A stretch of DNA of 64,000 nt from the NCBI GenBank assembly GCA_947579605.1, contig OX388318.1:10912001-10976000 (forward strand). Reading direction: 5' to 3'. The notes beneath the pieces were generated by a model. That model was not told the DNA's origin and made no database searches. It saw nothing but the letters and a program-made list of their open reading frames with translations. Below, in pieces: positions 1-64,000 of the stretch. The stretch's first letter is position 1, and each line of letters opens with the position of its first letter. The position numbers and the translations under genes are program-made. The stretch comes from Athripsodes cinereus (lineage: Eukaryota; Arthropoda; Insecta; Trichoptera; Leptoceridae).

Positions 1-140
1 CTCGGTTTTCTTAAAGAATATTTTCTTGCAGTACCTTTTTCCACAATGTACCGGGTAAGTATCCGGTACTTTCACCGAATTACTGATTTGTTTCTACATT
101 TACATGGTACACAACAGATGAAAGACATATAAATATAAAC

Positions 141-362
141 ATGTCATCATCATCATCATCATCGCCCTCAACGCTCCTCTCGGGAGCACAGGGCAGAAAC
201 CAGCATCCTCCATTCAGAGCGTCTCTGTGCCAATTGCGTCACCTCTTCCCACGACATTCCTTGCGCTCTGATATCGTTGTCATAGGAACGGTGTATTGTG
301 AAAGAGGGACGCCCGGGCCTACGGAACCCCTGCGGACGGAAGAACAGTGCTCTTTTGGCCAA
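141..362 (-). pseudogene. RTE-like LINE 3' end: ORF2 C-terminus with (GAT)n tail
   Basis: On the minus strand an open frame encodes a typical reverse-transcriptase C-terminal tail: GRPS-like residues, then DNDIRAQGMSWEEVTQLAQ, then SEWRMLVSALCSREER and a stop at 168-170. It is followed directly by a (GAT)n run, the complement of (CAT)n at 141-164. A short trinucleotide tail after the ORF2 stop is a habit of RTE-type LINEs. Only about 60 codons remain, so this is a 5'-truncated insertion. A related ending with the same stop and GAT tail occurs at 32955-33030. Family assignment is by recognition of the motif style; the clade is inferred. Confidence 0.6.
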
Positions 363-719
363 CTATCATTGGGCATTCTCAAAACATAAACATGTAAGCG
401 ACAAAAACATTCCAATAGTCTTACATCGAAACAGTGCATACTTCAGCAACACACAAAACAATTATAGAAAATCTTACACATAATATAGGTATTAATTCAC
501 AATACATCCAATCACCCATTCCTATTACAAATCGCTGCTCACCCAATTTCGCACATATACCTAATACATTCATTCGCACAAACACATTCACACTTCACTA
601 ATGTATGCAATAACAATACAAAAAAACTCTTAAAAAAGAAAAATCAAAAATTTAAAAAACAGTCTAAAAATTAATACTATCCCAAACACTTCACATTTTA
701 TCAAACATATACATTTTTT
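346..719. other. AT-rich non-coding stretch
   Basis: No open frame with recognisable content and no terminal repeats seen. The sequence is A-rich on the plus strand with short poly-A and poly-T runs. Confidence 0.5.
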
Positions 720-3700
720 TTTATATTTATTTCATCTTATTCTACCCTCAACTCTCCTTTCTCACAAACCTGACGTAATTGGCACTTTAAAATTCTATAA
801 ACAGGGTTTCTTGAGTCTGCAATCGTTTTTGTTTTTTTTTAATGTAGAACGGAAAACAAGATCTTGTTAAAGGAAGCATTCTAAAGTTAATCGTATCTAA
901 AATATTAGGCACATCGTATTCGGACAAGCATATTTTTCTCAGGTTGCATGCATCCAGCAAAACTCTTCACAATTCCAATTTAGGCAAATCTTTAATAAAT
1001 ACAGGATAATGCAATCTCTTCCTAACCAAACGAATGAATTTAGACTGAGTTCTCTCAACTTGATTGACATATTTTTTAAAATGTGGATTTCATACAGAGG
1101 AACAGTCCTCCAGCTTGGAGCGAAACAACGATAAGTACAAGTACAAATACGATTCATATAACCTAAATGACTTTGTAGATCTCAGAATAAATCCCAGTAT
1201 TTTATTGCTCTCTTCGATAATTTTGTTCACGTGATCATCAAAGTGAAGCTCAGAGTCAAACACCACACCTAAATCTCTAATCTTATTTAGGTACTTCTTT
1301 TAAATCATGATTATGGATATTGTAAATTTATCGAATTTTGTTTCTATTTTTGGTAAAAGAGATCAGATTACACTTCTCCAGATTCAAGTGCAAGTTATTT
1401 CTTTTACAGTACTCGTGTAGTCTTTCCAAGTCCTCGTTAAGCATTTCATAGTCAAACAATAATTGAATTTGACAGTATATTTTTAAATCGTCCGCAAATA
1501 ATAGAAGCTCTGAGTGGTCAAAGCACTTTTTTATGTTGTTTATGAATATCGTGAAAAGTAAAGGACCCAAAGAAGACCCCTGAGGGACACCAGATGTAAC
1601 ACAGACACTGCCAGATGAGTAACCGTTAAGTTTAACTGTCATCAATCTATCAGAAATATATGAGTCAATCCACCTTAGTTGAAAAAAGTCGATGTTCTAC
1701 TTTATCAAATGCCTTTTTGAAAGCCGATATAAATGGCATCCAACTGTATACGATTGTCCATAGCTGAGAAAAAAAATCAGATTTGTTACTGTCGATCTTC
1801 CACTCATGAATCCATGCTGCTCTACAAGAAGATACGGCTTCAGGAAAAAAGTAATTTGTTCACGAACCATACCCTCAAATATTTTTGAAATAGGTGATAG
1901 AATTAAAATTGGTCTGTAGTTACGAAGTCCGATTTGCTGCCAGATTTATGCAAAGGAATAATACTAGCCATCTTCCATTTGCATGGAAAGCATCCTTCTT
2001 GTAAACTCCTAATTTATTTATCGTGTCGAAACCCAGAGAAAAAACCCATCAAACTGATTTCCAGTACTGCGCAAAACGCGCAGCAGGTGGAGATGCGTCA
2101 AAAATATCCTCCATAGTGCAAGTGACAGGGCACAATGGACACTCCAACAAGTGTGGCATAGTCTGTGCTGCACCACAGTCACACGCTCCGGATTCGTCCT
2201 GTAGGAAGCCCAATCGTTCTCTATTGTCGCGGCAGTTTCCTACACCAGATCTCAGTCGATTTAGGGTTTTCCATGTCCCATAGTCTAGATTGCCTCCTGC
2301 AGCAAGGTGTTCTAATAATAATGTCAGATACAATGGTTTGGTTAAATGACTTACACATCTCTTTAATATATTGGTGCTAGACCATCAGGGCCAACTCCAA
2401 CTCCTTTTGTCTCATCTATACCTAATAAACGTTTATGAATATCAGATTTCAAGATATTAACCATGGATAAACATGAGTTAGTTAAAATATTTTCCAATTC
2501 TTTAGTATTAGAATCATGAAAATTATTCAGTGAAAATACAGAACCAAAAAACGTCGAAAACAAGTTTGCAATCCCCTCTGGATCGCTCGAAGTCTGGTCA
2601 CCGTCACCCATTACCCTTGGATAGCCTCTAGATTCTTTAAGGGAATTTACGAATGAAAAGAAAGACTTGACATTGCCCTTAAGTGACTTCTCAGTGTTAT
2701 TAATAAAAGACCTATAATCGTGATTCTGCGACAACTTCAACTGAGCTCTTAGTTGAAAAAATAAATTGTAGTCAGAATCATTACGGTTCATCTTCAACTT
2801 ACGCCAAGCCTTAGACTTCTCTTAAACAATAACAGAATTCTATTAGAGAACCATTTGGGAAAATTATTAGGTGACACCCTCTTCATATGTAGGTGTATGC
2901 TTCTCAATTATTGGCAAAACATAACCATAAAAAGATTCAATCATCTTATTCACCGGTCTGTTTCCCAAAACACTGACCCAATCAACACTTTGTAGTTCAA
3001 AATTTATTTCCGAAAGGTTTGACTTAAAGTATATTAATTTCTGGATCATATTTTGAGACAAATCCTCAGCAATTTCAAACTCATAATCTATCAACAGTGA
3101 AGGATAGTGTGAATCCTTACCAACCAGTGGAGAGTCACATCTGGTAACAGAACACGGAATAGTTGAAAGAATTAAATCCAAGATAACTTGATTGCTGTTA
3201 TAAACTCCGTTAGACTGAAACATATTGAGAAAAGATATAGATTCTATCAAATACTGCGCAACAGGACACGAATAAGAATACGGAACAAAGATTGAATCAA
3301 CATCGGGGTCTTTTTTCCATTGGATTGTTGGGATATTGGAATCTCCAATAAGACAAATATCCGTTTTGCCGTAATAGCTGATTAAACGTTCAGATATACT
3401 TAAAAAAAAAGATGTTTTAAGTATCTAAGGATGTGGAAGGCGGTATATACATATACTACACCCAGTAGCGGTGAGCATTTTTTCATGCGTTACCGATGAA
3501 AAACGAATACTGGTAAAAAAAACTTTCACCAGTATCATCCCAAACAAGAGTGGATGAATATCCTAGTGTCCGATCCACAGCAATTAAGACCCCACCTCCA
3601 TCCCTTTTACCACTCAACATGAAATCCCTATCCTTGCGGTAAACTGTATATTCGTCTTGAAAAAGTTCGCTGTCAAATATGCCACAATTTAGCCAAGCTT

Positions 3701-3812
3701 CCGTCAGAACAATTATATCATAACTATTTGCAAATAAGTTTGCTCTAAACTCCTCGATCTTAGTCTTCAAGCCCCGAAAATTCTGAGAGAAAACTTTAGT
3801 GTGGTTCACCTT
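720..3812 (-). pseudogene. Decayed Jockey/CR1-like ORF2 (endonuclease-reverse transcriptase)
   Basis: Minus-strand pieces read in order as one ORF2. 3809-3483 holds the start of the APE-type endonuclease (SQNFRGLKTK, VLTEAWLN, KRDGGGVLIAVDR). 3250-2867 and 2797-2363 hold the linker and the start of the RT (NTEKSLKGNVKSFFSFVNS, GVGPDGLAP). About 2000-1650 holds RT blocks with frameshifts (EGCFPCKWKMASIIPLHKSG, NYRPI). 1645-1328 holds GVPQGSSLGPLLF and the catalytic FADD. Traces of the C-terminus (RNPVYRILK) reach about 750. It is a diverged relative of the intact ORF2 at 41064-43988, which has matching blocks such as TSGVPQGS, LLFADDLKIY and ISFTKN. Stops and frameshifts show it is dead. It is interrupted at about 2012-2318 by another LINE fragment. 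Confidence 0.85.
2012..2333 (-). mobile_element. Nested LINE fragment: zinc-knuckle-like ORF2 C-terminus
   Basis: An open minus-strand frame reads TWKTLNRLRSGVGNCRDN, then ACDCGAAQTMPHLLECPLCP, then ARFAQYWKSV and a stop at 2049-2051. The Cys-X-Cys...His...Cys block after TW-LNRLR is the usual C-terminal module of some LINE ORF2 proteins. It is followed by a short 3' UTR ending in ATAAATAAATT. It lies inside the decayed ORF2 at 720-3812 and splits that element's RT domain, so it inserted later. A second copy of the same module is at about 38970-39220. The insertion edges are approximate. Confidence 0.7.
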
Positions 3813-3899
3813 GTAGTATGATATAAATATTCCTTAAATAGAATATAAAATTATTGTAGGGCCCTATACTCATAGCAGTTGTAATACTTAAAACAAACA

Positions 3900-4766
3900 T
3901 ATACATTGAAGACTCCCTCCCATACCCGGATATCTCAGAAGTCGGGGGACTTCTATTTATCCGCTCTTCTAAGCAAAACTTTAGTCCTCACGGGCGGGCC
4001 CCATTGGGCAGCCTGAAGGGCTGGCCGGCCAATACCGCCTCGTGGGAATCTTTTATGCTACATTTACGTCTTCGATGCCCCTCTCAGGAGGATAAAATGC
4101 AATTATAACCGAATCAAACACAATGAATAACAACAAATAAACAAAGCTCAACAACAAAAACCCAAAAAAAAAATAAAAATGACAAGCAAGCACAATAATT
4201 ATCAATGGTTATAACAATATAGTATCTAATTTGGACCAGAGGCCGAAATAAGGTGTCCAGAGATTTGTTATTGGGCTTTCAGAAGGTGAGACTCGAGAGT
4301 CGCCGTTACCAGCGCAATGAAAAGACATTTCCCTCCCAACAGGAACATCCCTCCCATATCTACTCTCCACCAAGGGAGACAGGACGAAACACAACAAATA
4401 ACGAGTTCGCTCAACAGATCCCGCCGCAAAGGGCAACAATCAATCCTAGAGCATTCCTACCTCAGTCGGGGGTAAACCCGGCTGACGCAGGAGATCCCAC
4501 CGAGAAACCCATGTCTCCACAAATTCCAAAAATGCCCTGAGATTCCGTGAACATTGCAGCACCTCCCCGAACCAAACAGGTCGGGGAGTGTTCTCGCTCA
4601 TATTACATATCATTCTATCCCTAGCATCCATCATCTCGAGGCACTCCCAGAGGATATGCTCCGCACTTTGCGCACCCGTCCCACAAACACACCACGGATT
4701 CTCCACTAGTCCAAGCTCAAAAAGCTTGCCCTTTAGATCACCGTGGCCCGTCACTAAAAAAAACAA
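3900..4766 (-). pseudogene. R1-like LINE: ORF2 C-terminus and 3' UTR
   Basis: The frame 4766-4446 starts in VTGHGDLKGKLFELGLVE, then WCVCGTGAQSAEHILWEC, and ends VSRWDLLRQPGLPPTEVGML. The GHG-(x)-L, C-x-C-G and EHILWEC pattern is characteristic of the C-terminal zinc-finger region of R1-clade LINEs. From the stop down to about 3900 runs a GC-richer 3' UTR, including blocks such as ggcgggccccattgggcag. The endonuclease and RT are absent, so the copy is 5'-truncated. It lies directly upstream (in its own sense) of the decayed Jockey-like element at 720-3812. It is not in rDNA as far as can be seen. Confidence 0.65.
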
Positions 4767-4914
4767 ACATATAAATTAAATCTCCACAAATGCATATTTC
4801 TCCTAATAATAATAACATCATCAAGCAAACGAACACAGGAAACAATACAACAAATGTGGCCAACACGGAACAGACCAGATACTTTATTACTAAAATAATA
4901 TTCGCAAAACATTC

Positions 4915-5003
4915 GCATATTTTTTTGCGAATGCGAATGCGAATGCGAATACTTTGAAATATGCGAATATTCGCGAATGCGAATGCGAATGCGAATATTC
5001 GTT
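4915..5003. repeat. (GCGAAT)n hexamer repeat with an inverted neighbour
   Basis: Two runs of GCGAAT or GAATGC (about 4927-4951 and 4973-5000), separated by a less regular AT-rich stretch. Inverted ATTCGC units lie at about 4895-4920, so the block can pair with itself. Confidence 0.75.
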
Positions 5004-5107
5004 ACATCACTACAATACACATACCTACCCACATTGTATAAATATGTATAATATTATCATTTATTGAGCAATTCTATTATAAAATAAATTGACTGCTATG
5101 AACATTT

Positions 5108-5165
5108 ACTACTACTACTACTATACCATCACGGCATATCCCACAAGTGGGGTAACCAGCAGTAA
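5108..5165 (-). repeat. Fragment of (TAG)n-tailed SINE-like repeat
   Basis: Only the last part is present. On the plus strand it reads tactactactac, then accatcacggcatatccc, acaagtggggtaaccagcag. This is the reverse complement of the 3' end seen complete at 51660-51912. Confidence 0.7.
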
Positions 5166-5339
5166 CATTTACTACTATTATTTGCCTAATAATTTTGTAT
5201 TCTTTTCGAATTAATTAGGTACATAATTATATTTATGTTGAAAATATTGTGATATTTTGAAGGTGTGTTATTTTGTATGTGGTGGTCTGAGTCAAAGTGG
5301 GCTAGTACCTAATCGGTTGATTGATGTATTTCTCAGAAT

Positions 5340-5545
5340 GATTTTTTTTTTTAAATGAGATATATCTGGGTTTTTGTTATAAACCCAAATACAACCTTAT
5401 ACCTACACCTTTCACAGTAAGCTACTAAAAGCTTGTGTCGTGAAAGGGGAGTTTGCCGGCACCCGGGATCGAACCACGGACCCGCTGTTCACGAGGCCGA
5501 GACACTACCCCCAGGCTACCGACGAACTCCGACCGACGATTGCTG
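5340..5545 (-). repeat. tRNA-derived SINE with poly(A) tail
   Basis: The minus strand begins with a tRNA-like head (about 5525-5452). A box A-like TAGCCTGGGGGTAGTG lies at 5518-5503 and an exact box B GGTTCGATCCC at 5475-5465. The two ends can pair as an acceptor stem with G-U wobbles. A unique body of about 100 nt (TTTCACGACACAAGC... TTTGGGTTTATAACAA) follows, then a poly(A) run near 5341-5352. RNA polymerase III promoter boxes followed by an unrelated body and poly(A) define a tRNA-type SINE. A 5'-truncated second copy lies at 38310-38428. The partner LINE is unknown. The parental tRNA was not identified, because the anticodon arm has drifted. Confidence 0.8.
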
Positions 5546-5634
5546 GAAGATTGTGAACGCACCAAATACGTACACCGCAGAAGGAAGTTGAACATTATTA
5601 GGAAGCCTATATGCAAATATATAATGAGTTACAA

Positions 5635-5965
5635 CCATTGGATTGGTCTGCAACGAGTTTGGACATTCTTATCCACTCCTCCCTATTCTCAGCCAGTCTC
5701 TTCAACTCCATGTATGAGCCACAGCTCATGCCCGTCTTCAGTTGGTCCATATAGGCGTCTCTCGGTCGGCCTCTGCCATTTGTGCCTTCGGTCCTACCCT
5801 CTGCGATTGCGATGAGCAGTCCTGGGTGCCTGATGTTGTGGCCAAGCCAATCCAGTTAGCTCGTTGATGGCAGATTCTTTTGAGGAGTTGCCTTTTTTCG
5901 CCAACCCTGGTTAACACTTCTTCGTTTTCGAAGTGTTCCGACCAATGAATCTTCAGCATGCGTCT
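5635..5965 (-). pseudogene. LINE 3' end, family X: RT C-terminal domain
   Basis: Minus-strand reading gives MLKIHWSEHFENEEVLTRVG, EKRQLLKRI and QRANWIG, then frameshifted remains of the GRPRD / RDEWR part, ending in TAACTCATTATATAT. A better preserved copy at 57720-58060 ends with the same sequence, so the junction at about 5630 is the true 3' end of the family. The HWSEHVENEEVL...GRPRD arrangement is the conserved C-terminal part of many insect LINE ORF2 proteins. The copy is 5'-truncated with at least one frameshift, so it is non-functional. Confidence 0.75.
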
Positions 5966-5969
5966 ATAG

Positions 5970-6917
5970 CACCATGCAAATATGGACCCAATTTAATGAA
6001 AAAATAGAAAAATTATTTATTTATTTCATTCCTTTGGCACATCATCATTCATATAACAAAATCAACAGATTAGTTTACATAAGAAAACATGTGATGGTGT
6101 GCACTTGTGCAGTGGCGAGATATATTGATTTATTTCACATATCCACGGCGTGAGCCTTTTACATAAATATTCAAAAATACACAATACACAAATCAAATTT
6201 CTCATTCACAACACAGTTGGAAAATAACAATTGGCAAAGAAAAAAACACAAAATTTCATAACAATATTAATTTAAGTCAAATGATAAAATATTGTAGTGT
6301 CAGTATATAATGTCAATTATCACTATATAGTGATTTCTTCCATCTAACCACGATTATTCTAATAACAATATTAGTGTCTCTTCCATCTTCCATTCTTGAC
6401 TTCCATCTATAAAAATTAGTACCTATGTCTCTTCCACCTATACGCTTAATGTGTTCAGTTAAGAAAACTGGGAACATGTTTTAATAAATTTGTAACAAAT
6501 TTATATAGATTCATGTTGAATGAAATTGTTGAAAAATTTGTCAAGGAATTAATTTTTTTCGTGTCTGAACTCAAATAAGGGAGACTTTCATAACTTTATA
6601 AAAAAAGTCGTCTAATGATCATTTCAATACTAGTAAATAAATTATATAACCTTGTATTCATAATATCGACATATGTAATCAGCAAATAAATTACAACATT
6701 CAATTTAATATTAACGTTTCGGATTATTATTAATATTATTGTTATTTATTCAAATCAACAAATTTATTTAAACGAATAATCGTAGTAATGATTATAATAA
6801 ATTATTGATAGATAATAATTAGATTAAATTATTTATTTGTTTAAATGGATTTAAACAGTAATTAAATAGTTGTACATTTTATTATTATAATTATATATTG
6901 CGAAATCGTTGAACAAT
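5970..6917. other. AT-rich non-coding stretch
   Basis: Nothing recognisable. Short repeats of tttatttatttcat type and simple AT runs only. Confidence 0.45.
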
Positions 6918-7491
6918 AATTGAACAATATCGGAGCTGGAAGACAAAGTGGATACATTGGAAACATCTGATCGAAAATCGACCTTTCTCCTGCATGGATT
7001 ACCAGAGGAAGAGCGAGAAAACCTTCGTGAAAGGGTTTCTGATACAATCGCGTCCAGAATTGGTGTTAGTGTCCTTCCAGAGGCCATTTCTAACGTTTAC
7101 CGTCTAGGAAGGAAGATATCAGCAAAAGCAAGACCCATAGCCGTTTGTTTGGATTCATTGAATTTGCAAAGGAAGATAATTTCTGACAGGAGAAAATTGA
7201 AAGGGTCTCCATTCTTGATAACGGAATTTCTGACCAAAAAGCGACTACTGATATTCAAGGGTGCCAGGGAGCTGTTGGGAATGAATGCCTGGGTTTCTTC
7301 TGGGAGGATATACCTATGCAAAAACTAACGATAAGGTCTCCACTTTATTAACTACTAGGGATCTGGAACAACTTAGGCTGCAAGTCCATACCGGGGCACC
7401 AGGTACCACACAGACTGCTTCGACAAATATACCTTCAAATTTAGGTCAGGACACCACTAAGAGGAAGACAAGAGTTCGTGTGGCTAAATGA
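6918..7491 (+). pseudogene. LINE ORF1 fragment (coiled coil end plus FP/RRM-like C-terminus), one frameshift
   Basis: The frame reads SELEDKVDTLETSDRKSTFL, HGLPEEERENLRERVSDTIA, then YRLGRKISAKARPIAVCL and RRKLKGSPFLITEFL, ending in SSGRIYLCKN and a stop at 7328. The +1 frame continues at once as KTNDKVSTLLTTRDLEQLRL to a stop at 7491. A single-base frameshift near 7320 therefore splits one ORF1. The layout (heptad-like segment, HGLPE, long basic domain ending RIY..K..D) matches the C-terminal half of the intact ORF1 at 44094-45251. The protein would bind element RNA as a nucleocapsid-like chaperone. The N-terminus is missing: a stop lies just upstream and the open frame has no ATG before the coiled-coil end. 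It may belong with the ORF2 at 8848, but 1.36 kb separates them. Confidence 0.7.
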
Positions 7492-8847
7492 TTGTGCATA
7501 TGTTATTGTGTGACTAACCTTAGATGACTCTTAGGATTTCTCAGAATTAGAAGACAATGTTTGGTACTGCCACTCTATTTACATTATGTACCTACCGGCC
7601 TCATATAATCTGCTATCAACCTTAATTTTCCAGGGTTCTATAAATAATAGTTCATATTGACAGTGATAAGATTGATTTTATTTCAGTATTAATACAGTAA
7701 ACATACAGTTATCACAGTTTAATATTTTTGCATTGATCTCTTTGGGTACATAGAAACGTATTTGCTGTCCTCTTTTTTCGAATGACGAATTTTGTTGTGT
7801 GAAGGAGGAGTATTTGCCAATGTTGTTTGTTTTTAGTAATTTCTTTTGTCGCGGTTCGTGCGAATTGTTTTTAAATCCATCTCAAATGTACACATAATAA
7901 CATACTTATTGAACGATTATTTATATGCCACTACTTTCTAATTAACCGTCGCAAAGTGATACACCTTATTTTAAAGTAACCAATAAACTTTAATTTTATT
8001 ATTTTACTGTTTCTGCACACTTTATACATTTTTCTTAAGACTTATAATTTTATACTTCGGTCACTCCACGCCCATGATGTACTTAATTGTTTTGTTCTAT
8101 TTTTTTTCTTCATAATCCAATATGGCGTGAGGTAACTATAAACAACTGTGTGCGCAGGCGCACAGTCCGTGGTGTTGCTATTTCGTAATAAACATGTTTT
8201 ATTTTATTTTAGTAATATTATGATTTTTCTGGTAATTAAGACTTGTTCACATATACCTACATTCTTAGGTTATGATCATTTTTTTGTTTCAGGCATGCTT
8301 TTTTTTTTTTTTCCTTTGGAGATTCTATGGGTTATTATTTATTATGCGAAATGCTGTATGAAAGTTAATAAATTCTGATGGGTTATTATTTTATTTTTAT
8401 GTCTTTTTTAATATTTTTGTACACACTATTGTTTTTCTATTTATTTTATTTGCATGCACGCATGTTTAATCCTAATTTTTAACATCTCTTATCTGTTCCT
8501 TTTTCCTAATTGATGGAGATACCTGTGTTTTTTGTATTCTCTTTACTGCATTAGTCTCAATTATTCTATTGCGGATATTCTACTCAGGTTATCAATGGAT
8601 GCATAAGTACCCTTTTCATAGGGTTTTTTATAATGTTACAATTGTTTATTTACACTCCATCTTAGTTCCACATATTTTTCATATTTTTTTTTTTTTTTGT
8701 GAATTATTTACCTACGTGAGGTGCAACTTGTACACATATTTGCCTACTTATCAGTAAATTGAGTCTATATTTATTATTATTTTATCTATATATTGAGTAG
8801 CTTATTTATATATTTATTTATTTTTAATTTATATATATTTATATTAT
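7492..8847. other. AT-rich region between ORF1 fragment and ORF2
   Basis: No convincing coding sequence. T-rich runs dominate the second half. It could be an unusually long spacer or 5' region of the element at 8848, or unrelated sequence between two insertions. Confidence 0.4.
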
Positions 8848-11847
8848 ATGTATTCATCTCCCGACGATTCATATTTATCCATTCCTGATAGCCCCCCTTC
8901 CCCTTATAATTTCAGTCATAGTGATGATTCTTTCTACTCAGCTCTTTCTTCTTGCGAGTCTGATACATCTGATTCTTCTGGGAACTGTCAACCTTTACAT
9001 GATAGTCTTATCTCTGTATTTCCTTTAAAATCTAAAGATCTTCATATTTGTCACATAAATTCTCAAAGTCTACCAGCTCACTATGATGACCTACTAGCTA
9101 ATTTCTCAGATGTTAATTTTCATGCCCTAATGGTGAGTGAGTCCTGGTTAAAGCCATCTTTACCCTCTTCCCAATTTTCTCTCCCAGGATATCAACTAAT
9201 TCGTAATGACAGAACAGGGAAGGGAGCCGGTGGTGTATGTGTATACCTGCGTGATGACATTTCTTACTCTGTTATTGAACAATCTCCATCTAATTACGCA
9301 GCTGAACCCGAGTACATCTTCATAAAAATTCACATTCACGAAACATCCATACTACTCGGGGTAATATACTGCCCACCCTGTATTAATTATTTTAACAAAC
9401 TGGAAACTGTCCTTGTAAGTCTATTACCCCTTTTCAATGATGTCATTATCATGGGTGATCTAAATACCTCTTTACTCCTGGATGACTACCGTACCTCCCA
9501 TCTCAAAAATTTGACTTACTCACTGAACATAAATATCCTCCCACTTTCACCTACACATCACACTAAAGACTCATCATCATTAATTGATCTCATTTTGACA
9601 TCTGAGACCCAAAAAATTTCACTCCATGGACAGTTCCCGGCACCTGCTTTCTCTAATCACGATCTCATATTTGTCAGGTATCGGGTCAAATGTCCAAGGC
9701 CAAAGCCAAAAATGGTGCTGTTGAGAAGTTATCGTGGCCTCGACATCGACAGTTTACTATCTGACTTTAACAATATAAATTGGAACAGGTTATATTGTTC
9801 AAATTCTGTTGATGAAAAGGTTGAGATACTTAACAATTCTCTTCAATGGTTAAATGACAAACATGCACCTCTGAAATCAGTGCGTATCAAGCGCCCTCCA
9901 GCTCCATGGCTTTCGACCGAGATCAGGTGCCTGATGGGGAGACGTGACAGGGCTAAGGTAAAATTTACCAAATCTGGTACTCCCTCGAATTGGGATTCTT
10001 ACCGTATCCTCCGTAACCGCTGCAACCAATTGTGTAGAAATGCCAAGCGTGCACACTTTAAGCAAATTTTCGTTAATCGGACTTCATCCGATATATGGCG
10101 AGGCCTGGGTGCTATGGGAGTGAATCGCAATGATTTGGTAGAAAATAAAATAAGCATTGACTCCAATATTTTAAATAGCCATTTTGCTACCCCACCTTGC
10201 AATTTCAGCCAATCTATAAAAAACTCCACTCTCTCATATATTCAAAACCTGCCTGATTTTGGTAAACCCATATTTCATTTCTCTCATGTATCTAATGATA
10301 CCATCCGTAAGCTTGTCAATTCAATCCAATCCAAGTCGATTGGAGCTGATGGCGTGAGCGTAATATTCGTTAAATTTATCATTGATCCTATATTGCCAAT
10401 ACTAACTCACATTGTAAATTTCTCACTAGATTCCGGTACTTTTCCTTCCATTTGGAAGAAAGCTCACGTCATACCTCTCCCCAAAAAATCTAATCCTATA
10501 ACGGAAGGAGACTACCGTCCTATCTCAATTCTTCCCATTTTTTCAAAAGTCATGGAGAAGGTTGTTCATGAACAACTTGTCCACCATCTCACTTCTCATA
10601 ACATACTCTCTCCCTTTCAATCTGGTTTCCGTAGTGGGCACAGCACCACTACTGCCCTTGTCAAAGTGACTGACGATATACGAGGCGCTATGGAAGAAAG
10701 AAAACTCACCCTTCTCTTACTACTTGATTTCAGCAGCGCCTTTAACTCTGTCGACTTTGACATACTTCTCGCAAAATTAAAATATTACAATCTCTCCGAC
10801 AGCACAATTCGTTGGTTTGATTCTTACTTAAGAGATAGGACTCAATCTATTAAAATGAATGATAATCAAACATCAGATTGGTTACCACTGACGGCAGGAG
10901 TTCCTCAAGGCGGAATCCTATCACCTCTCTTATTTTCGCTCTATATCAACTCAATTGTCGAACATATAGATATTGACCATCATATGTACGCAGATGACTT
11001 ACAAATCTATTCACATTTCGAGTTGGATCAAGCTCAGCTTGCATTTAGTCACGTAAATGGTGAATTGGACCGCATTTCTCACTGGGCACAGCAAAATGGT
11101 CTGTTACTCAACCCTTCTAAATCTCAAGCTATTCTTATTGGTAGTTCCCGCCTCTTATCTAAAATTCGATCGGAGTTATTACCCAATCTATACCTTAATA
11201 ATTCTGAAATTCCTCTTTCCAAAAAGGTCAAGAACCTCGGTTTATTTCTCAACCAAAATTTATCCTGGCAGCCCCAGATTGGAGAGGTTAGTCGTAAGTT
11301 TTTCTTTAGTCTCCATTCACTTAAACGTCACCAAAACTTTTTTCCTTTAGAGACTAAAATTCTTCTGTCCCAAACTCTACTTCTCCCTCTACTGGAATAT
11401 GCGGATGTAGCCTACCTGGACATTACTAACGAACAACAAATGAAACTTGAGCGCTTACAAAACATATGCATTCGTTTTATTTACGGGCTTCGTCAATTTG
11501 ATCACATCTCTCACTATCGCAACGAGCTCAAATGGTTAAAAATGTCACAGCGTCGAAATCTGCATATTCTTTGTCTTCTCTTTAATGTTCTCCACAATCC
11601 AACTACTCCGAACTACCTAAAGTCTCGTTTTGCACCTTTGGCATCTCATGGTTTGCCTCTTCGTTCTGGTGCACTTGGTACGTTGACCATTCCCACTCAC
11701 AGATCATCCTTCTTTACATCTTCATTCACTATACATGCAGCTCGGTTATGGAATGATTTACCCTTATTGATCAGACTTGCTCCTACTATTTCTATATTCA
11801 AAAGCAGACTGAAACATCACTATCTCTCTCTCAATAACTCAACTTAA
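8848..11847 (+). CDS. Intact CR1-like LINE ORF2: endonuclease-reverse transcriptase, 999 aa
   Basis: One uninterrupted frame. Residues 1-60 are Ser/Asp-rich and low complexity. Residues about 65-290 form an APE-type endonuclease: ICHINSQSLP (67-76), SESW (96-99), MGDLNTS (about 202-208) and SNHD (about 269-272) supply the metal and catalytic residues expected in this fold. Residues about 480-770 form the reverse transcriptase: NSIQSKSIGADGVS, YRPISILPIFSKVMEK, LDFSSAFNSVD (about 627), GVPQGGILSPLLF and the catalytic YADD (about 714-717). The C-terminal 200 residues include LARLWNDLP-type blocks (AARLWNDLP) common to CR1/L2 relatives. It nicks target DNA and copies element RNA in place. The length is that of a full ORF2, and all catalytic motifs are present except that the aspartate-block partner reads AFNSVD where AFDxVD is usual. 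The start at 8848 is the first ATG after an AT-rich leader. The copy is probably young. Confidence 0.9.
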   Translation: MYSSPDDSYLSIPDSPPSPYNFSHSDDSFYSALSSCESDTSDSSGNCQPLHDSLISVFPLKSKDLHICHINSQSLPAHYDDLLANFSDVNFHALMVSESWLKPSLPSSQFSLPGYQLIRNDRTGKGAGGVCVYLRDDISYSVIEQSPSNYAAEPEYIFIKIHIHETSILLGVIYCPPCINYFNKLETVLVSLLPLFNDVIIMGDLNTSLLLDDYRTSHLKNLTYSLNINILPLSPTHHTKDSSSLIDLILTSETQKISLHGQFPAPAFSNHDLIFVRYRVKCPRPKPKMVLLRSYRGLDIDSLLSDFNNINWNRLYCSNSVDEKVEILNNSLQWLNDKHAPLKSVRIKRPPAPWLSTEIRCLMGRRDRAKVKFTKSGTPSNWDSYRILRNRCNQLCRNAKRAHFKQIFVNRTSSDIWRGLGAMGVNRNDLVENKISIDSNILNSHFATPPCNFSQSIKNSTLSYIQNLPDFGKPIFHFSHVSNDTIRKLVNSIQSKSIGADGVSVIFVKFIIDPILPILTHIVNFSLDSGTFPSIWKKAHVIPLPKKSNPITEGDYRPISILPIFSKVMEKVVHEQLVHHLTSHNILSPFQSGFRSGHSTTTALVKVTDDIRGAMEERKLTLLLLLDFSSAFNSVDFDILLAKLKYYNLSDSTIRWFDSYLRDRTQSIKMNDNQTSDWLPLTAGVPQGGILSPLLFSLYINSIVEHIDIDHHMYADDLQIYSHFELDQAQLAFSHVNGELDRISHWAQQNGLLLNPSKSQAILIGSSRLLSKIRSELLPNLYLNNSEIPLSKKVKNLGLFLNQNLSWQPQIGEVSRKFFFSLHSLKRHQNFFPLETKILLSQTLLLPLLEYADVAYLDITNEQQMKLERLQNICIRFIYGLRQFDHISHYRNELKWLKMSQRRNLHILCLLFNVLHNPTTPNYLKSRFAPLASHGLPLRSGALGTLTIPTHRSSFFTSSFTIHAARLWNDLPLLIRLAPTISIFKSRLKHHYLSLNNST

Positions 11848-12250
11848 CCATATCCCTTCCCCTCCCCTCCCTCCCCTCACCCCTATATGTATGTATATAT
11901 ATATATATATATCTATGTGTGTATGTGTGTGTGTGTGTGTGTATGTATGTGTATGTATGTATGTATATGTTTGTATATTTATGATTGAGTCTATACTATT
12001 TGTATTATTTTATTATGCTTTTTGTTTTTAGTACTTATACCTACTTAAGTTATATGTACCTGTATATATTTTATTTATTTTTTATTATATCTTTTCTTTT
12101 ATGTACTTAACTATGTACATCAATATTAATGTATCTCGTATCTCTCTCACATTTGGTTGGTTGGTAGAAATTGCCTAAAGGCAATAAACCCGCCATTTGT
12201 GCTACTTTATACCACAATAAAGATTATTTTATTTTATTTATTTTTATTTT
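11848..12250 (+). mobile_element. 3' UTR and tail of the LINE at 8848
   Basis: After the stop come a CT-rich stretch, a TA/TG dinucleotide run (about 11887-11965) and a hairpin ATTGCC-TAAA-GGCAAT at 12170-12185. Then come AATAAACC, a CACAATAAAG polyadenylation-like signal and a (TTTTA)n-like tail to about 12250. A hairpin just before a short A/T repeat tail is the usual 3' recognition layout of CR1-group LINEs. Confidence 0.7.
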
Positions 12251-13724
12251 AATAATTTCATTGTTTGTTTACCAACTCGGCTATCGGTTAAAATAGTCAA
12301 CACGCATCCACAATAATAATGATATATTAGATAAATAAATAAGTACATTTCAAAGTAATTTCTAATTACATATTATGTATCTATGTACTTTTAGTGATCG
12401 CGAGCAGGTGTGCTTGTAGTGGCCAAAGCAAAATCCGATTTTGATCAAAATTGAGTTGCGGTTTTGACTTCGGTTTTTCTTTCATTCTTTTCCTCGAGGC
12501 AAAGCACCCGATACCGAGTGAATTATGCCTATTTTTTTGACAAGAATAACGATAGTTACATCAGAAAAAAGAGTGACGCAAAACACAAGAAATACGTCTA
12601 TCAATATTTTATTAAAATTTAAAGAAAAAAATCTATAAGAGTATGAGAAGCACATCAATTATCCGAAAGATTCGATTGTACCTACTGCATTTTTTTAATG
12701 AAACAATCGTTTTTCTACTCAAATTTGTACCTTGTTTTTATCACTTTAAAATACTCTATAACTAAAAGTCGTCATTTCATTCCTTTAAATGATATTTATT
12801 AGATTTAATAGATTTTGTATAATAAAATGCTTTGTGGAATTTGTTATTAATGTCTTCTTGTGCGAAAGAAATGAGATAATTAAATAAATAAATTATAATG
12901 ATGTTATTGTTTTAATAGTTTGATGGTAAGTACTTTGAATGAGAAAATTGTGAAAATATTCTTCGTGTCAAATTCTGTAAAACAACATTTCCAAAAATAG
13001 TTGAGTTCTATAAAGTCATTCAAGATTTAATTAGACAAACGGTTTCGATAACAAACATTTTATTAACATTTAAAAGAAGACCTGCATTATATTAAGGTAG
13101 AATACTGACCACTCCTCCACTTGTGATTCTGCGATAGAATAGTAGAAATATACATCCACAGTTTGTATAAAAACAATAATATTGTAACATCTTTAAAGAA
13201 AACAATTACGTAGCCAAAGCACTTCATATAATAAAATCAAAAACATACTAGATAAAAAATAAAACCTTATCGTACCTACATATTTGGCAATTATTATTTT
13301 GTTGTGTTATAGATAGGTTAGTACACTGTGTAGATTTATACTTAGTAAGGTATGAAGTACTTGAGGTGTACTGTAAAGAGTACTTATAATATTTTGTTCA
13401 GAATTACTGTCACGAGTCAATTGTGTAGATTCAATAATAACCAATATTAATTTTGTTATATTATTATTACAGACTCTAATATTAAATTTAACACGTACGT
13501 TCGCTTGTATGTAAAGTCTATGCACCTACTTTAGAAGTTTGTTAGTGAAGGACTACTTAATATGTAGATACATTTAAAATTATTTACAAATAAGTAAGCA
13601 TATTATAATTATTTTAGGAACGAATTGTACTCGTTTATAGGTGATAAGGGAATGAAAATGTCTCTAATGTTTTCTTATAGCATATAGGTATATGCTTTCA
13701 CAGTAGTTTTTCTACATATTATAT
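12251..13724. other. AT-rich non-coding stretch
   Basis: I see no ORF with recognisable content, no terminal inverted repeats and no RNA gene. Confidence 0.45.
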
Positions 13725-13945
13725 CCAGTTGATTTCCCGGTAAAAGACAGGTCTTCCACTCTTTTCAGTAAGTTTTTAGTGTCCTGTCAAATACAGGTGT
13801 TCCCAAAACCTTACGTATAAGAAAATTAACACATTCAAATCAGCGATGAGACAAACTACTGATTCTTAATGCCTTTCTTTTTATCGACACGAAGAGTACA
13901 ATTTGCATGTTTATTATATGCAGTTAGTAGTGTGCTGGCTATCAC
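13725..13945 (+). repeat. Old copy of the (TAG)n-tailed SINE-like repeat
   Basis: Recognisable blocks in order: gatttcccggtaaaagacag, agtttttagtgtcctgtcaa, cagcgatgagacaaactact, cgacacgaagagtacaattt and gtgtgctggctatcacactt. The TAG tail is gone. It is strongly diverged from 51660-51912. Confidence 0.6.
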
Positions 13946-16030
13946 ACTTGTAATATAAAAATATCTACAGAAAGAAAATATTAATTTCAATTTATTTTAA
14001 TTTCATATTTCAATTCCATCAAAGCAATTTAACCATTTTCAGAAGATATCACGACTAAATAATGAGCTGGTTAATTCAGCAATGAGGTGTGCTACCTATT
14101 CTGAATATCCTAAAAAATTGACAACTTACATGCAGAAACTCCGTTGGCTTCCCCTGTGGTATAGAGAGAGATTAACATAACGAGTGAATTATCGTTAAAT
14201 ATCTGGCTAATCTTTGTAAAAGGGTATCGGGTGAAAGTTCTAGTATGATAAATAATTGTATTATGATAGAATATTGTAATAATATTTCATACTTGATATT
14301 TTTTAATATAGAAATATCTTCGACAACAATAACCTATTGTCGCCTATGATGAGTTAATCTTACTTGTCATTATTATAAAACGTATTTCATTATATTCAAA
14401 TTATAATATTAACAATATTGAAATGATTAGAGTATTATTATTATCATTACCTATATTGTTAATATTAAATACTTGCCAAGGAGTGTTCAATGTCTTTGAT
14501 AAATTATAATATTAAATTTACAAGTATTCAATAGTAAACATTCTCATTAATAATATATTCAGTCATGTAGTTATGTGCTAATTTGCAAAGCTTCTTACGT
14601 CCATAGCACTTAACTAAGAATAGGAATAATAAATAAGACAATAGATATCATAGCTTCCAAAACAAATTAACAATAATTTACACACAACAAAAAATATATA
14701 GGTTCTAATGATTAGGAATTGATCCTAGAGTCAGTTCTTCTCATTTTGTTTATATTCTCGGCACTAACTATGTAATCATTTGTAGACATATTGATATTGT
14801 TTTAGAGTAATTATGAAATTAATTTATAATTTTTCGCTTTTCGCTCTCATTAATTTCTCGTTTTTGTCTTTGCAAAAATTTCGAAGTCCACATTATGAAA
14901 ACAAACAAGGATACATTCTCTAAAGCACTATAATTATTACCAAAAGCTTCTACATATGTAAGTAAGTATTAGGTATGAATATGGGATAAGTTGTAAGTCA
15001 GTGAAATACAAATAGTCCTATTGGAAGTTTGAGACTATTAATGCACCAACAGGTAGGCACTGACTGCTTTTATAGGTAGGCACCTATATCCAAATGTGTA
15101 CTGTCATCACATCAATATAAAATTCACTTGCGTATGTTTCCGTCAGTGATATCATGACAAAAAACTATTTCTATTATTCCTGTAGGTATAATTAAACTAC
15201 TTACTGCATGTGAATCTTGTTCATTGTTGGTACTTGTACATACATAATATAAAGCAGAATTTCAATACGTGTATTTGATTGAAATAAATGTTTGTATGAT
15301 AGGAAATAAAAGATTAAAGCGAATAATTGACAATGTATAAAAATATGTTTTGTTTAACCAAATGAACTGATATATTGTACATATATTCTTAAGTTGTATA
15401 TTGCGTATCTTGTATTATAATTCTAATGTAAAACCTTAAATTCAAAAGTGAATTGTTGACATGATACATTTTATGGCAAATCAACAATAATATCTATAAT
15501 AATTGATATGCACGCCCTTCGTAATTTGTAATAATCATTGGTAAAAAATGACATGTCTACGGTACTTACTGTTTGTTCAATATCACAAAAGTCGTTTTTT
15601 GTGATAGGTAGATGGTTGGTATACCTAATTTTGTCATGCAGAAAATAGCTTAATATTTCGGCTGTCTGTTAAAATTTATCTTAACACTAATAGTTCAAAA
15701 ATGTTACTGTAAATGTATGAAATAAAACAAATAATTGACGTATAATTTTTAATATTTACCTATATTTTTTCTTACTGCAACAAATATAATTGTGAATGAT
15801 TTCATAAGGAAGCATACTACTTATTGTATTTTTTTTTTTGATAACACTCTCCAAATTTTAAATTTGATTTTACATTTTTTGAGATGAATGCATGTTAAAC
15901 CTAACAGCATGTAAATGTTTATTATTTTCCGTTCACGAAATAACATGACATGTAAAGACCATTTACACATACTGAGGTAGTCCCAAACTAAGATATGAAT
16001 CTTGTATGATGGGTACTTACACACATATTA
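13946..16030. other. AT-rich non-coding stretch
   Basis: One further SINE-like scrap at about 14085-14110 (caatgaggtgtgctacctat). Otherwise no supportable feature. Confidence 0.4.
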
Positions 16031-16320
16031 ATGGCACCATCGTGCCTCACAGAGCTTTGTCCCCTTGACTCGACCACTAGAAGACCTCTGCGCTCTTCGG
16101 AACTGGCCGTGAACTTACTGAGCCCAATAGAGCCGGTAAGTCTACATAACTTCTATGAGAGGGCCTTTTTTGTTGTTGGACCGGTTATGTGGAATCACCT
16201 ACCAGTGCCATTGAGAGATAGTCAAACTGTCACCAGCTTCAGAAGCAAATTAAAAACTGAACTCTTCACTGGCGCTCTTGAGACGGTCTAGGGACTATTA
16301 AACGGCGTCAAAAATAAAAT
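16031..16320 (+). pseudogene. CR1/L2-like LINE ORF2 C-terminus
   Basis: The open frame to 16291 encodes the classic last block of CR1/L2 ORF2: RRPLRSSELAVNLLSP, then YERAFFVVGPVMWNHLPVPL, then RDSQTVTSFRSKLKTELF. The consensus of this block is R-LRS...R-F-V-gP-lWN-LP--lR----...FK--LK--LF. Only about 86 codons remain, so the copy is 5'-truncated. The similar ending of the element at 59775-61203 (YGDRAFSVAGPNLWNGLP) shows the two are relatives. Its 3' flank runs into the tail of the oppositely oriented LINE at 16335. Confidence 0.8.
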
Positions 16321-16334
16321 CATCCAAAATCATC

Positions 16335-17047
16335 ATCATATAATAATAATAATAATAATAATAATTTATTCAAATAATAATATAGTCTTTACATTTTCAT
16401 TATAACACAGTTGAACATACTTAATACAATCACAAAAAAATGTCTTCCACACTAGCCATAGGGCTGTGTTGTGGCAGAAATACAAATGAGATACAAAACA
16501 ATAGAGCTTTTGAAGTTAGCAAAAATAAAAAAAAGAAAGCTAAAACCTTGCAATAAATTAATAAAAAACATCTAGTCAAACAAAATCAATTATTTACAAA
16601 CATGTCTCCACAATACGGTCAATTACAAAAATAAACACACACTACAATACAAAAATGGGTCAGAGAATAATCTAGCAATGTCAATGAGTGAAATCTGTCT
16701 GCGAACTAGTCATTATTGGCTGTGTTAGTTGGGTTAGTAATAATTGTCATGAACGTCAGTATATAAGTCTTCAATAATGAGATGGTGAGTTTTCCAATGT
16801 TCACGCCAGTGCACTGGGCTTCGCAATGAGCCCTGAATGCCAGCAAAAGCCAGTGAATGAGCGAGTCAATAGGTTAGCGGCTGATTCAACAGTGTGTTAG
16901 TTTATTAGTTCAGGTAAAAAGCTATGTATGACAATGAGTGAGTTCGCGGGCAAATACGCGAGTGAGCGAATGTGTAACTGAACAAGTTCTCAATACAAGA
17001 AATCTAAGAACATCAATAAAAAAGCAACAACAACAACACTCACCCCA
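16335..17047 (-). mobile_element. 3' UTR and (ATT)n tail of the LINE at 17048-18785
   Basis: Non-coding sequence after the minus-strand ORF2, ending in a run of AAT/ATT units (plus strand 16341-16362). This makes a microsatellite-type 3' tail. The 5' boundary is the ORF2 stop at 17048. Confidence 0.6.
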
Positions 17048-18785
17048 TCACACCAAAAACCTCAGTAAGGCCTCCGACTCATCCACCCCAATATCAACAA
17101 GATGCCTCTTAATCACACCCCTAAATGCGCCGTCACTCCGCAAGAGTCTCCACTCTGACATAAGTGAGTTATACACCTTCGGAGCCAATACAGTATGGAA
17201 TCGCTGGCGGAAGGTTGTATTTGTCTCCACTTGAGAATGTCTCTGATCAGAAACCTGTCTGGTGAAATGCAGGTGCGTAGCAGACGGAATCGCAGGTGCT
17301 GTTCTATGGTGATATTCAGCTAACCTCAAAATATAAATCTGTCTCACGTCCAAGGCATGACACTCCCTCAGTAAATCCCCCGTTGGATAGATGTAGGGAT
17401 GTCCACACATCACCTTTAACACTATCCTGTGTGCCCTGGTCAACGAACTCAACACACTTGCGGCCGCACCCCCTTCAACTCAAAATTGCATAATTCACAA
17501 TGGAGTAGCACAGCGCATAGTACACCGAGCGCAACAATGGGAAATCTAGGATCTCTCTAAGTCGCCTGAACAAGTATATGAGTTTTCTTACTCGTGTATT
17601 TAGAATGCAAGCGTGAGCTTTCCAACTCAAATTCGAATCGATCTGTACACCAAGATACTTAACATTCTGCACGAGTTCTATTTTTTGAGTTGAACTTCCA
17701 TAATCTGAGTGTACATGAATCTCAATATCGCTGGGCGGGAGTGACCGTGCGCTTATATGAAAACAAACCACTTTAGTTTTCTCCGTATTCAGAGTCAATA
17801 GATTCTCATTCAACCACGAGCTTGTTTCGTCAAAACCCCGTTGAGCGATCTGGGAAACGGTACACCAATCTTTACCTTCAAACAAAAGGACAGTGTCGTC
17901 CGCAAATGTGATAACTTTACCCCCTAAAAGTTTTTTTTCGCAATAATCGTTTATGTATACCAAAAACAGAAGAGGCCCCAGTATGCTACCCTGAGGAACT
18001 CCATAGGCTCCACAGGGGCGACCGCCACTCTTCCACTCTCCAACACGAACCGACTGTCTCCGTCTCGCCAAATAAGAAGTAAACCACCTCTGAGATAGAC
18101 CTCTGACACCCATTTGCTCGAGTTTCTTGAGTAGGATTTCGTGCGACACGGTGTCGAAAGCCTTTGCCAGGTCTAAAAATATACCAATACATTTCCTGCC
18201 CTTGTCTAAATTACCTGATACATATTCTGTTAGAGTAGTAATTGCGTCCTCCGTATTTCTTCCCTGAGTGAATCCAAACTGGTTGGGAGACAGAATGCAG
18301 TTTGTGTTCAAGAACCTCAACAATCTCACCTTAATTAGCTTCTCAAAAACTTTAGATAGTACACTCAAAAGAGATATTGGCCTGTAATTTGACGCCACCT
18401 GTGGGTCTCCGCTCTTGAAGATAGGACATATAACGGCGTCACCTAAAATCGACGGAAAGATCCCTTTCGATACACTCAGATTGAATACATGCACAAGGGG
18501 TCCCGCTAGAATCAATTTAGAGTCTTTTACAACTCTAGCGCAAATACCGTCGGCTCCCGGGGCTGAGTTCAACTTCAGTTCATCAATAATTTTTATCACC
18601 TCTGTAGACACTGTCGGCTCGATAAAAAAGGATCCTGAAGGTTGTTTGGGAAGGTTAACCATTCTCACCAACTGCGCTTCACTCACATCCAACTCCCGTA
18701 GTTTATCCCGTAGTTTATTAAATGCGATATTCATGTAACACCTTGACCCAGAACAATTTGTAAAAAGGTTGTGAATCAAAGCCAA
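17048..18785 (-). pseudogene. LINE ORF2, 5'-truncated, with a frameshift (Jockey superfamily RT)
   Basis: Frame 18785-17475 (436 codons) holds a nearly complete RT: ELKLNSAPGADGICARVVKD, NYRPISLLSVLSKVFEKLI, QFGFTQGRNTEDAI, IFLDLAKAFDTVSHEILL (about 206-223), GVPQGSILGPLLF, FADD (about 293-296) and NVKYLGVQID. A second frame, 17455-17048, continues into the C-terminal part (LTRAHRIVLKVMCGHPY, TTFRQRFHTVLAPKVYNSL). One frameshift near 17455-17480 therefore breaks an otherwise open protein. The endonuclease is absent, so the copy was 5'-truncated near 18790. All RT catalytic residues are intact, which points to a fairly recent insertion. The clade within the Jockey/CR1 superfamily is uncertain. 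Confidence 0.85.
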
Positions 18786-18789
18786 GAGA

Positions 18790-19648
18790 ACCTTTACGCC
18801 ATAATGGCTATCAATAATAAAACAGGAACAAATAGTGCTAAAAAATAATATAATTTAAATTATGTTACATCAATTTTTAATGTAGATACAAAATCTATGT
18901 TAAAGTTAATAAATGTAAATAATAAACCTAATTTGTAAATTGACTATAACATTTTAAATAATGTTAGTACAATATCTCTTTGATCTTTTGTAAAATCGTG
19001 CATTGAAAATCGATTGATTGCGTTTGCAGTTGAACACCAAGTAAAAAATAATTTTATTCTTGCATTTGCAATTACTCACATAATTTATTATATAATATTA
19101 TACAGATACCAGCAGATTTTTGAAACCACAAACTAATCACAAAATTAACAGAATATTCGGGAAAACTTATCAATGTGCATTCATTTTTTTTATAACCCAT
19201 GATTGAATTTGTTTAATTCTTAAAGATTTATTAAGCAACGAATTCAGGAGAACTAATCATTACCTATGCATTTATTTTTTATATAGCCAACGACAGAACT
19301 TTTATATTTTATCAATGTATTATTTACACAGTGTTTTTTTCTCGAGGACATCCACTCGTTTGTGAGTCATTCATATTTTATTTGAATAAGTATTACGAAT
19401 TTATAAGAATCGCATTGTGCACTTTAAATATCAATTTCGTAATTGTGATTAGGTGAGTAATGGGCACGAAAATTTATGAAAACTTTTTGATTATTAGAAA
19501 TAGAAATACTGGATGAAACAAAGATTTCTGACAATTCACTGTCCAAGGTACAAAGGTTCGAAATGTTTCGGACACTAAGGCTTTACAAGACGTGAAGCTT
19601 ATAATCAGATTACCTACAAAGTATTTTGTATTAATACCTAGGCGAAAC
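18790..19648. other. AT-rich non-coding stretch upstream of the LTR element
   Basis: No ORF or repeat recognised. It ends at the GTAT target site of the LTR element. Confidence 0.45.
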
Positions 19649-19652
19649 GTAT

Positions 19653-21984
19653 TGTGATGACCCTACCTATTTTAAACCATTCTAAGCTCCGAATTTGCAA
19701 CATCCTAGCTTCTAAACTATACCTACTGTAATAATTGATTCCCAAACTAGAAGTGACAACCCTATTCAGCTAGCTAAGAATTGTATGAATTTTCGCATTG
19801 TTGCAAATATGCGCACGAAATATCGCATTCCTAATTGAATTAATTAACGAATTTTGGCCTTCCGTGATCGTCTAGATTTATCTATTAACTATTTTGCATA
19901 GATTTGGACCCAGTACGTTGTGTTTTGACGATAATTTTACCTACGTTGTGTATTTTTAGAACGCAAAATAAGTCACCTGAAATATACATTTCAGGTAATC
20001 AAAAAGAACAACAAAATCACAAAATCAATAAAACAATTTAAACATGAATTTTGATACATATTAACTCTGAGATCAACTTTGACGTCAGATCACTTACCTT
20101 GAGATACTGTAAAATAACATAATAAAAATAGAGCATAATAAAACATAACAAAATATAACATAACAATCATCATAACATAAAATTCAAATAATATTATTCT
20201 ATATCATTACGAGAATGTTGTATGGTAACTGGTTGCCGATCTATGTCCCTACATAAGATAACCATTTCATAGTTTCTATAGCCGATGTATGTACATATGT
20301 TCTACAACATACCTACTAATTCGTTGCGTCGTAAAGGACAGTGGCGCACCCAAAAACATAACTTTATTACTTTTAAATATTAATTAAATTTCAACACGAT
20401 TGTTTTGACATCATTTTCGGAGACTATAACTACTGGTTGTTAATGCATGGAAAGCATGCTGTGTCCATGCTGAAGGAGCGCCACCTTCGCTCCCTCACGT
20501 CTCAAAACTCGCCATGCCGTACTTTGAGCCCGAGTGCACTAATCTACACCCCGAATATATAAAATAATATATAATATGTATACTCATTTGAACATGCAGC
20601 TATATATAATAAGAATAATTATAAATATATGTTAAGAAGCTTTGTCTTGGACCCTGGCGGGAAACGGGGCAAGACCAGTATTGACCCTTGTCTCGAAAGC
20701 TGAATCGAAGAGAGGGGAGCAGGGCTTGCTAACGGTACACCTACATTTCGAAGCAGGATTAGGACTGGAATTGTTAGTATATAGTATATGTTTCTACAAA
20801 GTACATAATACGTCTCGTGCATAATTGTATAATAATAATGATAAATATGTGGTTACGAATAGATCAAACCCACACTATAGACACAAGGTAGCTAGTCTAG
20901 TGTCGATAGGCAGAAGGGATCCATATCCATAAGGTAATCTCGACAAGATTTAGCTATAAAAGACTACATATTTATGGTGAGGTGAATTTAGGTATCATGT
21001 AAGTCAAATAAAAATATATTAAGACCAATAAATACATAAATATTACTTATGATTAGTGTCATGCAAAATGTCAAATTTGTTCCTTCCATGATATCGCAGC
21101 GACTACAGCATGTTGAATAGTAGAAAATCCAGTAAGTTCGTAGAATACAAATGACATCCGATGATAAAATATGTAATTAAATTAATAATCAAATAATATC
21201 CTGCTCAACAGACAACTTCTCTCCAAACTGCATAATCTTTCGTTATGGTAAAATAAATTAAATGAAAATATAATATCGGTACGCCACTGCCATCGGTCTA
21301 GTTGTAGGTGTGTCGGGCGGCGCTATATAAAATCGGTAACAAGTACATACATACATACAAATATACTGAAAATAAATGTACATATAACAAATAATTCCTT
21401 TGTTTTCAAAATCTGTAAAATTAAATAAATCCTTGTGTACGACGACTACTTTGTAGACAACAATATCCTTCTAAATATCACGACACCTAGATATAAATAA
21501 ATTAATAATATTGAAAAATCTTATCTTATGACAGCTGGCAGGATCACGGATTTTAAAATGTTAGTTAAAAGTAATTTAGGATGATCTATATATATTCCCA
21601 AATGTGGAAATATCACTAAAATATAGTGTACTAACTACTATGAAGGTGGGTAAATAAATATTAAAATATATCGAATTCAAACACTGAGATTAATATGATT
21701 GAGTCCCACCTCTCCTAGGCACAAAACTAAACTGCCCAGAGTAATAAGTACTCTGTCTTCAGACCCTGAAAATGTCGACCCAAAGCAACAAAAAAAAACT
21801 ACATCCATCTCTTCCTGACACACACCGAAATATACCTGCCTCTGTCTCCTACATAGCTAGTTGTGTTCAACAACCACTTGAGATTAAACTAAGTTTCATT
21901 CCTATATTAATTACCTACTACAAATATTCGATCTAGGTATATGAAAATAATATTTACAATCTTGTATATATTCATTTCATCACA
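19653..21984 (-). repeat. 3' LTR of the LARD-like element
   Basis: It is 2332 bp, with the first and last 8 bp inverted (TGTGATGA / TCATCACA). By eye it matches the other LTR except for a 4-bp AATT gap at about 20606 (present at about 26321 in the partner). Small frames inside, such as 20822-20619, are the same in both LTRs and have no recognisable content. Confidence 0.9.
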
Positions 21985-21996
21985 TCCCCCCCTTGT
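21985..21996 (-). promoter_or_regulatory. Polypurine tract next to the 3' LTR
   Basis: The minus strand reads ACAAGGGGGGGA immediately before the LTR start TGTGATGA. A G-rich purine run abutting the 3' LTR is where plus-strand DNA synthesis is primed. Confidence 0.8.
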
Positions 21997-22489
21997 GATC
22001 ATGCTGAAGACAAAATGGATGAGGCATTATCTCACAAACAATTTTTTTATTTTCTAATCATTTTTCATAATTATTTAATTCCAACTTTCGAGTCCGCCCC
22101 TGTTTATTCCGATAGGTCATAGGTACCTCGCCAACTGTGTTCCTCTATTCATGTCATCAATAATAATAGTACAACCCCAATGCATCCACTTGAGAAATAC
22201 TCGCTCAATATTATTGCCCTAACATAACATACTATTTATTTTATTATTTTGTGTTTCGTTATTATTTTATGTCGTCACATCTACAGAACATAAATATAAT
22301 AATAACAAGATTGTTCTTATACTTTAATATCCAAGTTGCATTTTGTTAAAATTCCTTTTCATGTAATCACACATCATTATAATTATTCATAGTCGTTGTG
22401 GTTCTTTATAGTCCATATATGCATTCTTCAGGGTGATCCAATTCGCTGGTAACACCAATCCTGTACTACTAGCCAGATGTCTCATATCC

Positions 22490-22690
22490 ATGATTCCTTT
22501 GCTGATGCAACCAGTAGTCCTGCAGCACACAACTGATACGCAAATCGTCCTCTCCGTACCGACACAAATTCAAGACATTCAAAAACGGCGGCAAACCTCA
22601 TCGTATCCAAGATGCTAAATGTCTTAACTTCCTAAAACACCCGTCCTCCCACAGGGCACCCGAAAACTCACGGAAAAAGTGGGAGACCAA
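22490..22690 (-). repeat. SINE-like remnant inside the LTR element
   Basis: Plus-strand blocks tgatacgcaaatcgtcctct, ggcggcaaacctcatcgtat, aaacacccgtcctcccacag and ggagaccaactctccaccgg are diverged reverse complements of the (TAG)n SINE-like family. The copy either inserted in the interior or was captured by the element. Confidence 0.55.
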
Positions 22691-22976
22691 CTCTCCACCG
22701 GCAGCTCATACTAAATAACCATTCATCTCTCAGCACCATCACGCTGCGTCTCAGATGGGGTAGACAGAGAGAACCGAACGCCAAATCCCTCCATCTAGGA
22801 ATACGTCCTTCGCTTCCATCACTGCCATACAATTTCTCACACAACGCATACCGATTTCTTCCACTCAACACGCGGCCGTCCATAAGAATTCGATCCACGT
22901 GATCAATCCACATAATTCTACAAGTAGTGCAACATCCTCCCGCTAACCAGCAAAATGTGTGATAATATGTCGACAA
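22691..22976 (-). pseudogene. LINE 3' end inside the LTR element
   Basis: One minus-strand frame gives CMAVMEAKDVFLDGG, IWRSVLSVYP and a stop, followed by a 3' UTR scrap (ctctctgtctaccccatctg, gcgtgatggtg). The copy at 63236-63365 reads CMNVEEAKEVCKDRSVWRSV, LSAYPTWDTA and a stop, so both are the same family. It is frameshifted and truncated. It is the only recognisable coding trace in the interior of the LTR element, and it is foreign to LTR retrotransposons. Confidence 0.65.
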
Positions 22977-25347
22977 AGTGCCTAAATAATATCAAACGCA
23001 AACAGCTAACTCGAAATACCTATAATTACGTAAATTAAATCACCTATAATAATACCACAAATAATTTAAAAGGAAGATAACGTACTATGTTCTTGAACAT
23101 CCAGGGGTAAGTGGTGGGAACCCCTCCCTCAATGTGTTTACGCACATTCACGCATATAAGATACAGAACGCAATATTTAAACGAGTTGCATTGACAATAT
23201 CTACATAATACATCCCAATATGTTATTCTATAATAGGTATATAGAATTACCCTCGTCTCCAATATAACAGTCACCTAATGTATATACCTACATATTAAGT
23301 ATATATAAATTAATCGTCCTCATTCATTTCAAAAGTCCTGAAAAAAAAACACTTATCTATTTCAAACTATCACACACACAAATAAATATAATACACACAA
23401 CTGTAACTCCATATGCACATATCATAGTATTCGTTCCACTTGTAAAATAATATTAAAACTAAACACTTCATAATTCACATTTAAGGGAAATAACTTCACT
23501 CTAACACTATTGAATAATAATATTATAATATTTGACACCACAATTTAAAATTATAACACACTAAATAGTTTATTCCATTTGTGACATCTATAGATCCACA
23601 AGCGATTCTCAAACTTGTACATCATAGCGTTGTCCTTTCTTCTCAAATTACTTCTCTTCAGCGACTTATGTTATTGCACACCACTCCTTTTCGAGTTGAC
23701 AGAGATGATCCAATGCTACGCAATCTTATCTATCACCCTTCTGGTTTCCAATTAAATTTGTATCATTGCTATATACAAACTTCTTTCTAAGTTTCCTTGC
23801 AAGTAAAACATGTTGTTATCCTACCACCAGATATTCAACCTAAATACTTTTTATATAACTTCGTATACTTTATGTCTCAGATTTCCTTGTCCCATTCAGA
23901 CAATATCATAAAATCAGTCCTACAGTATAAAACCCACTGATTGTATAGTAATAATAATAATAAAAAAGACGATTTGTATTTGGCGCTGCTCCATGGTCCC
24001 GTTAGGTACTACAATATACCGTATAGTTTTTTGTCATTCCAGTAATAATATTATTTCCTATCTCGTTCTTGGTTTAAAATAATATAACGTTTTAATCATT
24101 ATTATATCCTAAGATTCATAGGTTGTACATCTTATTTCTCTATTTGAAGGATATGATGTGTTATATCAGCGAACGCCAGCCTCTTTTCTTCTTAGAACAT
24201 TTCCATAAATTCGTTTCTTCTTCCAGTCCTCAATTTTGAAATGATAGATACCACCTTTCAGGGTACACAAAGAGTTCCAACGTTTTCCAAGCCCCGGACT
24301 CTGGAATGCCCCCCCCCTGGTTTAAAAGAGTATGTTTTCCGTGTAGACTGTCTCTCTCCTTAGCCGATCATCCCCCCTCCCCTAGCCTGTTAGAATGAAG
24401 ATTCCCTATTTCTTCCAGCTAACCGTTTAACACATAGCCGTAATCATAATCAATAATCATTCGGTTATTGCCTTCTTATCCGCTCCATGCATATATGATG
24501 GTACGTCATCCGATAATTTTAAAATCCGGTTTAATATTATTTCAAACTCAATAATATATTCACCATTCATACCTCAACCATAAATTTATTTCACACCCCA
24601 AATAATTAACTTGACAGAATTCTTAAAGTTTAAAAACAAAACACTTAAGTTACAAATAAGATGTTTAGACTATATCTCTCAAGCAATAATAATACCCACA
24701 TATGTACTATAATATCTAAAAATCCTATTAGCTCTAGTCATATACCCATATACATAAAATACACTACACATACATAATATTCACGTTTACTAGTTTGTTT
24801 GAAAATATAATATAACATTTTTCTAACACCCAATCTTCTTATGAAAGTACATATTTTTGGTACCTATATACATTATTGAATAAAATAAAGAACTATTCAG
24901 GATTTCAACATATATATACCTATCCAATTTTATACCTGAATCACAAGCGCTCTTTATTAGACTATTCATAAGGACATAATTCCGAACGAACTCTTAAGGG
25001 TTCACTATTCTTATGTATAATGTAAGATATATACCTATAGATAGACAAACATAAATATAATATGTTGCCGAATTTGCCTAACACTATAAACCATGGGTGA
25101 CCAACCCGCGGTTCTCGAAGTAAATTCATCAACCAATTTTCTCACTACATCTATCAAGAATAAATTTTATTCCTCCCCTCAAAAACCAAACACATTCCTC
25201 TGTCCATAACCCAGTTCTACTCCTCAAAACCCATTTATGCTCTCCCCCCCTCCAATATTCGTGATTTTAGTTATTTATCATCGCAAACCCAAAACCCACT
25301 TCTACTCCGTAAAAACCCAGTTTATGTCTGCAATGACAGACATAATA
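22977..25347. other. Non-coding interior of the LTR element
   Basis: No frame longer than about 70 codons and no retroviral-type motif (no CCHC, DTG or FADD blocks). Some C-rich patches lie near 24300-24400. Confidence 0.6.
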
Positions 25348-25365
25348 TTCTGGTCCAAGGCACCA
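25348..25365 (-). promoter_or_regulatory. Candidate primer-binding site
   Basis: The minus strand reads TGGTGCCTTGGACCAGAA, 2 nt inside the 5' LTR. Its complement divides as a tRNA 3' end should: CCA, one discriminator base, 7 acceptor bases and 5 T-stem bases starting with C. The tRNA was not identified. Confidence 0.6.
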
Positions 25366-25367
25366 TT

Positions 25368-27703
25368 TGTGATGACCCTACCTATTTTAAACCATTCTAA
25401 GCTCCGAATTTGCAACATCCTAGCTTCTAAACTATACCTACTGTAATAATTGATTCCCAAACTAGAAGTGACAACCCTATTCAGCTAGCTAAGAATTGTA
25501 TGAATTTTCGCATTGTTGCAAATATGCGCACGAAATATCGCATTCCTAATTGAATTAATTAACGAATTTTGGCCTTCCGTGATCGTCTAGATTTATCTAT
25601 TAACTATTTTGCATAGATTTGGACCCAGTACGTTGTGTTTTGACGATAATTTTACCTACGTTGTGTATTTTTAGAACGCAAAATAAGTCACCTGAAATAT
25701 ACATTTCAGGTAATCAAAAAGAACAACAAAATCACAAAATCAATAAAACAATTTAAACATGAATTTTGATACATATTAACTCTGAGATCAACTTTGACGT
25801 CAGATCACTTACCTTGAGATACTGTAAAATAACATAATAAAAATAGAGCATAATAAAACATAACAAAATATAACATAACAATCATCATAACATAAAATTC
25901 AAATAATATTATTCTATATCATTACGAGAATGTTGTATGGTAACTGGTTGCCGATCTATGTCCCTACATAAGATAACCATTTCATAGTTTCTATAGCCGA
26001 TGTATGTACATATGTTCTACAACATACCTACTAATTCGTTGCGTCGTAAAGGACAGTGGCGCACCCAAAAACATAACTTTATTACTTTTAAATATTAATT
26101 AAATTTCAACACGATTGTTTTGACATCATTTTCGGAGACTATAACTACTGGTTGTTAATGCATGGAAAGCATGCTGTGTCCATGCTGAAGGAGCGCCACC
26201 TTCGCTCCCTCACGTCTCAAAACTCGCCATGCCGTACTTTGAGCCCGAGTGCACTAATCTACACCCCGAATATATAAAATAATATATAATATGTATACTC
26301 ATTTGAACATGCAGCTATATAATTATAATAAGAATAATTATAAATATATGTTAAGAAGCTTTGTCTTGGACCCTGGCGGGAAACGGGGCAAGACCAGTAT
26401 TGACCCTTGTCTCGAAAGCTGAATCGAAGAGAGGGGAGCAGGGCTTGCTAACGGTACACCTACATTTCGAAGCAGGATTAGGACTGGAATTGTTAGTATA
26501 TAGTATATGTTTCTACAAAGTACATAATACGTCTCGTGCATAATTGTATAATAATAATGATAAATATGTGGTTACGAATAGATCAAACCCACACTATAGA
26601 CACAAGGTAGCTAGTCTAGTGTCGATAGGCAGAAGGGATCCATATCCATAAGGTAATCTCGACAAGATTTAGCTATAAAAGACTACATATTTATGGTGAG
26701 GTGAATTTAGGTATCATGTAAGTCAAATAAAAATATATTAAGACCAATAAATACATAAATATTACTTATGATTAGTGTCATGCAAAATGTCAAATTTGTT
26801 CCTTCCATGATATCGCAGCGACTACAGCATGTTGAATAGTAGAAAATCCAGTAAGTTCGTAGAATACAAATGACATCCGATGATAAAATATGTAATTAAA
26901 TTAATAATCAAATAATATCCTGCTCAACAGACAACTTCTCTCCAAACTGCATAATCTTTCGTTATGGTAAAATAAATTAAATGAAAATATAATATCGGTA
27001 CGCCACTGCCATCGGTCTAGTTGTAGGTGTGTCGGGCGGCGCTATATAAAATCGGTAACAAGTACATACATACATACAAATATACTGAAAATAAATGTAC
27101 ATATAACAAATAATTCCTTTGTTTTCAAAATCTGTAAAATTAAATAAATCCTTGTGTACGACGACTACTTTGTAGACAACAATATCCTTCTAAATATCAC
27201 GACACCTAGATATAAATAAATTAATAATATTGAAAAATCTTATCTTATGACAGCTGGCAGGATCACGGATTTTAAAATGTTAGTTAAAAGTAATTTAGGA
27301 TGATCTATATATATTCCCAAATGTGGAAATATCACTAAAATATAGTGTACTAACTACTATGAAGGTGGGTAAATAAATATTAAAATATATCGAATTCAAA
27401 CACTGAGATTAATATGATTGAGTCCCACCTCTCCTAGGCACAAAACTAAACTGCCCAGAGTAATAAGTACTCTGTCTTCAGACCCTGAAAATGTCGACCC
27501 AAAGCAACAAAAAAAAACTACATCCATCTCTTCCTGACACACACCGAAATATACCTGCCTCTGTCTCCTACATAGCTAGTTGTGTTCAACAACCACTTGA
27601 GATTAAACTAAGTTTCATTCCTATATTAATTACCTACTACAAATATTCGATCTAGGTATATGAAAATAATATTTACAATCTTGTATATATTCATTTCATC
27701 ACA
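25368..27703 (-). repeat. 5' LTR of the LARD-like element
   Basis: It is 2336 bp. Same ends and sequence as 19653-21984 apart from the extra AATT at about 26321. As the 5' LTR it should contain the promoter; I cannot place it with confidence. Confidence 0.9.
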
Positions 27704-27870
27704 GTATGAAACTCAAAAAAATTAATTCTAACTAAGATTAATGCTATGTTAAATTAATATCAAGACATAAATTACTCACTCATCGATAAATAATAGACAT
27801 TTTGATTATGGGATAGTTTATCTTACTTATTTTTTTATTTATTTACTACTATCATTCAAGTATTATTTAT

Positions 27871-28509
27871 ATTAAATTATTTATATTTATAACCTCAAAA
27901 TCTGTCAAACTGTCAAGAAGTGCTATCAAGCCTGGTAATGTGTTATATTGGTATCAGCGACACAACCTACTATTCTGCCAAATTATATCTGTCAACACAT
28001 TTATTTAATAGTATTAATAATCATGAAGAAGGTCTATTATATAATATAATGAATTTAACAATGATTAATATTGTTATTACTGTATTAAATTATTTATATT
28101 TATAACCTCAAAATCTGTCAAACTGTCAAGAAGTGCTATCAAGCCTGGTAATGTGTTATATTGGTATCAGCGACACAACCTACTATTCTGCCAAATTATA
28201 TCTGTCAACACATTTATTTAATAGTATTAATAATCATGAAGAAGGTCTATTATATAATATAATGAATTTAACAATGATTAATATTGTTATTACTGTATTA
28301 AATTATTTATATTTATAACCTCAAAATCTGTCAAACTGTCAAGAAGTGCTATCAAGCCTGGTAATGTGTTATATTGGTATCAGCGACACAACCTACTATT
28401 CTGCCAAATTATATCTGTCAACACATTTATTTAATAGTATTAATAATCATGAAGAAGGTCTATTATATAATATAATGAATTTAACAATGATTAGTATTGT
28501 TATTACTGT
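27871..28509 (+). repeat. Three tandem units of 213 bp
   Basis: Unit starts (attaaattatttatatttat) lie at 27871, 28084 and 28297. The units are almost identical; the third differs by gattagtattg for gattaatattg before the repeat ends. Each unit contains the same 61-codon frame MLSSLVMCYIGISDTTYYSA...VLNYLYL with its own ATG and stop (27920-28105, 28133-28318, 28346-28552). The array begins 164 bp after the LTR element. The period is divisible by 3, but every unit closes its own frame, so this is more likely a short satellite than a repeated protein. Confidence 0.9.
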
Positions 28510-28779
28510 ATTACATTGTTTAATTTACTGTTTCAATATTATGGACGTATAGACTAGTAGATATTCATTGTTGTAAGTTTTAAACTTTCTCATAAGGTGG
28601 CGTTAATAGTCTATCAATGAACCTATTTATGTACCACACAATTTCAAGGTCCTCTATTAGATTTTAAACTTAACTACTTGGATGCACCTACGAGATTAGT
28701 ATAATTTTTCAGACCAACCTATATAATCTGTGTACGCAATAAAATGGGTTTTCAACTCTTTTTTGTGAGTTAATACTAC

Positions 28780-28875
28780 CCATCCTGAATCTCTCATTTT
28801 ATGGCACAAAGAGGATGACTTATCAATTCACTTCATGCAGTAAGTCCACAGGTTACCCCACTAGTGAGAGATTCT
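28780..28875 (+). repeat. SINE-like remnant
   Basis: Blocks ctacccatcctgaatctctc, ggcacaaagaggatgactta and caggttaccccactagtgag belong to the (TAG)n family. No tail remains. Confidence 0.55.
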
Positions 28876-29565
28876 TAGACAGTAGAATAATAAAATAATA
28901 TGCCGTTGTGTGTAGGTACCTATTTACTATAGAATAGTGTTAATTAATAGGTTTATCCCACAGAAGAATAATAATTTCCGTATCTCAATAATAAATATTT
29001 ATCTACATACTTCTTAATAAATGTAGATAATTTTTCCTATGTTTGCAATAAATAATACATAAATAATTGCACTCTATGATTCAAATGTAAATATTTTCTA
29101 TGGACTGAGCGAGCATTGATCTGTTCTTCAGTCGGTCAAAAATATCAGACGCATTATCTAAATAATAATAGGTATTTAAAGTCTATAAATACTTTACTTC
29201 ATTATTATAATTAGGTATATATTAGTATGTATGTTTGCTTATATTATTATGTCTCTTAAAGACCAGGTAAAAAGTAGAGAAATCAATGACTTCTGTGATT
29301 ATATGCATTTTTTAGTATGTTTTTGAGAAAAATATATTTCGTATTAGTTAACAGAAATAATTACAAGCGATATTTATCAACACCTTAAAAAATACGTATT
29401 TATTAAAAAAAAAAAACATTTTTAAAGATTTGTTCTACATATTTGACATCCAACCGCAACAATATGACAACAAATAATTTACACGGTATAGCCAGTTTCT
29501 TTTTATCGCCTTTTATTTGTTAATTAATTAATTTAGCAGTTTTTTAAACATTAATACACCATATT
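28876..29565. other. AT-rich non-coding stretch
   Basis: Nothing recognisable. Confidence 0.45.
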
Positions 29566-29790
29566 AATGTTGTTGACCGAAGGTACTTGTTGGAAGTCCA
29601 TTTCAAGATAATATAGAAAAAAACACAATGTGTAGTTAACTTCCAAATGACTTTTATTAACTTCGCGTACTAGTATTCGGAGACTCTCGACTCCATCATC
29701 AGGCGATTAGTAAAAAGGCGAGAGTCTCCGAATACTAGTACGCGAAGTTAATAAAAGTCATTTGGAAGTTAACTACATATAGTGTTTTTT
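29566..29790 (-). mobile_element. Palindromic repeat with hammerhead-ribozyme-like core (Penelope/retrozyme-like)
   Basis: A 59-bp perfect inverted repeat (29631-29689 with 29719-29777) encloses a 29-nt loop. On the minus strand the loop and left arm carry CTGATGA (29702-29696), then a 17-nt segment whose GGAGTC and GTCTCC halves pair around GAGA, then GAA, then the self-complementary TACTAGTA (29675-29668). A stem-I pair TCGC/GCGA closes it. The right arm lacks CTGATGA. Upstream on the plus strand (29570-29610) the minus-strand sequence ATGGACTTCCAACAAG matches the same position in the copy at 52065-52415. The cleavage triplet reads TAC, with a 15.1-16.1 pair swapped to U-A, so activity is doubtful. 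It is the same family as 52065-52415. Confidence 0.7.
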
Positions 29791-30529
29791 TTTCAATTTT
29801 ATCTATTAATACAACAAAAAACTTTAATTTTCTTAGTCTGTTACTTTCCTGAAAAATTCCTAACAATATGTGTGCTGTATTTTTTTTTATATATTATGTA
29901 CATGTACGAAGCCAGGTTTACAGCTTGTAACAAACTAAAATAAATTCAAGTTAAGTTATGTATTTTCTCCTAAAAATAATTATTTGCCTATTGTCTATTT
30001 ATGTTCTGTACAGCTAAACAAATACTGACCATCTGCTAATAAAACAATATTTTTTCTTTAGTAGATGGTCAGTGTTTTAATGAGTCATTTACCTAGGATA
30101 TTATTTACCCTCCGAAGTTCATTGAACATTTTTTTTCTATAATTAGTCCATTTCATACTCATAACAGACATAATATAAAAATAGAATTAACATAAAAATC
30201 TTATCCTTAAGTCACGAAATATTGGACAGTTAATTTTGTTTGATAACATTCTGAAAAGAAACTTCTTTTACCATTTTTGATCCATTTAGAGGCAAAGGTC
30301 TCCCTTCAGTTTCTCCACTCTTTTCTGTCTCAATTCTGAGCAATCTCTCTTACTATATCATCCAAACATTGAGCCTGAAGTCTACCGATAATAATTATTA
30401 TTTCTTCGCAAGAATGGTACGTTTCGTAAAAGGTAGTTTATTTATTTTTAATAATATATTTTAATTTATTTTAATTTATCAAAATCTTTATATTGGAAAC
30501 ACATTATGTATTTTCAAATTTATTTATGT
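29791..30529. other. AT-rich stretch with one hairpin
   Basis: Nothing coding. A 16-bp stem (actgaccatctgctaa at 30023-30038 with ttagtagatggtcagt at 30058-30073) encloses a 19-nt loop. Confidence 0.45.
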
Positions 30530-30735
30530 AATAAGCCAAAGGTTCACAATTTTTTTAACCTGCGCCCACTTTTTGAGATGGTAACAAAATTCTAGTGTCT
30601 CCTTCAGGGAGTATCTTCTAAGAAGGCAACAGCTTTTTCAACGCCTCCCTATTCTCTCTGGATTTTCAACAGCCCCTTGGAAGGCTCCAGCGTCACCTAG
30701 CGGGCGATATTGCCCCCTTTGGGAACCACAATAAT
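30530..30735. mobile_element. Decayed hAT-like MITE
   Basis: The left end reads aaaggttcacaatttttttaa and then cctgcgcccactttttgaga. The right end reads cctagcgggcgatattgccc and then ccctttgggaaccac. The inverted ends resemble the TGGTTCCCAAA type of hAT elements. The 8-bp TSD is no longer clear and there is no transposase. Confidence 0.5.
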
Positions 30736-31455
30736 AATGAAATAATATACGATAATTTTATTAATTTAAAATTACATTATTGTAGCAAATATCTGCCAAA
30801 TACATTATGTAAAATTATTAAAATATTAGAACCGTATGAATAATATATTTTACTAAATGAACAAAAATGTATGTAATCAAAGTAATAACTAAATAGTTAA
30901 TAGTGTTCTTTGGCAGGTTTACGAGAAAAAAATACACCTTTCGGCATGAAATATTTGATAATTTTAGAAAACTCGTAATTTTTCATCTATTTATAGGTGA
31001 ACCGTCGTCCAAGACATCAACAACGCATTCACTAATTATAAATAAACACTATTAAACTAAATTATTTACCCGATATTTAATGGAAAACCGAGATATTACT
31101 TGAAAATTATTAAAAAAAAAATCTTTACCTTTTTTTCGAGTTCTACTGAAATTTTAAATTTAGCGCTGTAATATGTCAATCAGTCCTAGATCTGTACTTC
31201 ATACGGTACCAAGAAAACTATCTGCAAATTTGGTCATCAAATGCAGTTTGTCCGTTGGCAACTGTACCTACTTATGAGAAAAACCGTCATATTTTACATT
31301 AAGGCCATCCACGACTTAATATTTTTTTCCTAATCCAATTAAAATATTAAAATTTTACACGAGTACACATAACGTTCATCATATTATATTTTTTCAAAAA
31401 CATCAGCGAGAAAAAACCGCTTCACAAATAAAATTTTCTTTAAATATTACATATA
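30736..31455. other. AT-rich non-coding stretch
   Basis: Nothing recognisable. Confidence 0.45.
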
Positions 31456-31994
31456 ATGGGGTGTTCACATTTGGCGAATATCGCCAGGCGAATTTCTAAT
31501 TATATCGCCAGGCGAAAAAACAAAATTCGCCGGACATCCATTGATCGTCACACCTGTTCACACAGTCCACCGATATAGAAACGATCTGTCAGATGCGCTT
31601 TGATTTTGACACTGTTTTCAAAATGGCGTCGAGATGGAGATCGCGAAGTGTTTATTTTTAGTCGAAAATGTTATAGTAGAGGTTATAAGGCGCCTTTTAA
31701 TCAAGGAAACAAACGCCACAAACCAACAACAAAGATAACAGCTGTCACGAAGCGGGAAACATTATAAAATTTATAGGTTATAAAGTTTTTACCATAGATA
31801 CGAACGCCGCGCACATCTGCGCATGCGCGTATCGTTCAATCGGCCGAAAATGTTGGAAGGTGGTCAACTTGAGACGATATCGTTTCTACTGGTTTTTATC
31901 TTTTCAGACTAGCTGTCATTTTGTTCACACGGTTCAAATGGCTGGCGATATTTTGGTGCCTGGCGATATTCGCCACAGTGAGAACACCACATTA
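31454..31994. mobile_element. 537-bp TIR element (MITE) with TA target duplication
   Basis: The ends are inverted copies: ATGGGGTGTTCACATTTGGC then GAATATCGCCAGGCG at 31456, and (reverse complement) ATGTGGTGTTCTCACTGTGG then CGAATATCGCCAGGC at 31992. TA flanks both sides (31454-31455, 31993-31994). A second inner inverted pair (gatatagaaacgat near 31573, atcgtttcta near 31880) extends the symmetry. No transposase frame is seen. A TA duplication fits Tc1/mariner-type mobilisation, but the ends are not a family I can name. The element is GC-richer than its surroundings and contains TGCGCATGCGC at 31818-31828. Confidence 0.75.
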
Positions 31995-32055
31995 GACTCA
32001 AAATATGAACTATTCTGATTGCTGCAAATTGTGAAGCACCCGGCACAAAATTGAT

Positions 32056-32235
32056 CTCCCACTCTTTTTCATAAGTTAACGAGTGTCTTTACATCGTAAA
32101 TTCAGCGATGATTCATCCAAATTTTTTGAATTTTTTGTTGGTACGTAGAGGACAACTTGATTTTTTATTACAGTCAGCTGGTCTTCTGGCTACACCACTT
32201 GTGGAATACGCCGTGATGGTAAAATACCAGTAGTA
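32056..32235 (+). repeat. Copy of the (TAG)n-tailed SINE-like repeat, diverged
   Basis: Blocks gatctcccactctttttcat, aaattcagcgatgattcatc, gttggtacgtagaggacaac, ctggctacaccacttgtgga and tacgccgtgatggta appear in family order. The TAG tail has decayed to aaataccagtagtag. Confidence 0.75.
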
Positions 32236-32282
32236 GAAACTGATTGCTTCAATTAGGCACCTATGAACAGAACCTAACCATA

Positions 32283-32283
<1 letters not shown>

Positions 32284-32374
<91 letters not shown>
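32284..32374. repeat. (CA)n microsatellite
   Basis: About 90 bp of almost pure CA, broken once by ccctca at about 32318-32323. Confidence 0.98.
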
Positions 32375-32377
<3 letters not shown>

Positions 32378-32799
32378 CAAACTATTAAAAATTTTGGCAT
32401 CGCATATTTTGCTATCTTTATATTTATCAATCTATCTATTCCGGTCATTCACATGCTGGCAGTAGAAGTTGATACTAGTATTTATATTAAAGTAAACAGT
32501 AAAGATAGGTAGGTAGATAATAATACTAATTATTAGAATTTAGTATGTACCTACTATGATAAAAATAATACGCTTCTGGGACCGTAGTAGCAATAAAAAT
32601 AATAATAGTAATAATTACAAAAACTGGTAGTTTAATATTAATATATTATTTGTATAATATGTTTTTCTTGGTATCTATTTTATACACTTCTTCCGAGTTC
32701 ATCTAGGGTCATTTTTTTTTTCAACTATTACGCACATTTTCCACGATACTTTGTGGTAACAATTTTAATACTCTGTATTATTATTCACCCCTCTTATTT
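32375..32799. other. AT-rich non-coding stretch
   Basis: Nothing recognisable. Confidence 0.45.
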
Positions 32800-33030
32800 G
32801 GATTTTAACTCTCTGAAAGAATAAATCAGCAACGAGCTAACTGGATTGGCCACAACATCAGACACCCAGGCCTGCTTATCACCATCGCGGAGGGCACGAC
32901 CGAAGGCAAAAATGGTAGAGGCCGACCAAGAGACACAAATAAATGGACCAATTGAGAACCAATGGAGGAGGCTGGTTTTCATCCTGTGCTCTCAAGAGGA
33001 GCGTTGATGGCGATGATGATAATGATATAA
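32800..33030 (+). pseudogene. LINE 3' end, mixed: family X body joined to a GAT-tailed end
   Basis: 32826-32952 encodes QQRANWIGHNIRHPGLLITI, AEGTTEGKNGRGRPRD and WTN, the same as family X at 57735-58046. From about 32955 the sequence becomes QWRRLVFILCSQEER and a stop, then gcgatgatgataatgat, which is the ending of the RTE-like copy at 141-362. The copy is truncated at both coding ends. The join is either a template switch or a large internal deletion at the shared EWRR region. Confidence 0.65.
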
Positions 33031-34199
33031 CGCAAATAATTTTTAGTTGTCCATGTATAGATAGCATTTCAATTTTCTAAGCATGTAGTGCATTTTGCAT
33101 GTATGGAACGCACGCCGCTGCTTGAACTTGTTTTGATAAAATCCAATAATATTTGGCATAAAAAATACAAGTCCCACCAGATTTTCGACGTGTTGGTCAA
33201 CCCTCTTTTAAACAACACAGTAGGTACCCATGACAACAAAATTAAAGGATCAGTAATTTCATAGTAAAAGGTTACTCGATAAGATGTCTTACGCTTTCAA
33301 GAAGAGCGTTGAAGGAAGAATGGATCATTTACTTCTCGTACCTAACTTACGTAATTCTATTGTATTCTTCTTAAGGTCATCCACTCATTTGCGAATGATT
33401 TAGAACTTATGTATGTAATACAAACAAGAAAATCAATAAACAATAAATTTATTTTAAACTTTAAGACATATAATTTTCTTTAGTGGTCAATAACATAAAA
33501 TGTCGATAAACAAAAGTATTAATTTCTTCCGTATTTCAAAGTTAAAATACATACACTTCTTTTCTTATTTTCTTATATAATTGATTTATTTATTGTAAAA
33601 TAATCTTCTTTTTGTCTACAAAGCAGTATAATACCAATATATTATTAATTGATCCTGAGGTATTTGAACTCATGTTTTAGGGCATCATCCGAATAATTAA
33701 CGAATTTATTGCAATATTTATACCATTTTCCTTTTACTGACTTGAAAGTCAATGATCTTAAACAATACTCAACTCATTTTCTTAAATATCATACATACAT
33801 TACTGCCAAATTGTTATGTAAAGGTGTACCTACAAATGCGTGTACCTACTTAATGTACCTACTTAATTATATCACAAACCAACCCAAAGACAGATGATAG
33901 TGAATTCGAAACGGCTAAAACTCGAACATTTTCAGTCTAAAATTTGACGTATTTTTAGAATAAGATTTGTCTCCTGAAACTTGGTGCTCCATATTAAAAA
34001 AAAATATTATTGAAGGTAAACAAAATTGCTTTTTGTCTGAATCCAAAATTAAAAATTTCAGTCAAGTTTATTCACCATACGGTATGTATTTTGTAATGAC
34101 GTCTTGACTGCCAAATAATTATGACTAAAGACAGAATAAATACTATTTATTTGTAGAAAGAAATTACAATTATACATTCATATTTACAATCTACATTTT
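33031..34199. other. AT-rich non-coding stretch
   Basis: Nothing recognisable beyond short runs of gtacctactta type. Confidence 0.45.
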
Positions 34200-34440
34200 T
34201 ACCATGTGAATTACCTACCCTGTTAAGATCTCCCATTGTTTTCGGTTCATTTTCGAGTGTACTGTAGAAGGCAGGTGTTCTTTAAGCCTCATGTATAAGA
34301 CATTTATTAACCATTATTATTCAGCGATGAGACATGTCACACATTCTGAATGTGTTTTTTTATTTATTTTTTCTTTGCAGTTGGTTCTCTGACTAGCCCA
34401 CTTGTGGGATATGTCATGACGTTTCCAATAGAAGAAACAG
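34200..34440 (+). repeat. Old copy of the (TAG)n-tailed SINE-like repeat
   Basis: Blocks gttaagatctcccattgttt, ttcgagtgtactgtagaagg, aggtgttct, tcagcgatgagacatgtcac, ctgactagcccacttgtggg and atatgtcatgacg keep family order. A middle segment is lost. Confidence 0.7.
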
Positions 34441-34669
34441 AATAAGATATTTTATTCTTTTTACTCGGTCTCTGAAAAAAGAGTCTAAATTGTTTTCGAA
34501 TTTTGGCCATACCCAATTATCGTTATCAGAAAAATGGTCGTTAAATTATTATTTATGCATTTAATCTTTAAAAGATTTTGTGCATTATATCAACGAATTC
34601 ATAAAAAAGAACATTTTCATGCATAAACGAATAAATTTATTGTTATTTTGAACCAAAACCTCTACCACA

Positions 34670-34915
34670 ACAACTACTAATATCTATTACTACATATATC
34701 ATCACGGCGTGTCCCCCACAAGTCGGGAAGCTAGCAAACCAGCCGCATGTAATAAACGCGCAAACAATCCTCTCAGCGCCAACAAAAAAATAAGATATTT
34801 AGAGTGTGTAGCAAACCTCATCGCTGAAATTAATATGAACAATTTTGAACACCCGCGTTTTCCAGGATACTCGCAAACTTACAGAAAATAGTAGGAGAAC
34901 AATTCTCTACCAAGT
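34670..34915 (-). repeat. Copy of the (TAG)n-tailed SINE-like repeat
   Basis: In reverse: tactaat / tactacatatatcatcacgg, cgtgtcccccacaagtcggg, gcgcaaacaatcctctcagc, gtgtagcaaacctcatcgct and accaagtgctccacg. Nearly full length and moderately diverged. Confidence 0.8.
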
Positions 34916-35459
34916 GCTCCACGAAAAGAGTGGTTACACCCATACCAAAATCTCTGTACGTTTCAAAATCTTTTTTTTACTTTTACTACGTTCAATTTAT
35001 CCGTACCAAATAAACATGATGTGAACACTACTAAAATAGTACATAGGATTCAAATGCGAGACATTTTTTCTAATTATATAATTCAATTCTAGGAAGACAT
35101 ACTTAACTTAGAGCGCTTCTCAATAATAGTAAACACAATTTAATTGATTCGATAGACTACGTCATAATATTACATAGATATATAAGCGCTCTATTCCATT
35201 TTCACTGTATTATTGCTATTATCTAGTGTTTACATTGAAAACGAGAGTATTTTCTATGTATACTTGTTAACCATCTACGATTCAACTAAATACTGTATAG
35301 TAATATGATGGCGTCTACGTCAAAGATTTTCTTTTTCCTACATTCATGAAAAAGTCACAGTTGCAGCTGGGTGCCTAAAGAGTGCCAAATTGATAAATAA
35401 ACACATGTTAATTTTATTGATAACAAAGTCTGAATATATTTACTATAGTGTCGACCTAT
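34916..35459. other. AT-rich non-coding stretch
   Basis: Nothing recognisable. Confidence 0.45.
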
Positions 35460-35800
35460 AATGATATATGGTGTCGAAACAAAAGCAGACACGGTACGAA
35501 TTAAAAATTTATGACGTGAGAGTTGAAAACCTTACGTGCTGCTGCGGGCCAAACTCTTAGAGACATGATAAGAAATACTGAGATAAGAAAAATATGCAAC
35601 ACGGAGAATATCGCAAGATGGATTAGGAAAAGGAGACGATTCTTTAAAGATTGTGTGGATCGGATAATAGAAAACAGAATCGTTCAAATTTAAAGAAAAC
35701 TTTAAAAGAAATACAAGTCGGTTCACGGCCCAAAAAAGACCACAAAAGAGATGGAAAGACAGCTGGTCTTCAGCATCACAAGAGGTAACAACTGCTGAAC
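35460..35800 (+). pseudogene. Fossil LINE ORF2 C-terminus
   Basis: Broken plus-strand frames give YGVETKADTVR, then TLRDMIRNTEIRKICNTENI, then ARWIRKRRRFFKDCVDRI, then RPKKTTKEM. This follows the order of a common LINE C-terminus (AGxxxRDxIRNExIR...W-xxRRxxW-DHxxRM). Several stops and frameshifts are present, so it is old. Confidence 0.6.
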
Positions 35801-35909
35801 TAACAGATCGATTATCTACAATGCAGAAAAAGACGATTTTTTTTAAAATACCTACACAGAATATGGCGATGTATTTTGAATGACTTAAGACATATTATTT
35901 CAAATACAA

Positions 35910-35975
35910 CTACTATTACTATCACTGGTGGGGTGACCAGCAGACCAGCTGCATGCAATGAACTTTCATACCTAC
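35910..35975 (-). repeat. Fragment of the (TAG)n SINE-like repeat
   Basis: tactattactatcactggtg, gggtgaccagcagaccagct and gcatgcaatgaac match the reverse of the family's 3' end. Confidence 0.65.
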
Positions 35976-36783
35976 ATCTATGTAAATATTTGGAAAAATT
36001 TAAAAAATATTTCACAATAAACAATAATTCGTGGCTTTAAATTAATAAATAACTAAATATTTACTCAATAAAATTATTATCAGTTATGTTCCATATCAAT
36101 AAATTCGCCAGACATGCAGACTACAGCGAATAATTTTACCACGTAATATCTACGTATTTAGTAACGTAGTATTGATGAAGATAACAAAATATTTCAATGT
36201 ATGTATGTACTATGTATTATGATTGGCACACTCACGTAGATAATAATATCAACTTTGGTACCTACCTACTCGCACAACGTACATATATAGGTACCTACCT
36301 AATAATTATTTAATTATTACCTTTGTATGCATATAATTTATCTCAATTAATTCTTTCTGTATTATTCAGTATACGTTTCAATGTCGACAGATCATTCAAC
36401 CAACTGTATTATTGTAATATATAATACCTGCAAACGTGATACTGGATATGTCATATTATATATTATATTGGTATTGGAACAATAATAATTCATTAAAACA
36501 CCATTGAGTATCATAGGGAACCTATAGTATTTTTTGTATGTTGATAAACCTAGGTTTTTGGTTATCGATGAAACATAGTTAAACGTATCTAATGATTGAC
36601 ATGCTTCGGAAAATTGAAGTTTGCTATATTAAATAAGACAGTCGTACATAATTATGTAAATTCGAGAACGTTTTGAGAATACTAAGGACAGTAATGTTGA
36701 TGTAAGTAACGTAAGATCAAGATCACGACTGCTGTAAGCTATGAGTTAATTCAACAAATTTGTACTATTTCAATATTTAATTT
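35976..36783. other. AT-rich non-coding stretch
   Basis: Nothing recognisable. Confidence 0.45.
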
Positions 36784-37814
36784 TTAGCCCTCTGCAACTG
36801 ACGTGAGGTCTGTCAGACACCGCGAAATCTTTTTTTTGCAACAACGTTGCCATTTTGAGTCCTATCTTTCCGTTTCGCTCAGTAGCTTCCTAATTTCTGT
36901 TCTTTTAATCATCAGTACAGTAACGACGGCCGTCGTGAGTACATGTGTGGATCTATAGCTGATGGGTGTCTGACATACCTCACGTCAGTAATAAATGATG
37001 GGTCTGTTAGACCTAACGTCAGTAACATAGTAATTTTTTCATAGTGTCTCACATACATCAGCTCAGTAAATTCATAGAGTCTACCTAACATCACTTCAAT
37101 AAAAAAAATTTTTTTCAATAAATGGAGAGCAAATTTCATTTGAGGCCTTGCTAGGGAACTTGCTCTTCCTATTATGACACAGCGGGTGTATAATGAAAAA
37201 TTGCCGAGAGAATTGCGCAATCATGTCTTAGGACTAGATTTACCTGAACAAAACGAACCTGGGACATCGTGTGAATGAATATTGTTCAGAATTTTTACGA
37301 GTGAATCGAAAAGAATGATTAAAGAGTGCGATTTAATTGAAAGGAAGACAAAATTTACTCGTTATGCATGCAAAAAACATGTTTGCCTACAATGCTCGGC
37401 ACAAATTTACCAGGACTGAGAGGACGTACTTTGTAGCCGATTTTTAGAGAAACCGCTCTAACGATTTTTTTTATTATTTTTTTACATTTTAACAAAAGTT
37501 AACAGAAAACAAATTTCTACTTACTTTTTTTATTTCATGTGTTTTTTTCATTTAATTAATTTTTATAAATTGTTCTCAAAAAAATGGTGATTTTTTATTA
37601 GCATTAATAAATATCTTGTAATTTCTAATATCTGTTTTTTTTAAACCATATTTTTTCAAATGGTGTCTGCATACATGTCAAATACTCACAAAAAACTAAA
37701 AAAATTATCAAAACTTTTTAAATAATGGCAATAATGGAACTTAAAATGAGTGTCTGTCAGACCACTCCTCAGCAGAATAATAAATAAAAAGCCACCTCAG
37801 TTGCAGAGGGTTAG
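36784..37814 (+). mobile_element. piggyBac-like relic, 1023 bp, TTAG target duplication
   Basis: The ends are exact 14-bp inverted repeats (CCCTCTGCAACTGA at 36788-36801 and its complement ending at 37810). TTAG flanks both sides (36784-36787, 37811-37814). Inside each end lies GTCTGTCAGAC (36808-36818, 37752-37762). The interior keeps the last part of a transposase on the plus strand (37124-37415). CCC-starting ends, a TTAA-like target and a Cys-rich C-terminus are piggyBac traits. The TTAG site instead of TTAA is unusual. Confidence 0.8.
37124..37415 (+). pseudogene. piggyBac-type transposase C-terminus
   Basis: The frame reads LARELALPIMTQRVYNEKLP, then GLDLPEQNEPGTS, a stop, then FTSESKRMIKECDLIERKTK and YACKKHVCLQCSAQIY. 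The pattern (xLAxELxxPxxxxR, LP, then C...C-K-x-C-x-x-C) is the C-terminal end of piggyBac transposases, which finishes in a Cys-rich zinc-binding domain. One in-frame TGA is present, and the DDD catalytic core is absent. The fragment is therefore what remains after internal deletion. Confidence 0.65.
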
Positions 37815-37975
37815 TCATTGTAGTCATTAAGTTTTTTTAGTCATTGTAGTCAATTTGTAGTCATTAAGTTTTCATTGTTTTGTATCTTGTTAAATTGTCC
37901 ACTTGTAATATTTTTTTTTGTATTCAAAGGCAATAATGCCGTAAATAAATAAATTAATAAATAAATATGTTTGTA
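37815..37975 (+). mobile_element. LINE 3' tail fragment
   Basis: The sequence holds tagtcattgtagtcattaag repeats and a hairpin GGCA-ATAA-TGCC at 37929-37940, then a (TAAA)n tail. This resembles the hairpin-plus-tail end of the LINE at 8848-12250. No coding sequence remains. Confidence 0.5.
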
Positions 37976-38309
37976 ATATTGTGATCACAAACTACGATGT
38001 GGTAGTATTATTAACATCGAGACGGTAAGAATATAGGTATCATTTTTAACATGATTTGTCCTGACTGCCTAAAAAAAGTTTTTTTTTTTATTCTTGGTCA
38101 TGTATCTCTGTGATTAGGTACTATTATATAAAAAAAAAATGAGAAATAATATCTCCGGATTTCACCTTCTTCTTCTTCTTATGGTCTGCTAGACTTAAAT
38201 CTCGAGGGTCCGATGTTATGTTTTTGCGTAGTCTGTTACATAATGGAGGCCTTGTATACCTCCTATGAATGCGAATATACGACAGTGGTCAGTATATTTT
38301 TTTTTAAAT
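37976..38309. other. Non-coding stretch with a short (CTT)n run
   Basis: The CTT run at about 38166-38180 followed by atggtctgctagact may be another LINE tail. I cannot support more. Confidence 0.35.
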
Positions 38310-38428
38310 AAAGATATATCTGGGTTTTGTTATAAACCCAAATACAACCTTATACACCTTTCACAGTAAGCTAAAAGCTTGTGTCGTGAAAGGGAAGTTT
38401 GCCGGCACCTGGGATCGAACCACGGATA
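38310..38428 (-). repeat. Truncated copy of the tRNA-derived SINE
   Basis: It matches the body and poly(A) end of 5340-5545 (ataaagatatatctgggttt... agtttgccggcacctgggat). It stops at the box B region, so the 5' part of the tRNA-like head is missing. Confidence 0.8.
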
Positions 38429-38861
38429 TGTTTCGTTGTTTGGATTTCTCCACATGCACATGTTGGGGAATCGGTGATTCCGGATTTTATGATCTTGTTT
38501 CTTAATTTTGCGTCTAAAATTAAACTTTATAAATGACTAACCTGGTGGTTGGCATTACAAAAAAGGGTAACTATAACAGTAGGTAAATATCTATGGCAAT
38601 TTCCTCTTCATCTGCGTCTTGGACACTATACGCTATCAAGATTCGGGATTTCGATTACATACATAGATTCCTTTGGTTTTAAAATATTTAAAACAAACAC
38701 TTTACTACGATCATAGATTTATTGTGAAGATAGTGCGCATGCGACCTTGAATCAAATTCTATTGAGTAGGTGGGCTATTGCGTACAACAGAAACGATAAA
38801 CAAATCGCACTATTAATCATCGTGTTATTATCAAATTAATGAATATATTTTGTATCTTGAA
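38429..38861. other. Non-coding stretch
   Basis: Nothing recognisable. Confidence 0.4.
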
Positions 38862-39325
38862 TTAGGCAATGAAGTTTGCCACCAATCCTGAATGTTTCAA
38901 TTTTTTGTTGGCACAAAGAGGACGGCTTGCATATGCATCATTTTACATGCCGCTGGCCATGATCTACAATGGCCAATGTGGAAAACCCTCAACAGGATCA
39001 GAACAGGAGTAGGACGCAATTGGAAGAACCTTCAGATATGGGGTTTGGCTGAGGGCACGATGTGTGACTGTAGAGAGGAACAAAACACTGGGCACCTCCC
39101 GATATGGCCAATGGTTCTCAGACAGTGTCACTGGGAGGAATTCGTGGAGCTAACTTACCTGGGGGGAGCTGCAAGAGCTTTTTGTGGCTTTCTGGGAGGG
39201 AATAGGAATATAGATTTTTAATGTTTTGTTATTTTTATCGTTTGCTGATCGACACGAAAAGAACAAGATGAAGCTGGTCTGAAAGCTGCCCCACTTGTGG
39301 AATATGCCGTGATGGTATAGTATGT
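38862..39325 (+). mobile_element. Composite: SINE-like 5' part, LINE C-terminus, SINE-like 3' part
   Basis: 38866-38962 matches the body of the (TAG)n SINE-like family (gcaatgaagtttgccaccaa, ttggcacaaagaggacggct). Then an open frame encodes WPMWKTLNRIRTGVGR, then MCDCREEQNTGHL and FVELTYLGGAARAF, stopping at 39221. This is the same C-terminal module as at 2049-2333. It is followed by gctgatcgacacgaaaagaa, caagatgaagctggtctgaa and ccccacttgtggaatatgcc, gtgatggtatag, the family's 3' end. The LINE end and the SINE-like repeat thus share their terminal sequence. Confidence 0.7.
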
Positions 39326-40569
39326 AGTAAAGAATTGTATTAGCATTTAAAAAGTAGGTAAATAAGTAGGTCCTAGCCAGGCTATGTTTTGATAATATTC
39401 GATAATATGTAGGTAGTTAACTTAAAAGAACACTGCTCTTTCATCAACAAGGTTTATTCGGCCTGGACACTCTTTTTTCACAATATACCGTTTGTTTGAT
39501 AACATTTATCGTGGGTAGAAGTAAGAGCGCAAAAATGCTCTGAGTGAAAGATACTGGTTTCTGGGCTACGAGGAAGAGTGTTGAAGTACGATTTAATTAG
39601 ATTAAATAGAGAGGTACGTACTTTTTGATAAAAAATAAATCTACAAGTACCTACATTTTTTACGATTATAACGTAATCTAAAAATGCATGCACCTCCTTA
39701 TTCATAACATCAAGTTCAAGATATTTAATAAGAACACACAGTAATGTACATAATGTAACACGTTAAGTGTTCCATTTAATTAATAGAAGGATCGTTTTAG
39801 TTGGATTAAAATAATGATGTCTTATCAATAAGCTATTATATTTTATGCGTGACCTTCTGTTGCCAATTATCACAACACGTATGTATATAAGTACCTACTT
39901 ATCTACACAAATATCATATTTTCTTATACAAATGTAAATATTTATTTATTTTATAATAATGTGTATCTACTAGCACCTATGTGGATTGTTCGAGTATAAA
40001 AATATGTTTTACCTTCTTGCTTCAAATTTAGTTACTAAATATCTAATTTTTAAGAAAGAAAAATACATTTTTATTAAATTGACTCTATATGTATTAGTTA
40101 TGGGATGTGTGTATCTTCACGTTAGTGTCCATAAAGCAAAATTCATTTCTAAGCTTGCGACTTGCTCGATCTGTGCAATTTGGCAATTTATATTTTGTTA
40201 TGTTAAATTATTTTATCATAGTGATGGAAATCAAAATATACATGTGCAATTCAATAGATGAAGAAAGTCTATCGCTGTATTGCGATATCTTCCAACTAAC
40301 CCAGCATATTATTTATTTTAATTGTATCGACTGACCAGCTCTATAACTTAACAAGTAGAAATGTATTATATTCGAGAAACCTCAATTTTTTGGAATAATG
40401 ATATATCTATTTATATTTTGCTTTAAAAACACAACAGAAAGTGAAATGGACTATATAAGCATCGCACAGGGGCACTATAAAGCCACAATAATAATATGTT
40501 GTCTTTACTCCGTTCAATAGATAAACAATTCGATATATTTATTTGTGGATATTTATAGGTAACTTGGTA
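39326..40569. other. AT-rich non-coding stretch
   Basis: Short frames only, none recognisable. Confidence 0.45.
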
Positions 40570-41063
40570 CATCAATATTTATTTATTTATTCATTCACCA
40601 ATGACACACTTCAGATAATACATGTAAGTTGAAACAATATACAAGAGACAAAATAATATAAACAATGTATTACCCTATTTAAAAGTGCGTACAATTTTCA
40701 CTAATCACAATATTTTAAGCCCATAAGGTTGTCATCTATAATAAAATTTAATTTAATTTATAAAATAAGAATAAAACAGTAGTAATACAATAAACAACAC
40801 TAAAAAATTAATAGTCATTACAAATCCACAATTAAAATTGAACAATTAAAAAAAAAAAACTGAAAAACTATTCAATTAAAGAACAAATCAATAATAAACC
40901 ATTAAAAATTTAAAAAAAAAATTAAAAAGTAAAAAGATTAAAAATTCAAAAGTAAAAAAAACTAAAAAAATCCTTACACTAACAACCCTGACAAACAGCA
41001 AGAGAATGGAAAGGGGAAAATCATTGGGATAAGTGGAACACCATCAAATAAGTAGGCTGTCAA
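40570..41063 (-). mobile_element. 3' UTR and (AAAT)n-type tail of the LINE at 41064-45251
   Basis: A-rich on the plus strand, so T-rich in the element's sense. It ends (minus strand) in attggtgaatgaataaataa, ataaatatt. The tail is a short ATAA repeat. Confidence 0.65.
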
Positions 41064-43988
41064 TTATATACTGTTCAAAATCTGCAAAACAGATATTTTA
41101 AAGCCACGAGGATTGCTCGCAAACATGTCGACGTCACAAAATCTATCGTTGTAGTTGCTTAATATACGGTAGAGGGGGTTACGCAAACCAGCATTAGCTA
41201 TACTTACGTTTAGAGGCCGGTTAGTTCTTCTTACTGAAGGTATGCGAAAACCGATTTTGGTCAATATTTGAGGGACATCAACCTCTGATGTACATACCTT
41301 CCTCAAAATGCACGCATCCATCAATTCACGGCGCTTTGAGAGCTCCAATAGGTTCCCACAGAATGCATCACCGTACCTTCGTCCACACATTCGTAGAAAT
41401 TTACGCTGTACACGTTCAATTGCTAAGATATATTTATCATATAACGGGTTCCAAATTGTAGAACAATATTCAAGCCGTGTTCTGACGAGTGCGACATATA
41501 GTACTGTCATAGTCTTAGGATCTTTGAACTCTTTAGTTGTTCTTAAAATGAAGCCCAATGTTCTGTTACATTGTTCCGTGATATCCTCAACATGCGCCTC
41601 AAAATGAAGCCTGCTATCAAACGTAATGCCTAAGTCTCGTATTTTCTCTAGTTGGATCAAAATTTGACCGTTAATAGTATATTTATGATTAATAATTTTT
41701 TTATTTTTCGTAAAAGAAATCGAATTACACTTTTTTAAATTTAACTCTAGCTTATTAACGACACAGTAATCATAGATCCTACCAAGATCCTCCTCCAGTT
41801 TCTCAGCATCCTCAATACAACGTATTTGCCGATATATCTTGAGGTCATCGGCAAAAAGCAGAAACTGGGAATGACGTATGCAGTCACCTATGTCATTAAT
41901 AAATGTCGAAAACAGCAATGGCCCCAACACTGAACCCTGAGGCACTCCGGACGTCACTGGAACATTATCAGAATTAAATCCGTTCATCGTCACGGACATC
42001 AATCTGTCGGTCAAATACGATTTCAACCATCTCAAAAGATCGCCGTGAATACCATATTTAGAGAGCTTATTGAGTAGAATGGAATGGTCCACCTTATCAA
42101 AGGCTTTCCTAAAATCAGTATAGACAGAATCAACTTGTATTCGCTCATCCATGGAAGAAAACAAATACTCTGAGTACACCAAAAGATTAGTGACCGTAGA
42201 CCTACCCCCCACAAACCCATGCTGCTCCTCCAGCAACCGCGGTCCCAAAAAATGCGCCAAACGATCCTTCACGACAGACTCAAATACCTTTGATACAGGA
42301 GAAAGAATGGATATAGGTCTGTAGTTACTCATATCGGACTTGTCGGCCGTCTTATGTATGGGAGTAATATTGGCAGTTTTCCAGATTTTTGGAAAACATC
42401 CCTCTCTAACACTCATATTAAAAATAATCTGTAAAGGTTTAGCTATGTGTGGCGCACATCTTCTTAGTACCAATGAAGATAATCCATCTGGACCTATGCC
42501 CTTATTAATATCAAGATTTATCAATTTATCATAAACTTCAGAACACAAAATTGTTAGACCGGGTAAGCAGGCTGAAGGTAGAGCGAGTGCATCATCAATG
42601 ATGTCGATGTCGTCATAAACCTTTTCATTGAAGACAGACTGAAAAAAAGAACAGAAAAGACCTGCAATTGTTTTTGGATCACTTGAATGAACACCATTGA
42701 AGTGCATATTTCTGGGGTAACCGTTAGAAGTTTTCATATGGTTGATGTAAGAGAAAAATAGCTTAATATTATTTTTAATTGATTTTTCTAAACTATCTAA
42801 ATACATTTTGCGATCTCCTCTATGTGCCTGTTTTAGTTTTGCTCTGTACGTAGAGAAAACAGCATAATCACACTGGTTATGAAACTTTTTCCACAGCCCC
42901 CAATATTTATTCCTCATCCTGGCCAATAAAACTGTAGGCTTCTTGTACCAATGTGGAAAGCCAGAAGATTTAGGAATTTTCTTGGGAGTGTGAGCATCAA
43001 TAACTGAAAACAATACTTCATAGAAAGTGTTCACAGCATCGTTAGTATTTCCTCTATTCAACAAGTCATTCCAATCAACAGTGGCAAGTTTTGCATTGAT
43101 TTGGTCAAAATTCGCCTTACGATAATTGTATTTGGCCTTACGATTAATACTTAGATGGGTTTCGTTCACAATAATAGGAATGTTAACCAATAGAGGAGGA
43201 TGATGTCCGTCCTCAGGCACCAACGGAAAGTCACATCTTTCAACATCGCAATTCAAATCCGATAGCACCAGATCCAAGATAGAATTATTTTTGTTCTTTA
43301 TAAAATTATATTGTTCAACGTTCATGAAGCGTATTGCTTCCACGAGAAGACGCACATGAGGGCCACGCCGCGAACCCTGTATATCCGTCCGACCATCATC
43401 ATCTTTAACCCACTGAGCGTTTGGAATATTATAATCACCTATAATACACAAGTGAATATTATTTCTATCCTCCATAAATGTATCAGATATTTTGTTAAAG
43501 TGTCGTTCGTACTCGCATATAGAAGTGCCCGGAGGAAAGTAAACCACCCCCAACACGAGACCACATTTCCCACGACCAGTATTGTCGTTTTTAGATACCA
43601 ATGATAACGCAACAAAAAGGTCCTCACCCGAGGTCTCCCACTTTGGCTCCCGCACACAATCAAAATTACGCGATACCGCCACAAGCACGCCTCCCCCGTC
43701 ACGCTTGTTTGTAGCCTTGAGATCCCTGTCTCTGCGAAATATATTATAATCGTCGTTAAAAAGTTCACTATTCTGAACACTAGCGTTGAGCCATGTTTCC
43801 GTGAGGATTACAATGTCATAACCTCCAACAATAATATTTGAGCAAAAAACGCTGGTCTTGCTTCTAAGCCCTCTACAGTTTTGATAATATACTTTTAATG
43901 CGCCTATAATTAATGTAACGCAAGTCGTACAATAGTAGTGACACAACACGTCCGCACGCACCCACGTGTGGCTTATAAGATAATACAC
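41064..43988 (-). CDS. Intact Jockey-like LINE ORF2: endonuclease-reverse transcriptase, up to 974 aa
   Basis: One uninterrupted frame. The conserved part begins at LKVYYQNCRGLRSKT (about residue 32); the first 30 residues may not be translated. Endonuclease: VILTETWLNASV, RDGGGVLVAVSR, CIIGDYNIPNAQW (about 180) and EDGHHPPLL (about 256). Reverse transcriptase: INKGIGPDGLSSLVL, NYRPISILSPVSKVFESVV, FVGGRSTVTNLL, VYTDFRKAFDKVDHSILL (about 620), TSGVPQGSVLGPLLF and the catalytic FADD (about 712). After it come ISFTKNKK, the RDLGITFDSRLHFEAHVED block and RTRLEYCSTIWNPLY. The enzyme nicks the target and reverse-transcribes element RNA there. It follows ORF1 by 105 bp, as in a two-ORF LINE. All catalytic motifs are intact, so this copy could be recent or active. 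The decayed element at 720-3812 is a relative. Confidence 0.93.
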   Translation of the reverse strand: MYYLISHTWVRADVLCHYYCTTCVTLIIGALKVYYQNCRGLRSKTSVFCSNIIVGGYDIVILTETWLNASVQNSELFNDDYNIFRRDRDLKATNKRDGGGVLVAVSRNFDCVREPKWETSGEDLFVALSLVSKNDNTGRGKCGLVLGVVYFPPGTSICEYERHFNKISDTFMEDRNNIHLCIIGDYNIPNAQWVKDDDGRTDIQGSRRGPHVRLLVEAIRFMNVEQYNFIKNKNNSILDLVLSDLNCDVERCDFPLVPEDGHHPPLLVNIPIIVNETHLSINRKAKYNYRKANFDQINAKLATVDWNDLLNRGNTNDAVNTFYEVLFSVIDAHTPKKIPKSSGFPHWYKKPTVLLARMRNKYWGLWKKFHNQCDYAVFSTYRAKLKQAHRGDRKMYLDSLEKSIKNNIKLFFSYINHMKTSNGYPRNMHFNGVHSSDPKTIAGLFCSFFQSVFNEKVYDDIDIIDDALALPSACLPGLTILCSEVYDKLINLDINKGIGPDGLSSLVLRRCAPHIAKPLQIIFNMSVREGCFPKIWKTANITPIHKTADKSDMSNYRPISILSPVSKVFESVVKDRLAHFLGPRLLEEQHGFVGGRSTVTNLLVYSEYLFSSMDERIQVDSVYTDFRKAFDKVDHSILLNKLSKYGIHGDLLRWLKSYLTDRLMSVTMNGFNSDNVPVTSGVPQGSVLGPLLFSTFINDIGDCIRHSQFLLFADDLKIYRQIRCIEDAEKLEEDLGRIYDYCVVNKLELNLKKCNSISFTKNKKIINHKYTINGQILIQLEKIRDLGITFDSRLHFEAHVEDITEQCNRTLGFILRTTKEFKDPKTMTVLYVALVRTRLEYCSTIWNPLYDKYILAIERVQRKFLRMCGRRYGDAFCGNLLELSKRRELMDACILRKVCTSEVDVPQILTKIGFRIPSVRRTNRPLNVSIANAGLRNPLYRILSNYNDRFCDVDMFASNPRGFKISVLQILNSI

Positions 43989-44093
43989 CTATAGAGCTGT
44001 TCACACACCAATGAAATGAAGGAAAAGGGGAAATAAGGGAACAGACAAATATTATAATAGGATTTACATTGTAAAATGCAACAAAATTAGATT

Positions 44094-45251
44094 TTAAAAA
44101 ATATTCTCCAGGTCTTTTAACGATGTAATGGCAATAGCTGATTCGTCCACGTCCTTTCGTACGTAAATTCTTGCGTTTTTCACCCAGGTAAACCTCCAGC
44201 CTACGGACTTTGACTTTAAGCGTGCTTCTCTGAATAGTAGTTTGTTCTTCAAGGTGAGATGTTCCGATACATAGATTTTTCGATCTCTGTCTGGTAGTCC
44301 AATGTCCTCCGTTAGCAGACTTCGCTTGGCTTTTGCTCCAGATAAAAAAGCGTCACGCATTTTTTGTTGTGAAAATTTAATAATTATATTTTTAGGACGG
44401 TTTTTAGAGGCGGTGCCATGCGATACTCGATGAGCTGCTACAATATCATTTTGAGTAATTGAAATTCCTATTTTGTTTGCTATTTTAGTCACTACATTCA
44501 TGAGATTCTCACCCTTGTGTTCAGTGACATTTTGCACCTCGACATTGCAACGTCTTGCTCGTTGTTCTATATCATTGGCATTAATCTCCATCTCACGAGT
44601 ATGTTTTTCTAGTGTATCTAAGCGAGATAAAACTTTTTTATGTTCATTTTTAAGCAGTTCATAGTCGATGATAGTATCATTAAACTTTTTTGTGGTAATT
44701 TCGAATTCTTCCATCTTTTTAATGCAAAAACCAAGAGATTCAAAAAGTCCATTGTATTTTTCATCTAATTTATTCAGCAATGTATCAAATTTAAATGTAA
44801 TATTTGTGATAAATAATTCGATTTTAGAATTTATATATTCGGTTAATTCTGTATTTAATTTATTTTCGTTAGGTGAAGTTGACGAAAGCGGTTCCATAGA
44901 ATTTTCGAGAAGATTTTTGTTTATGACTTTATTAGTTGTCAAATTCGTATTAGGTGTTTCTATCTTCTTTGTCGATGGTGCGGGAAGAAGCGGAGATGAG
45001 TGTGTACTGGCAGTGTTTACGTTTTTGTTAATTGTTGGAAGTGGTAAATCGTCATGTTTCAGCAGTTTCTTCGTATTTTGCTTTCGTCCCTTTTGACAGG
45101 GTGAACAGCTCCATGACGCTAGACGCTGCCTTGTCATTTTTTCGTGTGATATGTTTGCACAAACACAGTGAAAGTAACCATGACAGGTGCTACATGACAG
45201 TGAATCATTTTGATGTGTTATCTTGTTACAATGTGCACAAAAGTTATTCAT
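44094..45251 (-). CDS. Intact LINE ORF1: PHD finger, coiled coil, FP-type C-terminus, 385 aa
   Basis: Residues 1-55 form a Cys/His-rich PHD-type finger (FCAHCNKITHQ, SCSTCHGYFHCVCANI, WSCSPCQKG). Residues about 56-140 are a Ser/Thr/Asn-rich linker. Residues about 145-245 are rich in charged heptads (LNKLDEKYNGLFESLG, KKVLSRLDTLEKHTREME) and should form a coiled coil. Residues about 250-385 form a basic domain (RRCNVEVQNVTEHKGENLMN, AAHRVSHG, RPKNIIIKFSQQKMRDAFL, NARIYVRKD) like the FP/RRM-type domain of other LINE ORF1 proteins. It would coat element RNA as a multimer and help in targeting. The start is the first ATG of the frame. ORF2 begins 105 bp downstream on the same strand. The ORF1 fragment at 6918-7491 is a relative of the C-terminal half. 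Confidence 0.9.
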   Translation of the reverse strand: MNNFCAHCNKITHQNDSLSCSTCHGYFHCVCANISHEKMTRQRLASWSCSPCQKGRKQNTKKLLKHDDLPLPTINKNVNTASTHSSPLLPAPSTKKIETPNTNLTTNKVINKNLLENSMEPLSSTSPNENKLNTELTEYINSKIELFITNITFKFDTLLNKLDEKYNGLFESLGFCIKKMEEFEITTKKFNDTIIDYELLKNEHKKVLSRLDTLEKHTREMEINANDIEQRARRCNVEVQNVTEHKGENLMNVVTKIANKIGISITQNDIVAAHRVSHGTASKNRPKNIIIKFSQQKMRDAFLSGAKAKRSLLTEDIGLPDRDRKIYVSEHLTLKNKLLFREARLKSKSVGWRFTWVKNARIYVRKDVDESAIAITSLKDLENIF

Positions 45252-46689
45252 TTTTGTAACTTAACTTGCTATGTAGTTGACAGTGAAAAGTTAGTTTGAT
45301 TCGCTTTGACTTGATGATATGATATTACAATATTTTCTAGGTTATGTTTGCTGATTATGTGTATGTGTGTGTATGTGTGCAAGTATACTCCTGTACGTGT
45401 ATTTGTAACTTCAACAGCTGACCATGACAGGTCATCGGCGGTAATTTGATAAGGTAAAAACTATATATCGATTCTCTCACCGATCATCCAGTTGAATCTG
45501 TATCTCCAGTGTTAGTGAAAATGAATGTGCGATGGAATGGAAATGAGTCTGTGATGGATTAAAATAGTTAAATCATTTATAAATCGAAAGTTAAACGGAG
45601 AAAAAATACACAATACACTTCACAAATTGGCAGGGTTGCCATTGCCATATATTTTTAAATATCAAAGAAACCGTCTTTTTATATAGTTGTTTGTTCGTAG
45701 AATTAAAAGAGTGATGTTGATTGTGTGTTTTACCAATTAAATAAATAAAAACGACTTTTCGGGTTATAGAAATGGACAGTCGATATAGGCTATCTATCCG
45801 TTTCTTTCTCTCTTGATTCAATATTCATGGGGATTGGTTTGAAGCAAAACATTGCATATTTATTTCATTTTACTCCTATACGTCCTTCTTCAGGACCTTA
45901 AATATGTCTATCTATAAAACTGTACCTACATAATATAATGTATCATCCACAAATGGAATAGCAAGTAGATTCATTACAATCATTAATAATGAAAGACGTC
46001 CTTTCCGTGTATGTACATCAGTAAAGTACACATCGTCAAAAAATAAATAATTTTCTTAGTTTTAAAGAAAATACCGAAACACATAAATACCTACTTATGT
46101 AGAAAACGAATAACTGGAGATAATATAAACATAGCAACTACATGAATAAAGCATCCAGTATTAGTTGTATGGAACTAGATAAGAATATTAGTGAGTAAGT
46201 AGTCTTGAGTTATAGCAGTGTATATGGATTATTGGCTCAAGACATTAATCACCTGATTGTTTTGTTGACTTGACTCCAGGATCTAAGCGACGACGGCAGC
46301 GTACATCTATCTTATGGTAGTGGGTTGCCGTTAGGGTGGTATTGACAAATAATTGTCGATTACTGCGCTATTGCTTTTTGGTCCGCATCCCTCTTTAGCT
46401 ACTGAAAATGTCCCCCTGGTTGAACAATTGCTCGATTAACGTATTTTCACAGAAACCCTCTTTCAAAACATTGCAACTATGTATATGTATCTTCACACTT
46501 AACTCCACTTTGCCTTTCCATGCTCTTGTCGGGAGTATAAGGCAGTAAACATCCTCCACAAAACAAAAAACACTATTTTCTTTCACTAAATAATTTAACT
46601 AAAGCCTTTTAGATCTAGTCCATCTAGAGTGCCAAACTCTTAGAAAATAAACAAAAATATAAAGGCAATTACAAAATAATGTAACCTCC
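45252..46689. other. 5' region of the LINE and non-coding stretch
   Basis: The 5' UTR of the LINE should start somewhere between 45252 and about 45550 (GT-rich patch at 45357-45380). I could not find its 5' end or a target duplication. Beyond that, nothing recognisable. Confidence 0.4.
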
Positions 46690-47440
46690 AAGAGTTACAA
46701 AATAGTGTAGATGTAGCTGGAGAGGAATTGGGCCTATCTGTAAATGTCAGCAAAACTAAATGGATGGCCTTTGGACGGTTGGATTACTCCGGATCATGCC
46801 TTCAGTTAAAGGGCATAAATATTGAGAAGGTGGACAAAATAAATACCTTGGCAGTATGATAACGCAATCTCTTGACCCGGATACTGAAGTGAAGTTCAGA
46901 ATTGAGGCAGCCCGTGCTGCATTTAATAAAATGAGAGTGCTCTTCTGCAACGACAATCTTAATTTGAAACTTCGACAGAGACTCGTAAAGTCTTATGTAT
47001 GGTCTGTATTGCTGTACAGTTCTGAAACCTGGACCCTAAAAATGAATACGATGAATCGCTTGGAGGCATTTGAAATGTGGCTTCATAGGAGAATGCTTCG
47101 TATTCATTGGACCGATAGGGTCACAAATGCAGAGGTGTTAAGAAGAGCTGGAATGGACAGAGAACTCCTGTTGAATGTGAAAGTGCGCAAGATCTCATAT
47201 CTGGGTCATGTAATGCGTGGAGAAAAGTACCACATTCTGCGTATGATTATGACAGGCAAGGTAGAGGGACGTTGAGGGGCTGGCAGAAGGCAGACATCGT
47301 GGCTGCGCAATATACGAGATTGGACTGGAATGAGGGGTGTGGAGGAGTTATTCCAGACAGCGCAGGACAGAGATGCCTATGCCAGAGTGATCGCCAACGT
47401 CGGGGGACCTGACAGGGCACCTACAGAAGAAGAATGATAA
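46690..47440 (+). pseudogene. LINE ORF2 fragment: thumb and C-terminal domain
   Basis: The frame starts with EELGLSVNVSKTKWMAFGR, shifts frame near 46850 and continues LDPDTEVKFRIEAARAAFNK, VWSVLLYSSETWTLKMNT, EAFEMWLHRRMLRIHWTD, RVTNAEVLRRAG and GHVMRGEKYHILRMI. An in-frame TGA at 47272-47274 replaces an expected CGA. After it the frame goes on: GAGRRQTSWLRNIRDWTGM, RGVEELFQTAQDRDAYARVI and a stop near 47437, followed by an aagaagaa tail. The order (KTKxMxF, YGxETWTL, RRML-I-W, GRR..SWLRN) is the part of a LINE ORF2 after the FADD motif. The copy is 5'-truncated, with one frameshift and one stop. Confidence 0.8.
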
Positions 47441-49379
47441 TTACAAATAAGATTGAGGGTGGTGATGAGAAGGAGAGTGACTGAGAAATTGAGAGGAGGT
47501 GCCTGGATTATATTCTGATCTTTTCTATTCTTCTCAAAGTCCTCCATTCGTTTGCGAGTAATTTAGGAAGGTTAACTCGATATTCATTATTTTGTCTCTA
47601 TCTTGATTTTTATATTTCTGCTAGCAAATGTACTAAAGTGTATTGATTTTAAACTAATATAACATTCATGAATTAAGTTCACATTATCATTATCAAAACT
47701 GACCCTAAAAGCTTGTGCAATTTAATTTCGTTATTAAGTGAAAGAAAGTATTTTATTTTCATTTTACTCGCATTATCGATTTTTACTGATTTCAATGTTT
47801 CGATATAATATGCAAACATACATTTCTTAATAAGGAACAAGTTTCCACTCTAACATTTATTATTAGTACTGTACTCAAAAACTTACCAATAAAACTTGGA
47901 ATAGCGTGTCAGTAATTACAATTTCATATCAGTCTACATGTTATATAAAGTCCAATTATACAATATACGTACATATTATTAGATCAATTATCTTTTTTTA
48001 TGCTAAACAATGACTAGGCAGATACTTTCGTGTAACTTAATAAGTGATATTGGTCTTATTCCTCGAGTCGCAATATTAGTGAAAAAGTGTTATCAGCGTA
48101 ATACACGGATCGCCTAATCGTATCACGCGGATTGCGACTAATGGTACTAGCTGAATCCATTACCTACACTACCTATTACATAGGTTCGTACCGCCAACTT
48201 GGCAACAGTCTCCTTCAAACAGTTAGTACATGAGAAACTAGGTAGGTACCTTAAACGAACCAACCGTGGAAGCATTTTAAAATTGTTTTTTATTTTTTAT
48301 ACACATTTGTCTATAGTTATCTGAACTATCATGGCATCTTCCACAAGAAGTCAGTGAGCTTTCTGTAGGTCTTAGTATGACAAACTTATAAAAAAATGAA
48401 GATAAACCTACGAGTCATCCTCTTCATGACATAAGGGATAAATAATCCAGAATGAGTAGCATACTTCTTCATTCAGTGAAAAATATAATATGTCTTGTAG
48501 GTGAAAAATGAAGAAGATAGACCCCGCCAACGTTTGAGACTATTAATGACCCAAGGAGAAGAAAAAGATAAGTGATGTTTCACAAATACAAATAGTACCT
48601 ACCTACCTTTTACAGAATACCCGGAAATTAACAAAAAAAGAGTAGACGATTGTAATTATTCTGGTAATCTATGAAGAAAAATAATACGTAAATCATTCGT
48701 TGGGCAATAAAATTATCAAACAGCTGTTTAATTTAGTGTTTCAGGTTGACACAATCAACGATAGATTGTCAACAGCCTCGAACACAATCATAAAGATGGT
48801 TGCTGTTAGTTGACATGTATGATTGTATGCTCAACAGATGTCGAACATAGCGGTTTGAAGCAGGCATTGGTGGGATTGGTGAATGTATCATGGGTAAATT
48901 GCACTTAAAACCAGTCTAAACCGATTCGTAAGCATCGGAACACCATTCCTGTTTCCTACTTAAAAAAGTTTGCACAGTCTGTGCGGATGAGGTGTTTGTT
49001 GAGTAATATTCTTAAATATTATCAAACACCTACTTTAACACATTACGATAATGTATCTACATTTTTTAATAATATTTTAACAGTGAGTATTAATTAATCT
49101 TTAATGCTCTAATATTATACAAACGGTTAATGTTTTAAGCATTAATTTATACTTATTAGGTACATAATGACGGAATGGAAATAGTCGTTTTTCCTAGAAG
49201 TCAATATCGCCTGAAGCTAGTTAGGTACTAATAATTACAAACTGAGTTGTAATTAACGCTTTGATAATTAATTAATCAACATTACAAATTTGATTGTCGA
49301 AATAGCAGTTATTATTATTATTATTTTTTATTACTATTCGTAATAGCTATTTTAGTATTTATTGAACAATTATAATATA
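47441..49379. other. AT-rich non-coding stretch
   Basis: A degraded SINE-like trace may exist at about 48325-48365 (tcatggcatcttccacaaga). Nothing else. Confidence 0.4.
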
Positions 49380-49640
49380 CCTACACTCCGGAGTCTCCGG
49401 TAAAGAATAGGACTCCCGCTCTTTTCTGTCAGTTTTCGAGTGTCCCGTAAAAGGTAGGTGTTCGTAAAACCTCAAGTAAAGACAATATTGATGTCTTCGA
49501 TTCAGGGGTGAATCCTGAATGTATTATTTTTTCGTCAGCACGGAGAGGATAATTTGCATGTTTTTTACACGCAGTTCATCTGATAGCTACACTACTTGTT
49601 GGATTACTTGTTGGATGTGCCGTAATTCTACCTCTATAGT
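49380..49640 (+). repeat. Full-length, diverged copy of the (TAG)n-tailed SINE-like repeat
   Basis: Blocks ctccggtaaagaataggact, tttcgagtgtcccgtaaaag, gtaggtgttcg, gcacggagaggataatttgc and actacttgttggattacttg follow in family order. The 3' end has a small internal duplication (cttgttggattacttgttgg). Confidence 0.75.
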
Positions 49641-49984
49641 TGTACAACAATTAAATGTTATAAAAAGATTACAAGATTTTTCATAAAATTAACAAGTTCA
49701 TAAAAAAAATTACAACATTACCTATGTTTTTTTTTATTATTATATCAATTTTATAAAGGCATCTGTAACAAGTGCACTTGAAAAACATACAGGTCATTCA
49801 CATCGTGCTATTAAAAATAAGATATTCCGAATCGATTGATGGACTTTAAATGAAAGTGGTTAATTTTTAAATAAAATAATAATGAATTCTTACAGTGTAA
49901 ACACCAAAATATCACAATTATTAAAAAGTGGTTAATATTTAATAAAATATGTTTTCTGTTTTTCTGCACTCGCAAACAATTAAA
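49641..49984. other. AT-rich non-coding stretch
   Basis: Nothing recognisable. Confidence 0.4.
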
Positions 49985-49989
49985 TATTA

Positions 49990-50048
49990 ATTATTAATTG
50001 TCCGCGAGCCAGTTTTCTAAAGCTTCTTCTCTCATCATCAGTCTGAGA
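49990..50048 (-). ncRNA. Degenerate hammerhead-like core
   Basis: The minus strand reads CTGATGA (50041-50035), then 17 nt, then GAAA (50017-50014), then ACTGGC and TC-GC. Spacing and many bases match the intact core at 52161-52208 (shared GAAGCTTT and GGCTCGC). Stem I no longer pairs and stem III is weakened, so it is probably inactive. Confidence 0.5.
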
Positions 50049-50059
50049 TAAAATACATG

Positions 50060-50570
50060 AATATCCGCTAAGTAGGTTCTATCATTTTCAGTACCTTTTG
50101 ACAAAAACATTGTAATTTAAATAATCGTCCTAAACTGCTTTGGTATATGGAAACAAAAATCACCCAAGAAACGTCTTAAATTTTGTTATTCCTTTCCTAG
50201 AAGATAAACTTGTACAATATAAAATCAATAGTCTACTATATTACATAGTTTTTATAGTAGGTACATAGAAAAGAAACAATCCATGTCAATTACTTGCTAT
50301 CAAATAATAATAAATTAATAGGATTGTCCATTGTGAACCAACTTCTACTAAAGCTGTTTCAAACAAGTTTAGCATAGATAAGTTTGTAACAAAAAACAAT
50401 TAATTATTCAAAACAATAAAGTGGTCGTCGACGCTCAATTTGTGACAATCTGAATTAATAATTTGTTTTGAATAATAGAACATAATATATTAAATATATA
50501 TTATCTAATACCTACTTGTAAACACGAGAGCAAGTCAAAAAACCTTTACACAAGAATAGAAAAACTTAGT
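50060..50570. other. AT-rich non-coding stretch
   Basis: Nothing recognisable. Confidence 0.4.
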
Positions 50571-51602
50571 TTAACCCTTAGCTACAGTGGTGAATTTTTA
50601 TAATTTTAGCACAGTCGTGCCGTCTGACAGACGTACAATTCGAAATCTATATAGAATACACTTAATAATAAATTATTATATTTCTTAGCTAATATTACTA
50701 AATATAAGCTATTTGCAAGCATATAATAGGAAATTATTAAATTGAAACAAAGCACATACATTTTAAAATTGATATTTATTATGAGCTCAAAAAATACGAT
50801 GAAAAAAACAAGTACTTATGTTTTTCGGTTTTTAGCTAAACATGAAATATGAATATATAAAAAATACAAAATCCTTATCGTAAATAGACTAGTTAATAAT
50901 ATTAAGACATAAAAAAATTATAAATATAAACACACTAAGATTCTGCAAGTACTCTTTACATAAGAGTTTTAGTACTACACTCTTCACAAATTTGCTTGCA
51001 TCAAGACACATAGGCTTGCAACAAAATCTACAAGTAAGTTTCAGACAGCTAGGACAAGTTTTTCTAATGTTGTTTTTGTTACTTTCTTTAAAACCGGGAC
51101 GAAAATGTGAGTACAGTGAAAAATAAAATAAATAAATAAATATTGATATTTATACATTATATATGGTAAAGTAAAGTGACCATATATATATATAAATAGT
51201 GACTCCCTCTTGATTGACCAGTGAAATACTCTATTGGAGAGGTAGCACGTTAAAATTTATGCAAGTAATTATGAAACAAATGTTTAAATAAATTTCATTC
51301 GAAATAGTCGAAATATTTCCTCTATGAGACTCAAAGACATAAAAACATTAAATGCGTGGTGACGACTATTAGACGTATGCATAAAATCACACTATTACTG
51401 ACCTGACGTCTGTGAGACGTAACTATCACAGCACAGGAACATAACACACACAACGACAAGGCATTGATGACTGATCGATTGGTCACTAGGATACAGAAAG
51501 GTATTGTGAGTGAGGGATGGGGATGGATTGATGGAAGAAAGATATCTAATAATTTGTTAATGAGGTGTCTGTCAGACGTGCACAACTGCGGTAGAAGGTT
51601 AA
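50571..51602 (-). mobile_element. piggyBac-like relic, 1024 bp, TTAA target duplication
   Basis: TTAA flanks both sides (50571-50574, 51599-51602). The left end reads CCCTTAGCTACAGT; the right end (reverse complement) reads CCTTCTACCGCAGT. Both ends carry the subterminal palindrome GTCTGACAGAC or GTCTGTCAGAC (50622-50632, 51567-51577). The minus strand keeps a Cys-rich coding remnant at about 50900-51110. TTAA, C-rich ends and a Cys-rich C-terminus are piggyBac traits. It has almost the same length and the same subterminal motif as 36784-37814, but its ends are different in detail. Confidence 0.75.
50900..51112 (-). pseudogene. Cys-rich transposase C-terminus remnant
   Basis: The minus-strand frame reads PGFKESNKNNIRKTCPSCLK, then LTCRFCCKPMCLDASKF, then VVLKLLCKEYLQN. 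The C-x2-C...C-x2-C-C-x3-C spacing suits a zinc-binding end like that of piggyBac transposases. No catalytic core remains. The assignment leans on the flanking TTAA sites and ends. Confidence 0.5.
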
Positions 51603-51645
51603 ACGTAAAACACTTCTCATTGCTTTTTCCGTTTATATTTCATTA

Positions 51646-51926
51646 TATTTTTTTAGTCCGTGGAGCACCCGGTAAAGAATTGGTCTCCCACTCTTCTGCG
51701 TAAGTTTTCGAGTGTCCTGTAAAAGGCAGGTGTTCGAAAAAAATAAGACATTTTACTTCTTAAATTCATCGATGAGGCTTGCCACCCATCCTGAATGTCT
51801 TGATTTTATATTGGCACGAAGAGGACAGTTTGCATGTTTCTTACATGCAGTTGATCTGCTGGCTACCCCACTTGTGGGATATGCTGTGATGGTATAGTAG
51901 TAGTAGTAGTAGTATTTTTTTAGTCC
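51646..51926 (+). repeat. Best copy of the (TAG)n-tailed SINE-like repeat, 14-bp TSD
   Basis: The repeat runs from 51660 (gtggagcacccggtaaagaa) to 51912, ending in seven or so TAG units. TATTTTTTTAGTCC occurs directly before (51646-51659) and after (51913-51926), a 14-bp target duplication. This makes it a retroposed unit of about 253 bp. Near the 3' end CTACCCCACTTGTGGGAT can fold as a hairpin (CCCAC-TT-GTGGG). No clear RNA polymerase III box A/B pair is visible, and a frame MRLATHPECLDFIL... ATPLVGYAVMV crosses much of it. It may be a SINE without a tRNA head or the 3' end of a LINE. Confidence 0.9.
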
Positions 51927-52064
51927 TTCAAAAATATCATCAATGATAATCAGTATGTAATGTATGTGCATACTCGTATAGGTATATCTTATTTGCCTAT
52001 AAATCCTTATATAAAGTAAGTGTCATATGTGAGAATTAAATAGTATCTTAATAAAGTGTAATTT
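51927..52064. other. Short non-coding stretch
   Basis: Nothing recognisable. Confidence 0.4.
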
Positions 52065-52415
52065 ATCGACCGACGGTTCTTGGTGGAAGCTCATATTAAA
52101 AAAATTAAAATGAAACACTATATACCTACCTATAGTTATTCCACTATTGACTTTATTTATTTTTGCGAGCCGGCTTTCAAAAGCTTCCGCTCTTATCGTC
52201 AGGCAAAAGTAAATTAAAATGAAACACTATATACCTATAGTTATTCCACTATTGACTTTATTTATTTTGCGAGCCGGCTTTCAAAAGCTTCCGCTCTTAT
52301 CGTTAGTAACATTTGCCTGAGCGGCGAAAGTTACTACCGTCTTACTGAGAAAGCCGGCTAGCAAAAATAAATAAAGTCAATAGTGGAATAACTATACATC
52401 GTGTTTCATTTTAAA
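52065..52415 (-). mobile_element. Hammerhead-bearing repeat with tandem and inverted arms (Penelope/retrozyme-like)
   Basis: Two direct arms (about 52105-52209 and 52210-52310, period about 105) are followed by an inverted arm (52311-52415). The arms share attaaaatgaaacactatat, agttattccactattgactt and tatttatttttgcgagccgg. On the minus strand, arm one holds a complete hammerhead core, arm two has CTAACGA in place of CTGACGA, and the inverted arm has CTGAGCG. Beyond arm one the minus strand continues into ATGAGCTTCCACCAAGAACC (to about 52066), matched in the copy at 29566-29790. Tandem and inverted partial repeats with type I hammerheads are the known form of Penelope-like pLTRs and animal retrozymes. 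No RT or GIY-YIG frame is present. Confidence 0.7.
52161..52208 (-). ncRNA. Type I hammerhead ribozyme (predicted intact core)
   Basis: Minus strand, in order: TTTTGC (52208-52203, stem I 5' side); CTGACGA (52202-52196), the conserved CUGANGA; T, then AAGAGC-GGAA-GCTTTT (stem II, six pairs including one G-U, GNRA-like loop); GAAA (52178-52175); GCCGGC (52174-52169), a self-complementary stem III without a loop; the cleavage triplet CUC (52169-52167); and GCAAAA (52166-52161), which pairs fully with TTTTGC. A15.1 and U16.1 are present. A palindromic short stem III implies that two copies act as a dimer, as known for schistosome and Penelope-type hammerheads. Self-cleavage is predicted, not shown. 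Confidence 0.75.
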
Positions 52416-52549
52416 AATTACCAGTATTTTAATATCAGATACCTACATTTAAAATTTTATATAAGTAAAAAAGAATTTTCACAACATGAAATGAACCAAC
52501 TTCAAATTTTATAAAAAAAGTAGTAGGTGTGTATATTTTTTTTTGTTGA

Positions 52550-52640
52550 GGTTTACTCAGTGATGAGGTTTGCCACCCATTTTGAATGTCTTATTTTTTA
52601 TAGGCATATAGAGGACAGCTTGCATGTTTAAAACATGGGT
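52550..52640 (+). repeat. Fragment of the (TAG)n SINE-like repeat
   Basis: ctcagtgatgaggtttgcca, cccattttgaatgtcttatt and gaggacagcttgcatgttta match the family's middle part. Confidence 0.7.
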
Positions 52641-54902
52641 TAAAAATGATTTATTTCATTAGATACAATCATCTTACGAAGTAAAATTTTGTTTTTGTAA
52701 AAAAGATTAATTATTATGTATTTTGTATAAACTATTCGATCCACCCTGAACGAATTTTATAAAAAAAAACTTAATAAATTGTGTTTTTTTGGTTAATTAT
52801 TTTTAAAATACAAAAATGAAAAACTTTATCCTTTGCATAATTTATTATATTAACAATAGTGAAATAGTTTTTTTTTTATTATTTATATGAATAAATTACA
52901 AATGATAATTCTACAGTTTGTACTTTTGATAAAATAAATTTAATAATCATAACATTTAATATAGCATTTAAACTTTTAAGAATTCATCGAAATTATTCAA
53001 AGCTCATTAATCATTTATTAAGAGCAATTTGATATAAATAATTCAGTTTTATGATTTGTTTTATTCTTGATGTAGATCAAGTGGTCTCTCAAATATCTAG
53101 TTTTAGTATTGGACCCACAATACATCTAAAGTGGTAATATTCAAACCCTGAACCTTCCGTTCGGTTCGTAAATAAAACATCCATCTACAAACCAAGTCAG
53201 ACTCTAATTCAGATTTAAGTGTTTATAAGTAAAAGTTATCTAATTAAATTTAATCATACATGTACATAATGACTTTTTTTTATTATTTATCGGTATTCTA
53301 CCCGATATAGGATTGATTAAACGTACATAATATAAATGATATTAGAAAATACTCAATCCGTTATAAAATAAGGTTAGGTTGTGGAATACAATCCAAAGCA
53401 TAAAATTTTAATAAGTATCTAACTTATAATTAATTTACTCTCAACTTAGGTAATACTGAATTCGGAATTGTAACTGGGATATCGAGCATGTAAAATAGGT
53501 ATTTTGACCATATTAGTAATGAAAAGGGGGGTTCATTGTTCATAAAAAAAATAAGCAGAAACATCTAGACTAAAATAATCACCGTAGTGAATTATAATTA
53601 AAGTAAATTATATTCGCGAAATCACAGTTTAAAAATTAGTTGTTCCTAAGCTTTATTACGCAGGTATGTAAGTTGATTGTCCTAATTCTGTGTTAACAAT
53701 ATGTAGACCCGGCGTTGCTGAGTCGGCGATTTATCTAATGCAAAGATGACATGCTATCGCGTATGTTTTTATGTTCTATCTTGACATCTATCATGACCAT
53801 GAATTCGTCTCTCACAAATGAGATATGTAGAAATGAATCAATAAGTACCTTCTTAGCATTTTATTGTAATTCAAAACACCAAATCTTCCCAGCAAAAGTA
53901 ATTTAAATAAGAATTGTAAACATTTTGAATAACTATATGCACTTACTAAAGGGTATGTAAACATACCCGCATTTCGAGCTTTAATCGTTGTAGTTATCTT
54001 ACATGAAAATTACAAAAAAATATAGGAATTTTGGGTAATGAGCATAATTTTCCCCGTTTCCTTCCTCATTGTTCTTCACTGATGGCTCTTCTATATAAAT
54101 TGATAAACAAAATACAGTCTTTCAAAGATATGAACATAAAAACAAACAAACAAAGTTAAGTGCGTAGCTACTAATTTGTATATTTAACTTTTTTATACTG
54201 TCCTTCAAGATCTTTATCTATTCTAATATTATTACTTTTATAGTTTGATTTACTATATTTTATAAACTACACAAAACTATGTAGACGATATTACAATAAT
54301 TATTAATTGTGAAATTTAAATAAACAATTAATAATGTAATATAGACAAAGTCTGTAGACTCAACAAACAATAAAAATCAAAAATCCGTAAAAATTCACTA
54401 AATAATATTATAACAGTTTGTATAGACAGACGATTTTTAATAGGTTATAAATAAAATTATACGCGTCATTAAAAAAACGATTCTCATCCTATCAAAACAC
54501 GAATCTATTGAAAAAAAAACGACAAAAAATCAATATGCCCGTATCATATGATTAATTAATATTTGTTCTAATTAATATCATAAACGTGTCTACACATTTT
54601 TGATATTAACCTCTAGAGAACTCTGTAAGAGGAATATAAAATAAGGAAGGTTTGTCCCGATTATCGATGTAATGTCTTAAAGCGTTTTAAAAGTCATGCG
54701 ACCTTTTTAAAGCTTCTTTTGATACTTCGATTTCTAATAAGATACTTCGTAAAAAAATCATCAGTTTTTTTTTTGTAAACTAGTAATTAATATAGCAACT
54801 TTAAAAAGGTAGTTTATTTATTTTTGATATTTTAAACATATATTAATCTAGCCGACAGATAAATGTAAAGTACCCTTCTATTTAAAAATAAATAAGTAGG
54901 TA
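52641..54902. other. AT-rich non-coding stretch
   Basis: No coding frame, terminal repeat or RNA gene recognised across 2.2 kb. Confidence 0.45.
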
Positions 54903-55112
54903 GATACTACTACTATCTACATACTATCCCATTTCGGCATATCCTACAAGTGGGGTAGCCAGCAGACCAGCCGCATGCAATAATCATGCAAGCTGTCCTC
55001 TCTGTGTCAACAAAAAATTGAAACTTTCAGGATGAGTGCTCTTTATTCACCTGCCTCTTATACAGCAAAAAAAGAGTGAGGGACCAATTCCTTGCTGGCT
55101 GCTCCATGGAAT
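54903..55112 (-). repeat. Full-length copy of the (TAG)n-tailed SINE-like repeat
   Basis: In reverse: actactactatctacatact, atcccatttcggcatatcct, acaagtggggtagccagcag, atcatgcaagctgtcctctc and gagggaccaattccttgctg. Diverged and with an internal deletion. Confidence 0.85.
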
Positions 55113-57000
55113 AAATTAAATAAATTAGTACCTAATTTTTTTAAACATAATTTTAATGGTACGTTTGATTTTGAATGCACGTGTTTTGTTCAAATATTAA
55201 AATATTTTTAAACCCGTGTAAATGAAAGCATTAAAGCACAGGACGTACAATAAAAAATATATTGGCATATAAATATTACAGATTTTTTTTAATTTGGTTA
55301 ATTATTAATTAAAGAGTATACGTTTAATTTATAGAATAATCGGTTTTCACGTGTTTATGATTTTTTAAGTATATAATAATAAGTTATGTTACTTTTACAT
55401 TGCAAGTTTATGAACTTTAATTATCTAAGATTTTTTTTGTTTTTTAAGATTCAAAAAATTATAATGAAAACTTTTACAGTCAGTTTAGGCTCGATTTGAC
55501 ATGTATGTAAATCTATCTACTTATCTAGAAAATTGAATCAAAGTTTTCTAATCATATTTTATAGAGTTCAATATATAATTCATATAATAACGAAAGCATG
55601 AATAAATACAAGACTTTTAAATTTAATCTTAATTAAATGGGTCATAAAATCATAAAACTTTATACATCGATATATAAAATTATGATACAATAAGTTTTAT
55701 ACCAACAATAATTTAATAATAGTCTTTCGCTGTTGCAATACCATATTAAATCACTATGAATTTTAGTACCATACTTTCATATACAAGAAAATTGCTCTAT
55801 AATTTCTATACCTTAGGAAAGTAGTAATAGGATAACATAAGGTACGCACAGCTGTTTGTGTATGCCTTTGTATGTAAGTTCAAAATGTTATATCTTGTGT
55901 AACCAAACAATACACACACAGTTCAAAATAAAATTAATGAATGTTATATGACCGTACAATATAAACTTAATTTGGAGCAATAGACAATATTAACATAATC
56001 ATTTAGTTATTATAGTAAAATCATAATAATACCATACAAAAGTCACGAGGAATGAACCAGACAGCAAAGTAAAATCAAATGCACCCTTATTTCACACAAC
56101 CAAATGTGATTTTCTTGTAAAGATGAAGTATATCTGCTGTGGAAGAATTCGAAAATTTATCACTTTTAAAAATCACAACTACAATAATATTTGTTTATTT
56201 TTATAAAACGTTTGTCCATCTTTTCGCACGTCATTATTAATTAAAACATTTTTATTGGTTTTTCTTTCAGCTCCCAGGCCTATATTTACTGATGCGTCCA
56301 TTTAAATGTTGAACCTAAGCTGCCTTTCCGTTTTCCGACAGTTTTCTGAGTGGAAGTTACCGTGTTTTGTGGGTAGGTTTTATTTATACTGTAAGGAGAA
56401 AATACAAATCACCGCGATCCCGAAGTTTGATGGGAAAAAATATTTGAGGGTCCATATAGTGAGTTTACTGACTACTTAAATGAAATTCAATAACAAACCT
56501 ACATCAGATGAACTTAAACGCTTATGATATGTAGGTATAATTTGTAAAGTTCTCCGAGTCTTGACTCCAGTAAACTTTCGTAATGCAACTAATTATTCAA
56601 TCACGAATGGTATTATTAATCAGGTAGGTATATAATATGACTTATAATGTTATTATTGTTCTGAAGTACTAAAACCTTTATTATATTACTTAAAGTCAGT
56701 GGCGTACAAATTCAAAGATGACAAAATAGGTATAAACTATAAAATATTGAAAACAAAATATTAACAATCTTCGATTAAAGATTCGAATCGTTGATGAAGC
56801 TTTCAACCACCACATATGTCATATTTATCTGACGTAAAGTGAAAGTTTTGTCATAGAAATCTATTATTTTTAAATCCAGTCGGTATCTCGGTCTCAAATA
56901 TGAGCTTTGTTTTATTTTGAGTTATGTTTTTATTATTAGTAGTGAAATTTCATAATGAAAACAATAACAAATGTTTTTTCTACTAAAATTGATGTTTATT
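55113..57000. other. AT-rich non-coding stretch
   Basis: Nothing recognisable. Confidence 0.45.
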
Positions 57001-57602
57001 ATGTAGAGCAGTGTTTCCCAACCTTTTTCTCCTCGCGAACCAAAAGTAAAATCCAACAGAATTTGGCGAACCCCCTATGTAGTCGTTAATGATAGGCAAA
57101 AAATAATAAAATTTTGTAGAACATTAATTTTACATATTGCACAAACATTAATGAGACTAAAATGATTAATATTAATAAGACTAAAAAAAGCTATAAAAAT
57201 TTAATACAAAATAAATTTAACAAACTGTTTCTTATTTCAGCACATGTTCCCTTTGAAAAAGCTCTTAATGGGATATTTTTGGCTGTTTCATGGAACAAAG
57301 CAATTGAAGTTTGGTTCAATATCTGACAATTTCAGTCTTAGATCAGGTTCTGAATTTAACCTGTTTCTATATTTATCTTTCAGATAAGTATATGTTGAAA
57401 ATCCTTTCTCGCACAGATATGTTGTGCAGAATAGTAATAGAACGTCTATGGCTTTTTTGACAGAACAGAATATTCATTTTTATACTGAGCCAGAATTTAA
57501 ATAAGGAGATTCTTTGGCCATTTAAAATCCCGCCATTACGCTATTATTTTCGCGAACCCCCAGGGATTCGCGAACCACCGGTTGGGAAACACTGATGTAG
57601 AG
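57001..57602 (-). mobile_element. hAT relic, 586 bp, 8-bp target duplication
   Basis: Exact inverted ends CAGTGTTTCCCAACC (57009-57023) and GGTTGGGAAACACTG (57580-57594). The flanking 8 bp ATGTAGAG is repeated exactly (57001-57008, 57595-57602). 8-bp duplications and CAGTG ends define hAT transposons. A second inner symmetry (cgcgaacc...ggttcgcg-like) adds to the ends. The interior keeps only the dimerisation end of the transposase, so the copy is an internal-deletion derivative. Confidence 0.93.
57288..57480 (-). pseudogene. hAT transposase C-terminal dimerisation domain fragment
   Basis: The minus-strand frame reads KKAIDVLLLFCTTYLCEKGF, then STYTYLKDKYRNRLNS, then EPDLRLKLSDIEPNFNCFVP and a stop at 57288-57290. 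This is the hATC dimerisation block (TTYLCExGFS...K-KYRNRL--EPDLRL-LS-I-P). It is close in style to transposase-derived ZBED proteins of animals. The DDE core and BED finger are missing. The frame is open through the whole block, so the copy is not very old. Confidence 0.85.
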
Positions 57603-57719
57603 AGACGAAAGAAATCGATGCACAAATGCCAAATTTAAATTGAAAAAAAATTGAGAGATCATCCAACCAAAAAGATAGTTATTTTTTATATTTGATATAA
57701 AACAAAGATATAAAAGACG

Positions 57720-58060
57720 CATGCTGAAGATCCATTGGTCGGAACACGTCGAAAACAAACAGTATTAACCAGGGTAGGCGAAAAAAGGCAACTTCTTAAG
57801 AGAATCGGCCAACAACGAGCTAACTGGATTGGCCACAACATCAGGCACCCAGGACCACCCATCGCCATCGCAGAGGGTAAGAACGAGGGGACAAATGGCA
57901 GAGGCCGACCAAGAGACGCGTATATGGACCAACTGAAGAGGGACATGAACTGTGGCTCATACGTAGAGCTGAAAAGACTGGCTGAGAATAGAGACGAATG
58001 GAGAAGAAAAACCAAACTCGTTGCAGACCAATCCAACGGATTGTAACTCATTATATATAT
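57720..58060 (+). pseudogene. LINE 3' end, family X: RT C-terminal domain
   Basis: From MLKIHWSEHVEN a frameshift at about 57757 leads into VLTRVGEKRQLLKRIGQQRA, NWIGHNIRHPGPPIAIAEG, NGRGRPRDAYMDQLKRDM, then YVELKRLAENRDEWRRKTKL, VADQSNGL and a stop at 58044-58046. The sequence then ends in taactcattatatatat. The same ending in 5635-5965 marks the true 3' terminus, so the family has a very short 3' UTR and an AT tail. The copy lacks the RT core. Confidence 0.85.
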
Positions 58061-58554
58061 AAAACATATTATTAACATTTAAAATATGACTAAAAAAAAT
58101 CATGCCCCATCACTGCCTACACTTATAATAATATAACTTATAGAAGAAGTAGGTATTATTCATTGTAAAGTTCAAACCAGGTGTCTCTTATTGTTATAGG
58201 CCATTTTCCTTATGTGGACTCTTTCCTACGTACCGAGTAATGATAATGTTACACATTATTTATTGAGTCTACGAATATGTAGTTTGTACTAAAAGTCAAT
58301 AATATTATTTGTATCCATACATGAATATTGTGCAATGTCTTTGTGACAACATGCACCAATAGTTTTGTCTAATAATAATTATCTGGATTTACTCGTAAGC
58401 TTTCACCCAAACATAGAAAATCGTTATAATCATTCACTCGTCAATAGTCCTCATGACATGAGAAGTCGTGCGCGTACTACATCTGTCTTTCTATATATAC
58501 CATCATGACTACTTGTAGAGGTGGTACCCCACCTGTGGGCCTATTACATGGAAA
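58061..58554. other. Non-coding stretch with a SINE-like scrap
   Basis: A fragment of the SINE-like 3' end may be present at about 58498-58548 (ataccatcatgactacttgt, ggtaccccacctgtgggc). Otherwise nothing. Confidence 0.4.
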
Positions 58555-59580
58555 CTTAAAAATTTTCAGACCAGTAGGAGGAGCAATATTGTAAATGGTA
58601 GTTTCCATATCAATGGGAGGGGCTTTGTTGGAAATGGAATGAGTTTAGATAAAAGTAGGATGGGCTATATTGTCAATGAGAGGATTTCCAGACTAGTAGG
58701 AGGGGCTTTACTTAAAATGGGAGGAGTTTCTATATCAACGAGAAAAGCTTAAATGGAAATGGGAGGAGCTATGTACTATGATAGTAGAAACTTTATTTTA
58801 AATGGGAGGAGTTTCCAAACAAATGGGAAGGGCTCTATTGAAAATGGAAGGAGTTTTTATAGAAGTAGGATGGGCTTTATTGTGAATGGTTATTTTTCAG
58901 ACTAGTAGGAGGGGCTATATAATAAATGGGAGGAGTTTCCATATCAATGGGAGAGGCATTGTTGGAAATGGGAGGAGTTGAGATAAAAGTGGGTTGGGCT
59001 ATATTGTCAATGAGAGGATTTCCAGACTAGTAGGAGGGGCTTTACTTGAAATGGGAGGAGTTTCCATATCAACGAGAAAAGCTTAAATGGAAATGTGAGG
59101 AGCTACAATGATAATAGGCATTATATTAAAAATGGGAGGAGTTTCCATATCAATGGGGGGGCATTGTTGGAAATGGGAGGAGTTTAGATAGGGTTGGGCT
59201 ATATTGTCAATGGAAGGACTCCAGACTAGTAGGAGGGGCTTTACTTAAAATGGGAGGAGTTTCCATAGCAATGAGAAAGGCTTAAATGAAAATAGGAGGA
59301 GCTACTACGATAATAGGCACTATATTATAAATGGGAGGAGTTTTAATACTAATGGGAGGGGCTCTATTGGAAATGGGAGGAGTTTCCATATTATAAATGG
59401 GAGGGGCATTGTTGGAAATGGGAGGAGTCTCGATAAAATTAGGATTGGTTATATTATCAATGGGAGGATTTTTCAGACTTGTAGGAGGAGATATACAATA
59501 AATGAGAGGAGTTTCAATATGAACGAGAAAGGCTTTATTGAAAATGGGAGGAGCTATCATGATAGTAGGAGGGACTATAG
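58555..59580. repeat. GGAGGAG minisatellite with higher-order structure
   Basis: Short units such as aatgggaggagtttccatat, caatgggaggggctttgttg and aaaagtaggatgggctatat alternate over about 1 kb. The anchor cagactagtaggagg falls at 58567, 58689, 58898, 59023, 59222 and 59474, giving alternating spacings of about 122-125 and 199-209 and a super-period of about 325-335 bp. On the minus strand one frame (59596-59282) gives a PPIS/PPIY-rich repeat (TPPISNNAPPIYNMETPPIS), but it is not kept open through the array. Confidence 0.9.
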
Positions 59581-59584
59581 TTCG

Positions 59585-59765
59585 CTGCAATCCCATTTAT
59601 CCACCGAAACTTTGATTTTCCCACTCGCATTCGTCCGTTGGGGCTTACATTCATCACCCTTTTATCTTGATCTCTATCCATCCGCTCTAGATGACCTAGC
59701 CACCATAGTAGGTCAATCTTGAGCATTTGTTCTGCGGTAATGTCATCAAACAACTGATAGGACAT
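59585..59765 (-). pseudogene. LINE ORF2 C-terminus fragment
   Basis: The minus-strand frame reads MLKIDLLWWLGHLERMDRDQ, then DKRVMNVSPNGRMRVGKSKF and RWINGIAANYS. The LRWLGHxERM...GxRxxGRPKxRW layout is a common LINE C-terminal block. The downstream end runs into the minisatellite. Confidence 0.7.
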
Positions 59766-59774
59766 TCAGCATTA

Positions 59775-60914
59775 TACCTTCATCTCCAGACACCGTTTAC
59801 TGATGTTGGTTGACATATACTGCTGCTGTTGAAGTTGAGGGACAGGATTGGTGTTGAGGGTCCAGCACTTGTGTGGTTCCGGTCATACTTGTCGGATAGA
59901 AGGCAGAGAATCTGTTTTGCTGGGGGGAAATCTGAGGAGCGGCTATTGGCTACTGGCGTCCCGCAGGGCTCCATCCTGGGACCGTTGCTGTTCATCCTGT
60001 ACACTGCGGAGATTGAAAAAGTGGTCAAGTCCTATGGTTTGCAAATGAGTGCTTTTGCTGATGATGTGCAAGTGTATGGACACACAGAGGTCGGTGGTGA
60101 AGGGCAGCTTGAGATGGTTTTCTCCCAATGTGTTGATGGCATTTATAAATGGTTGTCTATAAATAAATTGTGTTTAAATCCGGATAAAACAGAGTTTTTG
60201 TGGCTGGCATCCAGAAGGAGACAGAATCTAATACCAAATAATGATATTACTGTTGTGGGCAGCTCCATAAGACCTGCAACGTCAGTCAAACTTCTGGGAA
60301 CCATAATAGACAGCTCGCTGTCTTTTGAGAAGCACATTAGTTCTCTTGTCAGTGCCTGCTACTTTCAGCTGCGGCAAATTGGGATGATAAAAAGGTGTCT
60401 CACATTGGATGCTAAGAAGTCACTAATTGTGGCTCTGGTAATATCCAGACTAGACTATTGCAACAGTATTTTAGTGGGACTACCTGCTTGTCAAATCGAT
60501 AGGCTGCAGTCAGTTTTGAAGTCAGCTGCACGTGTTATCTTTGGAGTACAAAGGTGTACACATATGACTCCACTGTTGAGAGAACTTCATTGGCTACCAG
60601 TGGAGGCTAGAGTGCAGTACAAAGTGTGTATGTTAGTTTATAAGGCACTGAATGAGGATGCCCCAGTTTATATTGCTGAATTGTGCAGGTTGAAAAATCT
60701 AGGTATGAGGCAGCGTGCCTTGAGATCTGCTCAGAGTGTGTCCTTGGAGTTGGTAGCTCCGCAGAGGAAAAAATTAACAAATTACGGGGATAGAGCCTTT
60801 TCTGTGGCGGGACCCAACCTCTGGAATGGATTACCTCTTGAGCTTAGGCAAGCTGCAGATCTTAAGACATTCAGAAGGGACCTAAAAACTTTTTATTTTA
60901 CCAATTACTTTTAA
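59775..60914 (+). pseudogene. CR1/L2-like LINE ORF2, 5'-truncated, open from RT block 5 onward
   Basis: The open frame begins mid-domain (LLLLKLRDRIGVEGPALVWF), with the first in-frame ATG at 59829. It continues LATGVPQGSILGPLLF (43-56), the catalytic FADD (76-79), KTEFLWLASRRR, VKLLGTIIDSSLSFEKHI, SRLDYCNSILVGLP, LLRELHWLPVEARVQYKV and YGDRAFSVAGPNLWNGLP, and stops after FYFTNYF. DYCNSLLxGLP...LHWLPVxxRxxYK is a hallmark of CR1/L2 ORF2 C-termini. There are no breaks in 361 codons, so the insertion is young. The endonuclease and first RT blocks are missing, so it is inactive. Confidence 0.88.
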
Positions 60915-61203
60915 ATATTTTATTCTATTTTACATTCTTGACTTTAAATATTATATTCTGTTTTACATAATTGACGTGGATGCATATTGTATCTAAAATA
61001 TGTGTATCTCAATGTAATATTGAACATCTGACGTGGATACCTTTATGTATCCAAGATTTCTCATTTACATATCTATGTATTTATGTATATTTATAATATG
61101 ACGTGGATGTAATGTCCTAGAATTTATGAATTGTACAGTGTCCTTGAGGTGCTTCGGCACGTAAACGACACTTTAATATTGTCCAAAATAATAATAATAA
61201 TAC
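60915..61203 (+). mobile_element. 3' UTR and (AAT)n tail of the CR1/L2-like LINE
   Basis: Three copies of tgacgtggat lie at about 60973, 61030 and 61100. Then comes a hairpin GTGC-TTCG-GCAC at 61149-61160 (UUCG tetraloop), then attgtccaaaataataataa. The hairpin close to a microsatellite tail is a likely RT recognition signal. Confidence 0.75.
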
Positions 61204-61431
61204 GTCGTAAGATACGTCTCTCAAATACATCATTGCCCTTTTCATCTTGTTTTCAGAAAATCCAAATCTCCGACGCATATTAGAGCACATATTTTATAAA
61301 GTAGGGCAGTTTTTGTTTTCTGGAAAGATGGTGAGTAATAAAAAGCTGGTATGTGTCTACATTGTATTCAGTTGTTTTCTGCAGGGTCTGACGCAGTATG
61401 ATTATTTAAAAAAAAATCTTCCACGTTAGAA
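61204..61431 (+). other. Possible exon pair or unknown coding remnant
   Basis: A frame ENPNLRRILEHIFYKVGQFL, FSGKM (about 61256-61329) is preceded by a good acceptor (catcttgttttcag) and followed by gtgagtaa. The frame resumes after ttgttttctgcag as GLTQYDYLKKNLPR with a stop at 61429. The gap of about 57 nt would be a minimal intron, though it is also open in frame. I do not recognise the peptide. It could be chance. Confidence 0.25.
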
Positions 61432-62140
61432 GCCTCCCTGATATACTTAACATAAGGTGAGTAGAAAATGGGTTAGAGGTGACTACCGCAGCTGCCAGCA
61501 AGACACGCTTTTTTATTATTTGTGTATAATTAAAATAGTTATGTATACTTATTTTTCAATGGAAACAATATAAGTATCCTGGTAATGTCAAATGTTGTCA
61601 TTCATACTACAGCTAAAAGCAAAAAATAAGGGTGTAAAATATATCCACATAAAATTAAATAACATTATATTATTTACTTAGCAATTTTATAGGTCTTTAG
61701 GTTAAAACAATAAGAGAACATAATTATATAGGTAGGTACGTTGATTATATGATATTCACTAAACATAATAAAATGCAGTAGGTAGGTCTGTACGTAAACA
61801 CAAAAACATGTATGTTATTAGTCTTATCTGGCTAACATAACGTATCATTACTAGGAAACGACTAACAATTTCCTAGAAATGACAATTCACTACTCAATGC
61901 ATTAGAATATTATGCCATTATCGTATTACGATATTCGCTATATTCAAACAAATGTATCTATATGTACATCTATCTATTAACGTTTATATTAAGTAAGCAG
62001 CTTATTGAAATAATCAATATTTTCCTGAATTTCCTTTTTGTGTTCTTTTAGAATTTTTCCCATGCTAATTGAAGTGTTTGCAATGTGCAGTTGATAATAA
62101 TAAATTCCTTTTAGATATAAAATAATATTTCGATGGTTGC
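61432..62140. other. AT-rich non-coding stretch
   Basis: Nothing recognisable. Confidence 0.45.
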
Positions 62141-62429
62141 AAATCACCTATTTATTCAACCTTATCCCGTGGAGCACCCGGTAAAGAATTGGTCTCCCAC
62201 TCTTCTGTGTAAGTTTTCGAGTGTCCTGTAAAAGGCCGGTGTTCGAAAAAAATAAGACATTTTACATCTTAAATTCAGCGTTGAGGTTTGCCACCCATCC
62301 TGAATGTCTTGATTTTATACTGGCACGAAGAGGACAGTTTGTATGATTCTTACATACAGCTGATCTGCTGGCTACCCCACTTGTGGGATATGCCGTGATG
62401 GTATAGTAGTAGTAGTGGAAAATCACCTA
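62141..62429 (+). repeat. (TAG)n-tailed SINE-like repeat, full length, 10-bp TSD
   Basis: The repeat at 62151-62419 is flanked by AAATCACCTA (62141-62150, 62420-62429). It is about 90% like 51660-51912 by eye and has extra tttattcaaccttatcc at its 5' side, inside the duplication. Confidence 0.9.
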
Positions 62430-62507
62430 ATTGCGGATTGATTCACATACATTTAATTCACGGCAGGATTCTTTATATAACCTAATTTATAGAATATTGC
62501 GTAATTG

Positions 62508-62706
62508 TTATTTAGGTAAAAAAATAAGACATTTTACATCTTAAATTCAGCGATGAGGTTTGCCACCCATCCTGAATGTCTTGATTTTATATTGGCACGA
62601 AGAGGACAGTTTGCATGTTTCTTACATGCAGCTGATCTGCTGGCTACCCCACTTGTGGGATATGCCGTGATGGTATAGTAGTAGTAGTAGTAGTAGTTAT
62701 TTAGGT
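62508..62706 (+). repeat. (TAG)n-tailed SINE-like repeat, 5'-truncated, 10-bp TSD
   Basis: 62518-62696 begins at aaaaaaataagacattttac, about 75 nt inside the full-length form, and ends in seven or so TAG units. TTATTTAGGT flanks it (62508-62517, 62697-62706). Truncation at the 5' side with an intact tail is the mark of target-primed reverse transcription. Confidence 0.9.
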
Positions 62707-63184
62707 TTTACTATGTAGGTACACATATTCAAATAATTGCTTAGCTTTTTTGGCTGTTTTAGAAAGTTTTACCCGAAGCACACTTTAAAATTTGAAAAAT
62801 AATTAGTAAATGTATAGACTTAATACAAATATTATTTACGATATTGAAGAAATTTTAATGTTCTTTTTAAATACTACTCTAATAATGTTATATTACACAC
62901 GGTACTTTACAAAAACTGACTAGAATAATTTAGAAAATACATTTCATGTAAAACATATTTTGAACCACTTCAGAATAATCATTCCAATTGATCACACTCA
63001 TCCATAGTCAACCTATTTGAATAGGTATTAACTAGGTAGGTATGTTGTATATGATACACATACCTACATATGTGAACTTCCTTAAGGAGTGCACAACACT
63101 GACTTTCGACGCTTATGAATCGACTTACGGCTTGGTTAAGAGTATTCTTTCATGTAAATAATATTATGTAGATACTGCCTCAGA
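62707..63184. other. AT-rich non-coding stretch
   Basis: Nothing recognisable. Confidence 0.45.
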
Positions 63185-63209
63185 ACAGACTCAAGTCTAG
63201 TGAGGCAAT

Positions 63210-63365
63210 AAATTATACTATACTATACTATACCCTCACGCCGTATCCCAAGTGGGGTAGGCAGAGAGAACGGAACGCCACACAGATCTATCTTTACACA
63301 CTTCCTTCGCTTCCTCCACATTCATACAGTTTCTCATACACGCACGTCGATTCCTCTTTCGATAC
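63210..63365 (-). pseudogene. LINE 3' end with (TATAG)n tail
   Basis: The minus-strand frame reads RKRNRRACMRNCMNVEEAKE, VCKDRSVWRSVLSAYPTWDT, A and a stop at 63236-63238. Over and beyond the stop runs tctgcctaccccacttggga, tacggcgtgagggtatagta, tagtata. The end resembles both the copy at 22691-22976 and the 3' end of the (TAG)n SINE-like repeat. Confidence 0.75.
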
Positions 63366-64000
63366 GGATTAATTCCATTTTCTTTAATTGTCATAAGAAT
63401 GTGTTTTAAGATATAATGTTTAGTTAGTAGTAAAATTTCGTTGTTATAGGTATTTATGGAAAAATAAATGAAAAAAAATAATTTCATGCAAAGAGTCTGC
63501 GAAAATTAATGGGAAAGAAATTAAAATATGTGATGAAGAAAAGTTCAGTATTACTTCGATATCGATATTATTTTGTAAAAAGTCATATTATTATTTCGAT
63601 CAATCTACAACATTTGCAATAAACATTATAATAATATTATATTATAATTATTTGCATTAGTCCATAATATTGTTACGATACAATATACCTAATATTGAAT
63701 ACATGATAATATGTATATATCTACATAGACATACAAAATAAATATATCTACATACCCATACGATATGGGATTATACATGTACATATATATTATTATGTAA
63801 TATTGTTAGATACCTACGTTATTATTGTATAGCTTTTGAGCATTATTGTTTTCTGTTTTAACCCTAAACTGTCAAAAGGTAAATTTCTAAGGAGCTGATG
63901 TAGTGTAGTAACATATTTTTTTTTAGTCTAAATTTTATTAAGTGGAAACGTACCTATATTATGTATCACCATCAATGTAATCTACCAAAAATGAAGAAGG
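63366..64000. other. AT-rich non-coding stretch
   Basis: Nothing recognisable. Confidence 0.45.

Follow-up and report, generated by a model that had tools for sequence, protein, structure and literature searches.

The minus strand of positions 52161-52208 carries a real hammerhead-type motif, which is very probably the minimal hammerhead of a Penelope-like retroelement (PLE), situated in the leader (pseudo-LTR) of a short gene-less element and predicted to cleave. Within the window, i.e. the whole stretch of 64,000 nucleotides analyzed here, this copy is a weak, partly broken insert that alone would not convince, and the case for the hammerhead rests on family evidence. The Penelope-type affinity suggested by the initial annotation is borne out by the relatives of the motif: thousands of copies, paired changes between two families (termed A and B here), the same motif beside PLE open reading frames (ORFs), and the PLE anatomy of the inserts. 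According to these comparisons, a hammerhead-type fold has been kept through sequence change in PLE-like units. Because tandem PLEs of this genome have a motif of this kind as well, likewise with the extra U, we regard it as a PLE-type minimal hammerhead with a palindromic stem III, expected to form a dimer; dimeric cleavage after C17 is what we infer.

The motif and its insert in the window

Read on the minus strand, 52161-52208 is TTTTGC CTGACGA T AAGAGC GGAA GCTTTT GAA A-GCCGGC-T C GCAAAA. The conserved hammerhead bases that the initial annotation had listed are all present in this copy, namely CUGANGA, GAA(A), CUC as the NUH triplet with H17 in place, and the pair A15.1-U16.1, and so are stem I of 6 bp, stem II of 6 bp (one of them G-U) around GGAA, and the palindromic stem III GCCGGC. 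The core had been called complete, which is correct for the bases named, but an unpaired U that went unmentioned lies between A9 and stem II. It interrupts the arrangement in which stem II stands directly after A9 and before G12, and because of it a descriptor without bulges fails at this site. The extra U follows A9 in all 45 core-intact A arms and in all B arms that hold CTGANGA (37 of 59). Hammerhead numbering, as we take it, places C3 at 52202 and C17 at 52167 of the minus strand; the RNA 5' end that had been expected at 52167 coincides with C17 itself, and the downstream product would begin at 52166. The features of the window that concern families A and B are as follows, with their basis in brackets.

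52161-52208, minus strand: family A motif, comprising stem I, CUGACGA, extra U, stem II, GAA, palindrome AGCCGGCU, C17 and stem I (sequence and descriptor scan)
52151-52214, minus strand: motif with outer stem I (UUUA / UAAA over an internal loop), the 64-nt folding frame (folding)
52166-52167, minus strand: predicted cleavage after C17 (52167), with the new 5' end at 52166 (sequence)
52054-52213, minus strand: family A unit with hammerhead, leader and tail, consensus positions 2-154 (alignment of copies)
52054-52094, minus strand: tail, the putative start of a PLE-like ORF, MSFHQEPSVDKLHF (translation)
52214-52306, minus strand: second A unit in direct tandem, 5'-truncated, core broken by G5 to A (alignment of copies)
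52349-52420, plus strand: inverted A unit, without the 5' half of the motif and without tail (alignment of copies)
52042-52053, plus strand: left target-site duplication AGTATCTTAATA (sequence)
52423-52434, plus strand: right target-site duplication AGTATTTTAATA, 11/12 match (sequence)
50006-50041, minus strand: old decayed family A relative, CUGAUGAU...GAA core kept, no stem I seen (sequence comparison)
29667-29702, minus strand: family B core CUGAUGA-U-GGAGUC-GAGA-GUCUCC-GAA-UACUAGUA-C, stem II with 5/6 pairs in the window copy (custom covariance model, 15.8 bits, E=0.0052)
29560-29717, minus strand: family B unit with tail, MDFQQVPSVNNIN (alignment of copies)
29719-29795, plus strand: inverted, 5'-truncated partner of the B unit, ends approximate (alignment of copies)

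The insertion that contains the motif is 369 bp long (52054-52422) and is bordered on both sides by the 12-bp duplication. A transcript across this insert folds as a long hairpin (-131.7 kcal/mol, z -16.9). Searches of the ORFs near the insert against Pfam gave nothing above cut-off, and no ORF combining reverse transcriptase (RT) and GIY-YIG, as expected of an autonomous PLE, was found in or around it. Several other readings of the locus were tried and rejected. The conserved 42-bp module is open on the plus strand and could have been taken for a coding exon, but the module is the hammerhead core. A chance junction or rearrangement product, considered in view of a neighboring copy without G5, was overturned by the genome search and the copies that it returned. 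A similarity between 49.4 kb and 51.7 kb that suggested an old tandem duplication of 2.27 kb is explained by copies of a ~250-bp dispersed repeat.

This ~250-bp repeat ends in (TAG)n, is SINE-like, and is found at 51658-51909, 62167-62416, 62518-62704, 54904-55038, 34669-34923, 13736-13951 and elsewhere in the window. The window also contains a 2.3-kb direct repeat (19652-21984 and 25367-27703, 99.8% identical), which indicates either a recent duplication or two young inserts, about three tandem copies of 213 bp at 27870-28527 (98-99% alike), and, at 58562-59582, a degenerate tandem array that matches itself at many shifts, the shortest being 122 bp (68-79% alike). ORFs of non-LTR retrotransposons with endonuclease and RT matches occupy 41064-45251 (minus strand) and 8848-11847 (plus strand), and one of them is adjoined by an ORF that matches Baculo_FP_2nd and, weakly, PHD.

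Chance level, covariance models and dimer folding

By eye, the motif had been judged far beyond chance, which is unsafe to claim from the window copy. A relaxed descriptor, consisting of explicit hammerhead rules with one extra base allowed, returned 52161-52208 as its sole match within the window. On 2.824 Gb of order-2 random sequence it gave 8 matches, i.e. 3.6e-4 per window, a value that flatters the site because the rules were drafted after the site had been seen; in a 716-Mb genome ~4 chance matches are expected.

The Rfam type I hammerhead model, which had been proposed as a check, did not support the site: it gave no match in the window, either at gathering level or at E<=10, and none at either level in short stretches around 52161-52208. 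RF00163 (Hammerhead_1) has the three-way fold and the core in common with family A; nonetheless, at E<=10 neither a consensus-like family A copy nor the hammerhead of a PLE group from the same genome (PLE-1, described below) was matched, and genome-wide the model returned 4 matches, none above cut-off (best 21.7 bits, E=3.4). As a positive control, type I hammerheads were sought by pattern in viral contigs, yielding 31 loci, 8 of them with sound stems. At gathering level Rfam reported no hammerhead in any of 11 such loci (the 8 sound ones and 3 others), whereas in E-value mode the one locus tried, L015, obtained 23.5 bits (E=4.6e-4). Absence at gathering level therefore means little, since pattern-found viral hammerheads are also missed there, and we conclude that Rfam misses the PLE hammerhead subtype. 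The well-formed viral hammerheads below the gathering thresholds are L004, L007, L012, L015, L016, L018, L024 and L025. A custom covariance model built from 7 of these 8 (L024, identical to L015, was omitted) placed the 52161-52208 site second of 9 with 10.0 bits and E=0.75, and ranked first 29660-29709 on the minus strand, the family B copy of the window (15.8 bits, E=0.0052). An Rfam match of MIR4221 to the palindrome was set aside as a hairpin effect; it stays under its gathering score on both strands.

The proposal that the motif works as a dimer through its palindromic stem III is supported by folding for the family and not for the window copy. The minimum free energy (MFE) structure of the homodimer of the 64-nt A consensus is exactly the dimeric hammerhead, with 32/32 pairs formed and 24/24 core bases unpaired, and the palindrome pairing in the dimer includes A15.1 and U16.1. 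Thresholds of 26 pairs and 22 core bases were passed by 20 of the 41 core-intact gap-free A arms. On the other hand, the homodimer MFE of the window copy itself is not the hammerhead (8/32 pairs); a reduced palindromic stem III that would allow dimers, as in PLE-type hammerheads, is a property of the family, and the predicted dimer of the window copy does not make use of it. As a monomer, the A consensus favors another fold (-15.1 vs -9.2 kcal/mol for the hammerhead).

Families A and B, Penelope-like elements and insert anatomy

The genome searched comprises 716 Mb in 160 contigs. The 40-nt core of family A has 4,609 matches in it (2284+2325) with at most 3 mismatches, and the reversed control has 0, which agrees with the earlier description of an interspersed repeat with dispersed copies. 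In a sample of 73 arms (38 loci picked from the genome match list, plus the window), all 12 core positions are intact in 45, window copy included, and 37 combine the core with at least 5 pairs in stem I, at least 5 in stem II and 3 in stem III. The unit is evenly conserved over its length (CUGANGA 0.85, GAAA 0.95, rest 0.92), the core being no better conserved among copies than the remainder, as expected of neutrally decaying inserts, and selection on single copies is not apparent; truncation accounts for part of the lower values in the 5' half. One locus (L051) contains three direct A units ~105 nt apart. In three others (L111 604-655, L109 241-295 and L085 1217-1270), positions 1 to ~50-54 of A are followed by other sequence, so that the switch falls just past the predicted cleavage site; with three loci, this may be due to chance or decay. 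When viral and bacterial contigs were scanned by pattern, the family A repeat had 0 matches; none was found in phages, and 3 matches in plasmids at E=1 were taken as chance.

Family B, whose consensus from 59 arms is UAAUCGC CUGAUGA U GGAGAC GAGA GUCUCC GAA UACUAGUA C GCGAAGUU, has 1,457 genome matches (746+711) with at most 3 mismatches (reversed control 0). Between A and B, CUGANGAU...GAA is constant and the differences in stems II and III are paired; the pair 15.1-16.1 is A-U in family A and U-A in family B. Hammerheads with U15.1-A16.1 are reported to cleave, with lower efficiency (PMC3088659). For the analysis of covariation, 33 distinct sequences (23 A-like, 10 B) were preselected for the core, the extra U and most pairs. 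In the A/B alignment 91.5% of cells are paired, compared to 24-44% when it is slid. The observed covariation score and the number of doubly changed cells were each reached by 0/500 shuffles, a count that is not a probability, because the sequences were preselected and the signal amounts in essence to a single comparison of two lineages, A and B. Three of the five measures lie beyond all 500 shuffles and two do not exceed them, namely changes on both sides in 7/10 pairs (matched by 331/500) and further pair types (498/500 as high). Covariation is thus found for stems II and III, and stem I was compared by reading A and B only. Several compensations around a fixed core would be hard to obtain without the fold. 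A longer family B element is found in L151 (598-1174), where the inverted arms reach far upstream of the hammerhead and one 78-aa frame is present on both strands.

PLEs with a similar motif exist in the same genome. With 150 of 1,102 candidates scored, the search for GIY-YIG domains gave at least 86 matches; the open frames reach up to 887 aa among the matches listed, and some lie in tandem at a spacing of 2,657 bp. One of the tandem ORFs (L172), the only one tested in this way, is open for 366 aa in its middle part, which matches the RT family PF00078 (E=1e-9). At C2:11320985-11326547 of the genome (G000), tandem PLE copies with this 2,657-bp spacing have a hammerhead in the short stretch that separates two ORFs. 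A hammerhead was present downstream of the GIY-YIG ORF in 8 of the 9 fragments fetched, at 50-56 nt past the ORF end in the five measured; the ninth downstream fragment, next to a short 87-aa frame (L171), had none. The motifs are of two kinds, GCAC CUGAYGA U GCGAACUCGGAGUCCGC GAA ACCGGU C GUGC (PLE-1, 3 loci) and ACUA CUGAAGA U GGG UGUAAG CCC GAA AACGUU U UAGU (PLE-2, 5 loci), both with the U after A9 and with a palindrome. The consensus motifs of A, B, PLE-1 and PLE-2 all read CUGANGAUG. The PLE-2 leader is followed by MNFHSVTHIKLE, and the tails of A and B resemble this ORF start (MNFH); no resemblance was seen to the PLE-1 start, MKCYKV. Comparison of A and B with the PLE leaders by blastn gave no match longer than 25 nt (best E=0.035), and no full-length PLE with an A or B leader was found in the genome.

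The units of both families are ~155 nt long and consist of the 5' hammerhead, a ~65-nt leader and then the tail of ~13 codons, translated as MNFHQEPSVDKLN in family A and MDFQQVPSVNNIN in family B; the predicted cut site precedes the ATG by 65 nt in A and by 63 nt in B. Units are arranged head to head, like inverted pLTRs of which one is tailed: of the distinct inverted pairs counted, exactly one end bears a tail in 45/47 from family A and in 39/39 from family B (84/86), and two tails occur in none; another 3 pairs, truncated where their locus ends, were left out. These counts come from B loci mostly fetched with a one-tailed query and include seven A loci chosen for paired arms, a choice that biases against tail-less pairs and not against two-tailed ones; in both exceptions (L073, L083) a tail piece is located further off. 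Exact flanking repeats of at least 8 bp were found around 33/47 A pairs (control 2) and 30/39 B pairs (control 4), with a mode of 12 bp; these variable target-site duplications, present in 63/86 pairs compared to 6/86 in the controls, are of the PLE kind. Because of the asymmetric ends and the variable duplications, a TIR or MITE DNA transposon was ruled out. The insert 5' ends fall at positions 1-2, the outer edge of the motif, in 61/94 A arms, and seldom at the cut site (position 49 in 1/94 A arms, position 53 in 0/78 B arms). Most units begin upstream of the cut and therefore the RNA copied was uncleaved, which speaks against a role of hammerhead cleavage in insertion. Three longer inverted elements (L108, L151, L152) have short ORFs or none, and none of RT plus GIY-YIG size.

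Known systems, alternative readings and meaning

PLE hammerheads with a reduced stem III that may act as dimers are known (PMC7761336, PMC6155905); what is new is this member. Among the titles listed for the literature on hammerheads, retrozymes and Penelope, none pointed to published work on the A/B family, which does not prove that there is no such work. With the minimal type I PLE hammerheads, as described in these sources, families A and B share the core bases, stems I and II, the reduced stem III and the dimer model, as well as the pseudo-LTR location and the thousands of dispersed copies. A, B, PLE-1 and PLE-2 may be set apart by the extra U after A9, and family B differs by U15.1-A16.1. 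The lizard element PAc (Penelope/Poseidon of Anolis carolinensis), according to its published account, resembles A and B in the hammerhead at the leader-ORF junction, in the tail between two reverse-transcription start sites with both target strands extended, and in the insertion of unprocessed RNA, as we infer for A and B (PMC11167929). It differs in that its hammerhead overlaps the ORF start, and in that no start-site difference between strands is reported in vitro, whereas each pair here has one end of each kind (PMC11167929). The copying of uncleaved RNA agrees with PAc, where hammerhead mutants are reported to insert normally, no RNA reads to start or end at the cut site, and cleavage to require the protein (PMC11167929). 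The PAc start codon is described as following C3 and G8, where stem II begins (PMC11167929), a position that, from the text, would fit the same U after A9. Likewise, for Penelope of Adineta vaga head-to-head inverted pLTRs with an optional 31-bp tail on one, a pLTR with the first 12 codons, target-site duplications of 8-10 bp and palindromic junctions have been described; there, however, they were described around ORFs and captured genes, and here they form short gene-less pairs of very high copy number (PMC3846280).

In the mechanism that we propose, PLE proteins would reverse-transcribe uncleaved RNA into AT-rich sites, beginning at two positions, one on each side of the tail, as in the lizard PLE (PMC11167929). 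Two RNAs would pair via the 8-nt palindrome and stem I into two hammerhead centers, which could cut after C17, probably slowly or with the help of protein, and so separate tandem transcripts.

It is unlikely, though by no means negligible, that the motif is a PLE hammerhead by descent that is catalytically dead or irrelevant, disabled by the extra U, weak stems and sequestering hairpins, in an element that moves without it. The extra U common to the two families and the two PLE groups, the long hairpin at the window locus, insertions that begin upstream of the motif and hence copy uncleaved RNA, and the lizard PLE mutants that still insert, without reads at the cut site in the published account (PMC11167929), would all agree with such loss; against it, the A and B stems changed in pairs, 15.1-16.1 included, around a fixed core, and the lizard hammerhead is reported to cleave when the protein is present (PMC11167929). 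An improbable alternative holds that the stem III palindrome and stem I mainly pair two template RNAs, as an architectural dimer with secondary cleavage. The palindromes were indeed kept while their sequence changed (AGCCGGCU, UACUAGUA, ACCGGU, AACGUU), and the inserts are two units head to head, often joined at the outer edge of the motif (61/94 in A); however, this leaves the fixed catalytic bases CUGANGA and GAA unexplained, and palindromic junctions may also come from self-priming, as proposed for Penelope (PMC3846280).

The three direct units in L051 and the direct tandem of two in the window recall metazoan non-LTR retrozymes, in which tandem units give small circular RNAs by type I hammerheads, the published RNAs being ~170-400 nt and such repeats being reported from insects (PMC7229834). 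We consider this origin very unlikely, as inverted head-to-head pairs with a one-sided ORF tail are PLE anatomy, the loci read contain no long tandem arrays, and RF00163 found no canonical type I hammerhead above cut-off in the genome. Least credible of all, a chance resemblance within a foldback or TIR DNA transposon would account for the palindromic, TIR-like look, and ~4 chance motifs are expected in a genome of this size; but it is contradicted by the asymmetric ends, the variable ~12-bp duplications and the ORF-like tail, and by a second family with compensating stems together with the same motif beside PLE ORFs.

Within the reading preferred here, a PLE-type minimal hammerhead, it is tempting to regard the dimeric hammerhead as the device that makes the inserts, a speculation to which we give little chance. 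Two RNAs would pair via the palindromic stem III and stem I, a PLE protein dimer would copy one RNA into each target strand from two start sites, and as these differ, each pair would receive exactly one tail (as in 84/86). The two cDNAs would come together at the outer margin of the paired hammerhead, with cleavage late and dependent on protein, and the extra U would act as a tuner that keeps the ribozyme uncut until the protein binds.

The role of hammerheads in PLEs is called unknown in print (PMC7761336). The genome studied here supplies more than 6,000 matches to two families in which the stems have changed in concert, as well as PLEs with the same kind of motif, and makes the question accessible to RNA work: whether cleavage occurs with the extra U, whether it needs a partner RNA or the PLE protein, and whether the dimer shapes the inverted insert. 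The insert ends of A and B may record the two start sites of reverse transcription.
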